Shown here in pieces: positions 1 to 64,000 of a stretch of DNA of 64,000 nucleotides. Numbering within the stretch: the stretch's first letter is position 1; each line of letters begins with the position of its first letter. The notes beneath the pieces are model-generated. The model had not been told where the DNA came from and did no database searches. It was given only the letters and a program-made list of their open reading frames with translations. A program made the position numbers and the translations under genes. The DNA is from Mactra quadrangularis (Eukaryota > Mollusca > Bivalvia > Venerida > Mactridae), in the NCBI GenBank assembly GCA_025267735.1, contig CM046303.1, forward strand, positions 69,393,034 to 69,457,033. Reading direction: 5' to 3'.

Positions 1-720
1 TTTTAGGTCTAAAATCTGTTACCTTTACATCACTGAGACCCATTTTTTCCCTCAAGAGATCTACTTTAGCCCCAAATGGTGTGAAGGGGAATTTCAATCT
101 CTTGGGTACTTCTTTGTTGGTCCCAATGATGGAGTTCAGAGGGTTCTTTTCCCTCTGTGTTTGTGCCCTGGCCCAGAATTTAACAATATGCTCAGGTCTC
201 CTAAAGAGTAGTGGCATGACCCCAGCCTCAGCTTCCAGTAGATGTTTAAGGGTAGTTGGAAGGGCTCTTAGTGCAATCATTAAGGCCTTATTTTGGATAA
301 CATCTAACTTTTTGAGTTGGGAAGGGCAGGCTTCATAATAGATTTCAGCTCCATAATCAATTTTGGGTCTTATTAGTGATTTGTAGATTTGAAGGAGACT
401 CTTTTTGGCAGAACCATAGTCTGTGTGTTTTAATAATTTCATTTGGTTTAGGTCTGAGGTACACCTTTTAACTATATAATCAATGTGGGGGCCAAAAGTG
501 AGTCTCTCATCTAATAACATGCCTAAAAATTTGGTCTGTTTGACCATGTTGACAGGTGTACCTCCTAGATTGAGCTAAATTCTATTATGATTTATAACCT
601 TGTTCCCAAGATGCATCCCACTGTTTTTTTCCTTTGAAATTTTGAATCCCCATTCTAAAGCCCAATCCCAAACTAAATCCAAGCTCTTTTGTACTTTCAC
701 CACAAGATAATTTAGATTTT
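1..720 (-). pseudogene. Non-LTR retrotransposon (Jockey/CR1-like) reverse transcriptase relic, C-terminal part
   Basis: Read on the minus strand, this stretch translates as the region just after the catalytic YADD box of a LINE reverse transcriptase. Visible segments include TKFLGMLLDERLTFGPH, then IYKSLIRPKIDYGAEIYYEA, which is the usual 'pKLDYGs.iY' block after the polymerase palm. The frame stays open from about 540 down to position 1, where the window cuts it. Upstream (to about 720) the frame continues as LDLVWDWALEWGFKISKEK, with an in-frame stop near 590. No start codon is present, so it is a fragment. Family knowledge: this C-terminal block is typical of Jockey/CR1-type LINEs. It is a decayed copy with no host function. 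Clade assignment is uncertain. Confidence 0.85.
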
Positions 721-1017
721 TGCCAGAAATGCATGCTATCTTTTCATAGCATGTTTTGGTACAATAAGTTTTAAACAGAAATTAAAAATTTCATTCAACC
801 AAAACCAGCTATGCGATTATAGCATGTTTTGGCATGAATGTGTTACATATTTAGGCGCCTATTTTCAGAGCCAGAACAATTTTAGCTATTTGTGACTATG
901 TGAATAAAGATAATGTTAAAAACATATATTGTCAATGACATAAATATGAATAACTCCACTGCGTTAAATTGTCAAAATATAATTTTTTTATCATTTGAAA
1001 CAGAAAAATGTTCCTCC

Positions 1018-1500
1018 TGAAAAATTTCAAGATATGGACATAGCAGGTTCTGGCAGTAACCCCTCGAAATGTTCTTTATTTAGATTAAAATTACCAGTAT
1101 AATTAAACACGGAACCTAAATAATTAAAACTGTCTACTACATCTAAAATTTCCCCATCATAAGTCCAAGATTCATCTTTTAATAATTTACCCCTTTTTCT
1201 AAAAACCATAACTTTCGTTTTGGATGTATTCACCTTAAGACCCCAAGTGTTGCAGTAAGTATTTAATATGTTTAAATGGTTTTGTAGTTCCAGTGGAGTT
1301 TTAGCTAAAAGAGCCATGTCGTCTGCAAATAAAAGACTAATGAGGACAATATCGTTGAAATGTAACCCCGATTCACTATCATTTTGTAAAAATAACTCCA
1401 GATCATTGAACAAAAAATGAAACTAAAATAGGTGATAAAACTTCTCCTTGGCGTAAACCAACGGCATAATTAAAATAATCAGAAAAATCAAAACATGATT
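1018..1500 (-). pseudogene. Non-LTR retrotransposon reverse transcriptase relic with FADD catalytic box
   Basis: Minus-strand translation gives the motif LLFADDMALLAKTPLELQ. This is the catalytic FADD (YXDD-type) box of a LINE reverse transcriptase, followed by LKVNTSKTKVMVFRKRGK and FNYLGSVFNYTGNFN. Upstream, between about 1414 and 1500, a second frame reads YAVGLRQGEVLSP, the conserved G-RQG-LSP block. Joining it to the FADD block needs a frame change near 1410, so the copy is broken. It stops abruptly at about 1018 and at 1500, where a TIR element begins. It is a different LINE copy from the relic at 1-720 and probably a different family. Role in life was copying LINE RNA into DNA; here it is dead. 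Confidence 0.85.
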
Positions 1501-1509
1501 TAACACAAG

Positions 1510-2175
1510 CCCTGCGTTCAGTTACCGCGAACGTTCTGTAACATTCTGTAACGTTCGCTAACAGTCATAATTGAACGGCTTGTTAGCGGAAAACGTTTAA
1601 GGCCAACAGTTAACGGTTTTAGTATATGGTACGCGAATATGAAACAACCTGAAACAAAATAGTTCCAGTACATTTTGCAAATTAGTAACTGCCATAGCGA
1701 ATAGACTATATCCGAAATACAAATATTTGGGTTTTCCCCTCCGGTACAAACAAACTTTCACTGTTTCAATGAAAACGTGTATAAAAAAACCGTAGTATTT
1801 AATTCATAGTTCGTGCTGTTTAGCAATAATGTGTATACAACTTTGTTTGTACCGCCTGTGCACGGACGGAAAAAAAACATAAATTTTAATTCCGGATTAG
1901 GTCTAACGAAGTCGGCGGTGTTACTCCCGTTGATTTAGATCAATACATTTACAAAAAAACAAGTAAACAAGAAAAACAAGTCCTCCTCTTCGAATTCTTC
2001 TCCGAGTTAGCGTTAGCCAATTACAGTTACCGTTATGAACGTTTAATTGAACGACCCGTTGAAGTGCGAACGTTTAAAGATGGCGGGCAAGAGGGTCGTT
2101 ACTTCTATTTTATTAGAAGAATTCGGATAGGAGGACTTGTTTTTCTTTTTTACTTGTTTTTTTTTGTAAATGGAT
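1510..2175. mobile_element. TIR element, CCCTGCGTTCAGT family, rearranged copy
   Basis: It begins with CCCTGCGTTCAGTTACC, the same terminus seen inverted at the right end of the copy at 50702-51064. The interior matches that copy up to the GAATTC-containing segment near 1995. From about 2005 to 2130 the sequence is the reverse complement of the corresponding part of the other copy. It is followed by an inverted copy of the preceding stretch (1955-2005 against 2115-2175), so the right half is folded back and the expected right terminus is missing. Words such as GAACGTT and GTAACG recur. No coding capacity. Transposase family not established. Confidence 0.65.
1698..1908. mobile_element. Small palindromic insertion inside the 1510-2175 element
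   Basis: This ~210-bp stretch is absent from the otherwise matching copy at 50702-51064, where the flanking sequences join directly. Its ends carry inverted GGTACAAACAAA / TTTGTTTGTACC sequences. That pattern suggests a nested short TIR element, although no target duplication is clear. Confidence 0.4.
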
Positions 2176-2345
2176 TGATAGTAGGGTCGATAAGTGCCAT
2201 TTTTCACCAGAATCTTTCACTCAGCGATACAAGCACCAAATTTGGCACAGTTGTTGTAAATAGTGTGCTGATTACAAAAAGCACGATTTTCACCTTCAAA
2301 TCAAAGATGGCCGCCATTTGTCAAGATGGCCGCCGAAAATAAGGA
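2176..2345. repeat. Dispersed repeat with CAAATTTGGTGCTTGTATC core (copy 1)
   Basis: Read on the minus strand, it contains AATCGTGCTTTTTGTAA, then TGTGCCAAATTTGGTGCTTG, then a TATCGACCC end. The same order appears on the plus strand at 6090-6232. It also contains two close copies of AAGATGGCCGCC. It is non-coding and probably part of a short interspersed or TIR element. Confidence 0.6.
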
Positions 2346-2425
2346 TTTTTGTCCTGTTCATGAGCAATTACCAATTTCAATCAGTTTCTTTGTATTTATT
2401 AATAAGTTTAATACGACAATTAGTT

Positions 2426-2807
2426 AAATTATTAAAAAATATTTCATATAATAGCCCTCGATTCAAAGTGGTGGCCATTACAAGGCGCCAAATTATCTCT
2501 GCACTAATGCTCACTCTCGGATTAAATTCATTACGTTTATTTGATTCAGTGCAAAACCCATTGATAAATATTGTGTTCAATGATTTTAAAAGTAATGTCA
2601 GGCTTAATCCTGTGCATGATGGTGACATCACCGCTGTGAATCAATTAGACGACCGACACGGTTCTGGATCTAAAACATTATAAATACGGCCACCTTTGCC
2701 GTGATACTTACACATACTTGCGCAGTAATATTTTCTGTGTTTGTGTGCCGTTAAACTCAAAAATTTTAGGTGTATTATATTATTGTGTCCCAAATGCTAT
2801 CTTACCA
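2426..2807. repeat. Segment A, 382 bp, source or sister of the copy at 4851-5232
   Basis: A block starting AAATTATTAAAAAATATTTC and ending CTTACCA is repeated nearly base for base, and at the same length, at 4851-5232. The differences I saw are confined to a few bases near the 3' end (TATTG against CAATG). It contains a TATAAATACGG word but no convincing coding frame; small open frames on both strands are simply duplicated with it. Nature unknown. Confidence 0.9.
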
Positions 2808-4475
2808 TGCTGCCCTTTTTAAATTCTATAACAATTGTTGTAAGCTGCACTTGAATTGACAGGCCATACCAAGGTGAGCCAAGGGTAACAAGGATTGAGT
2901 TACCCGCATTGTACACAGATTACACAGGTTTTAAATGATGCTAAATAAACAATTGTATGGTGCTCATCCATCGACAAATTATAGGGACCATGATCTATCA
3001 ATCCATACAAAATAGGACATTACTCCGCGATCATCATTGGCTAAGCTATGAATCTAAACTTCTTTTTTGAGCATGTTCAAAAAGTACTCAGAGTTAGCTT
3101 CACTTCCATTTTTGTCTGTACCCAACCGATTTCCTTCAATTGTAAATATGTGGCCAAGATATTTAAGAGTTGTATCCCATATCCAAATTTCTCAATGGTA
3201 AGGCAGTACAAATGTTAACTGTACAAAGCTCCGTTATGACTGTGTTTCTAAAATAACTGATTTGGACAAGTGCTGTTTCTATCAGACACATACAATATTA
3301 AAGTCTTCCCCAATTGTAGAACTCAGATGAATATTCTATATTGGCTCCAAACACACCAACATTTATTGAAACAGTTCACATTGTTTTATGTTTAATCCAT
3401 CTTGATTTGGCGATGGAGCTGGCATTAGCAAAACGATCACGAAACTTGTCGCCCAACGATTTCTCATTTCAAACTTGAACATGCTGGAAAACAATACTGG
3501 AAAACGAGTAGCCAAACAGATAAGTCATTCTTAGACGCACTAAATGACATCACCAAATTCCATGCGGGTCTAAAATCTCAGGTGCCCAATATTGTTCTGA
3601 CTATGCTCATAATCCCCTGAATATCAATATATGCGATGCAATTGTTAATTACGGGTTCTTGCTCGTTCATTCTGTTTCTCCGAAAGCATCAAGACCCTTG
3701 ATAATATGCCATTAAAGGTACAAACGCACGCATCGAAATGTATAAGGACGTACACAGTATTTGATGTTTACAAGTTTCAATTCAAGTCAAAAATGAACAT
3801 CATAGAGTAGCAGATAAAACAAGCTAGGTTACCACCATCTATGTAATAGACCAAACTGTATGCGGCTCTTATCTGATACAATACCCATAATGTGTTTTTG
3901 TTATGTTGTTGTGACAAAAGTTGAGATTGCACTATCAAAAGCAACTTTTTTTTAACAAATTTGAGTCTTTGTAACCTGATTCAGGGCCCTTTAAACAACA
4001 AGCAAAATCTGGTTTAATTAAAGGCTTTATTACCGATGTTCTTGTTGTTGAAATCTGCGCGTTAGTATAAAATGAAGATGCAGATTTGATAATCTTTGGG
4101 TGAAGTTTGGTCAGGGATAGTCAATAAGGAATAACATATACAAAAAAACGACGGCTGCTTTTGGCAGAGAAAAATCTAAGAGAATGTTGTTCCTTCATGC
4201 TTTTGCTGGTTGTCATGTCACGCCAGTCTTTAAAAAAACTAAGCCATCTTTAACCAAACTTATATTATCCATGTCTCAAAACACACGTGATTTGTGTCAT
4301 CACTTAGTATGATAAGAAAAGTCTTATAGACAACGTTGATGATACTAGGCTTGACTTACAAGTTTGTCTGAAAGCAAATATCTTATGATGTACGTCCACT
4401 TACAAGGGCATCTTTCTTTCAACATGTCAAAAGGCTCATGGTTATCAAGATTAAATTCTAGTCGACTTGCTCTGG
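2808..4475. other. No recognised feature
   Basis: AT-rich unique-looking sequence. I find no long reading frame, tandem repeat, TIR pair or RNA gene here. Confidence 0.5.
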
Positions 4476-4859
4476 CAAAACAATGGTGAATGGCTAGAGT
4501 TATGAACCAACCTTTCACTTATTGTCAAAAATTGTTTTTGGTACTATAACAGCATGTTATGAGCGATGCAAATGTCATCAATGAGCAAAACATGAAATCA
4601 TCACATATACTAAACCATCTAATATTTGCGTTTATATAATTAGCACAGTAATATTTGAACTCTATATAAGACCTTTACTTTAAATAGTTGACTTCTAGAC
4701 ATGTGTGCATCCCACATAATAATAGTGACATTGTTCTCTTAATGGATTATGAGAATCCTTGCTTCATTTTGTAAATAGTGTTAAAATCTAGGAAACTTTT
4801 TACCTTCTTATTTGACCTTGACCTTTGACCTTAGACAACCCAACACGTAGAAATTATTA
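4476..4859. repeat. Segment B, first copy of a 384-bp direct repeat
   Basis: It begins CAAAACAATGGTGAATGG and ends AAATTATTA, and is repeated as B2 at 5235-5618 with essentially no differences visible by eye. Near its right end it carries TTGACCTTGACCTTTGACC, a short internal repeat. The last nine bases (AAATTATTA) are shared with the first nine bases of segment A', so the junction is a microhomology. Confidence 0.92.
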
Positions 4860-5232
4860 AAAAATATTTCATATAATAGCCCTCGATTCAAAGTGGTGGC
4901 CATTACAAGGCGCCAAATTATCTCTGCACTAATGCTCACTCTCGGATTAAATTCATTACGTTTATTTGATTCAGTGCAAAACCCATTGATAAATATTGTG
5001 TTCAATGATTTTAAAAGTAATGTCAGGCTTAATCCTGTGCATGATGGTGACATCACCGCTGTGAATCAATTAGACGACCGACACGGTTCTGGATCTAAAA
5101 CATTATAAATACGGCCACCTTTGCCGTGATACTTACACATACTTGCGCAGTAATATTTTCTGTGTTTGTGTGCCGTTAAACTCAAAAATTTTAGGTGTAT
5201 TATATCAATGTGTCCCAAATGCTATCTTACCA
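4851..5232. repeat. Segment A', copied 382-bp block lying between the two B repeats
   Basis: It is almost identical to 2426-2807. It is flanked left by B1 (sharing AAATTATTA) and right by B2 after two extra bases. Order is B1-A'-B2, so A' was added together with a duplication of B. It codes for nothing recognisable. Confidence 0.9.
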
Positions 5233-5234
5233 AA

Positions 5235-5618
5235 CAAAACAATGGTGAATGGCTAGAGTTATGAACCAACCTTTCACTTATTGTCAAAAATTGTTTTTGG
5301 TACTATAACAGCATGTTATGAGCGATGCAAATGTCATCAATGAGCAAAACATGAAATCATCACATATACTAAACCATCTAATATTTGCGTTTATATAATT
5401 AGCACAGTAATATTTGAACTCTATATAAGACCTTTACTTTAAATAGTTGACTTCTAGACATGTGTGCATCCCACATAATAATAGTGACATTGTTCTCTTA
5501 ATGGATTATGAGAATCCTTGCTTCATTTTGTAAATAGTGTTAAAATCTAGGAAACTTTTTACCTTCTTATTTGACCTTGACCTTTGACCTTAGACAACCC
5601 AACACGTAGAAATTATTA
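5235..5618. repeat. Segment B, second copy of the 384-bp direct repeat
   Basis: Same length and sequence as 4476-4859. After it the sequence continues into TACATAAACATAG, presumably the original continuation of B before the A' insertion. Confidence 0.92.
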
Positions 5619-6089
5619 TACATAAACATAGTTTACATTCGGCAAAAGCAATTAAATATTAAAACTTGATTGTTAAAATAATAGCCTTCGGAACAACTTA
5701 TTGTTTGATTATTTAATTAGTATTACAAGATATTAATATCTTCCTTGGATCAAGGTCAAGGTCATGGTAAATATCAATTATGACAACATATTTGTCAAAG
5801 ATTTGTAGAATTAATTTGAATATCAACTACATGTATTTTCTCAGTCCCATATGCAACCCTGCATTATTATTCAATTGATTCCAAGACTTTTGAAGCAACT
5901 TTCTTATGTATTTTACCTCTACCATGACCTTGACCTTGATCCTAGAAATATATCACATGATGTAAAACATTGTCTGAACATGGTTAACATTTGTAGTATG
6001 CAAAACAATCATTTTGTTTCATCGTATAAGACATTTAAAACGGTTAAAAGAAGTTGAGTTACTTTGGGATACTGATCTCCTCGCGCATG
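5619..6089. other. No gene; AGGTCA-type words only
   Basis: AT-rich. It contains AAGGTCAAGGTCATGG near 5750 and the inverted ACCATGACCTTGACCTTGAT near 5920. These may be remnants of an inverted repeat related to the GACCTTGACC motif in segment B. Confidence 0.4.
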
Positions 6090-6232
6090 CGCAGAAACAG
6101 CGGCAATCTTGAATTTGGAAGTGGAAATCGTGCTTTTTGTAAATGGTAGACCATGCAGGTCATCTGTGCCAAATTTGGTGCTTGTATCACCAAGTAAAAG
6201 ATTGTTGCAGTTATCGACCCCACTTAATTGAA
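6090..6232. repeat. Dispersed repeat with CAAATTTGGTGCTTGTATC core (copy 2)
   Basis: Plus-strand copy of the repeat at 2176-2345. It shares AATCGTGCTTTTTGTAA, GTGCCAAATTTGGTGCTTG and TATCGACCC in the same order. Confidence 0.6.
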
Positions 6233-7190
6233 AATAAGTTTATTTATTCATTTGTTTGGTAATATTGCATTTTATTTACTCATTGAAAACATTAAATATT
6301 TTCAATAAAGTCATAGTAACGCTTTGTTATTGCATTTTCGAGTTACTGTTTAAAGAGGAACATTCCAATATTTCATTCAGTTTCAAGCATGCCAGTTTAT
6401 GTCCATGCATGGTGAATAAACAAATGGTGTTGATGTTGCTGGATTTATTCAGTGTGCTGATATCTATGTCTTGATTAAAAGAAGTATTTCATGATTGTGA
6501 CTTATGGTATATTAATGTACATTTAACAGATAAAGTTTCATGTAATGTTACCTATCATAAGATAATTCTGAATATAATACACTGAAAAATACAACCAGGG
6601 CTCACTAAAACAAATCCAACTTCAGCTTGAATATACAACCTAGTTGTTGAATTATCATCTTGTCGAGCCTATGTTCCTGAACAGATCGAATATTGTACCA
6701 AACTGTATATTAAATATAGAATCTCCAGCATCCAATAAGTATGATAGTACTTTATTATACTTAAAAAAACAACGAATGCTATCATATAAAAACTCAACAT
6801 AAATAATGGGTTGACTTAAAACCTCTTGACAAAGCCACCATCTCTACAAAGCCACTTTACTTAATAGATTTCTGGAAAGTGGCTTTGTGTAGAGGTTAGT
6901 TAGTTTCTTTTTCTGGTATTTCAATGAATACTGTATTATCATGTACAGTAACCAAGTACATGTATACAAACAGCACCATTTAGCAGGTAAATTTCATACA
7001 ATGAGAGTTCTGCATTCTATCTTTAAAGTGACAAAATGTTATTCTACATACTTTAATTCCATTTTCTGATCACAACAAGTGACTGCAGCTATACATATTT
7101 TCTAAGTCGAACAACTCCAGTGCTTTCAGTGCTTTGATTTGTTTAGTTTTGTTTTGTGAGAAGAGAAAACATGCTGATATATTTACAACT
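6233..7190. other. No gene; one local hairpin
   Basis: AT-rich and non-coding. Around 6830-6895 an imperfect inverted repeat pairs ACAAAGCCACTTTAC with AAAGTGGCTTTGT. No other structure seen. Confidence 0.45.
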
Positions 7191-7510
7191 GTAGCGTGTT
7201 CAATTTCACAAAACGTTACGGAACGTTACATAACGATGCATTCGGAACTCCTCGGCCATTCGCTGCGAATACTCTAATCTAATAACAAATATGCGATTGT
7301 TAAGGCAATGAGTGATGTTTCAAAATTTACGGACTAAAAACGAAACATCACTCAATGCCTAAACGACCATATATTTGTTTACTTTAACACCGGTAGTTTT
7401 AAAATAGTGTCTAGATATGTCCAAGATTATTCGCAGCAAATGGCCGAGGAGTTCCGAATGTATCGTTACGGAACGTTCTGTAACGTTCGCGGTAACTGAA
7501 CTCACTACTG
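7191..7510. mobile_element. TIR element (MITE) of about 320 bp with ~80-bp terminal inverted repeats
   Basis: The left arm, from 7191 (GTAGCGTGTTC), reads inward through AACGTTACGGAACGTTAC and CGGAACTCCTCGGCCATT. The right arm, ending near 7510, carries the same sequence inverted, including TGGCCGAGGAGTTCCGAA and GTTCGCGGTAACTGAACTC. An inner inverted pair, AAACATCACTCAATGCCT against its complement, extends the palindrome. No coding capacity. The ends resemble those at 1510, 47023 and 51064, so it is probably the same family. No clear target duplication. Confidence 0.8.
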
Positions 7511-7705
7511 GATAAATGTACAAATGAACATGTTAGGTACAGAAAAAAGTTATAAATTGGATCGTTATGTGTACATTTATAAATCCACTGTAGAGATAAA
7601 CTGATAATAATTTTCAAAATGTCAACAACGCTGTGAAAATGTGCTATGCGATTGTCAAGATTAAGAGGGTTTAGGTATGTGAAGTTGGCGTGTAGATTGT
7701 ACATA

Positions 7706-8125
7706 GTAATTCAACTCGTAGTTCGCGAATTACTAGCTAGCTAGTAGATGGGTATTCAACTTGTAGTTCGACCCGGACACACCAGCATATGTATCTTTTG
7801 AATTACTAGCTAGTAGTTGGGTATTCAACTTGTAGTTCGACCCGGACACACCAGCATAGGTATTTTTTGAACTACTAGCTAGTAGTTGTGTATTTAACTT
7901 GTAGTTCACATAAAATACATCAACATACGTTATACTTGAATTACTAGCTAGTAATTGGGTATACAACTTGTAGTTCGGCCCGGACACACCAGCATTATGT
8001 ATTTTTGAACTACTAGCTAGTAGATGGGTATTCAACTTGTAGTTCGACACAGATACACCAGCAAATGTATCTTTTGAATTACTAGCTAGAAGTTTGGTAT
8101 TCAAGTTGTAGTTCGGCCCGGACAC
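7706..8125. repeat. 69-bp satellite array, left part (about 6 units)
   Basis: Units of 69 bp repeat GGGTATTCAACTTGTAGTTC, then CGGACACACCAGCATA, then a perfect or near-perfect 18-bp palindrome AACTACTAGCTAGTAGTT. Because 69 is a multiple of 3, the minus strand stays open as a 23-residue repeat (for example NYKLNTQLLASNSK). That openness needs no selection. The array is cut at 8125 by the LTR element and resumes at 13467. Confidence 0.9.
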
Positions 8126-8518
8126 TGTGGCGAACTTCTTTAAATTGTAAAAATCCAAACAAATCCACCACATCGGAGATTTTAAATTCAAGACAAACAA
8201 ACTTTCCAATTTACTTAAATTTAATTCCATACTTTGTAAATATAATGCATAGTACAACGTACATGTTAACAAAACAAAAAACTTAATAAATCTGAACTCC
8301 TGGCTACAAAAAACCGGAGTTTATATAGTACTTTGAGCTCCGCCGGAGCACGGATTAAAGTAGGCTCCGTCGGAGCCAAGTTAATAGGACTCCGCCGGAG
8401 CAAATTAAAGGACTCTGCCGGAGCAAAATTAATATATATGTTTATTTAGTTATATGAGCTCCGCCATAGGAATAACACAAAGCTCTACTGGAGCTAAGTT
8501 CATCTTGAATTCACGACA
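8126..8518 (-). repeat. 3' LTR of the BEL/Pao element
   Basis: 393 bp with TG...CA ends, near-identical to 13074-13466. It carries about six GC-rich near-palindromes of the type GCTCCGCCGGAGC at roughly 25-35-bp spacing (about 8336-8500), in an otherwise AT-rich sequence. These may be regulatory sites in U3; that is inference. Confidence 0.93.
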
Positions 8519-8530
8519 CTCCCCACCGGG
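8519..8530 (-). other. Polypurine tract next to the 3' LTR
   Basis: In element sense GGTGGGGAG lies immediately before the LTR start TGTCGTG, the expected position and composition for the plus-strand primer. Confidence 0.75.
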
Positions 8531-8920
8531 ATGAAAAAAATTGACATTTATTAATTTATTGTCCATAACTTTATAAGCCTGTAACTACAGTTTTCAATCT
8601 TAACCAAGGGGGTCTAAATGACTCAATAGAGGCACAAACTAAAATATGAAAGAATCCCAGATAATTCGAAATGAAAATCTACAGAATCTACCATCAACTA
8701 AATTATTTGTATCACTACAAGAATTATTGAAAACGTTAGGTCAAAAGAATCTTTTGCCCCCGCGTTCACTTGGTTGCAGTCCAATATGAAAAATGTATTT
8801 TCGATATCAGCGACTATAGTCTTCTTATGCATTCTAACTCTTAAAGAACACCACATAAGTAATGTATCATTATAAGACCTTTCTATAAAGTCTTGAACAT
8901 GTTATTTTCAGGTTTCGTTT

Positions 8921-9672
8921 TTATGGAAGCGTCGTAAACGTTTCGCTTTTTGGTTGTAAAATTTGTGTCAGATTGTCCGTGTTTATCAAAAGCACATTTT
9001 CTTTAATTCCCTCATTGTATTGGCCTTTAATAATGTCATTATATGTCTTCCAAATATCCTGTTTATTCTGCTTTCCTGACACAACAGAATTTAAACGACC
9101 CAGAGCCAAATCTGCATTCATAGGTACATCGCTCACAGTTTCTTTCCAAGGCCATTTCACTTTATGTCCATCATCACAAACTTTTAACGAATCTTGTAAT
9201 ATATTCCTAGCCTTTACATTATTTGGTTTGTTAGAATCTCCTATTGACTCAATATCTTCAAATACTTCCAGATCTTCCCAATTTGGTCTTGTCTGTAACG
9301 ATTTGTCATTCTTTGCACATACGTTGTTTTCAATGTTACCATTCACATAAGTAAATATTAACATATTTATGTCATTATCATCGTCAGCCTTTATATTGGT
9401 TCTACCAGTGATGATCCAACCCAGTTTTGAACTAAGAATGAAAAGACCACTCTTTAGTTCGATCCTTTTGCATAAAATTACATCCAAATAGTAGTCATTG
9501 CCAAGCAAGAGGTCTACAGGACTTGATTCATTTTCGGTAACTAAAGAGTCCGCTAGGTCAACTGAGTTGAGTATTTGCTTCATATCTGAGGTCAACTTTG
9601 TCAAAGGCTTTCTTTTTATGACACCACTTATTACAGGTACAATGTTAACAGTGATGTTCATGAACTCACCAT
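8921..9672 (-). pseudogene. pol: BEL/Pao pol fragment: end of protease region and start of reverse transcriptase
   Basis: An open frame of 246 residues. Residues ~45-95 hold LLLGNDYYLDVILCKRIELK and SKLGWIITGR, the conserved block after the aspartic protease in BEL/Pao polyproteins (peptidase A17/DUF1758 neighbourhood). Residues ~125-220 hold VKWPWKETVSDVPMNADLAL and the following RLNSVV segment. This matches the usual opening of a BEL/Pao reverse transcriptase ('LPWK...LP.N...A..RL'). The frame then ends near 8921, with no palm motifs. RNase H and integrase are absent before the LTR, so a large internal deletion removed them. A frame change near 9672 separates this piece from the protease active site. 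Non-functional. Confidence 0.85.
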
Positions 9673-9850
9673 TTTATCGTTGACTTATCACTTCCAATGG
9701 TCATAACATTCAATTGTTCTTCTTTTTCACATTTAGCTAATATTTCTGTCACATACGATCTTTGTGATCCCGAGTCCAGAAGCAATCGTACTTCCTGGTT
9801 TGAAGTATTGTAAGGATTTTTGACTATGGTTTAGCTGTTTGCATAAGCAC
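9671..9850 (-). pseudogene. BEL/Pao aspartic protease active-site fragment
   Basis: In a different frame from the pieces on either side, the minus strand reads EVRLLLDSGSQRSYVTEILA. DSGSQRSYV is the active-site signature of the BEL/Pao retropepsin (DUF1758). The catalytic Asp codon lies near 9777. The frame ends at a stop near 9672, just before the next piece. Protease normally cuts the Gag-Pol precursor. Here the frame breaks on both sides show that this copy is dead, unless programmed shifts are involved, which I consider unlikely for two in a row. Confidence 0.8.
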
Positions 9851-11310
9851 CATTTCACCTGATGAAATAAGTGCACTTTCATCTTCAATCTCGGCTTTAG
9901 CATTTTCTTCCATGAAATGAACACTAGTTGAATAATCACTGAATTTCTTCGGACATAAACTGCGATGATGTTTATTTCTTTCACCACAACAAACACACAG
10001 TTTATCTCTTTTACACTGATGTGAATAATGTCCAGGTTTTAAACAATTGAAACAACTGTTTCTAAGTTTCTGTTTACGTTCTTTGATAGAGCAATACACA
10101 GGGCATTCGTCACTCCAGTGTGTTTTTTCACAGAATCTACAAAGCTTAGAATAATCCATATTTCTTGAATAAGACGATGTATTCACTACAAGAGACTCAG
10201 TAGATTGAAGGGATTTATTTTTTAGCTCGACATTCTTGTTTGTTGAGTCACTTTTGTGGTTGTCAGAATAATTTTGGTCATCATTCAGTTCTTGGTTCGT
10301 TCCCTTATCAGCCTTGGCCTGAACATAATTATTAAGTCTTTCACGAAGCGTATTTATAGTCCACTTATTGTTAGCTCCATTCAACATTTCGAGTTGTAGT
10401 AAAACATCCTCGGGTAGTTTTGAACGAATGATAGTTATAAAGACATCTTGGTTGCTATCTTGCTTTAGAACTTCCAGACTTCTCAAGTGTCGTTCAACCA
10501 AATCCATGAATATCCTTAAACTAGCCGTGTTATTAGACGGAGCTTGAAGATTTATTAACTTATGATAATGAAGCTCAATGATTTGTTGCGTATTTCCAAA
10601 ACGATTTTGGAGAATTTCAATAGCTAATTCATAATTGTCATTAGAAAGTGATAAACCAAATTTAGCACTCATTGCGGATCCGAACAATTTGCTCTTCAAA
10701 TAATTGAATCTCTCAATGTTAGACAGAGATTTGTTACGATGCACTGTATTTTCAAATGTATCCCAAAACTCGACCCATTTTAGTTTATCTCCACCAAAGG
10801 AACATAATTCTAGTTTTGGTAACTTAACTGAAGAATTAGACACAGACAATTTTTCTCTTTTTTCTTGGCGATCAAAATAATCACTTTGTTGTTTCACCTG
10901 TAATGAGGCGATATTGCGCATTTCTTCCGCCATTGCTAACATATCTTGTCGAAACATTGCATGCTCACTCAACTAAGTATGCTTTGAATATTCTAACTTG
11001 CCTTTTAATGTGTCAACTCAAGAAAACATTCCATCGCGCTTGCACACATTTCACTATCATCATAGGCAACACTTTCAATAAATTGGGTTTCTTCGTCTGG
11101 AACAGCGGAAGCCAACTTATCAGACTGGGACTCAAGTTTATCACTGTATAACTTGAGTTTGTCCAAACAATTACTCATTTTGAGAATTTCATTTTCTGTA
11201 ATAAATTCTTCTAAATCTATTGAAAGTAATTCACGTGCACTCGATATTTCCTTTTCAAGAATATTTCTATACCTCGTTCTGACACCTTTAATATAAGCTA
11301 GATTCGCCAT
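9824..11310 (-). pseudogene. gag: BEL/Pao gag (DUF1759 capsid-like region plus zinc knuckles), broken
   Basis: The probable start is ATG at 11310 (MANLAYIKGVRTRYRN), the first codon after the leader, opening a 101-residue N-terminal piece that stops near 11005. The remainder is a second open frame of up to 382 residues, to 9824. Residues ~55-190 resemble DUF1759 (LPKLELCSFGGDKLKWVEFW, then a ...FNYLKSKL...A...G segment), typical of BEL/Pao Gag. Residues 278-340 contain three Cys/His knuckles: CRFCEKTHWSDEC, CFNCLKPGHYSHQC (canonical CX2CX4HX4C) and CVCCGERNKHHRSLC. These bind RNA in the particle. Between the two pieces are stops in the first frame, and the second frame has its own stop just upstream. 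So the gene is broken near 10975-11005. Confidence 0.88.
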
Positions 11311-11339
11311 TTTGATGCTGTAATTTCACTTTAAGGTAC

Positions 11340-12965
11340 GTTATTTATTTATTCCACTTCAACGATCCTTCATTCGTTCATCTTTATACACGCCCTTTTA
11401 TCCTACTTTTGCCTTATTCAACTTTATTTACTGCTTTATTCCACTTTATTTACTTCTTTATTCCATTTTATTTACTCCTTAATTCCACTTTATTTACTTT
11501 TTTATTCCATTTCATTTACTCCTTTATTTCACCTTAAGGTACGTTATTTATTTATTCCACTTCAACGATCCTTCATTCGTTCAACTTTATGCACGCCCTT
11601 TTATCCTACTTTAATACATTCCACTTTATTCACTGCTTTATTCCACTTTATTTACTTCTTTATTCCACTTTATTTACTTCTTTATTCCACTTTATTTACT
11701 TCTTTATTCCTCTTTATTTACTGCTTTATTCCACTTTATTCACTGCTTTATTCCACTTTATTTACTGCTTTATTTCACTTTATTCACTTCTTTATTCCTC
11801 TTTATTTACTTCTTTATTCCTCTTTATTTACTGCTTTATTCCACTTTATTCACTGCTTTATTCCTCTTTATTTACTGCTTTATTCCACTTTATTCACTGC
11901 TTTATTCCTCTTTATTTACTGCTTTATTCCACTTTATTCACTGCTTTATTCCTCTTTATTTACTGCTTTATTCCACTTTATTCACTGCTTTATTCCTCTT
12001 TATTTACTTCTTTATTCCTCTTTATTTACTGCTGTATTCCACTTTATTTACTGCTGTATTCCACTTTTTTCACTGCTTTATTCCACTTTATTTACTGCTT
12101 TATTCCTCTTTATTCACTTATTTATTTCACTTTATTCACTTCTTTATTCCTCTTTATTCACTTCTTTATTCCTCTTTATTCACTTCTTTATTTCACTTTA
12201 TTTACTGCTTTATTCCTCTTTATTCACTTCTTTATTCCTCTTTATTCACTTCTTTATTCCTCTTTATTCACTTCTTTATTCCTCTTTATTCACTTCTTTA
12301 TTTCACTTTATTTACTGCTTTATTCCTCTTTATTCACTTCTTTATTCCTCTTTATTCACTTCTTTATTCCTCTTTATTCACTTCTTTATTCCTCTTTATT
12401 CACTTCTTTATTCCTCTTTATTCACTTCTTTATTTCACTTTATTTACTGCTTTATTCCTCTTTATTCACTTCTTTATTCCTCTTTATTCACTTCTTTATT
12501 CCACTTTATTCACTTCTTTATTCCACTTTATTTACTGCTTTATTCCTCTTTATTCACTTCTTTATTTCACTTTATTTACTGCTTTATTCCTCTTTATTTA
12601 CTTCTTTATTTCACTTTATTTACTTCTTTATTTCACTTTATTTACTGCTTTATTCCTCTTTATTCACTTCTTTATTTCACTTTATTTACTGCTTTATTCC
12701 TCTTTATTTACTGCTTTATTCCTCTTTATTTACTTCTTTATTTCACTTTTTTTACTGCTTTATTCCTCTTTATTCACTTCTTTATTTCACTTTATTTACT
12801 GCTTTATTCCTCTTTTTTACTTCTTTATTTCACTTTATTTACGGCTTTATTCCTCTTTATTCACTTCTTTATTTCACTTTATTTACTGCTTTATTCCTCT
12901 TTATTCACTTCTTTATTCCTCTTTATTTACTTCTTTATATACTTCTTCTTTATTTATTTCACACA
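11340..12965. repeat. 22-bp tandem array forming the leader of the BEL/Pao element
   Basis: About 70 units of 22 bp, of the form TTTATTCCACTTTATTTACT followed by GC or TC, fill almost all of the interval between the 5' LTR and gag. The 22-bp period produces 66-bp (22-residue) open repeats on the plus strand, giving a 467-residue frame with no start context or domain. That frame is an artefact of the repeat. A non-repetitive ~70-bp piece starting near 11332 is duplicated near 11533. Adjacent units alternate between CCACTT, CCTCTT and TTCACTT variants. Confidence 0.93.
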
Positions 12966-13049
12966 ACATTATTTATTTCCATCTTGACTTAGACACAATC
13001 ATTAAGTCTTCGAAAACATTATCACTTTATTTAAAGGTCCAGGGTGCTA

Positions 13050-13067
13050 GTCCCGGGTTCCGGCGCC
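13050..13067 (-). other. Primer-binding site of the BEL/Pao element
   Basis: In element sense TGGCGCCGGAACCCGGGA begins six bases after the 5' LTR. It starts with TGG, complementary to a tRNA CCA end, and extends into a plausible T-arm complement. Which tRNA it matches was not determined. Confidence 0.7.
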
Positions 13068-13073
13068 AAACAA

Positions 13074-13466
13074 TGTGGCGAGCTTCTTTAAATTGTAAAA
13101 ATCCAAACAAATCCACCACATCGGAGATTTTAAATTCAAGACAAACAAACTTTCCAATTTACTTAAATTTAATTCCATACTTTGTAAATATAATGCATAG
13201 TACAACATACATGTTAACAACACAAAAAACTTAATAAATCTGAACTCCTGGCTACAAAAAACCGGAGTTTATATAGTACTTTGAGCTCCGCCGGAGCACG
13301 GATTAAAGTAGGCTCCGTCGGAGCCAAGTTAATAGGACTCCACCGGAGCAAATTAAAGGACTCTGTCGGAGCAAAATTAATATATATGTTTATTTAGTTA
13401 TATGAGCTCCGCCATAGGAATAACACAAAGCTCTACTGGAGCTAAGTTCATCGTGAATTCACGACA
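13074..13466 (-). repeat. 5' LTR of the BEL/Pao element
   Basis: 393 bp, same ends and same GCTCCG/CGGAGC motif cluster as the other LTR. Seen differences include GAGC for GAAC near the right end in element sense, CATAC for CGTAC, TCCACC for TCCGCC and CATCG for CATCT. By position and element orientation it would have been the promoter. Confidence 0.93.
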
Positions 13467-14268
13467 GACACACCAGCATAGGTATGTTTTGAATTACTAG
13501 CTAGTAGATGGGTATTCAACTTGTAGTTCGACCCGGACTTACAAGCAGAAGTATTTTTTGAATTACTAGCTAGTAGATGGGTATACTTGTTGTTGTTCGG
13601 CCCGAACACACCAGCATAGATATTTTTTGAATTACTAGCTAGCAGTTGGGTATTCAACTTGTAGCTCGACCCGGACTCACCAGCATAGGTATTTTTTGAA
13701 TTAGTAGCTAGTAGTTGGGTATTCAACTTGTAGTTCGGCCCGGACACACCAGCATAGGTATTTTTTGATTTACTAGCTAGTTGTTGGGTATATAAGTTGT
13801 AGCTCGACCCGGACTCAACAGCATACGTATTTTTTGAATTACTAGCTAGTAGTTGGGTATTCAACTTGTAGTTCGACCCGGACTCACCAGCATAGTTATT
13901 TTTTGAATTACTAGCTAGCAGTTGGGTATTTAAGTTGTAGTTCGGCCTGGACACACCAGCATAGGTATTTTTTGAACTACTAGCTAGTAGTTGGGTATTC
14001 AACTTGTAGTTCGGCCCATGTACTTTAGCATAGGATTGTTTGAACTACTAGCTAGTTGTTGGGTATTCAACTTGTAAGTCACATAAAATACATCAACATA
14101 CGTTATAATTGAATTACTAGCTAGTAGTGGGGTATACAACTTGTAGTTCGATCCGGACACACCAGCATTATGTATTTTTGAACTACTAGCTAGTAGATAG
14201 GTATTCAACTTGTAGTTCGACACAGATACACCAGCAAATGTATCTTTTGAATTACTAGCTAGTATGCA
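13467..14268. repeat. 69-bp satellite array, right part (about 11-12 units)
   Basis: Continuation of 7706-8125 after the LTR element. Each unit again holds the TACTAGCTAGTA palindrome. The minus-strand frame is open over 184 residues, then shifts once near 14000. Some units differ by small indels around the palindrome. Confidence 0.9.
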
Positions 14269-14334
14269 TGCTACTAATGTATGTGAAGACAGCAGTAACA
14301 ACAGAACAGCAGTAATGATTTTATGTTAAAAGCA

Positions 14335-14745
14335 TATGTGTAAATTTACGCACTTCAGAGTCTGTTTTTTGTCATTCTGCCTGGTTCGTAAATTTTCACA
14401 CTTAGAAATTTATAATTTTCACCTATATGGCAAGTGCGTAAATTTACGCACTTCAGAATATAGATTTTTCAAATTTTGCCTAGTGCGTAAATTTAAACAC
14501 TCTAAAATGTATGATTTTCTTCTTTTGGCATGTGCGTACTTGTACGCACTTCAGAGTATGGATTTTATGCGTACATTTACGCTCTGTAGAAGTTATGATG
14601 TTTTCCTTTTTGTCTAGTGCAAAATTAACTCACTTCACAATATATGATTTTCTCCTTTTAGCATGTGTGTAGATTTGCGCACTTCAGAATATGGGTTTTT
14701 CACATTCCGCCTAGTGCGTACGCACTTCATAATTCATGATTTTCT
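14335..14745. repeat. Degenerate ~47-bp tandem repeat with GTGCGTAAATTTACGCAC palindrome (array 1)
   Basis: About eight diverged units. Each pairs an 18-bp palindrome GTGCGTAAATTTACGCAC, often decayed, with a spacer. Spacers alternate between a TTCTCCTTTTGGCA type and a TTTTCACATTCTGCCTAG type, suggesting a ~95-bp dimer. Arrays 16290-16835 and 18101-18300 are the same family. Confidence 0.8.
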
Positions 14746-15128
14746 CCTTCCAATCTCCGTAAACAGATATCCTGTAGAGTATTGTCGTACAGGATCTCTA
14801 CTGTCTCCGTGGAAGGTCATGTCGAGATGAACTTTGTGTCGACCAATCAATGCGGAGCTTTCATCTAGACGAAAACACTATTAATCACATTTTGATTTCG
14901 TAATTTGTATTTTTAGACCAAGGTTTGCATGCTATATCAGCGGTATTATTCACAGTCTGCGATTGGGCGACTCATTTCAAATTGCGTGACGTAGACGATG
15001 TAAACAAGTTACGTATCATAACAATTTCGTCATGGATATTATGATGAGATAAGGTCACCTGAACGTGACCTTCGTTTGAAATAGGCCAGATCTAAATTAG
15101 CGAGTAAGCGAGCAGAAATTTAATATCT
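14746..15128. other. No recognised feature
   Basis: Unique-looking sequence between the palindrome array and the next TIR element. I see no gene or repeat. Confidence 0.45.
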
Positions 15129-16275
15129 GGGGCCACTTTCACGAAACAACTTAAGTTCATTTTTAAACTTAAGTTGTCGCTTAAGTCTAGTTTTTATCTT
15201 ATCAATGTTTCACAAAACACTTAATTCGATTTTGAAACATAAACTTAAGACAAAACTTAAGTCACCCAGAGAGGTGACTTAAGTCTAAAATAAGTGACTT
15301 AAGTCAGATATTTCAATATGGCTGCGCCCAATGTTTTAATTCGAAGATGTCTTTGAGTAGGCCACGAATAATTAGAATATATTTAACCCCTTAGAAGTGT
15401 ATGACGACCAATACTTAATAAATATGTACAGGTTATCCAGACCAGCAAGTTACTGCAAGATCACTTAGTGTGACCTACAAGCAGGTCACATAGTTTGCCA
15501 GTTAACATGAAAGTTCTTGTTTCATTTAAGTTCTATGCTACTGGCAGTTATAATATAATTCAAATTGACTCATATTTAGAATAAATGGCATCCAAATACA
15601 TATATGCATCACTATTTCTATGTAGAGGCGAATGAATAAAAATACATGTAAAGACGGCTAAATCAATTCGACAACAAAATTGAGCTTTAAATACAAATTA
15701 AAAGCAAACACATTAAATTATGTATCAGTGAATTTTAAAAAAGCAACGAAATGCAGAATTTAAATAATAAAATATTGATTAACCTTTTCAGTGATAGCTT
15801 CGCAAATCCTGTCATTTGGCTGCTTTCTAATAATAATCCATGAAAGCTTTGTCTGCAGGGTGATTTTGTTTTGTTTTCAAACTCTACATGTATTACATCA
15901 ACCTCTGTTTAATGAAGTTTCGTTCACTGCCAGTGCTTGTACAAGGATAGCACGAGGACATAGTGTATTGATAATTAATGTGTTTGTGTAATGTGTATAT
16001 CAGTCATTGCTAAAAGATTGTACATGTCTCACATCATACTATTGATGATTTACACACTCCCGGTTTAAAATTGACAGATTTAACAACGTAGCTATGAAAC
16101 ATTGATATAGTCAAAACTTAAGACCAGACTTAGGTCAGGAACAGCTAAGATTGTCTTAAGTTTTTTCGAGAAACTGACTGAGTAAAAACTTAAGTCCATC
16201 ATAACTTTTAACTTAAGTTCAGACTTAAGTCTTGACTTACGAAAAAAAATAAGATTTTTTTGTGAAAGTGGTCCC
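15129..16275. mobile_element. 1.15-kb TIR element with GGGGCCACTTTCAC ends and ACTTAAGT-rich arms
   Basis: The left end GGGGCCACTTTCACGAAAC and the right end (inverted) GGGACCACTTTCACAAAA define the termini. Both subterminal ~180-bp regions are studded with the self-complementary word ACTTAAGT and variants. A second, shorter copy starts at 25989. No transposase frame is present; the largest interior frame is 66 residues without motifs. A target duplication is not obvious. Family unassigned; GGGGCC-type ends occur in several cut-and-paste superfamilies. Confidence 0.75.
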
Positions 16276-16289
16276 GGGTTTTAATTTAA

Positions 16290-16835
16290 AGATTGTTCTC
16301 CTTTTGGAATGTTCGTAAATTTACGCACTTCAGAATATTGATTTTTCACATTCTGCCTAGTGCGTAAATTTACACACTGTAGAATTTAAAATTTTCTCCC
16401 TTTGGCTTAAGCGTAAATTTACGCACTTCAGATATGGCTTTTTTATTTTTTGCCTAGTGCAAAATTTATGCACTTTAGAATTTATGATTTTATCCTTTTG
16501 CATGTGCGTAAATTTACGCACTTAAGAATTTGGATTTTTCACAAATGGCGTGTGCGTAAATTAACGTACTCTATATTTTTTTCTCTTTTTTGAATGTGCG
16601 TAAATTGGCATGTGTGTAGATTTACACACTAAGAATATCGATTTTTCAAATTCTGCCTTGTGCGTAAATTTACGCACTTCAGAATTTATGATTTTCTCCT
16701 TTTGGCAAGTACGTAAATTTACGCACTTCATAATATGTTTTTTTTACTTTTTGCCTAGTGCAAAACTTATGCACTTCCGAATTTATGATGTTATCCTTTT
16801 GGCTAGTGCGTAAATTAACGTACTTAACGTATAAA
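16290..16835. repeat. Palindrome-bearing ~47-bp tandem repeat (array 2)
   Basis: Same family as 14335-14745, with many intact GCGTAAATTTACGC cores and the same alternating spacers. Its right part (from 16634) belongs to the 0.7-kb direct repeat that is copied again at 18101. Confidence 0.8.
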
Positions 16836-17341
16836 ACGTATGAACATTTTCGATTACGAGACTTATTGAGTTCATAGGTACAATACAACACATTTACTTA
16901 ATTAAACTTCACTTCTGAATATTATATGTAATGAAAGAGAAATGACTATACTCTGCATCAAATTATACAATGTTCTTGCGCTCTGTCAACATGAAAATCA
17001 TAAAAAATCTTTATAATAAATAACCTTTTTGTGACTTTTTGTATCAATGTTTACAACTAATTCTATATCCACGTATTCGTCCAAACATTAAAATGAAACC
17101 ACTCTGCTGGATTCTATCTGGTTCTATCTGTACCATAGATTGGCTCTATCTGTACTTTTAATTTGGAGAATTCAAACATTCAACTTCTCAGTCAACTCAC
17201 AAACATCCTATGTATGCCTGTTTATTGTCAGTAAAATGTGTAATTTCATGTTTAGCTTCACTCTCATTAACGCATTATCATTTTACACACTATTAAATTA
17301 AGGTGATGTCGACAACAACGCTGTGAACAGTTATGAGTATT
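16634..17341. repeat. Direct repeat R1 (~708 bp)
   Basis: From AATATCGATTTTTC to GTTATGAGTATT, this block is repeated at 18101-18810 with very few differences: a two-base T-run change and a handful of substitutions. It includes the end of the palindrome array and ~500 bp of otherwise unique sequence. Confidence 0.92.
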
Positions 17342-17399
17342 AACAATCTGCTAATATTATTACATCAAAGTCGATTTAATTGTAAAAAATTTGCAAGAA

Positions 17400-18100
17400 T
17401 AATACAACAATCCGCTGTACTGTCAAAAATTCTAACAGTAAGGGTTTTCTGTTGTTACTGTTGTACTGCCGAAAATTCTAACAGTAGGGGTTTACTGTTG
17501 TACTGCTGTATTGTTGAAAATTCTAATAGTAAGGGTTTACTGTTGTACTGTTGTATTGTTGAAAATTCTAACAGTAAGGATTTACTGTTGTAAAGCTGAA
17601 ATGATGAAAATTCTAACAGTAAGGGTTTACTGTTGTACTGCTAAACTGATGAAAATTCTCACAGTAAGGGTTTACTGTTGTACTGCTGAACTGATGAAAA
17701 TTCTAACAGTAAGGGTTTATTGTCGACTGCTGAACTGATGAAAATTCTAACAGTAAGGGTTAACTGTTGTACTGCTGTACTGATGAAAATTCTAACAGTA
17801 AGGATTTACTGTTGTACTGCTGAACTGATAAAAATTCTAATAGTAAGGATTTACTGTTGTACTGCTGAACTAATGAAAATTGTAACAGTAAGGGTTTACT
17901 GTTGTACTGCTGAACTGATGAAAATTCTAACAGTAAGGGTTTACTGTTGTACTGCTGAACTGATGAAAATTCTAACAGTAAGGGTTTACTGTTGTACTGC
18001 TGAACTGATGAAAATTCTAACAATAAGGGTTTACGGTTGTACTGCTGAACTGATGAAAATTCTAATAGTAAGGATTTACTGTTGTACTGCTGTACTGATG
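17400..18100. repeat. 45-bp minisatellite (about 15 units) between R1 and R2
   Basis: The unit reads GATGAAAATTCTAACAGTAA, then GGGTTTACTGTTGTACTGCT and GAACT. Each unit can form a small hairpin, because AACAGTAA pairs with TTACTGTT across a short loop. The period is a multiple of 3, so both strands stay open (15-residue repeats such as LMKILTVRVYCCTAE). These are not evidence of a gene. Confidence 0.92.
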
Positions 18101-18810
18101 AATATCATTTTTTCAAATTCTGCCTTGTGCGTAAATTTACGCACTTCAGAATTTATGATTTTCTCCTTTTGGCAAGTACGTAAATTTACGCACTTCATAA
18201 TATGTTTTTTTTTTACTTTTTGCCTAGTGCAAAACTTATGCACTTCCGAATTTATGATGTTATCCTTTTGGCTAGTGCGTAAATTAACGTACTTAACGTA
18301 TAAAACGTATGAACATTTTCGATTACGAGACTTATTGAGTTCATAGGTACAATACAACACATTTACTTAATTTAACTTCACTTCTGAATATTATATGTAA
18401 TGAAAGAGAAATGACTATACTCTGCTTCAAATTATACAATGTTCTTGCGCTCTGTCAACATGAAAATCATAAAAAATCTTTATAATAAATAACCTTTTTG
18501 TGACTTTTTGTATCAATGTTTACAACTAATTCTATATCCACGTATTCGTCCAAACATTAAAATGAAACCACTCTGCTGGATTCTATCTGGTTCTATCTGT
18601 ACCATAGATTGGCTCTATCTGTACTTTTAATTTGGAGAATTCAAACATTCAACTTCTCAGTAAACTCACAAACATCCTAGGTCTGCCTGTTTATTGTCAG
18701 TAAAATGTGTAATTTCATGTTTAGCTTCACTCTCATTAACGCATTATCATTTTACACACTATTAAATTAAGGTGATGTCGACAACAACGCTGTGAACAGT
18801 TATGAGTATT
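18101..18810. repeat. Direct repeat R2 (~710 bp)
   Basis: Near-identical to R1 at 16634-17341. The ends are not TG...CA, and there are no primer-binding or polypurine sites inside, so R1/R2 are not the LTRs of a retrotransposon. Confidence 0.92.
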
Positions 18811-19990
18811 GATTTATCCTTATCCACTTAACATTGTATTCAATGTTCTTGTTTAGACGTGTACGTACTACCATAGTAACTTGATCACGTGCAACTAACT
18901 AGATACATATATTTTCAATATACACTTAATATAATTGTTAAATTTTTGATTATTAAATATCAATAATTAGAATTAAGTATATGTATTGATTAAATGTTTA
19001 TATTACGATTGTAATTTATTATGTACTATGATATTATGTAAATGTATATAATTATGTTCATGGCGATGGGCCTCTAAGGCTTAAGCCTAAAATAAAATTT
19101 ATGTTATGTTATCTATATTTAAGCAGATGAATTGCGGTTCTTAATAAAAATGCTAAAACGGAATTAACAATGATATTTCATGTATTGGGTGTTGACAACA
19201 AGACTGCTTGATACTGTCATAAAGTGTTAACACGGGGACTATTTATTCACGCATTGGGTTAACCTAACTACATACCGTTGTACTGAATCTGATTGCGCAT
19301 GTCCGTCGAACGTCTAAGTTCGCGACGTTTGTGATGCGTTTCAAAATATGTCGCTTTACTAAGACCTGAACTGCATACGCAATCCATGTCAAAAATTGTA
19401 TTTACAAAGTTTCAACATTTCACACTAATCAACTGAGCATTATATAAAAAAAAAACAACAACAAACAAATAAAACAGATTAACAATATAATTTACAATCA
19501 ATGCGCACAATCAACTTAGTATGCTATTCTTCAGAACAAGTCCATTACTGTGACACATTTTATTGCAAAGTTTTACGCGTAAGAATTGTGCTATAAATTA
19601 GACCCTGATTTTTCTATCAAAATGTAGATCAAAATGGAAAAATAAAACAAATTATAAAAAATATTAAAACAGATCAGTAGTCCAGTGTTCTACTAGCTTA
19701 GCTAACTTAGCTTTCAATGACACAGCCTTTGTTTCTGAGGTTTACTAGCATAGGACTCAAATTCAGATAATGACTGAAAACATCGTGCAAGTCATTATGC
19801 TCTCAAAACAACAAAAAGTTTGGCTTATTAATAGAGAAAAAGCTTCATATCCAAGGCAAGGTACTGATTAAAATCTAACAAGAGTGGTAAATAATTAGAA
19901 TAATAGTTATTATCCTTCGAAACAGAATAAAACGATCGCTTTTTAGACGGATTTTTCAACGAAAAAATTCGGCTAATAGTTTGGCGAACA
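18811..19990. other. Non-coding; possible LINE 3' tail near 19060-19115
   Basis: No gene. Around 19060-19115, GGCCTCTAAGGCTTAAGCC is followed by AATAAAATTTATGTTATGTT. A short-repeat tail after an AATAAA-type signal is typical of the 3' end of some non-LTR retrotransposons. The rest shows nothing recognisable. Confidence 0.35.
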
Positions 19991-20056
19991 CGGGCGGGCG
20001 GGCGGGAGGGCGGGCGGGTTGGCGGGCGGTCGGGCGGGCGGGCGGGCGGGCGGGCG
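19991..20056 (+). repeat. G-rich (CGGG)n tract with G-quadruplex potential
   Basis: About 66 bases of CGGG repeats with a few variants, giving more than a dozen GGG runs with one- to three-base loops on the plus strand. It is an isolated GC island in AT-rich DNA. On the minus strand it yields a run of Pro/Ala/Arg codons that is not a real protein. It abuts the first unit of the 156-bp array. Confidence 0.9.
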
Positions 20057-20880
20057 TCCGTGTCGTTAACAATTGCGTTAAAGTTTTTAATGTACCATGT
20101 ATTTCTGCCATTTAAAGTCAGATCTATACGAAACTTTATACAATGATAACATACCATGTGATGAACAGAATTAGACTGTAACCGCAATTCTACCTTGCTT
20201 AAAAATGGATTATTTCCCTTTGTTTTTTTGCGTTAAAGTTTTCAAATTGTTGGATATCTCTGCCATTTATGGTTTGATGTTTACGAAGTTTCATACAATG
20301 ATTACATATCATCCGTTGAAAAGAATTAGACAGTAACCGCAACTTATACCTGGCTAAATAATGGATTATTTCCCTTTGTTATTTTTGTGTTAAAGTTTTC
20401 TAATTGTTGGATATCTCTGCCATTTATAATTAGATGTTTATGAAATTTTATACAATGATTACATACCATCTGTTGAAAAGAATTAGACAGTAACAGCAAC
20501 TCCACCTGGCTTAATAATGGATTATTTCCCTTTGTTATTTTTGTGTTAAAGTTTTTAAATTGTTGGATATCTCTGCCGTTTATGGTTAGATGTTTATGAA
20601 ATTTCATACAATGATTACATATGATCTGTTGAAAAGAATTAGACAGTAACAACAACTCTACCTGGCTTAAAAATGGATTATTTCCCTTTGTTATTTTTGT
20701 GTTAAAGGTTTTAAATGGTTGGGTATCTCTGCCATTTATGGTTAGATTATTATGAAATTTCATACAATGATTACTTACCATCTGTTGGAAGAATTTGACA
20801 GTAACGGCAACTCTACTTGGCTTAAATATGGATAATTTCCCTTTGTATTTTTTATGTTAAAGTTTTCAGTATGTTGGATC
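20057..20880. repeat. ~156-bp tandem satellite, about five units
   Basis: The word GTTAAAGTTTT recurs at about 20076, 20231, 20388, 20543, 20700 and 20855, giving a period of 155-157 bp. Shared landmarks are GGATTATTTCCCTTTGTT, GGATATCTCTGCCATTTAT and TACAATGATTACATACCATC. The first unit is the most diverged. Minus-strand open frames here are repeat translations. A period near 160 bp recalls old bivalve satellites; relationship untested. Confidence 0.9.
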
Positions 20881-22019
20881 TCTCCAATAGCAAGTATTCT
20901 GGCATTTTCCAGTCATATTTTCCTGCCATTTTGTTTCAACAATTTCACCATTTGCCATACAAGGTTCTTTTTTAACATAATTCTCTCGCCAATTTCATAT
21001 CATTAGCTTTGCATTATTTTTTTTTATCCATAGTTTTCATGTCTTATGCCATCTTAGTCAAATACCAACAAAATACTCAGAAAAGAAACAATAGAAAATA
21101 TATATATATAGTTAATGAAAGCAATATATCAAATGACTTTCTTTTGTTACAAAGTAAACTTGTTCTCAATGTTCCCATATGCAGAAAAATCCGGCTTTAA
21201 TGTGGCTCCCACATTATCTTCCTTGTTTGTAATTAAAACAGTGCTATAGAACACATTTTATCAAGGACACAACATTAACAGGGTCCATGATTAAGTACAT
21301 TAGTTTTAAAATCTATGAAAAATGAAGCAAGGAAATGCGGTGTTTTTAAAGTTGCGTTTTCGGTTTAATCATGCATATGAAATGAAAACCAATTTTCAAT
21401 GTATTTTTTCCACATTATTGCAAACAAAATGCTATTCAAACGCATGTTGTACTCGAACTGTGCTTAATAAAAATCTCCATATAGGAATTCAATCCATGAA
21501 AATCGTTGTTTTTAGCCAAAAATGGCTATATTCAAAAAGGAAATTGATTATCAAAGCTAGCTAATTTCGAACAATTAAGTAACTATATCACTCAAACAGT
21601 GCAGATCTATCCATAAATTCAACTAAAATTCATTAAACATTTCACTCAGATATTGCGCTAGAGCGCAGTCTACATTTTCGATTGGTCGCCATTCCACATA
21701 TATGTCACACTTGGGCCAATAATTAAGGCCTTAGAATAAACGCGAAATATATCAAAGTTGGACAATTTAGTCATTAACGACCATCTTATTTATGACTGTT
21801 GGACATAATTTACCTAATGAGAACATAAAACATCCTTCGATGGATTAGTTTAAAGTGGATATACGAGGATATAAGTTGCTTGCCTTTTACGACGACCACT
21901 CGTGAAAATAGTGGATGAAACAGAATGACACTCTCGTATTGCCTTGCTACGACCGAGAACTTCCGTTAGTTTCCCGCCGATACTTATCCTTCTTATATAG
22001 GGGCCTTGATTAAACTAAT
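20881..22019. other. No recognised feature
   Basis: AT-rich, with a short (TA)n near 21100. No gene, TIR pair or tandem array seen. Confidence 0.45.
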
Positions 22020-22800
22020 TGCAGAAATCGTTTTAATTGTATACATTCAAGAATTGTATGTATTTAACATTACGATAGTGAAAATCAAAAGTGTTGTGTA
22101 AAACCATGATATTTATATTAAATATTAATTCGGATAAACAAAACGCTGACCTAGTTTCTCCATGATTAATATGAGCGAGTCACTAACTATTTAACGCTGT
22201 ATGCGAAAGTAAATAACTAGCAACACACAGTTAAACTTCGCCTACAAAAAACATTTAATCGAGTAAATACGGGTCGCGTACTCGTATCGTTTCGTAACTT
22301 AGATATAGTTTCTATATGCCACGCTAGCTAATTACTATATTATTTAAACTTTAATCAGTCAGTAATCTCAGCTCTGTAGAGTCTATTTTTTGAATTCTTT
22401 GCAGCAATTAAAATAAATTTAATCATTTGTTTGGTGACTAATTAACACTCCTTTTCAGTTTTGAACGGAAATTGATGAAACCAATTTAAAAATGTGTGTC
22501 AGCATTAGTGTCTAGTTAAACGTGTGCATACTTATTTAAGATATCGTAGTTTATATTTATATGAAGAGGTTATTATTCGTTGACTGATTTATTTTGTTTG
22601 ATAAAGTAAGATAAAGCTTGTCATGAGTAAACACTCGAAAAGTCTAGAGCTGTCCTTGGGGTGCTCTTGTTTGATTATATTTATCTAAAGATAATGTTGC
22701 TGCACAAGTTTGATATTTTGACATAATTATAATCATTATCTAATGAATAAGTTCAGTACATCGTTCCTCCAGCACTCCGATATTTTGATTACGTTGGGTG
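22020..22800. repeat. Dispersed repeat C, copy 1 (inverted relative to 47976-49200)
   Basis: Two blocks match the reverse complement of the later copy. The 22025-22200 block (CGGATAAACAAAACG...CTAGTTT) matches 49015-49190. The 22585-22795 block (TTTGATAAAGTAAGATAAA, CTGTCCTTGG, CCAGCACTCC) matches 47985-48180. Non-coding in both. Confidence 0.75.
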
Positions 22801-23125
22801 TTTCTGGCACATGTCTGTGTTTTTATTACTTAGAACTCTTATTACTTTACAAATAATGACGGTCGTCCGGGAATAAGATAAAAGCCATCGTATTCAATAT
22901 ATTATATAACTGCATGTCAACATCCAAAAAAAGTGTTTGATCGGAGCCTTCTCCTAAGGAACTCAAAACATATCTGTAACAGAGCTTTCTAAACGAGCAA
23001 ACTTGTAAACTGATGAAACATCATGCATGTACAATACATTTTTCAATTTACTAACCCATCAATAAGACTGTGGATTATATACAGGAAATATTATTCAAGT
23101 ACAGGTTAAAAAGTCAGGTGATCTT
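22801..23125. other. No recognised feature
   Basis: Short AT-rich interval. Nothing seen. Confidence 0.4.
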
Positions 23126-23397
23126 GGTATTGTGCGTAAATATTGACCCCGGCCTGACCTTTATGCAAGAATATTCATTACATTGAATACGAATGTAGTA
23201 TTAATGCTCGATTACACATTGACCGTGAGGATTATGAGTTAAAACTTAACACACAAACATTCTTCTATAATTTTACGATCGCTGTCGAAGTGTAGAATAG
23301 GCGTGGTACTGAATTTCGTTAGGATATGTGTACATAATTATTAGATGTAAATGTGAAAGGTCAGGTTGGGGTCAATATTTACGCACTATACAATACC
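23126..23397. mobile_element. 272-bp MITE with ~38-bp terminal inverted repeats
   Basis: The left arm GGTATTGTGCGTAAATATTG, then ACCCCGGCCTGACCTTT, is matched inverted at 23356-23397 (AAAGGTCAGGTTGGGGTCAA, then TATTTACGCAC and CAATACC). The interior is non-coding. No obvious target duplication. Confidence 0.8.
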
Positions 23398-24439
23398 ACC
23401 TTACATGTATTACACTCGCTTTTCAAGACAGCGATAGAAGAAAAAACATACACGTATCAATAACCATATTTTAAAAATGTCTATATTCACATGTATCTGA
23501 TAATTACACTATTGATCGATTTAAATTATGTGCAAAAATAAACGTACTTGCACGAAATTTTCATGAATAAGTCGTATTATTTTTATGCAAAGAAAACAAA
23601 AACAGATAACACTTTATCTAACATGAAGACTAACTGTTACAGGAGAACAAAGCTAAAGAACAGCTCTCCTCTGAACAGGTAGTAGTCTTAGGCTAGCTAA
23701 ACGAAAATTAACCATGAATTATGCAATTAAGAGATAAAATCTAGGCTTGTGAGTCCCGGACTAAGGCTTAAAATAGACTAAATTAAACTTGAATTATGCA
23801 ATCGGCCCATATTGTCAGTTAAACCAAGATAAAGTGAAGAGTGCTACATCATAACTTTTTGGCATGTCTAACTGCGTATTATACATCATTATGGATCTTC
23901 CTAATGAAAACAAGAATTCAAGAGACGCCATGCGGATTTTCACAAAAAGTTCATGGCTATGTTGTTCTAACACATAATAGCCCTTGAACTCAGTTAAAAT
24001 TTTCAACGTAGTTATTGCAACATAAACGATAATAAATCTGTCAAGTCAAAACATGAATTATGTCATTATTACGTTGTACGTTCTAACTACGCAGATAAAG
24101 AGTTCATTTTGATAAAGCTAAGTTCTAAATCTATGTTAACCTTGTTTTACACCGTTCAGTGTAATTGGAGTAACAAAATTTGTGTCCCTTTTTTGAACGA
24201 TAGTTAAAAGTTAGTAAATGGAAAATCCACTCTCCTTATCATTCCTGTACTTTTATAAGTCCTCGGTCCTGTTCCTTATGCATCATTGACAGTAAGTAAT
24301 TATAAGTCCTGGCCATTTATAACAAACTGAGTTTTGAATTGCATTTTATACACTTACTGTGATTGTACTCAATATAAATATTTTAAGCGAACGGAGCTTG
24401 CTGTTATCCACAATGGCCACCCAATTAACCACTAACAGC
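23398..24439. other. No recognised feature
   Basis: AT-rich. Small open frames only; no motif, repeat or RNA gene recognised. Confidence 0.4.
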
Positions 24440-25988
24440 GCTACAGATATACCCTAAACAATGATGACTTAATCATGAAGAAAATACAAAATAAAATGTA
24501 TAATATATCAATAACTGAATTTATGTTGAGCTTTATGAATTATCTTTTAACTTAAACCCGACGATGATAGTTTGAGCGTTACGGTTGGTTATACTGTTTT
24601 ATTTAGCATTTATTATTCCAACTTTCGATTTCAATTTCCATCGATTTCGAAGAGACAGTGTTCATTAAGATTCTTAATGGAATATTGATCGTGAGTTTTA
24701 AAAACAAAGGTTAACTTTATACTCTTTTTTGTTGTATTATAAATACTGTACTTCATAATCAGCTAACGTCACTTGATTTATCTTTAAGAAATATAGGTCG
24801 TCCACTTAACATATTTTTCAAAACAAAGGTTATGGTATTGTTTCAACAGGTGCGTACTGCCACAGTGACTTGATGACGTGTTTAGCTACACATTCCCTTA
24901 ACAACGATGACTTTGCCATGAAGAGGATAAAATAAACTGTTATATATATCAATTATTGAATTCTATGTCGAGGTTCGGTGAGTAAACTGATATTAATACT
25001 CTTTTCACTTTAAACCAGTATGATAAATTGAGTGATACGGTTTGTCATATTTTTGTCTAATATTTAATATTCCAACTTTCGATTTCAGTTTTGTTTTTTA
25101 CAAGAGGCAATGTTCAGGAAGATTTCAAATGGACTATTTATTGTAATTCAATATACGGGCTAAAAATTTCTTTCTTGACCATAAAACTGTTTCAATTAGA
25201 TTTGTATGGTTTTTTTTTTCTCTATAACAATTGTTATTTTCGGCTCCATGTATATACCGATATGCACTTGATTTACCTGAAATACATCAGATTTATCGAA
25301 ATTCATCTAATATATAATTATTCAATTTGTATACAGCCATTCTCCAGGAATGGGTACCATTTTGGAAAAAAGCGAGTATCCACGTTATAAACGATTATAT
25401 ACTTGTTGGTATAATCACTTGAAAATACAAAATAAGATTGTTGATGCTAAATCAGGGCGGGTAATAACGTGGTTTTGCTTACGATAACATTGTGTCAACT
25501 TTAATGGCGGTGCCTATGAATTTAAAGGTACTTGCTATTTTTTCTTCATTTGAATTTTCTATATAGCCCATGTTCCAGCGACATAAAAGCCAATTATAGT
25601 GTTGTATAACGTATCAATATGTTTTTGTACTTTTCCTGATTACAGTGCAGAAAAAATGAAGCGGCGATGCTTTTTCGTAAAAACTCGTGGTAACGTTGGG
25701 TCACAAAATATATACTTACGTATTTAATTAACAACGCAATGAGTCTGTTTTGGAACGAAATTTGTACCGCGATTATCAGCGGAGCTAAATATGTAATCCT
25801 ACATATGTAAATATTAGCTTTTTATGATGTTATATGAAAAAAAGAATGATAACATTAGTTCACCAATCAATGAAATGGTAACATTGTGTTTCTGTTCTCA
25901 ATAGATCGTCCTAAATGGTTATATTTCCAGCATTTGCTTGTTTAGACTTTAGTCAAATAGATGTCATGTATATACAATTTAAGGTTTA
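24440..25988. repeat. Dispersed repeat D, copy 1 (paralogue of 57275-58590)
   Basis: From about 24711 to 25987 this matches 57297-58590 closely. Shared landmarks include GGTGCGTACTGCCACAGTG, GGCAATGTTCAGGAAG and CCCATGTTCCAGCGACATAA. Copy 1 also has an internal diverged duplication: the CCAACTTTCGATTTCA region near 24620 recurs near 25075. A 99-residue open frame at 25091-25390 is only partly kept in the other copy (61 residues), so it is probably not coding. Nature of the element unknown. Confidence 0.85.
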
Positions 25989-26577
25989 GGGGCCACTTTC
26001 ACAAAACAACTTAAGTTCATTTTTAAACTTAAGTTGTTGCTTAAGTCTAGTTTTTATCTTATCACTGTTTCACAAAAAAACTTAAGTCGATTTTGAAACA
26101 TAAACGTTAGACAAAACTTAAGTCAGCTAGGGAGGTGACTTAAGTCTAAAACAGGTGACTATTAAGTCATGAAAGCTTTGCCTGCAGAGGGATTTTGTTT
26201 TGTTTTTCAAACTCTACATGTATATATAACATCAACCTCAACAGCTTTACTTTCGTTCCCCGTTTGTACAAGGATAACACGAGGGCATCGTGTATTGATA
26301 TTTAATGTGTTTGTGTGATGTGTATATCAGTCATTGCTAAAAGATTGTACATGTATCACATCATACTATTGATGATTTACACATTACCGGTTTAAAATTG
26401 ACAGATTTAACAGCGTAGCTATGAAACATTGATATAGTCAAAACTTAAGACCAGACTTAAGTCAAGAACAGATAAGATTGTCTCAAGTTTTTTCGAGAAA
26501 CTGACTTAGTAAAAACTTAAGTTCACCACAACTTTTAACTTAAGTCCAAGCTTAAGTCTTGACTTATGAAAAAACTT
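25989..26577. mobile_element. Truncated copy of the GGGGCCACTTTCAC TIR element
   Basis: It starts GGGGCCACTTTCACAAAAC and follows 15129-16275 closely, but lacks about 500 bp in the middle and the final ~30 bp. It ends after GACTTATGAAAAAACTTGG at the left edge of the foldback palindrome. It sits exactly where repeat D stops matching its paralogue. Confidence 0.75.
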
Positions 26578-26583
26578 GGCCCT

Positions 26584-29242
26584 AGATCCATATTTTTCTG
26601 CGTAAAATTGCAACTGACCAATCAAAGCAAAGAAACTTCTGTAGAACTTGAAATTTTAACAGCAATTAAAGACCTTATCCCCCTATGCTTTGATGATATA
26701 GCGTTGCATCAAAACCCCATCAACTCTGAATTAGGGACCAGGATAGAAGTCATGTTTCTGGTACGGTTATAATGATGTTAAGTTGACAATAGACGACGAG
26801 ATTTAAACTGCTTACCTTTTGACACATTTGCAATGAACTCCGAACATCCTTCATAGATTCCACAACATTTCACTTTTGCTTATTTTTGTTCATGGAGTTT
26901 GACATTTTAGGGTTAATGATTTACCGAAAAAAACGGAAAACCCGAATATTCATGAAAAAAAACCCCGAAAGACACTCATTGGAGTTGTATCTTGAGCTAA
27001 TAAATCACGTTTTACTTTAAAAATATGTGTTTAAATGTTTTAAAATACTCGTTGCCAATGACATTTGAACAATTTTGATGTGTTAGTATCAATATTAAGT
27101 AAAAATGCACGTATTAAGATGCGACAAACAATCGTTGTAAGTACAATAGAAAGATTTCGTTTGTTAATAAATGTCTTTATAAAACTGTTTAAAACAAATG
27201 TCAGTAATAATAATTAATCTAACTATTTTTCCTGTATACACGGAAGTATAAGTCAGAATTAATACGAGGGATTATCGTTTCTCCGATAGCGAACAGAATC
27301 CAACCAGATTTTTCTAGAATATGAAAAAGCTATATGCTATATGAATGTTTTTGGGACATATCAATTAAGGTTTTTCGCCTGTGAAATTCATCATGAGTTA
27401 TTTCTCATGTATAGGCCTATATATTAACAACTTGTTTTGACTTTATCCATGGGTTACTCATATTATAGCTGATATAATGTCTATATATTAGAACCGAACG
27501 AACCCCTTACATGAGCCAAAAAAGGTCCATGATTTGTAAAAACCATAAAAGAACAAATTCAATTACTATTCTAAAATTTTCAAGGATTTGTTTACACTGT
27601 TCAAGTACTTGTTATGTATCTCAAGCACTAACATGTGTGAAATGGTATAAATAAAATTGTGCAAGCAGGACTCTAAAATGACATGTAACATGTTATGAGC
27701 GGTTTAAAACCAATAAAATAAAATCTAGTTAAGTAACATCCAAGGTCAGACGTTTAACTTATAAATGTATTTCACATTAACACTCGCGTTAAAAGCTTTT
27801 CTAAACATGGCAGAGAAATGTTATCATAATACTTGTTATGTCCAACATATTTCACGATGCTTAATACACATTATTTGCAAAATCCAGGAGAAAATCGATA
27901 AAATTAAGTTCAGCATAAGGTAAGAACATAACGTAAAAGGGAGTTCGTTAACATTCCCTTCAAAATATCAAAGAATGTGGACATAACAACTCACTCGAAA
28001 GAGTGAAGAATTGAAATGTTAGTCGGTGTTTTTTTAAAAAATATTTTCATAAGCCTACAGGCGGTAACGCCTCCAATCATAGTTTCTACAAATAAACATT
28101 TATTTATGGGTAAAACTTTTTATAAAGAGGTTTAATTACATAATGTGTTTACGATGCACACCAATTTGATATCTGAAAACTGGTTAAGTATTTTAACATA
28201 GAGAATCAAGAAATGCAGTAAATTGTAATGATTGAACATAATCATTATTGGGACATGATAAATCTACACAGGTGTTTTTTTAACAGTCGTATAAATCATA
28301 TCAGTTTATGAAAAATAGCCTGAATTTAATTTAGTTTAGGTCCAAAGAGCGTTGTTGCATAACAAATAGGCGATTTATTTTAACACACACAGTACATACA
28401 CGAGCATAATCTTAGTTCATACATGGTGTGTATTCAGCGAGCAATCTATTTTTTGTTTTATATTACAATCAAAAGGCCTCTAAATCTCTCAATACAATCA
28501 TATAACATAAACAATTACACATCCGAAAAAATCATATTCTGAAAAAATCATGGTCGATTACTGTTCGTTATAGGAGAAACAATTACCGCTCGTATTAATT
28601 ATGAATTATACTTACGTGTATACAGGAAAACTAGTTAGAATAATTATTATTACTATTGTACTTAAAACGATTGTCTGTCGCATCTTAATAATTGCATTTT
28701 TACTTAATATTGATACTAACACATCAAAATTGTTCAAATGTCATTGGCAACAAGTATTTTAAAACATTTAAACACATATTTTTAAAGTAGAACGTGATTT
28801 ATTAGCTCAAGATACAACTCCAATGAGTGTCTTTCGGTTTTTTTTTTCATGAATATTCGGGTTTTCCGGGTTTTTTTTCGGTAAATACATTAACCCTTAA
28901 AATGTCAAACTCCATGAACAAAAATAAGCGAAAGTGAAATGTTGTGGAATCTATGAAGGATGTTGATTTTCGTTGTTTCATTGCTCGGAGTTCATTGCAA
29001 ATGTGTCAAAAGGTAAGCAGTTTAAATCTCGTCCTCTATTGTCAACTTAACATCATTATACCCGTACCAGAAACATGACCCATATCCCGGTCCCTAATTC
29101 AGAGTTGAAGGGGTTTTGATGCAATGCTATATCATCAAAGCATAGAGGGATAAGTTCTAAAATTGCTGTTAAAATTTAAGTTTCTGCAGAAGTTTCTTTG
29201 CTTTGTTTGGTCATTTGCAATTTTATGCAGAAAAATATGGAC
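26584..29242. mobile_element. 2.66-kb foldback palindrome with ~0.7-kb inverted arms
   Basis: The left arm (26584-27317) begins at TCCATATTTTTCTGC. The right arm (28538-29242) is its reverse complement with scattered differences and small indels. Arm landmarks include TTTGACACATTTGCAATGAA, CCATGGAG-type words, AGACACTCATTGGAGTTGTA, and GCGACAAACAATCG. The ~1.2-kb loop holds no recognisable gene. The arms are non-coding and AT-rich. It separates two parts of repeat D that lie only ~0.6 kb apart in the copy at 57-59 kb, consistent with an insertion. Target duplication not resolved. Confidence 0.8.
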
Positions 29243-29403
29243 CTAAACGTTAACTAGGGATTTTATCATTGAAGACCTATGGAAAGATAACAAAATATTT
29301 CATCTTATATCAGTCTGGTTAATGAAGATATTAACAGAAATGGTAAATTTAGATAGTTCTTTATCCTAAAAATACTAAGTTTGAATTTTAAACAAATTAT
29401 ATG
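29243..29403. repeat. Continuation of repeat D, copy 1
   Basis: ATTTTATCATTGAAGACCTA, ATCAGTCTGGTTAATGAAG and CCTAAAAATACTAAGTTTG are shared with 59165-59300. Confidence 0.8.
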
Positions 29404-30289
29404 ATTTACAAAAAAGTTATTTAAGATTAATTTTGACAAATTGACATTGAAAAGTGAGGGTAAAATTCGAGTAATCCAACTAATTGGTCATACCTATTTG
29501 AAGAGTATACAAGGAGAAATTACTAAAGTCCCTAATTCACAGCGACTTGCTCAAATAACAATTTGTCTTTTATCAGTATTCGTCTTTCCATCTATTAATG
29601 CGGATAACTTCTCTATAATAAAAGTAGAAATTTTGGTTTCGACCTAGCAGCTTCTTTGTGACACTGTATTCGAAAGCCTAGTTGTTACTACTGCACCACT
29701 AAGATTTTGCTTCTGATATACGCAATTCAAATATCAGCACTTTGTCGTGCATTTGTACTTTTTTCCATAGATAACCGCGTAGTTTCTTAAAAAGCAACGA
29801 TCGGGAGCGGGTTATTGAATGAAAAACACTTTCATATAGATAAGAGTTTTATTAGGTTAGATTATTTATAATACTTAAACAGCATGTAAAACTTATGTGA
29901 AAAAAAACACACAGTATGTTTTACATGACACGACTTTAAACGTTAACATGAGCTTTCCAACAATTGCATTCGAACATTAAATAAAAATGTTTAGAAGTTT
30001 AACAGAGAATAAAATAGGAAGTAAAACATAAAATATTTTAGTTTAATCCTTTCATAGTTTAATAGACATGGCACAAATACTATTATAATAAATTTACTTA
30101 AGTTGGGAAACAAACTTCAGATTATAAAATGCGGTAGTGGTACTACTTTAATCAAAGTACTGAAAGTACTGTTGGAAGGAATCTTTGAAAGATTTTATCA
30201 TTTCTAGAGTTCAAAGATACTATTTCGATATCCTTCATCATCTCTTTATCATTAATAGTCAACTGTATGTAGCATTTCATCTACATGCC
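29404..30289. other. No recognised feature
   Basis: AT-rich, no gene seen. Confidence 0.4.
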
Positions 30290-30560
30290 CATTATTCTAC
30301 TGATCGAGGGGTCGTAGGTTTGATTCCCGGGTGGGACATACTTTCGTGGAGCTTAGTTACGAAATAACTTCTACGGTCATTCTCCCTCCTACCACTGATT
30401 CTAAATCTTGTAGAGCAGTAGTCAGTCACTAATGCGTATGCTGTTGGTTAACAGCTAAATCCAGTGATTTAGCCTTTTCAGTAACAGTGAGTGGATGGAC
30501 TGATCTCCGTGATATAACCTATACAATATGTGTTGCTATGGTGTTAAGGCCACAACAAAT
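30290..30560 (+). mobile_element. tRNA-derived SINE, copy 1
   Basis: GGTTTGATTCCC near 30317 is a good RNA polymerase III B box, preceded by GATCGAGGGGTCGTA as in a tRNA T-arm region. Downstream it shares a body with 37460-37735: GGAGCTTAGTTACGAA, CATTCTCCCTCCTACCACTG, GGTTAACAGCTAAATCCAG, TCCGTGATATAACCTATAC. The A-box half is decayed or missing, so this copy is probably 5'-truncated. Confidence 0.75.
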
Positions 30561-31003
30561 TGATCATATGTTCTATTAATTTTGTCTTAAAATATGGAGC
30601 TAGCCAGCGAGTTTTTTTTGCCATTTTGGCATTTTAAGAAGCGAGCGAAAGGTGGGGAATAAATTTGTGATATTTTCATAAACATTTATATACCAAATGT
30701 AAAAATACATGTTAAATATAAACTTTGTACAGAAAACCACATTATAACGTGTAGTTTAGAAAATCATTATAAGTAACTTTTTAGTGTTTATACCAGTTGG
30801 TCATTTATTCAGCATATTGATGTGATACAATCATGTATATTTAAAGATGCAATATGTCAAAATCTTTCTTACTTGAACTTTATTATTTTAATATTGGGGT
30901 ACAGGGTATATAGTTCTGATTATTTTGCAGGTTTTTTGAGAAAGATTATTTGCTGTTTACATGCGTAAATGCTTTTAATATGGTACATAAATCATAAATG
31001 ACT
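30561..31003. other. No recognised feature; left flank of the giant foldback element
   Basis: AT-rich unique-looking sequence ending in the 8-bp duplication GTATTTTG at 31004-31011. Confidence 0.45.
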
Positions 31004-31011
31004 GTATTTTG

Positions 31012-34000
31012 GGGTCATACTAAATACCACTAAGACACTACTAAGCACTACTAAGCACTACTAAGACACTACAAACACCACTAAGACACTACTAAGCACT
31101 ACTAAGACAGGATTTTAGGTGTTTTAATTGTATAAAATGTTATTATATGTTGATTTAAATACTAAATATGACATTTTCAGTAGGTTTTAAAAAAAAAACC
31201 AGTTAGAAATGATATTTTAGCACAAATAGTTAAATGAATAGACGAAAAAATGAAACCTCTTTTTTCCACTTCTGAGACACAAATAAAATCATGAAAATGT
31301 TTATTAAAAATGTAGACATTCACTAGTTATCACATATATTGATACTATTTGTATAAAGAAACATTTAATTGAGATATTTTATAAAAATATTAAAAAATAG
31401 ATGAAAAGATGGAATTTCAGTTAACACCACTAAGACAACACTAAGACAATACTAAGGTCTACTAAGACACGATTTACATACTTAATATTGTTTGATTGTT
31501 GTTAAAAATTTAAACATATAATAAAAACGACCTATGACGACTAGTTTTTTTGTAAACAAATATTTAATGGGGATATTATATTACAAATATTCAAAAAATA
31601 GACGCAAATATGAAATTACAGTAAACACCACTAAGACATCACTAAGACAACACTAAGACACTACTAAGGTCTACTAAGACACGATTTACATACTTTATAT
31701 TGATTAAATGTTGTTGAAAATTTAAACTAACACTAGTTACGACCTATACAGACTGTTTTGAAAATAAACGGGGATATTATATTACAAATATTCAAAAAAT
31801 AAATGAAAAGATGGAATTTCAGTAAACACCACTAAGACAACACTAAGACAATACTAAGGTCTACTAAGACACGATTTACATACTTAATATTGTTTGATTG
31901 TTGTTAAAAATTTAAACATATAATAAAAACGACCTATGACGACTAGTTTTTTTGTAAACAAATATTTAATGGGGATATTATATTACAAATATTCAAAAAA
32001 TAGACGCAAATATGAAATTACAGTAAACACCACTAAGACACCACTAAGACAACACTAAGACACTACTAAGGTCTACTAAGACACGATTTACATACTTTAT
32101 ATTGATTAAATGTTGTTGAAAATTTAAACTAACACTAGTTACGACCTATACAGACTGTTTTGAAAATAAACGGGGATATTATATTACAAATATTCAAAAA
32201 ATAAATGAAAAGATGGAATTTCAGTAAACACCACTAAGACAACACTAAGACAATACTAAGGTCTACTAAGACACGATTTACATACTTAATATTGTTTGAT
32301 TGTTGTTAAAAATTTAAACATATAATTAAAACGACCTATGACGACTAGTTTTTTTTGTAAACAAATATTTAATGGGGATATTATATTACAAATATTCAAA
32401 AAATAGACGCAAATATGAAATTACTGTAAACACCACTAAGACACTACTAAGGTCCACTAAGACACGAATTTATAACATACTTTACATTGATTAAATGTTG
32501 GTGAAAATTTAAACTTACACTAGTGACGACCTATATAGATTGTGTTTGTAAAAAACATTTAACGGGCATATTATATTAAGAATATTAAAAAATAGACGAG
32601 AAGATGACATTTCAATAATCACCACTAAGACACCACTAAGGTCCACCTAGACATAAATAACATACTTTATATTGATTGAATGTTGTTCAAAAATTTAAAC
32701 ATACAAGTAACGACCTATGATGACTGTTTTTGCAAAACTAACGGGGATATAATATCAAAAATATTAAAAAAGAGACGCAAAGAAAACATTACAGCAATCA
32801 CCACTAAGACACCTCTAAGCCACTCCTAAGGTCCACTGACACGAATTTATAACGTACTTAATATTGATTAAATGTTGTTGAAATTTTTTTATTACACTAG
32901 TGACGACATATACAGACTGCTTTTGTTAATACTAAGCTATATTAGGTCACTACTAAGTCACAACTAAGCTATACTAAGACACTACTAAGCTATACTAAGT
33001 CACTACTAAGATACTATTAAGCTATAATAAGACACTACTAAGACACCAATAAGCTATACTAAGTCACTACTAAGACACTACTAACCTATACTAAGTCACA
33101 ACTAAAACACCGTTAAGCTATACTAAGTCATTACTAAGCTATAATAAGTCACTACTAAGACACTACTAGGCTATAATAAGTCACTACTCAGTTATATTAA
33201 GTTACTACTAAGACACCACTTAGCTATACTAAGTCACTACAAAGCTATAATAAGTCACTACAAAGACACCACTAAGCTTTACTAAGTCACTACTAAGCTA
33301 TAATAAAACACTACTAAGACACTAATAAGCTATACTAAGTCACTACTAAGCTATAATAAGTTACTACAAAGACACTTCTAAGCTAAACTTAGTTACTACT
33401 AAGACACTACTAAGCTATACTAAGTCACTACTAAGCTATATTAAGTTACTACTAAGACACTACTAAGCTATACTTAGTCTCTACTAAGCTATATTAAGTT
33501 ACTACTAATACACTACTAAGCTATACTAAATCACTACTAAGCTATATTAAGTTACCACTAAGTCACTACTAAGCTATATTAAGTCACTACTAAGACTCTA
33601 CTAAGCTATATTAAGTTACTACTAAGACACTACTAAGCAATACTTAGTCACTACTAAGCTATATAAAGTTACTACTAAGACACTACTAAGCTATACTAAG
33701 TCACTACTAAGCTATATTAAGTTACTACTAAGACACTACTAAGCTATACTAAGTCACTACTAAGCTATATTATGTTACTACTAAGACACTACTGAGCTAT
33801 ACTAAGTCACTACTAATTTATAATATGTCACTACTAAGCTATATTTAGTCACAACTAAGACACAACTTAGCTATATTAGGTTACTACTAAAACACTTCTA
33901 AGCTATACTAAGTCACTACTAAGCTATATCAAGTTACTACTAAGACACTACAAAGCTATACTAAGTCACTACTAAGCTATATTAAGTAATTACTAAGACA

Positions 34001-36598
34001 CTAATAAGCTATACTTAGTCACTACTAAGCTATAATATGTCACTACTAAGCGATAATAAGTCACTACTAAGACACTACTAAGCTATATTAGGTCACTACT
34101 AAGTCACTACTAAGCTATACTAAGTCACTACTAAGCTATAATAAAACACAACTAAGACACTACTAAGCTATATTAGGTCACTACTAAGTCACTACTAAGA
34201 CACTACTAAGCTATATTAAGTTACTACTAAGATACTACTCAGCTATACTTAGTCACTACTAAGCTATATTAAGTTACTACTAAGACACTACTGAGCTATA
34301 TTAAGTTACTACTAAGATACTACTAAGCTATACTTAGTCACTACTAAGCTATATTAAGTTACTGCTAAGACACTACTAAGCTATACTAAGTCACTACTAA
34401 GCTATATTAAGTTACTACTAAGACACTACTGAGCTATTCTAAGTCACTACTAATTTATAATATGTCACTTCTAAGCTATATTAAGTCACTACTAAGACAC
34501 TACTTAGCTATATCAAGTTACTACAAAGCCACTTCTAAGCTATACTAAGTCACTACTAAGCTATATTAAGTTACTACTAAGACACTACAAAGCTGTACTA
34601 AGTCACTACTAAGCTATATTAGGTTACTACTAAGACACTACTGAGCTATACTAAGTCACTACTAAGACACTACTGAGCTATTCTAAGTCACTACTAATTT
34701 ATAATATGTCACTTCTAAGCTATATTAAGTCACTACTAAGACACTACTTAGCTATATCAAGTTACTACAAAGACACTTCTAAGCTATACTAAGTCACTAC
34801 TAAGCTATATTAAGTTACTACTAAGACACTACAAAGCTGTACTAAGTCACTACTAAGCTATATTAGGTTACTACTAAGACACTACTGAGCTATACTAAGT
34901 CACTACTAATTTATAATATGTCACTACTAAGCTATATTTAGTCACTACTAAGACACTACTTAGCTATATTAAGTTACTACTAAGACACTACTAAGCTATA
35001 CTAAGTCACTACTAAGCTATATTAAGTTACTACAAAGACACTACTAAGCTATACTAAGTCACTACTAAGCTATATTAAGTTACCACTAAGTCACTACTAA
35101 GCTATACTAAGTCACTACCAAGACACTACTAAGCTATATTAAGTTACTACTAAGACACTACTGAGCTATACTAAGTCACAACTAAGCTATAATATGTCAC
35201 TACTAAGCTATACTAAGTCACTACTAAGACGTTACTAAGCTATAGTAAGTCATTTACTAAGTTATACCACGTCACTACTAAGCTATATTAAGTTACCACT
35301 ATGTCACTACTAAGCTATACTAAGTCACTACCAAGACACTACTAAGCTATATTAAGTTACTTCTAAGACACTACTAAGCTATATTAAGTTACTACTAAGA
35401 CACTACTAAGCTATACTAAGTCACTACTAAGCTATATTAAGTTACTACTAAGACACTACTAAGCTATACTAAGAAACTTCTAAGTTACTACTAAGACACT
35501 ACTAAGCTATATTAAGTCACTACTAAGACACTACTAAGCTATATTTAGTTACTACTAAGACACTACTTAGCTATACTAAGTCACTACTAAGCTATATTAA
35601 GTTACTACTAAGACACTACTAAGCTATACTTAGACACTACTAAGTTATACAAAGTCTCTACTAAGCTATATTAAGTTACTACTAAGACACTACTAAGCTT
35701 TACTAAGTCATTACTAAGACACTAACAAGCTAGACTAAGTTACTACTAAGTCACTACTTAGCCAGATTCAGTTACTACTAAGCTATATTAAGTCACTACT
35801 AAACTATACTAAAAAACTACTAAGTTATATTTAGTCACTACTAAATCACTACTAAGCTATACTAAGACACTACTAAGCTATACTAAGTCACTACTCAGGC
35901 ACTACTAAGCAAGACTAAGTCATTACTAAGCTATTTTAAATTACTACTAAGCTATAATAAGTCACTACTAAGTTATATTAAGACACTACTGAGCTATACT
36001 TAGTCACTACTAAGACACTACTCAGCAAGACTAAGTCATTACTAAGCTATTTTAAGTTACTACAAAGCTATAATTAGTCCTTACTAAGACACCACTTAGC
36101 TATACTACGTCACTACTTAGCTATAATAAGTCACTATTAAGACACTACTAAGCTATACTAAGTCACTACTAAGACACTACAAAGCTATATTCAGTCACTA
36201 CTAAGACACTAATAAGTTACATTCAGTCACTCCTAAAACACTACTAAGCTATATTCAGTCACTACTAAGACTCTACAAAGCTATATTCAGTCACTACTAA
36301 GTTATATTTAGTCACTACAAAAACACTACTAAGCTATATTTAGTCACTACTAAGACACTACAAAGCTATATTCAGTCACTACTAGAACACTATAAAGCTG
36401 TATTAAATAACTACTAAGACACTACAAAGCTATATTCAGTCACTACTAAGACTCTACAAAGCTATATTAAGTCAATACTAAGTTATATTTAGTCACTACA
36501 AAAACACTACTAAGCTATATTTAGTCACTACTAAGACACTAATTATCTATATTCAGTAACTACTAAAGTACTACAAAGCTATATTCAGTCACTCATGG
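31012..36598. repeat. Left inverted arm of the foldback element: TACTAAG tandem array
   Basis: Three zones. The outer zone (31012-31130) has tight ACTACTAAGCACTACTAAG repeats. The middle zone (to ~32930) has clusters of CACTAAGACA words separated by AT-rich ~150-bp spacers. The inner zone (32930-36598) is a dense array of 10-11-bp words (ACTAAGACACT, ACTAAGTCACT, ACTAAGCTAT, ATTAAGTTACT). Over long stretches these combine into a ~53-bp higher-order unit, for example around 33690-33800. Stop codons occur in all frames. Confidence 0.93.
31406..32430. repeat. ~400-bp higher-order repeat in the left arm
   Basis: GGAATTTCAGT(T/A)AACACC recurs near 31410, 31815 and 32217. The intervening blocks are nearly identical, each containing two spacer types (one with TTGTTTGATTGTTGTT, one with TTGATTAAATGTTGTTG). 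Low divergence points to recent unequal exchange. Confidence 0.85.
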
Positions 36599-37002
36599 CG
36601 TGTGTTCTATCAGACTTTAGAGCACGCTTGTGCAAAGGAAGTTGCTCGTTCTGGAAGTGCTTCTAATATTAAGGGTGTGCCATAAGTCATGGAAAGACGG
36701 AACTCATCTTTATCAGCGCTCCTTGGTGCTTGACAGGGCCGCGTAACTGACATATACGTCAGTTTATGAATTTTTTTTATTGAATTGCCCATTGTTTTGT
36801 TTCATTTTTTTCAACAGTCATGGGCGCATACACTTATCCCGCTGATTTTTATATTACTTCTGTACTTACGATCGATAAAATATTAAAATCAGCGGAGTTA
36901 TTGCATGTCGTATTGCATGGAGGAAGTCAATATACACAAAGTTACATGAAATTATTAGACAACTAATGTAAATGTGCATTATAAATTATGTAGCGCCATC
37001 TA
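36599..37002. other. Foldback element centre, left unique part
   Basis: Non-repetitive. It contains an imperfect palindrome AACTGACATATACGTCAGTT near 36744. No recognisable gene; a 60-residue minus-strand frame has no motif. Confidence 0.4.
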
Positions 37003-38225
37003 TACAATCAACAAAATTTCTAATCAGTCACTTTTAATTTCAAAATAACTTTAAAAATAAAATTAAATTCGCTCGATTTTTTTAAACATGAACATGTGGG
37101 TCACATACAGAAAAAAACACCGATGGTCACCGATGCACATGATCCATAGAACAAATTTGTCTCAATTTCTGGTAATGCAAATTTTGCACGTTATCCACGT
37201 GCACATAAAAGAAACACTTGAACCAACCCGTTTGAACACATTTACAAACGTTGTTGTTATCCAGACTGGAAAAACATATAAAATGAGAAAAACATCCCTG
37301 GTGGATCGGGACCGAGCGGTCGAGATGTTGGAAGGTGGTACATCTTTACGTCGGGTTAGTTGAAATTAATTATTGCAATGTACTTGATGCTATTTAATAT
37401 TAAATACGTTGTGATACGAAATTGCACACTCGTTTCACAAAATATTCATGCCAATCCGACGAGCTCAAACTCTAGCGCAGATCGAGAGGTTATGGGTTTG
37501 ATTCTCAGGCGGGGCATACTTACATGGAGCTTGGTCAAGGAATAATTTTCCCCTCAATTCTCCCTCCTACCACTGACTCTAACTCATGTAGGTCAGAAGT
37601 ATGCACCTAGTAACTGGTTAACAGCCAAATCCAGAGATTTAGCCTTTCCAGGAACGGCGGGTAGCCTGCATGTCCGCCGTGATATGACATATACAATGTG
37701 TTTCTACGGTGCTGAACCCAACCAAAAAGAAGAATATAACCGTATTTACGGATGAAACCAGAATGTCATTACAAAACCCAAATGGTCGACAACGCATCTA
37801 TCGAAGACTCAATGAAAGGCATAGTGCTAATTGTGTTGCTAAAACTGACCAACTCAGATAGGATCCATAATGATGTGGGCAGGAATATCTATGCACACAA
37901 AGACGCAAATGGTATTGATAAAAATGCAACTTGAATGCTCGACTTTATCATCCAGCTCGATAACGAGAATAATGTGCGAGTAATTCCTTTCCCTCCAAAG
38001 AGTGTGGACTTGAATCCGATTGAACACGTTTTGGACTTGCTGAAACGTCGAATTCGAGCCCGCCACTAGCAGCAGTCATTGATAATATGATATGTTTTTC
38101 TGAAATAGACACGATATATTTAGCTTCACTAAATATTGCTATGATAGTCCCTAGTTTATTTCAGTTCTTTGAAAATAAGGAATTAATGGGGTGACCGATT
38201 AGAAATTTTAGGGAGTGTACTGTAA
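37003..38225 (+). pseudogene. Tc1/mariner transposase relic, split by a SINE
   Basis: The N-terminal piece at about 37283-37356 reads MRKTSLVDRDRAVEMLEGGT, the start of a Tc1-type helix-turn-helix DNA-binding domain. After a gap holding a SINE, 37745-37860 reads VFTDETRMSLQNPNGRQRIY, containing the second-strand 'FTDE' catalytic Asp block, then SIMMWAGI in another frame. Near 37980-38065, VDLNPIEHVLDLLKRR is the C-terminal block. The central block with the NARPHTARV-type Asp is missing, so the DDE triad is incomplete. Frame changes and stops abound. Inverted AAATTTCTAATC(A/G)GTCAC at ~37015 and ~38190 probably mark its TIRs. It is a passenger in the foldback element, not its engine. Dead copy. 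Confidence 0.85.
37460..37735 (+). mobile_element. tRNA-derived SINE, copy 2, inside the Tc1 relic
   Basis: GGGTTTGATTCTC near 37493 is the B box. The body shares GGGGCATACTTACATGGAGC, TTCTCCCTCCTACCACTG, GGTTAACAGCCAAATCCAG and CCGTGATATGACATATAC with copy 1 at 30290. It lies between the helix-turn-helix piece and the FTDE piece of the transposase, so it inserted later or in a linked deletion. Confidence 0.8.
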
Positions 38226-40231
38226 ATAAAGGTTCAAGACTAATCGATTACCCAGGGGTTCTATCGATTTTCCTGTACACACTGCTTTTACATATTCTGA
38301 AAAATATGGTCATTGGGTAAATATTCCATATGCTAAAGAATAAGTGTTGAATAGTTTATGTCAAATCATGCAATCTAGTGTGGAGGAAGATCGGGAAGTT
38401 TGTTCTGTATTTTTGTGGCGACAATTTAATAATTTTTGTCACTTTTAAAGTCATAATGAAATGATTTGCGACTATATGGCACAAAATGTTAATTTAGTAA
38501 ATATCTCAATGTTAATTGTAATAATTATACATATTTTTCTGATTGCATTCACCTGCCAAAACAGGTAAAAATGAATATACATTCCTGACGTATCTTTTTT
38601 ACGAGTATAAGCAAGGATTTAACATGCGAATTTTCATTGGTTCGTAAATACGAACGGAATTGCATTCTTTGTTCTAATTGGCTAGTGGGCGTGTCTGATG
38701 GGTTGATTGACATTTTTGTACTTGTAATTAATTATCGGGATCTATTACAGTATACTATAATAACGAGTTAAATAGGAACCCTGCTGATTCGATACATTAA
38801 TCTCATCCGACTTCCTGTCGTGAAGTATACAACTTAGGAGATCATTTTAAACCTTGTGTACTGGCATATATTACAGTGATATATTACCAACCATTGGTGA
38901 GATATACAAAATGTAGCTTGTTAAGGATAACTTGAGACAAAATTCAACGATACCGTTTTCATACGCAATAGGATCTAAGTATAGTAATTAGTACACGTAA
39001 TTATCTAATATTATCAGTGTGTTTTTGACATATTAAATTCATCACAGGAACACACGTTCCACACATTTAATATGTTCATTACTCAAAATAAAGTAAAAGT
39101 AATTTCTTCTTTTCAAGCGCATTCAAATCTGTAAAAAAATATTTATTTATAAACTGTCGTCTACACTACCAGAGCTATATACGTTACCATACTTCATAAA
39201 TTGACCCCCTATTTCATGTAATACCTGAGTCCAAAATATTTACCAAAATTGACTCGTTTGTCTCAAGTTATCCTGCACGAGCTATATTGGTAGTTTGCGT
39301 TGATTCTGGATTTTTGAAAGTAATTCGGATAAAAAGATGAGTCGGTCTATGTCTTGAAGATTTTAAAACCTTTTTCTGTAATTTAGTAAATGACTTGTAT
39401 ACTACACGAACTAATAAGGCGGAGTCTTCTGGTCAAGATCATAAATTTGTCTGATGATGGTTTTAAGCGTCCGCGTGCGCGTAGGTTTTAGAGTTCTCAA
39501 TCAAAATAAAAAAAACAAAATTGTTGGTCAATTTTTCTTAAATAAATCCGATGTTCCGGCATTCAATACGACAATTTAATCTAGGGAAAATTGTGTTCAG
39601 CAACGACGTTATTCATCGTTAGCAATTTATCATAACCACGCATTAATATAACATAAAAAAACACTAGTCATTTTATTTTAAATTCAGACCAGTGTTTCAT
39701 ATTACAAGGATGATATTCCATTGAAAAAAGATATATAATGCAATGTTTTGTCGTAAAAATATTTGAGTTTTCGTTTTCGGTTTGTGTGTTTTTGTGAATA
39801 AATACCTAGGTTTGTCAAATTTGATTGTGATTTGTTTTCTCGAAATCGAGTTTACAAGACAAGCTATGGATGTCAACAAAGCAAAATAGTTCGTGATTTG
39901 GAAGTGATTGTTAACGTTTTTACTATAAAAGAACGATATGGAATCATCAAAACTGCTGCAAATAGTTTATCACGAGCTAAGGTTTATTTTGAAAATCTGT
40001 CTATGTACCAGAAGATTTGTTATCCCGTAAAAACTAATAAATTGTACTTCTGCATAAATTCACTACCAATCGCAATCACTGATGTCGTACAGTCGTTTAT
40101 ACACCGTGTTTACCAATAGTCGTTATTGAAAGCGTGCTTTATCTGATTTTATGACCGCTTATGTGATTGTTGAATTTTATGACCCCTGGTGTGATTGTAT
40201 AATGCATGTATATTACGTACGCAGTGGGTAC
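38226..40231. other. Foldback element centre, right unique part; no recognised gene
   Basis: AT-rich. The best open frame is 95 residues at 39832-40119 on the plus strand. It has no motif I recognise and no supporting context, so I do not call it a gene. Nothing resembling a transposase was found. Confidence 0.4.
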
Positions 40232-40450
40232 ACTTTTATGATAGAAAAGAACAGAACAGAACAGAATTTATTATAAAAAGTATAAACACATGGTGATACG
40301 GTTACCGTCCTGTATCATTCTTTCCACTCTATTATCAAAGCGCTGAAAGCACTGAAGCAAGACTATAGTAACCACACGATACGATACGTATCTATAGGAA
40401 AGGAGACGATGTGATTATTAACGATACGATACATGTAGTTATTGTAAAAA
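40232..40450 (-). mobile_element. Possible LINE or SINE 3' end with (TTCTG)n tail
   Basis: On the minus strand, ATACTTTTTATAATAAATTC runs into TGTTCTGTTCTGTTCT, an AATAAA-like signal followed by a short tandem tail. This is the usual look of a non-LTR element 3' end. The body is too short to classify. Confidence 0.35.
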
Positions 40451-40518
40451 TACTGTGCAAAAACATTCACAATAATTACATTCATTAATTTATATTCACC
40501 TTGAAAATAAGCTTATAG

Positions 40519-43500
40519 CTATGTAGTTACTTAATATAGCTTAGTAGTAACTTATTATAGCTTAGTACATGTAGTGACTTAGTCTTGCTAAGAAGTGTCT
40601 TAGTAGTGACTTAGTATAGCTTAGTGATGTCTCAGTAGTAACTTAATATAGCTTAGTAGTGACTTATTATAGCTTAGTAGCGACTCAGTATAGCTTAGTA
40701 GTGTCTTAGTAGTGATCTAATATAGCTTAGTAGTGACTTATTATAGCTTAGTAGTAACTTAATATAGCATAGTAGTGACTTAGTCTGGCCTTATAGTGTC
40801 TTGTAGTGACCTAGTATAACTAGTAGACCTAGTATAGTGATGTCTTAGTAGTGACTTATAATAGCTTAGTAGTGTCTTAGCAGTGACCTAATATAGCTTA
40901 GTTGTGACTTAGTAGTAACCTATCATATCTTAGTAGTGACTTTGTCTTGCTAACTAGTGTCTTATTTGTGTCTTAGTATAGCTTAGTAGTGTCTTAGTAG
41001 TGACTTAGTATAACTTAGTGATGTCTTAGTAGTGACTTATAATAGCTTAGTAGTGTCTTAGCAGTGACCTAATATAGCTTAGTTGTGACTTAGTAGTAAC
41101 CTATCATATCTTAGTAGTGACTTTGTCTTGCTAACTAGTGTCTTATTTGTGTCTTAGTATAGCTTAGTAGTGTCTTAGTATTGACTTAAAATGGCTTAGT
41201 AGTGACTTATTATGGCTTAGTAGTAAATTTATACACCTTAGTAGTGTCTTAGTAGTGACTTAGTATAACTTAGTGATGTCTTAGTAGTAACTTAATATAG
41301 CTTAGTAGTGACTCATTATGGCTTAGTGATGTCATAGTAGTAACTTATTATAGCTTAGTAGTGACTTAGTATAGCTTAGTAGTGTCTTAGTAGTGACTTA
41401 GTATAGCTTAGTAGTGTCTTAATAGTGACTTAATATTGCTTAGTAGTGACTTATTATAGCTTAGTAGTAACTTTATTCAGCTTAGTAGTGTCTTAGTAGT
41501 ATTTAGTATAGCTTAGTGATGTCTTAGTAGTTACTTAATATAGCTTAGTAGTAACTTATAATAGCTTTGTAGTGACTTAGTATAGCTTAGTAGTGTCTTA
41601 GTAGTGACTTAGTATAACTTAGTGATGTCTTAGTAGTGACTTATAATAGCTTAGTAGTGTCTTAGCAGTGACCTAATATAGCTTAGTAGTGACTTAGTAG
41701 TAACCTATTATAGCTTAGTAGTGACTTTGTCTTGCTAACTAGTGTCTTATTTGTGACTTAGTATAGCTAAGTAGTGTCTTAGTAGTGACTTAAAATGGCT
41801 TAGTAGTGACTTATTATAGCTTAGTAGTAAATTTATACACCTTAGTAGTGTCTTAGTAGTGACTTAGTATAACTTAGTGATGTCTTAGTAGTAACTTAAT
41901 ATAGCTTAGTAGTGACTCATTATGACTTAGTGATGTCTTAGTAGTAACTTATTATAGCTTAGTAGTTACTTAGTATAGCTCAGTAGTGTCTTAGTAGTGA
42001 CTTAGTATAACTCAGTGATGTCTTAGTAGTGACTTAATATAGCTTAGTAGTGTCTTAGTAGTGACCTAATATAGCTTTTTAGTGACTTAGTAGTAACCTA
42101 TTATAGCTTAGTAGTGACTTAATCTTGCTTAGTAGTGTCTTAGTAGTGACTTAATATTGCTTAGTAGTGACTTATTATAGCTTTGTGGTGTCTTAGAAGT
42201 GACTGAATATAGCTTTGTAGTGGCTTAGTATAGCTTAGTAGTGTCTTAGTAGTGACTGAATATAGCTTAGTGGTGTCTTATTAGTGACCAAGTAGTGGCT
42301 AAGATGTGTCTTAGTAGTGACTTATTATTACTTAGTAGTGACTTAGTATAGCTCAGTAGTGGATAAGTATAGCTTAGCGGTGTCTTAGTAGTGACTGAAT
42401 AAAGCTTTGTGGTGACTTAGTATAGAATAGTGATGTCTTAGTAGTGACGTTATATAGCTCAGTAGTGACTTATTATAGCTTAGTAGTAACTTAATACAGC
42501 TTAGTGATGTTTTAGTAGTAACTTAATATAGCTTAGTAGTGACTTATTATGGCTTAGTATTGTCTTAGTATAGCTTAGTAGTGACTTATTATAGCTTTGT
42601 GGTGTCTTAGAAGTGACTGAATATAGCTTTGTAGTGACTTAGTATAGCTTAGTAGTGTCTTAGTAGTGACTGAATATAGCTTAGTGGTGTCTTATTAGTG
42701 ACCAAGTAGTGGCTAAGATGTGTCTTAGTAGTGACTTATTATTACTTAGTAGTGACTTAGTATAGCTCAGTAGTGGATAAGTATAGCTTAGCGGTGTCTT
42801 AGTAGTGACTGAATAAAGCTTTGTGGTGACTTAGTATAGAATAGTGATGTCTTAGTAGTGACGTTATATAGCTCAGTAGTGACTTATTATAGCTTAGTAG
42901 TAACTTAATACAGCTTAGTGATGTTTTAGTAGTAACTTAATATAGCTTAGTAGTGACTTATTATGGCTTAGTATTGTCTTAGTATAGCTTAGTAGTGACT
43001 TAGTATAGCTTAGTGATGTCTTAGTAGTAACTTATTATACCTTATTAGTGACTTATTATAGCTAAGTAGTGTCTTAGTAGTGACCTAATATAGCTTATAA
43101 GGGACTTAGTAGTAAGTTATTATAGCTTAGTAGTGACTTAGTCTTGCTTAGTAGTGTCTTAGTAGTGACTAAGTATAGCTTAGTAGTTTCTTAGTAGTGA
43201 CTTTATATAGCTTAGTAGTAACTTATTATAGCTTAGTAGTGACTTAGTATAGCTTAGTAGTACCTTTATACAGCTTAGTAGTGTCTTAGTAGTGACTTAG
43301 TATAGCTTAGTGATGTCTTAGTAGTGACTTTATATAGCTTAATTAGTAGTGACTCAATATAGCTTAGTAGTAACTTAATACAGCTTAGTGATGTCTTAGT
43401 AGTAACTTAATATAGCTTAGTAGTGACTTATTATAGCTTAGTATTGTCCTAATATAACTTAGTAGTGACTTAGTCTTGCTTGATAGTGTCTTAGTAGTGA

Positions 43501-44317
43501 CTTAATATAACTTAGTTTTGTCTTAGTAGTGACTTAGTATAGCTTAGTAGTGTCTTAGTAGTGACTGAATATAGCTTAGTAGTGTCTTAGTAGTGGCTGA
43601 ATATACCTTAGCAGTGTATTAGTCGTAATAAGATTCCTTTTAAATTTCTAAGAACATTTTAATCAACAAAATATACTTAATTCGTGTCTTAGTAGTGAAC
43701 AATGAGATTTAATCTGTTCGTCTATTTATTTAACTATTATTAAATATCGTTTTAGCTGTTGATTTATTTTCAAAACCAACTTAGAATTTCGTATTTTGTT
43801 TCAAATCAACATTTAATAACATTTTATACAATTAAAACGACTAAAATACTGTCTTAGTAGTGCTTAGTAGTGTCTTAGTGGTGTTTGTGGTGTCTTAGTA
43901 GTGAACATTAAATTTCATCTTTTGGTCTATTATTTTATTTTCTAATTAAATATCTCCTATAAAATAGTCGTTTTTTAACAAAATCTAAGCAGGTGTTTAA
44001 TTTTTTGACAATATTTTGTTCAAGATAAAGTACTTATTTAATTCATTCGAGTTTTAGAGGTGAAATGAGATTTCATTTTTTTCATCTATTCACTTAACTA
44101 TTTGCGCTAAAATATCATTTTTAACTGGGTTTTTTTTTGCAAAACCATATTAAAATGTCGTATTTAGTAGTTAAATCAACATATAATAACATTTTATACA
44201 ATTAAAACACCTAAAATCCTGTCTTAGTAGTGCTTAGTAGTGTCTTAGTGGTGTTTGCTGTGTCTTAGTAGTGCTTAGTAGTGCTTAGTAGTGTCTTAGT
44301 GGTATTTAGTAGGACCG
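40519..44317. repeat. Right inverted arm of the foldback element
   Basis: The reverse-complement counterpart of the left arm. Dense CTTAGTAGTGTCTTAGTAGT and CTTAGTATAGCTTAGTAGT words fill 40519-43620. Then two terminal modules (about 43640-43920 and 43930-44317) follow with the same spacers as the outer left arm. It is about 1.8 kb shorter than the left arm, mainly because the middle zone has fewer repeats. Confidence 0.93.
42179..43006. repeat. 414-bp near-perfect tandem duplication in the right arm
   Basis: AGCTTTGTGGTGTCTTAGAA at 42179 recurs at 42593, and the following ~400 bases match almost throughout (for example GACCAAGTAGTGGCTAAGAT in both). This is a local recent duplication. Confidence 0.85.
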
Positions 44318-44325
44318 GTATTTTG

Positions 44326-45299
44326 TTCAATTGCATTTAATATTCTATATTATTATTCTGCATAGCTTATACATTTAGTGAATTCATTCAATATTAACCT
44401 TCAATTAAATACTTCCAATATTTCTGTATAATTCAGAATTAGCTCGGCTAACATCATGATGGATCAAACCTGTTGATTTTGGTGTTAAAGTAGTCTTAAT
44501 GTTATTGGATAAATAAGAGATGGACTAAACAACATACAACTGCTCAATATAATTAAGTAATCCAGAATGAGTACCAGCTGAGCACCCCCGTAAAATATAA
44601 ACGGACGAGTCCTGTTGAATTTTTTTATTGAAAAAAAATTATATTGCATAAATAACATGGGAATGACTCAACAACAAACAACTACTCAGACTACTCATCA
44701 TGTATGAGGATTTTAGAGTCAGCTTCCATATGAAATAAAAATGGACCGAACTGGTTAACTTTTAAGTGAATAAACACAGACTTGTCATTTATGCCAACTA
44801 TGCTATAGACTAAACAAGAAACAACTGCAACATGTAAATATACCTTAATTATGTGGAAGAAAACAATTACATCAGCACCCTTCTAAATTAAAAATTGACT
44901 AAACATTTTGGTATATAGATATAGCCTTGGGGTACGTTATTCAAAATACAACTTTATTTCAAAATTAGTATGTTCAGTATTTTGGGGCACTTACAAATAT
45001 AATGATAAATATTCTACCCTCTCTTACCCGATTGTCACCAATAGTATTTTGATTTTTTACACAGCACGGGGGACATATGACGTCACATATCCAGAGCTGT
45101 GTAGAGTTGATGAAGACATCAGTTTACGTCAGTGTTCAACTGATGATCATGTGTTAATATGAAGTTTATGGTAAACGTGCATTGAATTTATACTTGATGT
45201 ATTCATTTTATAAGTGAATTTTAAACTAGAGCAATTTTAAGTGCGGTAAATCTGACGAACATATGATCACATTCTTGTAGCCTGAACCAAATAAAAAAC
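44326..45299. other. No recognised feature; right flank of the foldback element
   Basis: AT-rich. One 84-residue plus-strand frame at 44908-45162 has no recognisable motif. Confidence 0.4.
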
Positions 45300-45390
45300 T
45301 CATGAGACATACCGCGACCAGGATTCGAACTCGCAATCTCCAAATTCATAGTCACACATGCTAACCACTAAGCCACAGCCGCGACTATAA
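45300..45390 (-). mobile_element. tRNA-like sequence, probably a SINE head
   Basis: On the minus strand TGGCTTAGTGGTTAGCATG is an A-box match, and GAGTTCGAATCC, ~33 bases further, a B-box match. A full cloverleaf does not close: the acceptor halves GCGGCTG and TCGCGGT do not pair, and the T stem has mismatches. So it is not a functional tRNA gene. Most likely a tRNA-derived SINE fragment of a different family from the one at 30290. Confidence 0.6.
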
Positions 45391-47022
45391 TGAAGACTGC
45401 TTAATGTGTTTACATATACAAGTGCGTGGCAGATAGAAAATGCACAATAATACAAACTAACTTTTTCCGTACACAGTAAGAATAATGTTTGATTAATGTG
45501 AAAAACCATTGAATATTATAATTTTAAGTATTTGTTAATTTCTTTTCAATTCATCTGCGATTTAAAGTATACACATTTTTCTGTTGCACTATTTTCTCGG
45601 TCGCAACAGAATTCAATTATGTTTTGTTCGTTCTTTTTTCAAATTTCTGAGAGCGCTGACATAGAAAAGAATTTTTGAAAAAAAAATCCTTCCAATAAAT
45701 GTTTACAGTTGGTTCATTTTTTGTTAACTTATTTTTCAAATCGATAACCATTTTGTGACAATGGTTATATAGTATTATGCTATCAGATTTTAATCAAAAC
45801 ATATCAGTAATAATGTTTCGAAAGCATTACACTGTATATTAATGATATATGATCACATTTGACATGTTCGTGTTTATAATAATTGAAGAAGGATATCATT
45901 AAGCATATCACTGTCATACCGGATCAAGGCATATCGATTATGGGGGCCTATTTGGTTGAGTCAGGAAGGATAATAACTCCAAGGTGGTAGAAAATGAAAT
46001 TAAGTATTTAACAAGTGCCTTTCTGAGAACTTTAGGACAAATTTACTTATTCGAATGATAAAATTTAGCATCTAAAAGTGTATGAACTTATGAGCAAATC
46101 TGATTTTCACACTATAATTTATTCTCATAATTGTTATCTTGTCTATAATAAAGAGTGTATAGCTCGCTTAGATTGAAACATAGATAACAGTTTTAAGCTA
46201 GCAAGATGTTAAATGGAAGGTTATGAAATAAGCTCTCTTTAACAGTATACATATTCCTATCCGTATATAAATGAACAGTCATTTGTTTTATTGATAATCC
46301 AAACAAACTCTCTAGCTATATCTTTAGGTTGAATTCCAAAGTCATTAAAGTAGTTACAAGTAAAACGTGCATATTCATATCTAGGATGAAAAAAAGTACA
46401 TAAGTCAAATAGTCATACTGCGTCTGTTTTATTTGTTCGGGACCTCAGACTCTTTCCCACTTTGAAAATTTACCGAAACCAGAAGTAGTCCCTCAGTTTA
46501 TATGTATAGAGCAATTTAAAATGATCGTCTGCTATAACGGGTGGCGCATTATTACACTAGTAATCCGAACAATATCTCAAGCGTAAGAATATTCGCTGCC
46601 ATAATGTGCGCCTCAGTAGGGATGATTACGTTATCTTATGTAATAGAGTGGTATTAACGATTCAGTCACGATCCGTCGTTTGTGCTTGTTGTCGGTAGAG
46701 ATGTTACATCATCTTATGCAATAGAATGGTTCTATAGGAAAAGTTTAAAGATCATCGTAAATGACTATGAATGATGTCTGAATAGTGGATTTCATTTATT
46801 TTACATAGAGATGTAGTAGAATAAATGTGCATGAATGATAACTTTTAAGCGGCAGTTATTGAATTGTTTTAAGAATGACCCCTTTACTTGTGGCGATTGT
46901 GAGAAAAAATCAGCTGTGTGTTCACCTGTCCGGTTTACCTGTTGTTTTTATAGGTCGATTGTATAAAGTGTTTTGAACCGGAACAGTGCTGGTCTACCTA
47001 TCAAACTAATATCACTGAACTA
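45391..47022. other. No recognised feature
   Basis: AT-rich. No gene, array or TIR pair seen. Confidence 0.4.
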
Positions 47023-47240
47023 CCCTGCGTTCAGTAACTACTGTTAGCTTACGTTACGGGTACGGGAGAACTCAACCCGAAGACAACACAATCCGTGCGA
47101 TACTGAACTTAAAGTTGGGACAACTCAATCCGTTAGTAGGAAATTGTGTTGTCTCGGGTTGAGTTGTCTATGGGTTGAGTTGTTCCGACACTTCCGTTAC
47201 GGAACGTGTTTGAACGTTCAAGGTAACTGAACACGCTGCT
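47023..47240. mobile_element. ~218-bp TIR element, CCCTGCGTTCAGT family
   Basis: The left end CCCTGCGTTCAGTAACT and the right end, inverted, CAGCGTGTTCAGTTACC are related termini. Inside is a second inverted pair: GAACTCAACCCGAAGACAAC against its complement near 47150. No coding. Confidence 0.7.
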
Positions 47241-47975
47241 GTTTTTTGTGAACGAATGTTTTGTTGGAACCGGAAATCTAATTCCACTTTTCAAACCCGA
47301 ACAAATTCAGTGCCTTCAGCGCTTTGAGTTATCACTTCTTTTGTTTAAACTTAAGTCCAATAATCTTTAGGATTTTAGGTCCTCATATTATTGATTAGCA
47401 GCGGTCAAACTGTCTGAGATATGGGTAGTATAAAAACGGTGCATACATTTAATGTTCGGTGTGTCAGCCGCTTATATCCTCGAACATTATAACAGCCATT
47501 ATTATTTACTTACACTACAAGTGCTATAAACTGCAAAACCTGGTGGTTTAAATTGTTTGGAGATATCCGCCAAAACAAATATATAAATCTTGATTTCAGA
47601 CGTTATTAATCCTTAGATACAAAGTCTACAAATATTTACTTAAATACATCTGGCAACCGAAATATTTACTGCACAGAGATAAATCACCGATAAGCGCAAT
47701 GAGTTATGGGACAAAGTAGGCCTATGAATATGTTTATATTCTCTTTGTATAAAATGGTTAAAAGATCTTTTTTTCTGAACAGTAAAAATCAGGTTTAGAT
47801 ACATATCATTCCACATAATGCTGGTTTGTTTGTTCTTTATACAAGCAAACATGAGAAGAAGAACAAATGTACACGCATTTAAACTTACATTCACTAAATG
47901 GAATTAAGAATGATATGTATTTTCTCTAGATTAAAGAAAGAAAATAGTCTAATCTTATAATAATAATAATCAAAG
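47241..47975. other. No recognised feature
   Basis: AT-rich, non-coding as far as I can see. Confidence 0.4.
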
Positions 47976-49200
47976 CACTGGAGTGCTGGACGAACGATGT
48001 CCTGAACTTATTTATTAATTAAAGAATATATAATTATGTCAAAATATAAATATTATCTATAAAATAATGTATTAAGTATCAATAAATAGAAACAAAAGCA
48101 GTCCAAGGACAGCACTAGACTTTTCAAGTGTTCCGCTCATGGCAAGGTTTATCTTACTTTATCAAACAAAAAAATCAGTCAAAGTAAAGTTAGGTTCCAA
48201 ATCATATAGTTATATAAAGGGGCATAACTTCTCTAACAAAACTTGTATTTTATGAAACATTTCAAAAGGCAACTTTTACTTTACTGAAATCTGTAAAAAG
48301 ATTGTACTAATAATTGGTAAACTTGTTTCTACAACATTTATTCAAATATGTCCAAAATGTTATCTTATAACGGACAACATTGTGACACATTTATTATTGC
48401 TTTGTGAAGCCAACAATTGTATAATAAAGTGTATGTTTCTTAACTATATTACACAGTTTGGATATTCTTACTTCGATATTTTGATTTGTAAAAGTCTACA
48501 TGATCAATGCATCAGCTTGTTTGGGTCAGTCGTTGATATGAATGACAATTTTCAATTAATTGGCGTTTCATTAAATATTTATGTATGTTGTGGTATTAAT
48601 ATATGTGTACATAATTTATTAAATTAAATTGCATTATTTAGAACGTGTATTAATACAGAAACCTACATATTCAAGTTAAATTGTAAAGTTTTTGAATTTG
48701 TAATTCTTTTTATCATTCTCATTCCCAGAGGCTATCGAGATTCTCGATACTAGCGTTCTTGATAACCTCGGGTACGAGAATGTTCTTATTATAAGCAAGT
48801 ATTTTGTGATCTGATACATTTAGCTATACATAATGTATAGAAAATGTATTCTGTGATTTATGTTTAGTTGTATAATTTGTATGTTTATTCAATGTATATG
48901 CTCTCCAAATTGAAGAAGGAAATAAAGATTATTAGACCAGTATTTACTCTATTAAATATATTTGGTAGGTGGAGTTTCACTCTGGGCATGCAAGTTGTTA
49001 ATATTCGCATAAAGCGATAGTTAGTAAGTCGCTTATATTAATCGTGGAAAAAACTAGGTCAACGTTTTGTTTATCCGAATTAATGTTTGATAAAAACATC
49101 ATGGTTTTACCCAACTCTTTTCTGATCCGCTATCGTAATGTTAAATATATACAGTTATTGAATGTATAAAATTTAAACGCTTTCCGCAATTTATTTAATC
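47976..49200. repeat. Dispersed repeat C, copy 2
   Basis: Inverted relative to 22020-22800. Its two homologous blocks (47985-48180 and 49015-49190) are separated by ~835 bp, against ~385 bp in the other copy. The extra sequence includes a partly self-complementary stretch, GCTATCGAGATTCTCGATAC, near 48733. Confidence 0.75.
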
Positions 49201-50701
49201 TTTGAAACGACAAGCTCTGTTCTAGACATAAAGGTATTGAAGGCGGAGTCTATGATAGAGCGAGAAAGCAGGTTTTATATCACCACCTGGTGTTAGGAAA
49301 ATAAAAACAATGTACATTTGTGAATGACTTTAAAGGAGAATATAAGTGGTTTTAAAACGTAAATTTCCTGATTATTTGATTATTAAGATTCATTTGCGCA
49401 AATTGTTACATTTTTTTAAACAAAACTGTTATCAAAAATCGTTGGTTAAAAGTCGCTATTCAGCTTTAGTAAGCATGGTCACCAGCATTACCTCCTTTTG
49501 CATTTACTTTCGGTTCGGTATAAAAACCCGTCGTTCCGGGCCGAATCACGGAATTGTTATACAAATGTCAAATGTGTTGTTTTATCTTTAGGAAAAAAAG
49601 ACATTGCGCATAGTAATCGATAAAGGCTTAATATAATATTATTCTATAATAAAAGCTAACACCGGTCACTAACTGCGTTAATTTTATCATTTATAATAAT
49701 CTAACAGTCTAATATACAAACAAATAAAAGTGTCATCATCAATGATAATCAGCATTTATTTATCTGTTCTAAATAACTGACACTTTTCAACAATTTATAA
49801 TAATCCCTTAATACGTTGTTTGCTCTTGATAAAGTGATTTAAATTATCTTATTTTTACAATAATGGACATCTATTTAAGATACAATAAGAAAACATTTAT
49901 TCGTGTCTTATTCTTGACAAAAATATTGAGAAAAATCAATAACCAGAAAATTAAATTAACTATTAAATAAAAAAGATTGCTTCAAGTTGGCAACCAGACA
50001 AAATAACTTTACTATATGTTCATCATTTGTGTGGTATGTGACAACTTAGGGTCATAAGCAAGTAATTGATTTCTTGTTAGCATCGCATCAAAGAACCGAT
50101 TTCCGTAAACGATAAAAGATTATAACACGCCGACAAAGACTACACGCTTGGCGACGTATTGATATTATCTCTGATGGAATTCAGTTGTGTTGACAAAACA
50201 CATAAGTCACTTAAGGACAATGTAATTTACGAATGTCCTTCATGACTTTAAAATAGGTGTGGTTGCAATAATTGAAATTTACAAATTATTTTCATAAATT
50301 TCAGTTTTCATTTTAATCCTAATGAAATAAATAAGTAAGTTTAATAAAAAAATATCAAAAAAGTGGTTTAGTAATATTTATTTTTTATGAAAAAAGTGAG
50401 TTTAAACATGTAAACTTTTGTGCAAGTTTACATGAAGTACAGTGAAAACAGTTAAAATAAAATCTTCCAATCAGATTGTGTACACCCCCGTACAGATGCA
50501 CTGAGAGTTAAAAATACAAATTAATTCATACATTGTCTGAAATCAGTATAATAAAATATCTCTATATACTAAAATTTATAAATTTCAACATGTCCAAAAT
50601 ATAACTTTACACAAAAGAAGTAGTACAAACAAAAAGTACGGTGTCCAATAATGGACACAGGTAATGAAAGGTACACGCTTAAAATAGGTATAATTCACTA
50701 A
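49201..50701. other. No recognised feature
   Basis: AT-rich. An 81-residue frame at 49346-49591 has no motif. Nothing else seen. Confidence 0.4.
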
Positions 50702-51064
50702 TGTTATTATTGAACGGCCTGTAAGCGAAAAACGTTTCAGGCAAACAGAAAACGGTTTAAGTATATAGTACGCGAGTATGAAACAACCTGAAACAAAATA
50801 GTTCCAGTATATTGTGCAAATTAGTAACTGCCATTACAACGAAGTCGGCTGTGTTACTCCCGTTGATTCAGATCAATAAATTTACACACAGAAAACAAGT
50901 AAACATAAAAACAATTCCTCCTCTCCGAATTCTTCCAATAAATTGAAGTAAAGATTCTCTTGTCCGCTATCTTTAAACGTTCGCGCTTCAACGGATCGTT
51001 CAATTAACCGTTCATAACGGTAACGGTGATTGACTAACGTTAAATGCTTACTGAACGCAGGGCT
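50702..51064. mobile_element. TIR element, CCCTGCGTTCAGT family, copy with right terminus
   Basis: Matches 1560-2000 (ATTGAACGGC, CGAAAAACGTTT, ACCTGAAACAAAATAGTTCC) and ends TTACTGAACGCAGGGCT, the inverse of the 1510 terminus. The left ~50 bp of the family is missing here. It gives the uninverted arrangement against which the rearranged copy at 1510 can be read. Confidence 0.7.
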
Positions 51065-53897
51065 GATAAAGAACTGGGACTGTTTCATAAGAATCTTACG
51101 TAAGATAGCAAAATTTCCTAAATAACTTATTTACGTTGGCCTTACGTTTACGATAAGAGAATTTCAAAGACGCACTCAAAACTTAAAATCTTTGCTTCAA
51201 TACGATCTGACTTAAGTCAACGTCAAGTAGTGAAGCCCTCAAATTTTGATCACATGATTTGTTGTCAACAATACATTATAAACTACAAAACATTTAAAGA
51301 ATACAATATGTTCCACAAACTTTAACGAACAATTTCACAAACGGAGATGAGAAGCTCTCGAAGAAAATGCACGAGGGCTATACCGAGCCACCATACTCTT
51401 GATTTTTCAATACACGGCCAATTTAAACAAAGGTGGTATGACACAATAATTGGTCATCTTGCTAACAAAACATCGACCAATTTAAGACGGAACCGATGGA
51501 TGTCAAAATAAAGTAATTAGGCACAAAAAATTCCCACGTGACGTTAAATAAATACCTTAAAACAATAAATCATCAAATCTACAGACATATATAGTAATAA
51601 CTTCATAAAAATAAACTATTCTTAAGACATTTCATCGAAATCATGCAATCTTTAGATAGAAGTTCAGTTTGCGTTTGTACACACGTTTTTGTGATAAGCC
51701 CCTGACTTCCGCAAAGATGTGTAATGAATAAGTTTTTAATACACACAAAATGGACGCCAAAATTTTGATTACAGAGCCCACTTATTTGTTTGTTCATATA
51801 TGTAAATTCAGTCACAGATATAGAAAATGTAAGCCTCAGTGCATCTAGAGAAATATTAGTGCATTCCATATCTGCATATATATTCTGAACTTGTTCGCTA
51901 GAATAAAAGGAAACTTGCACAGAAAATAACGTATTTATTTCTGTATTCACAGGTGATGTGATGTACCTACGATAACATTGCCTGGTCCAAAAGATTTCAG
52001 GCAAGAGGGATGATTAAACAATATGATATTTATAGCACTGCATTCACCCTAACCAACATTTTGAGGGCCGGTACTTAAAGGTACCTTTCTGTAATTTCAA
52101 CTATTACATAGTGCTTAAATACATTTTGAGGTATCCCAAATGGACAATATGCTTGTTCTTAATTAATTAAATACCCCGTATTGAACCTCAATTTTAATGT
52201 TTTTGAAAGATAAAATTTTGTACCACAGGAAACAAATTGAGTAAGTGTCTATCATCAAATAATAATTATGTTCATGAGATATGGGTCTGAATTATCATGT
52301 CATAAAATAATCGATTGAAAATTTCATTGTAATAACTGCAAATATAACACATCGAAATAATTTTATTAATTGCATTTTTAACAAAAACATTCCTTCTACA
52401 AAGTTATTGTTTGAGAAAGCAAATTAGTGTGGAAGAAACGTTTCATTGTTTGCTAATTGTAACTTAGTAGATATTAACAATTTAAGATAAGATGCGCGTA
52501 TTTTCGTTTATTTTTCAATGTTTGAGTAATTGATGTCTCAAGTGTAAGCTTTTTGGTTTGTTTTATTGTTCATGTAAAATTTTTGTTTGTTGCAATTATA
52601 ACCTAGTCTAGTCTGTCCGAAAAGTCTGTGTCAAAAAAGTATCGATGACCGCAAGTAATTAAGTTTATGTTTTTAATTTTCCGCTTGTTTCAATTGCACT
52701 GTACACATTTTTTTTTTAATTTTCGCATGTGCATTTTATCAGACTGTTGAATTAAGACATTTAACATTTATTACCATTTGTAAAATCGGCGATTTACCAA
52801 TTTTTATTGACGATGTATTAAAAAACTAGTGTTTAAAAATACTAGCAACATGATAGTGAAAGTCCCATCTCGGGGTGTAATAATGCCCTTTATGATAATT
52901 ATTCCCGACTTCCTATTATCACTTTAGGTCCATGACAGACTATGCAATTGTGTAGTCTGTGGTTTTCCTCGCCTTGCATTGTTTTACAGCTAAGAAAAAG
53001 GCAGAGTTTGATAGTTTCACAAAAAATGCTTTCAAGCAATCAAAACAAAGTTTTTTATCAACGCCCCTTATCTATTCCCTAATATTTTATTTGAAATTCG
53101 AAATCGGTCCAATTTTATAAATGTGCGCCGTTTCACTATGGAAACAAACAATTATTTGTGTTTTACAATGTTTACAAAATATTGTTATAACAAATGTTGG
53201 ATTGTGTTGTTATTTGTGCGTGAATATTGTTTTCTTCTTAATGTGCTTCCAACATTGAGTAATCTCTTAGCTCAAAATTATCTGAAATAGTGCCTGTGTG
53301 TTAAAATATTTGGTTTCAAAAGTTTGTTAACATTTCAAAACCAAAAGTAGATAAAACAGGACTGTTGCCGCACACTATCAGACTCTGTTTTCTCATATAT
53401 TGGGTATATATTTATATGTTATTGACTTTTAAACAGTGTAAATAAGATTATGTTTTGTGCACATATGTCTTCTAATTACTGCATTCATAACTTTTTATCT
53501 AATATACGGGGAAAAACAGTCTTTAATAAGGCCTTGATGGTGAGCGACCTTTGTCCTCGGTTGCTTACTTTCGCTTCTGATATGTAAACAAACTTTGAAA
53601 TTTAAGATTTTAACATAAACACTATCTCAGTTTAATGTCTTACTAACATATTGTTCAGACAACATTTAAAGTTGTTAAATATTACTTTGCAAGAAATGAC
53701 AACAGAACGTCTGACCGGATCTTATGGCTAATCACAGGGAACTTTCTATTGGCATAGCTAAGTGATTGATACCTTTGCTCACAAAACAGCGACGTTTTGC
53801 GCTATTTTTTTTAGAATGTTGAGTAGCATTATTAAATAATATGTTATCATGTTTTATACAATTTTTTTGTTTGTAAATGTGATCATGTTATCGCAGT
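51065..53897. other. No recognised feature
   Basis: AT-rich. A 133-residue minus-strand frame (51603-52004) lacks any motif, start context or neighbours that would support a gene. A decayed exon cannot be excluded. Confidence 0.4.
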
Positions 53898-53905
53898 GTT
53901 ATATT

Positions 53906-54769
53906 AGGGATTCTACATAACAGGGATTTGTAACGAAGTTTATTTATCTATTTATTGGAGTTAACGCCGTTTTGACGATTTTAGGTCATTTACAGCGTCC
54001 AGCGCACCTAACCTTGCTTTCCTGGACCATTGTCTATAACCAGTACTCACCTACCCTTCCACAAGGCTGGAAGCTTCTCCTTAATAATGGTGAAAAAAAT
54101 TGACATTATTCTCAAATTTTCATGGAGGGGTATAACCTCCCCGAGTGGGATTCGAACCCATACCTACCCTTCCACAAGGCCGGAAACTTCTCCATATTAT
54201 CTAGTGAATGGAGGAAAATCGACATTTTTGTCAAATTGTCATGGAAGGGTATACCCTTCCCGCGTAGGATTCGAACCCGCACCCCTCGGGCACGAGTATC
54301 CAATTCCGTTGTAACGAAGTGCTTTTTTTAAATTTTCTCGGTCGTCACTGTCAATAACTAGCTGAAGCAGGCTGTGCAAACTATTCCAGAATTTAAAAAC
54401 TTGATTTATGTTTTTGTTCATGTCTTCCATGCAACTTGTAAATGTTTCTGAGATTTTTGACAAAAAGCAATTGTGATAGAAAATATGACTTTAGGTGATG
54501 TAAAATAGGGCTAAAAATGGCAGATCGGCGGGAAAATGCATTATTTTGTGAAACAGTCTGTGGGCGTAATTTACCTCAAAATCATCCAGAAACACATTTT
54601 TCCTAACAATAATGTCATTTTGAATGGTACTGGTAACAAAAATGCATCTGGATATTTTTATTAAAACTTGTTTACCGTATTGGCCGTAATAATAATGACG
54701 AGAGTGAAATTCGATGAAAATCTATTACATTTACTTATCGTTACAAATCCCTGTTATATAAAATCCCTG
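53906..54769. mobile_element. hAT-type non-autonomous element, 864 bp, with 8-bp target duplication
   Basis: Direct repeats GTTATATT flank it at 53898-53905 and 54770-54777. The right terminus, read inverted, is CAGGGATTTTATATAACAGG followed by GATTTGTAACGA. The left terminus reads AGGGATTCTACATAACAGGG, then the same continuation, with the first C apparently lost. CAGGG-type ends plus an 8-bp duplication are the hallmark of the hAT superfamily. There is no transposase. Inside lie two tRNA-promoter-like units (54030-54310). Confidence 0.85.
54030..54310 (-). repeat. Two ~120-bp tandem units with Pol III B-box motifs inside the hAT-type element
   Basis: On the minus strand GGGTTCGAATCC occurs twice (near 54265-54280 and 54146-54162). 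It is preceded by GAGGGGTGC or GTAGGTATG and followed by a GGGAAGGGTATACCCTTCC-type hairpin and CATGA(C/A)AATTTGA. The units also share CTTGTGGAAGGGTAGGT. They look like tRNA T-arm derived modules, but no complete cloverleaf or clear A box is visible. Confidence 0.7.
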
Positions 54770-54885
54770 GTTATATTCAATTCAAAATGTCCACTTTTTA
54801 CTCGTATTTGCCCGTATGAATTACAGATAGCATTAAAATAGGATTGAACGAAGGGTATTTTTGTTAGCATACAACCGGTGGCTTA

Positions 54886-56057
54886 GGGCCCCGTTACACC
54901 AAACCAGTTCGCAGAACGTTCGACCCCGTCCTAAAAATATCGCGAAACTGGTTGTGAACGAGCTAGGACGTGCCGTATATACCCCCGTTACACCAAACTC
55001 GTTCTCACTACGTTCTGAAAAAATTGGACCGAACGAGCTCCAAGTGTGTGCAAACGGACTGGACGTAGTTCCAACTTTCTACGGTCTGTGTTTAAACGTT
55101 ATGGACGAGCTAGGAAGTTCCGAACCAGTTTGCAACACGTTTACACAGAGTTCCTAAAGTTTGCAGTAGGTTCTCGGTACGTTCTACTCGTTTTTAGTAA
55201 GTCTATTGCGTTCGTATGCAGATCGTACCACGTCCATAACGTCTACAATACGATCTGATAAGGTTTGGTATAAATACAGACCATTTTTCACCTAGTTATT
55301 ATCTGGGCCCAAGCTCTTAGCCTAGAACCATGGAAGTCGTTAATGCTTTGAATGTTGGCTTTGTACTCTTTTTTTATAGAAGCGCAGCAAGAATACAATT
55401 ACAAGGTAGAAAAGAAACACCCTCTTTTTTATTGACTGGCCCAGGAGGCTTAGTATCTTGTGGCTTATATTGATGCTGGTCTTCACGAGCTTCACATGTG
55501 CAGGTGATTTTGGATCGTTTGGAAGCGATTGTCTTAACACTCACCGTCTGTCTGGTTCTGCTCTTTTTTGAGGCTCGATGGTCACAGTGATGCTTGGCGA
55601 ATTGTGTCCCTAAAGGTTGAAGCGCGGAGCGAGAATGAAAACGGGAAGAAACGTCCTGGATATTTATAGCACATCGGGTCAGAACGTGACTTTATTTCGT
55701 TCAAAACGCACTAAGATTGAGATAAGAACGTACTTAGAACGAGTTGAACTGTCTTTAACGGGATGGTCAAGTGTAAAGGAGCTTAGAAGAACTAGTTATG
55801 AACGGGTTAAAACTGACTACGAATGGGTTTGGACTAGTTTGAGACGGTGTCTAGTGACGAGAACGAGCAATTTTACCTGGCTACAGACGGGATGGAAACG
55901 AAATACACGCAACGGGAACTGGTTCTGAACGAACTATGATCGTATAACTGATATTTTTCAACTTAAACGGCACGTTCTAACTCGTTCACAACCAGTTTCG
56001 TGATATTTTTAAGACGGGGTCGAACGTTCTGAGAACTAGTTTGGTGTAACGGGGTCC
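54886..56057. mobile_element. Harbinger-like TIR element A
   Basis: The left terminus GGGCCCCGTTACACCAAACC and the right terminus, inverted, GGACCCCGTTACACCAAAC extend as ~90-bp inverted repeats. These include ACGTTCGACCCCGTC and GTGAACGAG(C/T)TAG. TTA lies directly outside both ends (54883-54885 and 56058-56060). A 3-bp TTA duplication is typical of the PIF/Harbinger superfamily. Element A overlaps element B rather than lying wholly inside or outside it. Confidence 0.7.
55381..55608 (-). pseudogene. Gene-like fragment in the left arm of element B
   Basis: On the minus strand a frame reads QFAKHHCDHRASKK, later KTIASKRSKITCTCEARED and KPPGPVNKKEGV, and ends at a stop near 55381. The partner frame in the opposite arm (56229-56447) is clearly related. 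It has no start of its own and no domain I can name. The clustered His/Cys residues could be a decayed zinc-binding segment. It may be part of the element's own second protein or a captured host exon. Confidence 0.5.
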
Positions 56058-56219
56058 TTACTATTGACCATCCCGTTTAAGACAGAACTACTCGTTCTTA
56101 GAACGTTCCCATCTCGTTCTAAGAGCGTACTGAACGTAATAACATCACGTTCTGATCCGATTGCTATGAATATCCAGGACGTTTCTACCCGTTGGCATTC
56201 TTGTTCCACGGTATAAGCT

Positions 56220-56447
56220 GTGAGGACACAATTTGTCAAGCATCACTGTGACCACCATGCTTCAAAACAAAGAGCAGAGCCTGACAGGCGGCGCATGTTA
56301 AAACAATCGCTTCCAAAAATCACCTGCTTAGATGAAGCTTTTAAAGATCAGCCTCTAGTTAAGCCTAAGAATTCTGAGCCTCCTGAGCCAGTCAATGAAA
56401 ATGAGGGTGTTGTGTCTCCTGCTCTTTCTAATGACTCAGACAGCTAG
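56220..56447 (+). pseudogene. Gene-like fragment in the right arm of element B
   Basis: A frame of ~75 residues includes QFVKHHCDHHASKQRAEP, then KQSLPKITCLDEAFKDQPL and EPPEPVNENEGVVSPAL, ending NDSDS and a stop. It is polar and charged, unlike the random frames around it, and aligns with the frame at 55381-55608 over most of its length, with indels. This is a plausible C-terminal protein tail. No known domain recognised. Confidence 0.5.
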
Positions 56448-57274
56448 ATTTCGGGATAAGATTTTGGGCAGAGTCAGAAGCCAGAAAAAAGAAGAAAACT
56501 AAGATATACACCCATCTCTTGGTGAGAAATGGTCTGTATTTAAACCAAACCTTGCCAGATCGTACTGTAGACGTTATTGTGTTGTACGAACTGCATACGA
56601 ACGCAATAAACGTATTAAAAACGTGTAGAACGTGCCAAAAACCTACTGCGAACTTTAAGAACTACGTGTAAACGTGTTGCAAACTGGTTCAGAACTTTAT
56701 AATTTGTTTTCATACATTAAGACGGGATAACAACGCATTATGGTCGTAATCAAGACGAGTTAAGTCTTTGTGCAAACGGAATGAACCGAGTTACAAACGG
56801 AACAGGTCGGTGTGTAAACGTACTGCAAATTGATGCCCGATCGAACTACGACAAGTCGCGTCTCGAGTACGATGCTAGTACGGCAATTTCGCTCGCAGTA
56901 CGTCCATTCAGTTGCCAGTACGTTGCAACTAGTTGCAGAACGAGGTGCCCGCAGAAAATATTTGAGTCGACTCAAAGTTCTGAAACCCCATTCTCGTTCA
57001 ACCCCGTCCGAGCTCGTTCATCACGTTCGTACAAAGACTGTAGCAAGTTGCTACTACGTCTATTCCGTTTTCACACAGTTGGAACTCGTTCGGTCCAATT
57101 TTTTTTTCAGAACGTAGTGAGAACGAGTTTGGTGTAACGGGGGTATTAAGTATCATCAAAATACACCTTAGCAAATGTAGCGAATAAACATCTAGGGGCA
57201 TGCCGTCGACCCACTATTTTGTGCGTAACCTAAAAACGGCCTATATACGCGCCTGGTATGCTTGTTCTTGAATG

Positions 57275-58590
57275 TATATCAAAAACTGAATTTATGTAAC
57301 TTTATACTCTTTTTTGATGTATTATACATATTGTACTTCATAATCAGCTAATGTCACTTGATTTATCTTTAAGAAAAATAGGTCGTCCACTAAACATATT
57401 TTCAATAAAGAGGTTATGTTATTGTTTCAACAGGTGCGTACTGCCACAGTGACTTGATGACGTGTTTAGCCAAACATAAATACTTGGACATTCGCTTAAC
57501 AACGATTATTTTGCCTTGAAGAGGATAAAATAAAACTGTTTTATATATCAATTATTGAATTTTATGTCGAGATTCGGTGAGTAAACTGAGATTAATACTC
57601 TTTTGACCTAAAACCAGTTATGATAAATTGAGTGATACGGTTTGTCATATTTTTATCTAATATTTAATACTCCAACTTTCGATCTCAGTTTTGTTTTTTA
57701 CAAAAGGCAATGTTCAGGAAGATTTCAAATGGACTATTTATTGTAATTCAATATACGGGCTAAAAATTTCTTTCTTGACCATAAAACTGTTTCAGTTAGA
57801 TTTGTATGTGTTTTTTTTCTCCTTTCGACTAACAATTGTTATTTTCGGCTCCATGTATATACCGATATGCACTTGATTTACCTGAAATACATCAGCTATA
57901 TCGAAATTCATCTAATATATAATTATTCAATTGGTATACAGCCATTTCCCAGGAATGGGTACCATTTTGGTATCCACGTTATAAACGATTATATACTTGT
58001 TGGTATTATCACTTGGAAATACAAAATAAAATTTTAATGCTAAATCAGGGCGGGTATTCACGTGGTTTTGCTTACGATAACATTGTGTCAACTTTAATGG
58101 CGGCGCCTATGAATTTATAGGTATTTGCTATTTTTTCTTCATTTGAATTTTCTATATAGCCCATGTTCCAGCGACATAAAAGCCAATTATAGTGGTGTAT
58201 AACTTATCAATATGTTTTTTGTACTTTTCCTGATTACCTTGCAGAAAAAAATGAAGCGGCGATTTTTTTTTGTAAAAATTCGTGGTAACATGGGGTCACA
58301 AAATATACATTTACGTATTTAATTAACAACGCAATGTGTCTGTTTTGGAACGAAATTTGTTAAAACGTGTACCGCAATTATCAACTGAGCTAAATATGTA
58401 ATCCAACATATGTAAATATTAGCTTTTTATGATTTTATATGAAAAAATAAGAATGATAACATTAGGTCACCAATCAATGAAATGGTAACATTGTGTTTCT
58501 GTTCTCAATAGATTGTCCTAAATGGTTATATGTTCAGCCTTTGCTTGTTTAGACTTTAGTCAAATATATGTCATGTATATACAATTTAAC
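57275..58590. repeat. Dispersed repeat D, copy 2
   Basis: Direct-orientation paralogue of 24711-25987 with scattered substitutions and small indels. It lacks the ~200-bp internal stretch present before 24711 in the first copy. Continues at 59160-59300. Confidence 0.85.
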
Positions 58591-59159
58591 TAGTGTTAAA
58601 TTTATGAAGATTTTGTCTCGTACACATTTTGTTATCACTGTACAATATTGATTTCTACATTTTCAGTAAGATTTCTCTGTTAGATATATGATTACATTTT
58701 ATGTTCAACAAGCGTTTGAAATACCCGAGCAAAGTAGATTTCTCGGCTGATTGAAAATGAACCAAGTGCCTATGGACAGAAATGGAAAACAGAAAGGTTC
58801 ACTTGGTGTTAGATGGGAGAATGCCGGAACGAAATACAGCAAAATGTTTCTTACCAAAATGATAGCTTTAGAATAATAACGTTTATATTGTCAAGATGAC
58901 TTGACACAACTTTTTCTTCTCAACAAGTTTATATTGATATCAGATTTATAAAGCATTTAGCCAAAGTAACACTGTGACAAATTACAAAGTAAATAGTATA
59001 TTTGACTTGTTTCATTTTTAACTGTTTTGTATGTATGTTTTTTACATCCAGTTCGATTGATTGGGTTTCAAGTCGTACATACATAAAAGTGACCAATAAC
59101 TTTAGTCAGTTATTTTTCCCTAATAAAATCTGAAGCAACCCAATTGGTAAATAGGTCCT
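58591..59159. other. Stretch present only in copy 2 of repeat D
   Basis: Non-coding AT-rich sequence occupying the place where copy 1 has a TIR element and the foldback palindrome. No feature recognised. Confidence 0.45.
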
Positions 59160-59300
59160 TACAGTTGGAATCCTGGGATTTATCATTGAAGTCCTATGGA
59201 AGGATATCAGTCTGGTTAATGAAGATATTTACAGAAATGGTGAAATTTAGATAGTTCTTTACCCTAAAAATACTAAGTTTGAATTTCAAACAAATTATGT
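59160..59300. repeat. Continuation of repeat D, copy 2
   Basis: Matches 29243-29403 (ATTTATCATTGAAGTCCTAT, ATCAGTCTGGTTAATGAAG, CCTAAAAATACTAAGTTTG). Confidence 0.8.
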
Positions 59301-59349
59301 ATGTCAATCAATAATGCTGGTAAAATTGTAAAATCTGTGAAGACTATTC

Positions 59350-59766
59350 GCAATTTAGCTTTCTTGATGAAATTTTAAGCTGTAAAGATCACATCAAAAC
59401 AAAAAGTAGAACTGCCATATTCAATTATTTACGTATCAATAGTATAAGACAATATTTGGATAAAGATGCAACAGAAACACTAGTCCTATCTTTGGTTATG
59501 TCCCACATTGATTACTGTAATCTGATCTTGTATGGAATCTCAAAATGTGATCTATGCAAATTTCAGAGAATTCAAAACATGTGTGCCAAACTAGTATCAA
59601 GGCTAAAAATCAGACAGTTCAAAAAATGCTTTGTACACACTGCACTGGTTACCAGACAAAGCGAGAATCAACTTTAAGATATACACTTTCATTTACAGCT
59701 GTTTTACTGGAACTGCGCCGACATATCTGAAGGAAATTCTCCAAAAGCCTGCACTAAGTAGAACTG
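59350..59766 (+). pseudogene. CR1/L2-like LINE reverse transcriptase C-terminal relic
   Basis: A frame from ~59360 reads LDEILSCKDHIKTKSRTAIF, then LSLVMSHIDYCNLILYGISK, the 's.ldYcNslLyg' block that follows the palm in CR1/L2/Rex-type LINEs. It continues as LCKFQRIQNMCAKLVSR. Near 59640 the frame shifts, and the next piece reads TLHWLPDKARINFKIYTFIY and GTAPTYLKEILQ, the conserved 'L.WLPv..RI.fKi...a..g.aP.YL..ll' motif. The fragment is interrupted at 59767 by a TIR element and resumes at 60406. No upstream polymerase palm is present. Dead copy. Confidence 0.88.
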
Positions 59767-60405
59767 GGCCCGTATTACAGAAACATCTTATCCTTATTTC
59801 TTTCCTTAAGGTGTATGTTTTCCCCTTAAAAGTATAGAAAAATCTTAAATTCTAAGGCTAAAGATAAATTGTATAACAGAAACTTCTTTCCTTAAGATTT
59901 TCCTTAAATAGCCCAATTTTCTCTATTTAACTATTTAAGGAAGCTAATAACCGACCTTAACTTTTTCCTAACCATCAAATGAAGGTTTTATAATGTAGGA
60001 AACAACATTTCTTGTATATATTTATCTATTTATGTTGTTTTTCTGCTTTAATAATGATTATATTGGTGTCTGAACACTATAAGAAACATTCTGAATTTCC
60101 CACATTATAGGTTTGAATACTCCATAATTTACAGTTTAATTTACCCTTGTTGAAACTATCATGCCTCTTCTACTCCTCTTTGTCTTACAATCAAGCTCAA
60201 ATAGTAAGTTAAATTAGTAAGTCCCCTGCTTAATTGATAGCACACAAGTCTGATAAGAATTAGAATGACTTTAGTAAAGGAATTCCTTAAGATGTTTCTG
60301 TGATAACACTTACGATTTTCCTTATCCTTTTCCTTGGCTAAGGTGAAAATTTAAGGATAAGGAAAAAGATAAAATAAATCTTAAGCTGTTTCTGTAATAC
60401 GGGCC
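59767..60405. mobile_element. ~639-bp TIR element with GGCCCGTATTACAGAAACA ends, inserted in the LINE relic
   Basis: Both termini read GGCCCGTATTACAGAAACA inward, with CTTAAG following. CTG flanks both sides (59764-59766 and 60406-60408), a likely 3-bp target duplication. Subterminal regions are rich in CCTTAAG, CTTAAGG and TCCTTATCC words. No coding capacity. Removing it reconnects the LINE frame, which dates it after the LINE. Confidence 0.85.
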
Positions 60406-60530
60406 CTGGTCTAAGATCATCAAAATCCAAAGACCTCAATTTTGTGGTACCAATAAATAAGAAAAAAATCAGTGACAGAAGGTTTAGTACAGTGAGTCCC
60501 GACGGCATTACTGCTTAAAAATATGGATCA
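60406..60530 (+). pseudogene. End of the CR1/L2-like LINE relic
   Basis: After the TIR element the frame resumes as GLRSSKSKDLNFVVPINKKK, then DRRFSTVSP. This matches the usual end of CR1/L2-type open reading frames (basic stretch, 'g.RsFs..aP.lWN'). It decays after the SP. Confidence 0.75.
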
Positions 60531-61144
60531 TTTAAAGGTAATGTTTCGACACCCTTGGGGTGTATTAAGAGCCCTTTAAAGGTGATGTTTCGACACCTTT
60601 AGGAAAATGTCTGGTTAACATTGGCGTTATGTTACACTGTTCATAGAACAAGAATAAAGTGTACATACAACATGTATTTAAGGCGGAGGGTTTTACTTAT
60701 TCATTATTGTTAATATTTCTCTTTTTGTACAACGCCATTGAATATGTGAAATAAAAATATGCGTTTAATCAAACGAAGACGTTTAAGTTTTAGAATTATC
60801 ATAAATCTACCTAGCTTAAATATTGATTGTAGTTTCGTTTCAATGTTTAAAAGTTTCTTTATGACACCTATAAAACGTCTCATGATAATACGACCAACCA
60901 CTAAGAAAAATTTTGCGCTTCGTGTCTTATCTTTATTGAATTAAGAATATCCCTACAAAACGTTATATACTTGAAGTATAAAATATATTTAAATATTCTC
61001 TACTTTGAACGCGTATTTTACGCCCTCTGTAGTGGTTATCAGTTGTTAGTTCTAAATTTGATGAATATATCGTTTTCCAACTTTTATAATTGCTTCAGTT
61101 GTTTATGTATCACTATTTACATTTCTGCCCTACTTAATTTAAAA
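60531..61144. other. No gene; one short direct repeat
   Basis: TTTAAAGGT(A/G)ATGTTTCGAC occurs twice within 60530-60600. The remainder is AT-rich without recognisable features. Confidence 0.4.
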
Positions 61145-61235
61145 TCATTGGTAGGAGGGAGAATGACCGTAGAAATAATTTCAAGACCAAACTCCACGAA
61201 AGTATGCCCCGCCAGGGACAGATATAATTCTATAT
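61145..61235 (-). mobile_element. tRNA-derived SINE, copy 3 (fragment)
   Basis: On the minus strand GGCGGGGCATACTTTCGTGG, then TTCTACGGTCATTCTCCCTC and CTACCAATGA, match the central part of the SINEs at 30290 and 37460. The B box itself is lost. Confidence 0.65.
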
Positions 61236-61629
61236 ATCGTTCTGTTTCACATTGATTACATATTTTGAAAAATCAATTTATTTTAGGTTTATAGAAAAAT
61301 ATGTAAATTGTCTTTTCTTTGGGAAGAATTTAAGACATTAGTATAATTCATCTAAACACGTATCATGTGTTAATTGGTTTATTTAAATATTAAGTTCAGA
61401 CAAGAAATTTACATAAGTATATACATGTATTACTTAAATCTTATGGATTTTTTTGTGTTAATATTTAAAGTTTATTAAAAATATATTTTTGATACTCATA
61501 TATTATCCGAATGGTTAGGTATCGCCTGGTACTCAGGTGTGTAAGGGACAAAATATGGTCGAATTGTGCAAATTGTGATAAAAGCACCAAACTTTCAGGA
61601 AATCAACTTTAAGGTGTTAACTTCAGAAA
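61236..61629. other. No recognised feature
   Basis: AT-rich, nothing seen. Confidence 0.4.
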
Positions 61630-62740
61630 AAAGCCAGGAGACAACCATGAGAGGCCCTGTGAACAAAAATATAAGGGCTTAAGGGGGTTACCCGTAACAA
61701 TTGATATTATTGCATAGTACTGTGTAAAAATCTTTAATTTATATATCAACTGAATGTATTAAATTTCGTTTGCTCAAGATGAGAACAAATATGTCAGTTG
61801 ATGTTTTTGAATATTTAGCATGATAATTATAATCGTTATTGAGGCCCCATAAAGGGATTTTATGGTTAACAAATAGTAAAAGACCACTAACAACCAGTAC
61901 AGTATTTATTTTTATTTTTTCACATTTTAAAGCATTTTAAATGGGTAATTTTGCGTGGCTAGATGTGGTGTCTTTTCATTTAAATAAATTGCAAAACCAA
62001 GTATGATCAAAAGAGGCCAAAACAAGGGGAAACTTATGAAAAAATATTGAATATCTAATTTGCTGTACTGATTACATAGAATTCAGAAATTGTATCAGTA
62101 ACATTTAATCTATAATGTACAGTTCAAATAACATAATGATGAAACTTTTTTATTCTTTATATCATTTTGAGTGATGCACCTCAGAAAACCCCAAGGAGAC
62201 AACCATGAGAGGCCCTACTAACAAAATTGTGAGGCCATGAAAGGGGTCACCCATTACAAGTATAAGCAGTGCATAGTTTAGTGTAAATATTTATCTATCA
62301 AATAATTAAAATAATTTTCTTCACTCATGATGAGTACAATCATGTCAGAAACTTTTTTTCAAATTCAACATGATACAATGAATTGTAATTGAGGTCTAGG
62401 TAAGGGTTTTTAAGAAAACAAAACACAAAAAACTATAAATAACCAGTGAAATTACTATTCTCGTTTTGTTTTAAGTTATTACTTAAAGTATTTTGAATGA
62501 GTAATTTTGTGTGGTTAGCTATCATGTTCTTTTTTTAGAAATAATTTACAAAACAAAGTATGATCTCATGAGGCCAAACCAAGGGGGAATTTATATAAAT
62601 TTTGAATACGTGTATATAATTTTCTGTATTGGTTATATAAGATTCTAGTGTTAATAGGACTGGAGACAAAGATTTATCTAAACATTTATCAAATAAAGCA
62701 CATTATAATACGATAATTAAGTTATTTGTTTATTTGATTT
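61630..62740. repeat. Diverged ~556-bp tandem duplication
   Basis: GGAGACAACCATGAGAGGCC occurs near 61637 and 62193. The following order of landmarks is kept in both: GGGGTTACCC / GGGGTCACCC, GAGAACAAATATGTCAG / GAGTACAATCATGTCAG, GGGTAATTTTGCGTGG / GAGTAATTTTGTGTGG, AGAGGCCAAAACAAGGGG / TGAGGCCAAACCAAGGGG. Divergence is substantial. Non-coding. Confidence 0.85.
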
Positions 62741-64000
62741 TGCTTCTTCAAAAAATTAATGAGATCTATCAAGCATGTTTGTATTAATCTATTGAGAGGC
62801 CCCTCTTGGAAAATTTGAATGTGAAAAATGAAAAAAACATGTCCAAAAATAAAAACCAAAATCCAATCACATTTTAAATCTAATTACTAAGCAAAAGCGT
62901 CAATTACTTGCAACGATGAACAAAGAGACCCTGCACGGAGAAAATAGAAGTGGTCCCACTTGAGCTAACGTACTTACAACAGTGAAACATGTATGATACA
63001 TAACATACATGTATATTGTTCTGCTATGGAATTAATAGAGTTTAACTTTAGTTTTAGTTATATTTGAAATATATATAATGTAATTTATCAAATTGATTTG
63101 GGTAAAAATGATAAGGCCTTTAACCTTATACTGACCAACCCAGTTACTCCTGAATCGAATTTTGGCTTCTACTTTCAGACGACCAAGTAAGAAATAAATT
63201 GGCCAATTTGCATTGCTGTCCGTCAATCAATCATGAAAATCGTATATTGAAATAGCCCTATCGCTGAGGTTTACTAAAAGGCCCTTATTTTGATGTTAAT
63301 CAGTTTCGTTTAATTTTTCATCTTTTGCTCTTTTATTATGAATGCAACCACAGTTTCAAAAAACTAATTCTAGCATCTATCCAACCAAGTCATGCATGTT
63401 TTATAATGTAATAATATATGTTGCAAAGGCGATAACAAACAACCATAATTTGATAATATATACCATGTAGTATTACTCAAGTTGGCCATACCATGTGACA
63501 AATGCTAATGACTGAGATTTAAGAAACATATAGACTGGATAAACCACCAGTGTTACTAAGTAACTTCCTTTAGATTTGATATCATGGTTCTCAGTAGGGA
63601 AGAGTAAGCATAAACAAGTTTCCGACGGATCTTGAACACATGTTCACTATTCTTGCAATTCATATTGCTGATTTCACTGGGGTTATTCATTTTATGGATT
63701 CTTGACAAGCTTGACGGTCTATGAAAGCTATATAATGTATAACCCGCTTGATAGACAAGGTGAACAGTGTATGGACGTACTCCACATTATCATACTTTTA
63801 ATAGAACCATTTATTGTAGACGTATGTTATGTATGAATGTTTAAAAGTCAACTGACGATTTAGCTGTGGCAGTGATCATGAAATTTGGATATGACAGACA
63901 TTTCCATAACAGTATTACAATAAATAAAATTAAGATATTTTAAAACTCGTCTGCAAATGAAGTTAAACTCCCGTTTTTATGCCGGAAGATGTAATCCTAG
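62741..64000. other. No recognised feature
   Basis: AT-rich to the window end. A 64-residue minus-strand frame has no motif. No array or TIR pair seen. Confidence 0.4.

Follow-up and report, generated by a model that had tools for sequence, protein, structure and literature searches.

A probable non-autonomous foldback-type DNA transposon of 13.3 kb, with kilobase tandem-repeat arms, in the bivalve Mactra quadrangularis

The window analysed here, a 64-kb stretch of the Mactra quadrangularis genome, carries two large arrays of a TACTAAG monomer in opposite orientation. An earlier note, made from the letters alone, had taken them for parts of a single element of foldback design, and both arrays are indeed the inverted repetitive arms of one unit arranged around a middle domain (Table 1). 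The sizes it had given for the arms, 5.6 and 3.8 kb, are correct. Read from the outside to the inside, the left arm consists of an outer monomer cluster, an AT-rich spacer of ~310 bp, clustered modules and a pure array of 3.66 kb, and the right arm consists of an outer cluster, a spacer, one more module and an array of 3.1 kb.

Table 1. Positions of the foldback-like unit and of its parts in the 64-kb window
Feature	Position	Strand	Description
Whole foldback unit	31012-44317		13,306 bp; arms 5,582 bp (left) and 3,804 bp (right), middle 3,920 bp
Left flank repeat GTATTTTG	31004-31011	.	Read as target-site duplication; exact direct repeat of 44318-44325
Left terminal domain	31012-31161	+	Outer TACTAAG cluster 31017-31109, then start of first AT-rich spacer
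Left outer AT-rich spacer	31110-31423	+	Homologous to right outer spacer, 248/322 columns
Left subterminal modules	31424-32928	+	Seven ACTAAG clusters, ~150-bp AT-rich spacers between
Left inner array	32930-36593	+	345 monomers; commonest five-monomer block 53 bp; period 10.62 bp
Middle domain	36594-40513	.	3,920 bp; no cognate transposase recognised in frames scanned
Nested decayed Tc1/mariner-like element	37001-38225	+	Limits approximate; fragments only, broken frames
Dispersed repeat inside Tc1-like copy	37480-37726	+	SINE-like by appearance only
Right inner array	40514-43630	-	291 monomers; same commonest five-monomer block; period 10.62 bp
Right second module	43631-43903	-	Cluster 43850-43903 and AT-rich spacer homologous to outer spacer
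Right outer AT-rich spacer	43906-44222	-	Homologous to left outer spacer
Right terminal domain	44168-44317	-	Inverted match to 31012-31161
Right flank repeat GTATTTTG	44318-44325	.	Read as target-site duplication; exact direct repeat of 31004-31011

The termini of the unit are GGGTCATACTAAATACC and CGGTCCTACTAAATACC, as the earlier note had quoted, and its description of them as near-identical and inverted is borne out by the alignment of the left arm with the inverted right arm, in which 145 of the 150 terminal columns are identical (97%), non-array sequence included. Against the reverse-complemented right arm, the first three 50-bp bins match at 48/50, 48/50 and 49/50 positions; further in, identity is 85% (151-200) and 84% (201-260), and then 56%, 70% and 71%. 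Local alignment of the outermost 300 bp of one arm with those of the other scored 416. Random 300-bp segments drawn from three stretches of the window gave at most 39 in 294 pairs, 6 of the 300 draws having been discarded for overlap. The outermost base is not equal at the two ends, being G on one side and C on the other (left GGG, right CGG).

Directly outside both ends lies the 8-mer GTATTTTG, again as claimed beforehand. In 200,000 draws from places outside the element and outside the array at 11.4-13.0 kb, the probability that two random places share an exact 8-mer was 5e-5, rising to 0.002 once a slack of 3 bp is allowed at each boundary. The flank-repeat evidence consists of one 8-mer in AT-rich DNA at one copy of the element. 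GTATTTTG occurs in the window seven times on the plus strand, both flank copies counted, and three times on the minus strand, at 43791 (within the right arm), 44977 and 45044, the last two less than 720 bp to the right of the element. At the 44977 site, GTATTTTG extends to GTATTTTGGGG, like the left junction, with a score of 25 compared with 24 for unrelated sequence. The 8-mer is absent where the arms border on the middle, and two separate insertions, one per arm, were therefore rejected.

The outer spacers align in inverted orientation, in keeping with the match between subterminal spacers that had been noted before. Since these spacers are not array sequence, their inverted order indicates that the arms are not two satellites merely sharing a motif, and the claim that the arrays are not independent satellites stands. 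The left outer spacer also matches spacers L2-L8 further in on its own side (z 8-13) and the second module of the right arm (z 20), with nothing above z 2 for L9 and R3, the short spacers that lie innermost; for the right outer spacer, the matches to L2-L8 are weaker (z 4.6-9.6; all z scores from simple shuffles, 30 each). The innermost short spacer of the right arm (43625-43690) showed no match to the outer spacers. The clusters of the left modules follow each other at intervals of 201, 201, 201, 201, 202 and 189 bp, and an eighth ACTAAG cluster was seen by eye near 32800. A duplication of 562 bp within the left arm, at an offset of 402 bp, retains 99.3% identity, and growth of this arm therefore looks recent.

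In both inner arrays the monomer is TACTAAG followed by a linker of 3-4 bp (ACAC, TCAC or CTA). Parsing into monomers left over 2 of 3,664 bases on the left and 29 of 3,117 on the right. The parser is permissive, accepting 66-67% of the bases in the centre and flanks and 75-77% of those in shuffled arrays. Bare coverage is thus uninformative, and the score per base was used instead: it is 0.82 for the left and 0.75 for the right array, whereas the shuffled arrays give -0.24 and -0.28 and the centre and two flanks lie between -0.42 and -0.44. The commonest five-monomer string, CTACT, which makes up the 53-bp block, occurs 62 and 38 times in the left and right arms. The strongest period of ACTAAG, among periods of 5-60 bp, has the same value in both arrays and is close to the 10.5 bp of one DNA turn. 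The motif ACTACTAAG is found 125 times on the plus strand of the left arm, 110 times on the minus strand of the right arm and nowhere else in the 64 kb; a literature search for it gave only unrelated papers among the matches listed.

In the middle domain the longest stop-free frame has 105 aa, compared with a mean of 101 in shuffled sequence, and 36% of 300 shuffles reach 105. A Pfam scan of 14 of the 43 frames of at least 40 aa that overlap 36500-41000, together with one shorter piece of one of these frames, recognised no cognate transposase, and no MULE transposase was found in the 14 frames. The sole credible match among the scanned frames was a DDE_3 fragment at 37935-38069 (E 2.4e-5; at 24.7 bits it falls short of the Pfam cut-off, 28.6); three weak matches, also below the cut-off (E 0.004, 0.062 and 0.095), were taken as chance. 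The DDE_3 fragment lies in a nested, decayed Tc1-like copy that has an inverted end pair of its own (37003-37031 and 38191-38219, 83%). The earlier statement that no transposase is visible in the centre accordingly holds for a cognate one in the frames scanned, and it has to be amended for this remnant. The SINE-like repeat inside the Tc1-like copy has a further copy at 30302-30559 (75%) and a partial one at 61123-61213 (79%).

Exact-pattern searches with the terminus gave no match in viral contigs or in bacterial and archaeal genome contigs, and a three-motif array pattern gave none in viral contigs; these results say little, because such collections are a poor place to look for an animal transposon. 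No weaker copy of the terminus stood out in the window. The left terminus with its flank repeat reached a best score of 25, compared with 24 for unrelated sequence, apart from a score of 34 that overlaps the left junction itself, and the best scores were 23 for the left terminus without the flank repeat and 21 for the right end. The joined flanks matched only themselves, and hence there is no empty-site paralogue in the window, in which neither an Rfam family at gathering score nor a tRNA was detected. The window also holds a BEL/Pao-like element that carries a tandem array of 1.5 kb. A protein search with its gag gave 241 matches; among the matches listed (the best 120 of 241), 15 of the 19 with an organism name were from bivalves, the best named match was from Mytilus galloprovincialis (49% identity), and the non-bivalve names were an acorn worm, a sponge and two bacterial MAGs. 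A second protein search gave five matches, all lacking an organism name.

The inverted ends, the matching spacers and the perfect 8-bp flank repeat support the proposal that the 13.3 kb is one insertion. We consider it likely that 31012-44317 is one non-autonomous foldback-type DNA transposon, known from one copy and inserted by a predicted transposase encoded elsewhere. The new family mobilised in trans that the earlier note had put forward is a putative extension of this reading, drawn from one copy. As in foldback elements generally, long tandem-repeat inverted arms surround a middle, a flank duplication lies outside both ends, and repeat number is unequal between the arms (345 and 291 monomers). 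The element is a further example of the known foldback design, common to FB, Tetris, Tm1 and Galileo, and is set apart by the size of its arms and by its near-one-turn monomer; FB and Tetris are the closest parallels. Sea urchin TU elements likewise have long repetitive inverted arms and 8-bp duplications.

The likenesses and differences below follow the excerpts of the reports cited. FB has mirrored end sequences, a spacer and short tandem-repeat blocks around a middle, and its blocks of five short repeats occur in unequal numbers on the two sides (PMC7642927), which parallels the ~97% identical ends, unequal arms and commonest five-monomer block of the present element. However, FB makes 9-bp duplications and its blocks consist of five repeats of 27-31 bp, compared with 8 bp and a monomer of 10-11 bp here, and the two insertions described hold 2,418 and 2,563 bp of FB sequence rather than 13.3 kb (PMC7642927). 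Tetris of Drosophila virilis comprises an outer domain, tandem modules of ~220 bp, an inner domain and a middle in which no coding capacity is apparent, and three structurally complete copies have duplications of 8-9 bp, a range that includes the 8 bp found here (PMC4079207). Its modules resemble in length the ~200-bp modules of our element, the two being compared by description only, whereas its inverted repeats reach 1,735 bp, compared with arms of 5.6 and 3.8 kb here (PMC4079207), and the arms here are mostly made of the 10-11-bp monomer. Tm1 of root-knot nematodes (Mutator/Phantom) has short asymmetric terminal motifs, as the outermost bases here also differ, and then tandem motifs, mostly of 14 bp, whose number varies and can differ between ends (PMC3169594). 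It differs in its 9-bp duplications, in having 1-9 consecutive motif copies rather than hundreds, and in that a transposase-encoding copy is known, whereas the present element is known from one copy without one (PMC3169594). Galileo, a Drosophila element of the P superfamily, has long internally repetitive ends, with tandem repeats of ~210 bp in one subfamily, and the copies with the longest arms described are without transposase; its duplications are of 7 bp and its arms reach ~1.26 kb, unlike those of our element (PMC3573991). In a limited search of the bivalve literature, the word foldback was met only where Tetris, the fly element, came in.

Among the superfamilies, both precedent and the length of the flank repeat favour a Mutator-like affiliation, although a duplication of 8 bp is compatible with the Mutator-like range of 8-11 bp and not diagnostic of it. 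Kyakuja-Dileera-Zisupton and hAT elements also make 8-bp duplications. Tc1/mariner elements duplicate TA, in place of which the whole unit has the 8-bp GTATTTTG, and this speaks against such a placement, as the 7 bp of Galileo speak against the P superfamily. For the Mutator-like groups, target-site duplications, where indicated, are given as 8-11 bp for MULE and 8-10 bp for Phantom in the excerpt of PMC6446971, and foldbacks seem mostly to be Mutator-like members (PMC4079207, in the part cited). Merlin elements duplicate 8-9 bp and start with 5'-GG at both ends, according to the part of PMC8101967 cited; the length agrees with the present case, but the ends do not (left GGG, right CGG), which speaks against Merlin. 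On the Kyakuja-Dileera-Zisupton and hAT groups, the cited part of PMC9297572 reports no target duplication detected in the species treated.

Whether the element arrived at its present size is a separate matter, on which the comparison of the arrays bears. When cut into tiles of 160 bp, 42 of the 44 tiles of the left array and 32 of the 37 of the right array are closer to their own arm than to the other, the remaining 2 and 5 matching the other arm at least as well, and the order of the arrays does not correspond between arms (rank correlations -0.26, p 0.09, and 0.03, p 0.88). Being non-collinear and mostly self-similar, the arrays have probably expanded separately, and they seem to have turned over separately after their separation. 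The common 53-bp block suggests that they shared an ancestor and, since it is the commonest block in both, the formation of the five-monomer block probably predates their separation. The near-identity of the outer end alone fits selection for transposition or homogenisation, without being proof of either. The full 13.3 kb need not have been present at the time of insertion, and it is quite possible, though somewhat less probable than its opposite, that a foldback of ordinary size inserted, that its arms swelled later and that the 13.3 kb as such never moved. The separate, non-collinear growth of the arrays agrees with such a history, as do the near-identical duplications within the arms (that of 562 bp on the left, and those of 545 and 486 bp at 96% in the right array) and the presence of a 1.5-kb tandem array in the BEL/Pao-like element of the same window. 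Inside Tetris, too, repeats expanded, and the Tetris authors suggest, in the excerpt cited, that large arrays may have disrupted transposition (PMC4079207). Part of the growth may nevertheless precede insertion; the arrays share their commonest 53-bp block. This history overlaps with the explanation that we prefer, the element being the same and its past different.

The remaining alternatives concern the nature of the unit itself. That no insertion took place, and that a satellite locus was split by an inversion or by unrelated DNA with a coincidental 8-bp match, is improbable: the inner arrays alone would look alike in that case, and the duplication is a single 8-mer in AT-rich DNA, but an inversion is not expected to leave matching non-array ends and spacers, inverted, at the outer edges, nor are matching 8-mers expected exactly there. 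We regard it as very unlikely that the unit is itself a Tc1/mariner element with expanded repetitive ends, the transposase in the middle being its own, since the remnant has an end pair unlike the arm ends, its fragments lie in broken frames only, and the flank repeat is of 8 bp and not TA; the DDE_3 fragment itself speaks for this reading, and so does Mcmar, a Tc1/mariner-like element with repetitive ends of 355 bp (PMC3169594, in the part cited). Tandem arrays are hard to assemble, and the copy number of the arrays in the assembly may be wrong. An assembly artefact from a hairpin (foldback) read or a collapsed satellite is nonetheless highly improbable, because a mirror image would give near-identical, collinear and equal arms, whereas these are ~20% divergent, measure 5.6 and 3.8 kb and have non-collinear arrays. 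Hardly any weight falls on a Helentron/HINE-type element with satellite-like repeats, as in oysters. Bivalve elements of that type do carry tandem arrays, but HINEs often hold one short array between two modules (PMC7492417, in the part cited), and the present unit has two opposite terminal arrays inside long inverted termini and an 8-bp flank repeat.

For a non-autonomous foldback-type transposon, a working mechanism can be proposed. A transposase made at another locus would take the outer ~150 bp, and perhaps the TACTAAG units as well, as its recognition sites, and the ends would be paired, cut and then inserted at a site staggered by 8 bp. The outer ~150 bp would be the obligatory recognition part, which could explain why this portion alone is nearly identical between the arms. 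The TACTAAG monomers may provide extra contact sites for the transposase, by analogy with the arms of Galileo, for which multiple transposase binding sites have been shown (PMC3688188, in the part cited). As the repeat of 10.62 bp is near one DNA turn, neighbouring sites would face the same side of the helix, and cooperative binding would be possible, presumably at the stage when both ends are brought together. The two arms may have lengthened independently of each other, through unequal exchange or slippage during replication. We also considered a bolder version, in which the arms form a kilobase binding lattice of more than 600 TACTAAG sites, along which a filament of trans-acting transposase pairs the ends of a new giant mollusc foldback family that then seeds satellite DNA. 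It builds on the one-turn spacing that would be kept through alternating 10- and 11-bp monomers, and we think it unlikely. Against any advantage of very long arms stands the suggestion of the Tetris authors that large arrays may disrupt transposition (PMC4079207, in the part cited).

Foldback elements give rise to inversions and are a possible source of satellite DNA, and Tetris has been described as following an expansion route to satellite arrays (PMC4079207, in the part cited). The arms reported here exceed, by a factor of 2-4, the greatest arm lengths stated for Tetris and Galileo in the excerpts of PMC4079207 and PMC3573991. In the foldback literature compared, the reason why the arms are repetitive is not settled, and an element with long arms of one short monomer at near-one-turn spacing makes the idea of a binding-site array directly testable.

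The 11-mer spanning the left junction, where the left 8-bp flank repeat meets the end of the probable foldback-type element, GTATTTTGGGG, is found again once, at 44977-44987, 652 bp to the right of the right flank repeat, with an alignment score of 25 that is not clearly higher than the 24 of an unrelated match. Elsewhere in the window, a smaller second inverted pair (26583-27324 / 28532-29245; 645/771 columns identical), with about 1.2 kb between its copies, may represent another inverted-repeat element. The 54979-57146 region, which has a raised G+C content of about 43%, holds nested inverted repeats.

The window also contains a BEL/Pao-like LTR element with TG...CA termini and a 5-bp flank repeat, GACAC. 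Its LTRs are identical in 399 of 410 aligned columns, the alignment spanning slightly more than the LTR coordinates. A 69-bp minisatellite (7732-8125 and 13467-14264) encloses this element, and a 1.5-kb, pyrimidine-rich array of 22-bp tandem units (11414-12938) lies within it, between gag and one LTR. Three + frames of this array are open for 484-550 codons because its stop content is low, and they are no evidence for a gene.

Coordinates of repeat features in the window
Feature	Position	Strand	Details
BEL/Pao-like LTR element	8126-13466	-	DUF1759 gag, LTR pair, TG...CA ends, flank repeat
DUF1759 gag	9824-10972	-	
LTRs of BEL/Pao-like element	8126-8518 and 13074-13466		
45-bp tandem array between direct-repeat copies of 16633-18810	17426-18102		
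Outer inverted repeat of 54979-57146	54979-55115 / 57007-57146		86%
Inner inverted repeat of 54979-57146	55115-55804 / 56025-56697		533/717 columns

The two copies of a direct repeat (16633-18810; 702/711 columns identical) bracket a tandem array of 45-bp units, and a 1.3-kb dispersed repeat occurs at 24712-25982 and 57297-58589 (1192/1306). The near-perfect repeats within 2426-5618 (2426-2807 versus 4851-5232, 380/382; 4476-4859 versus 5235-5618, 384/384) apparently reflect recent duplication.
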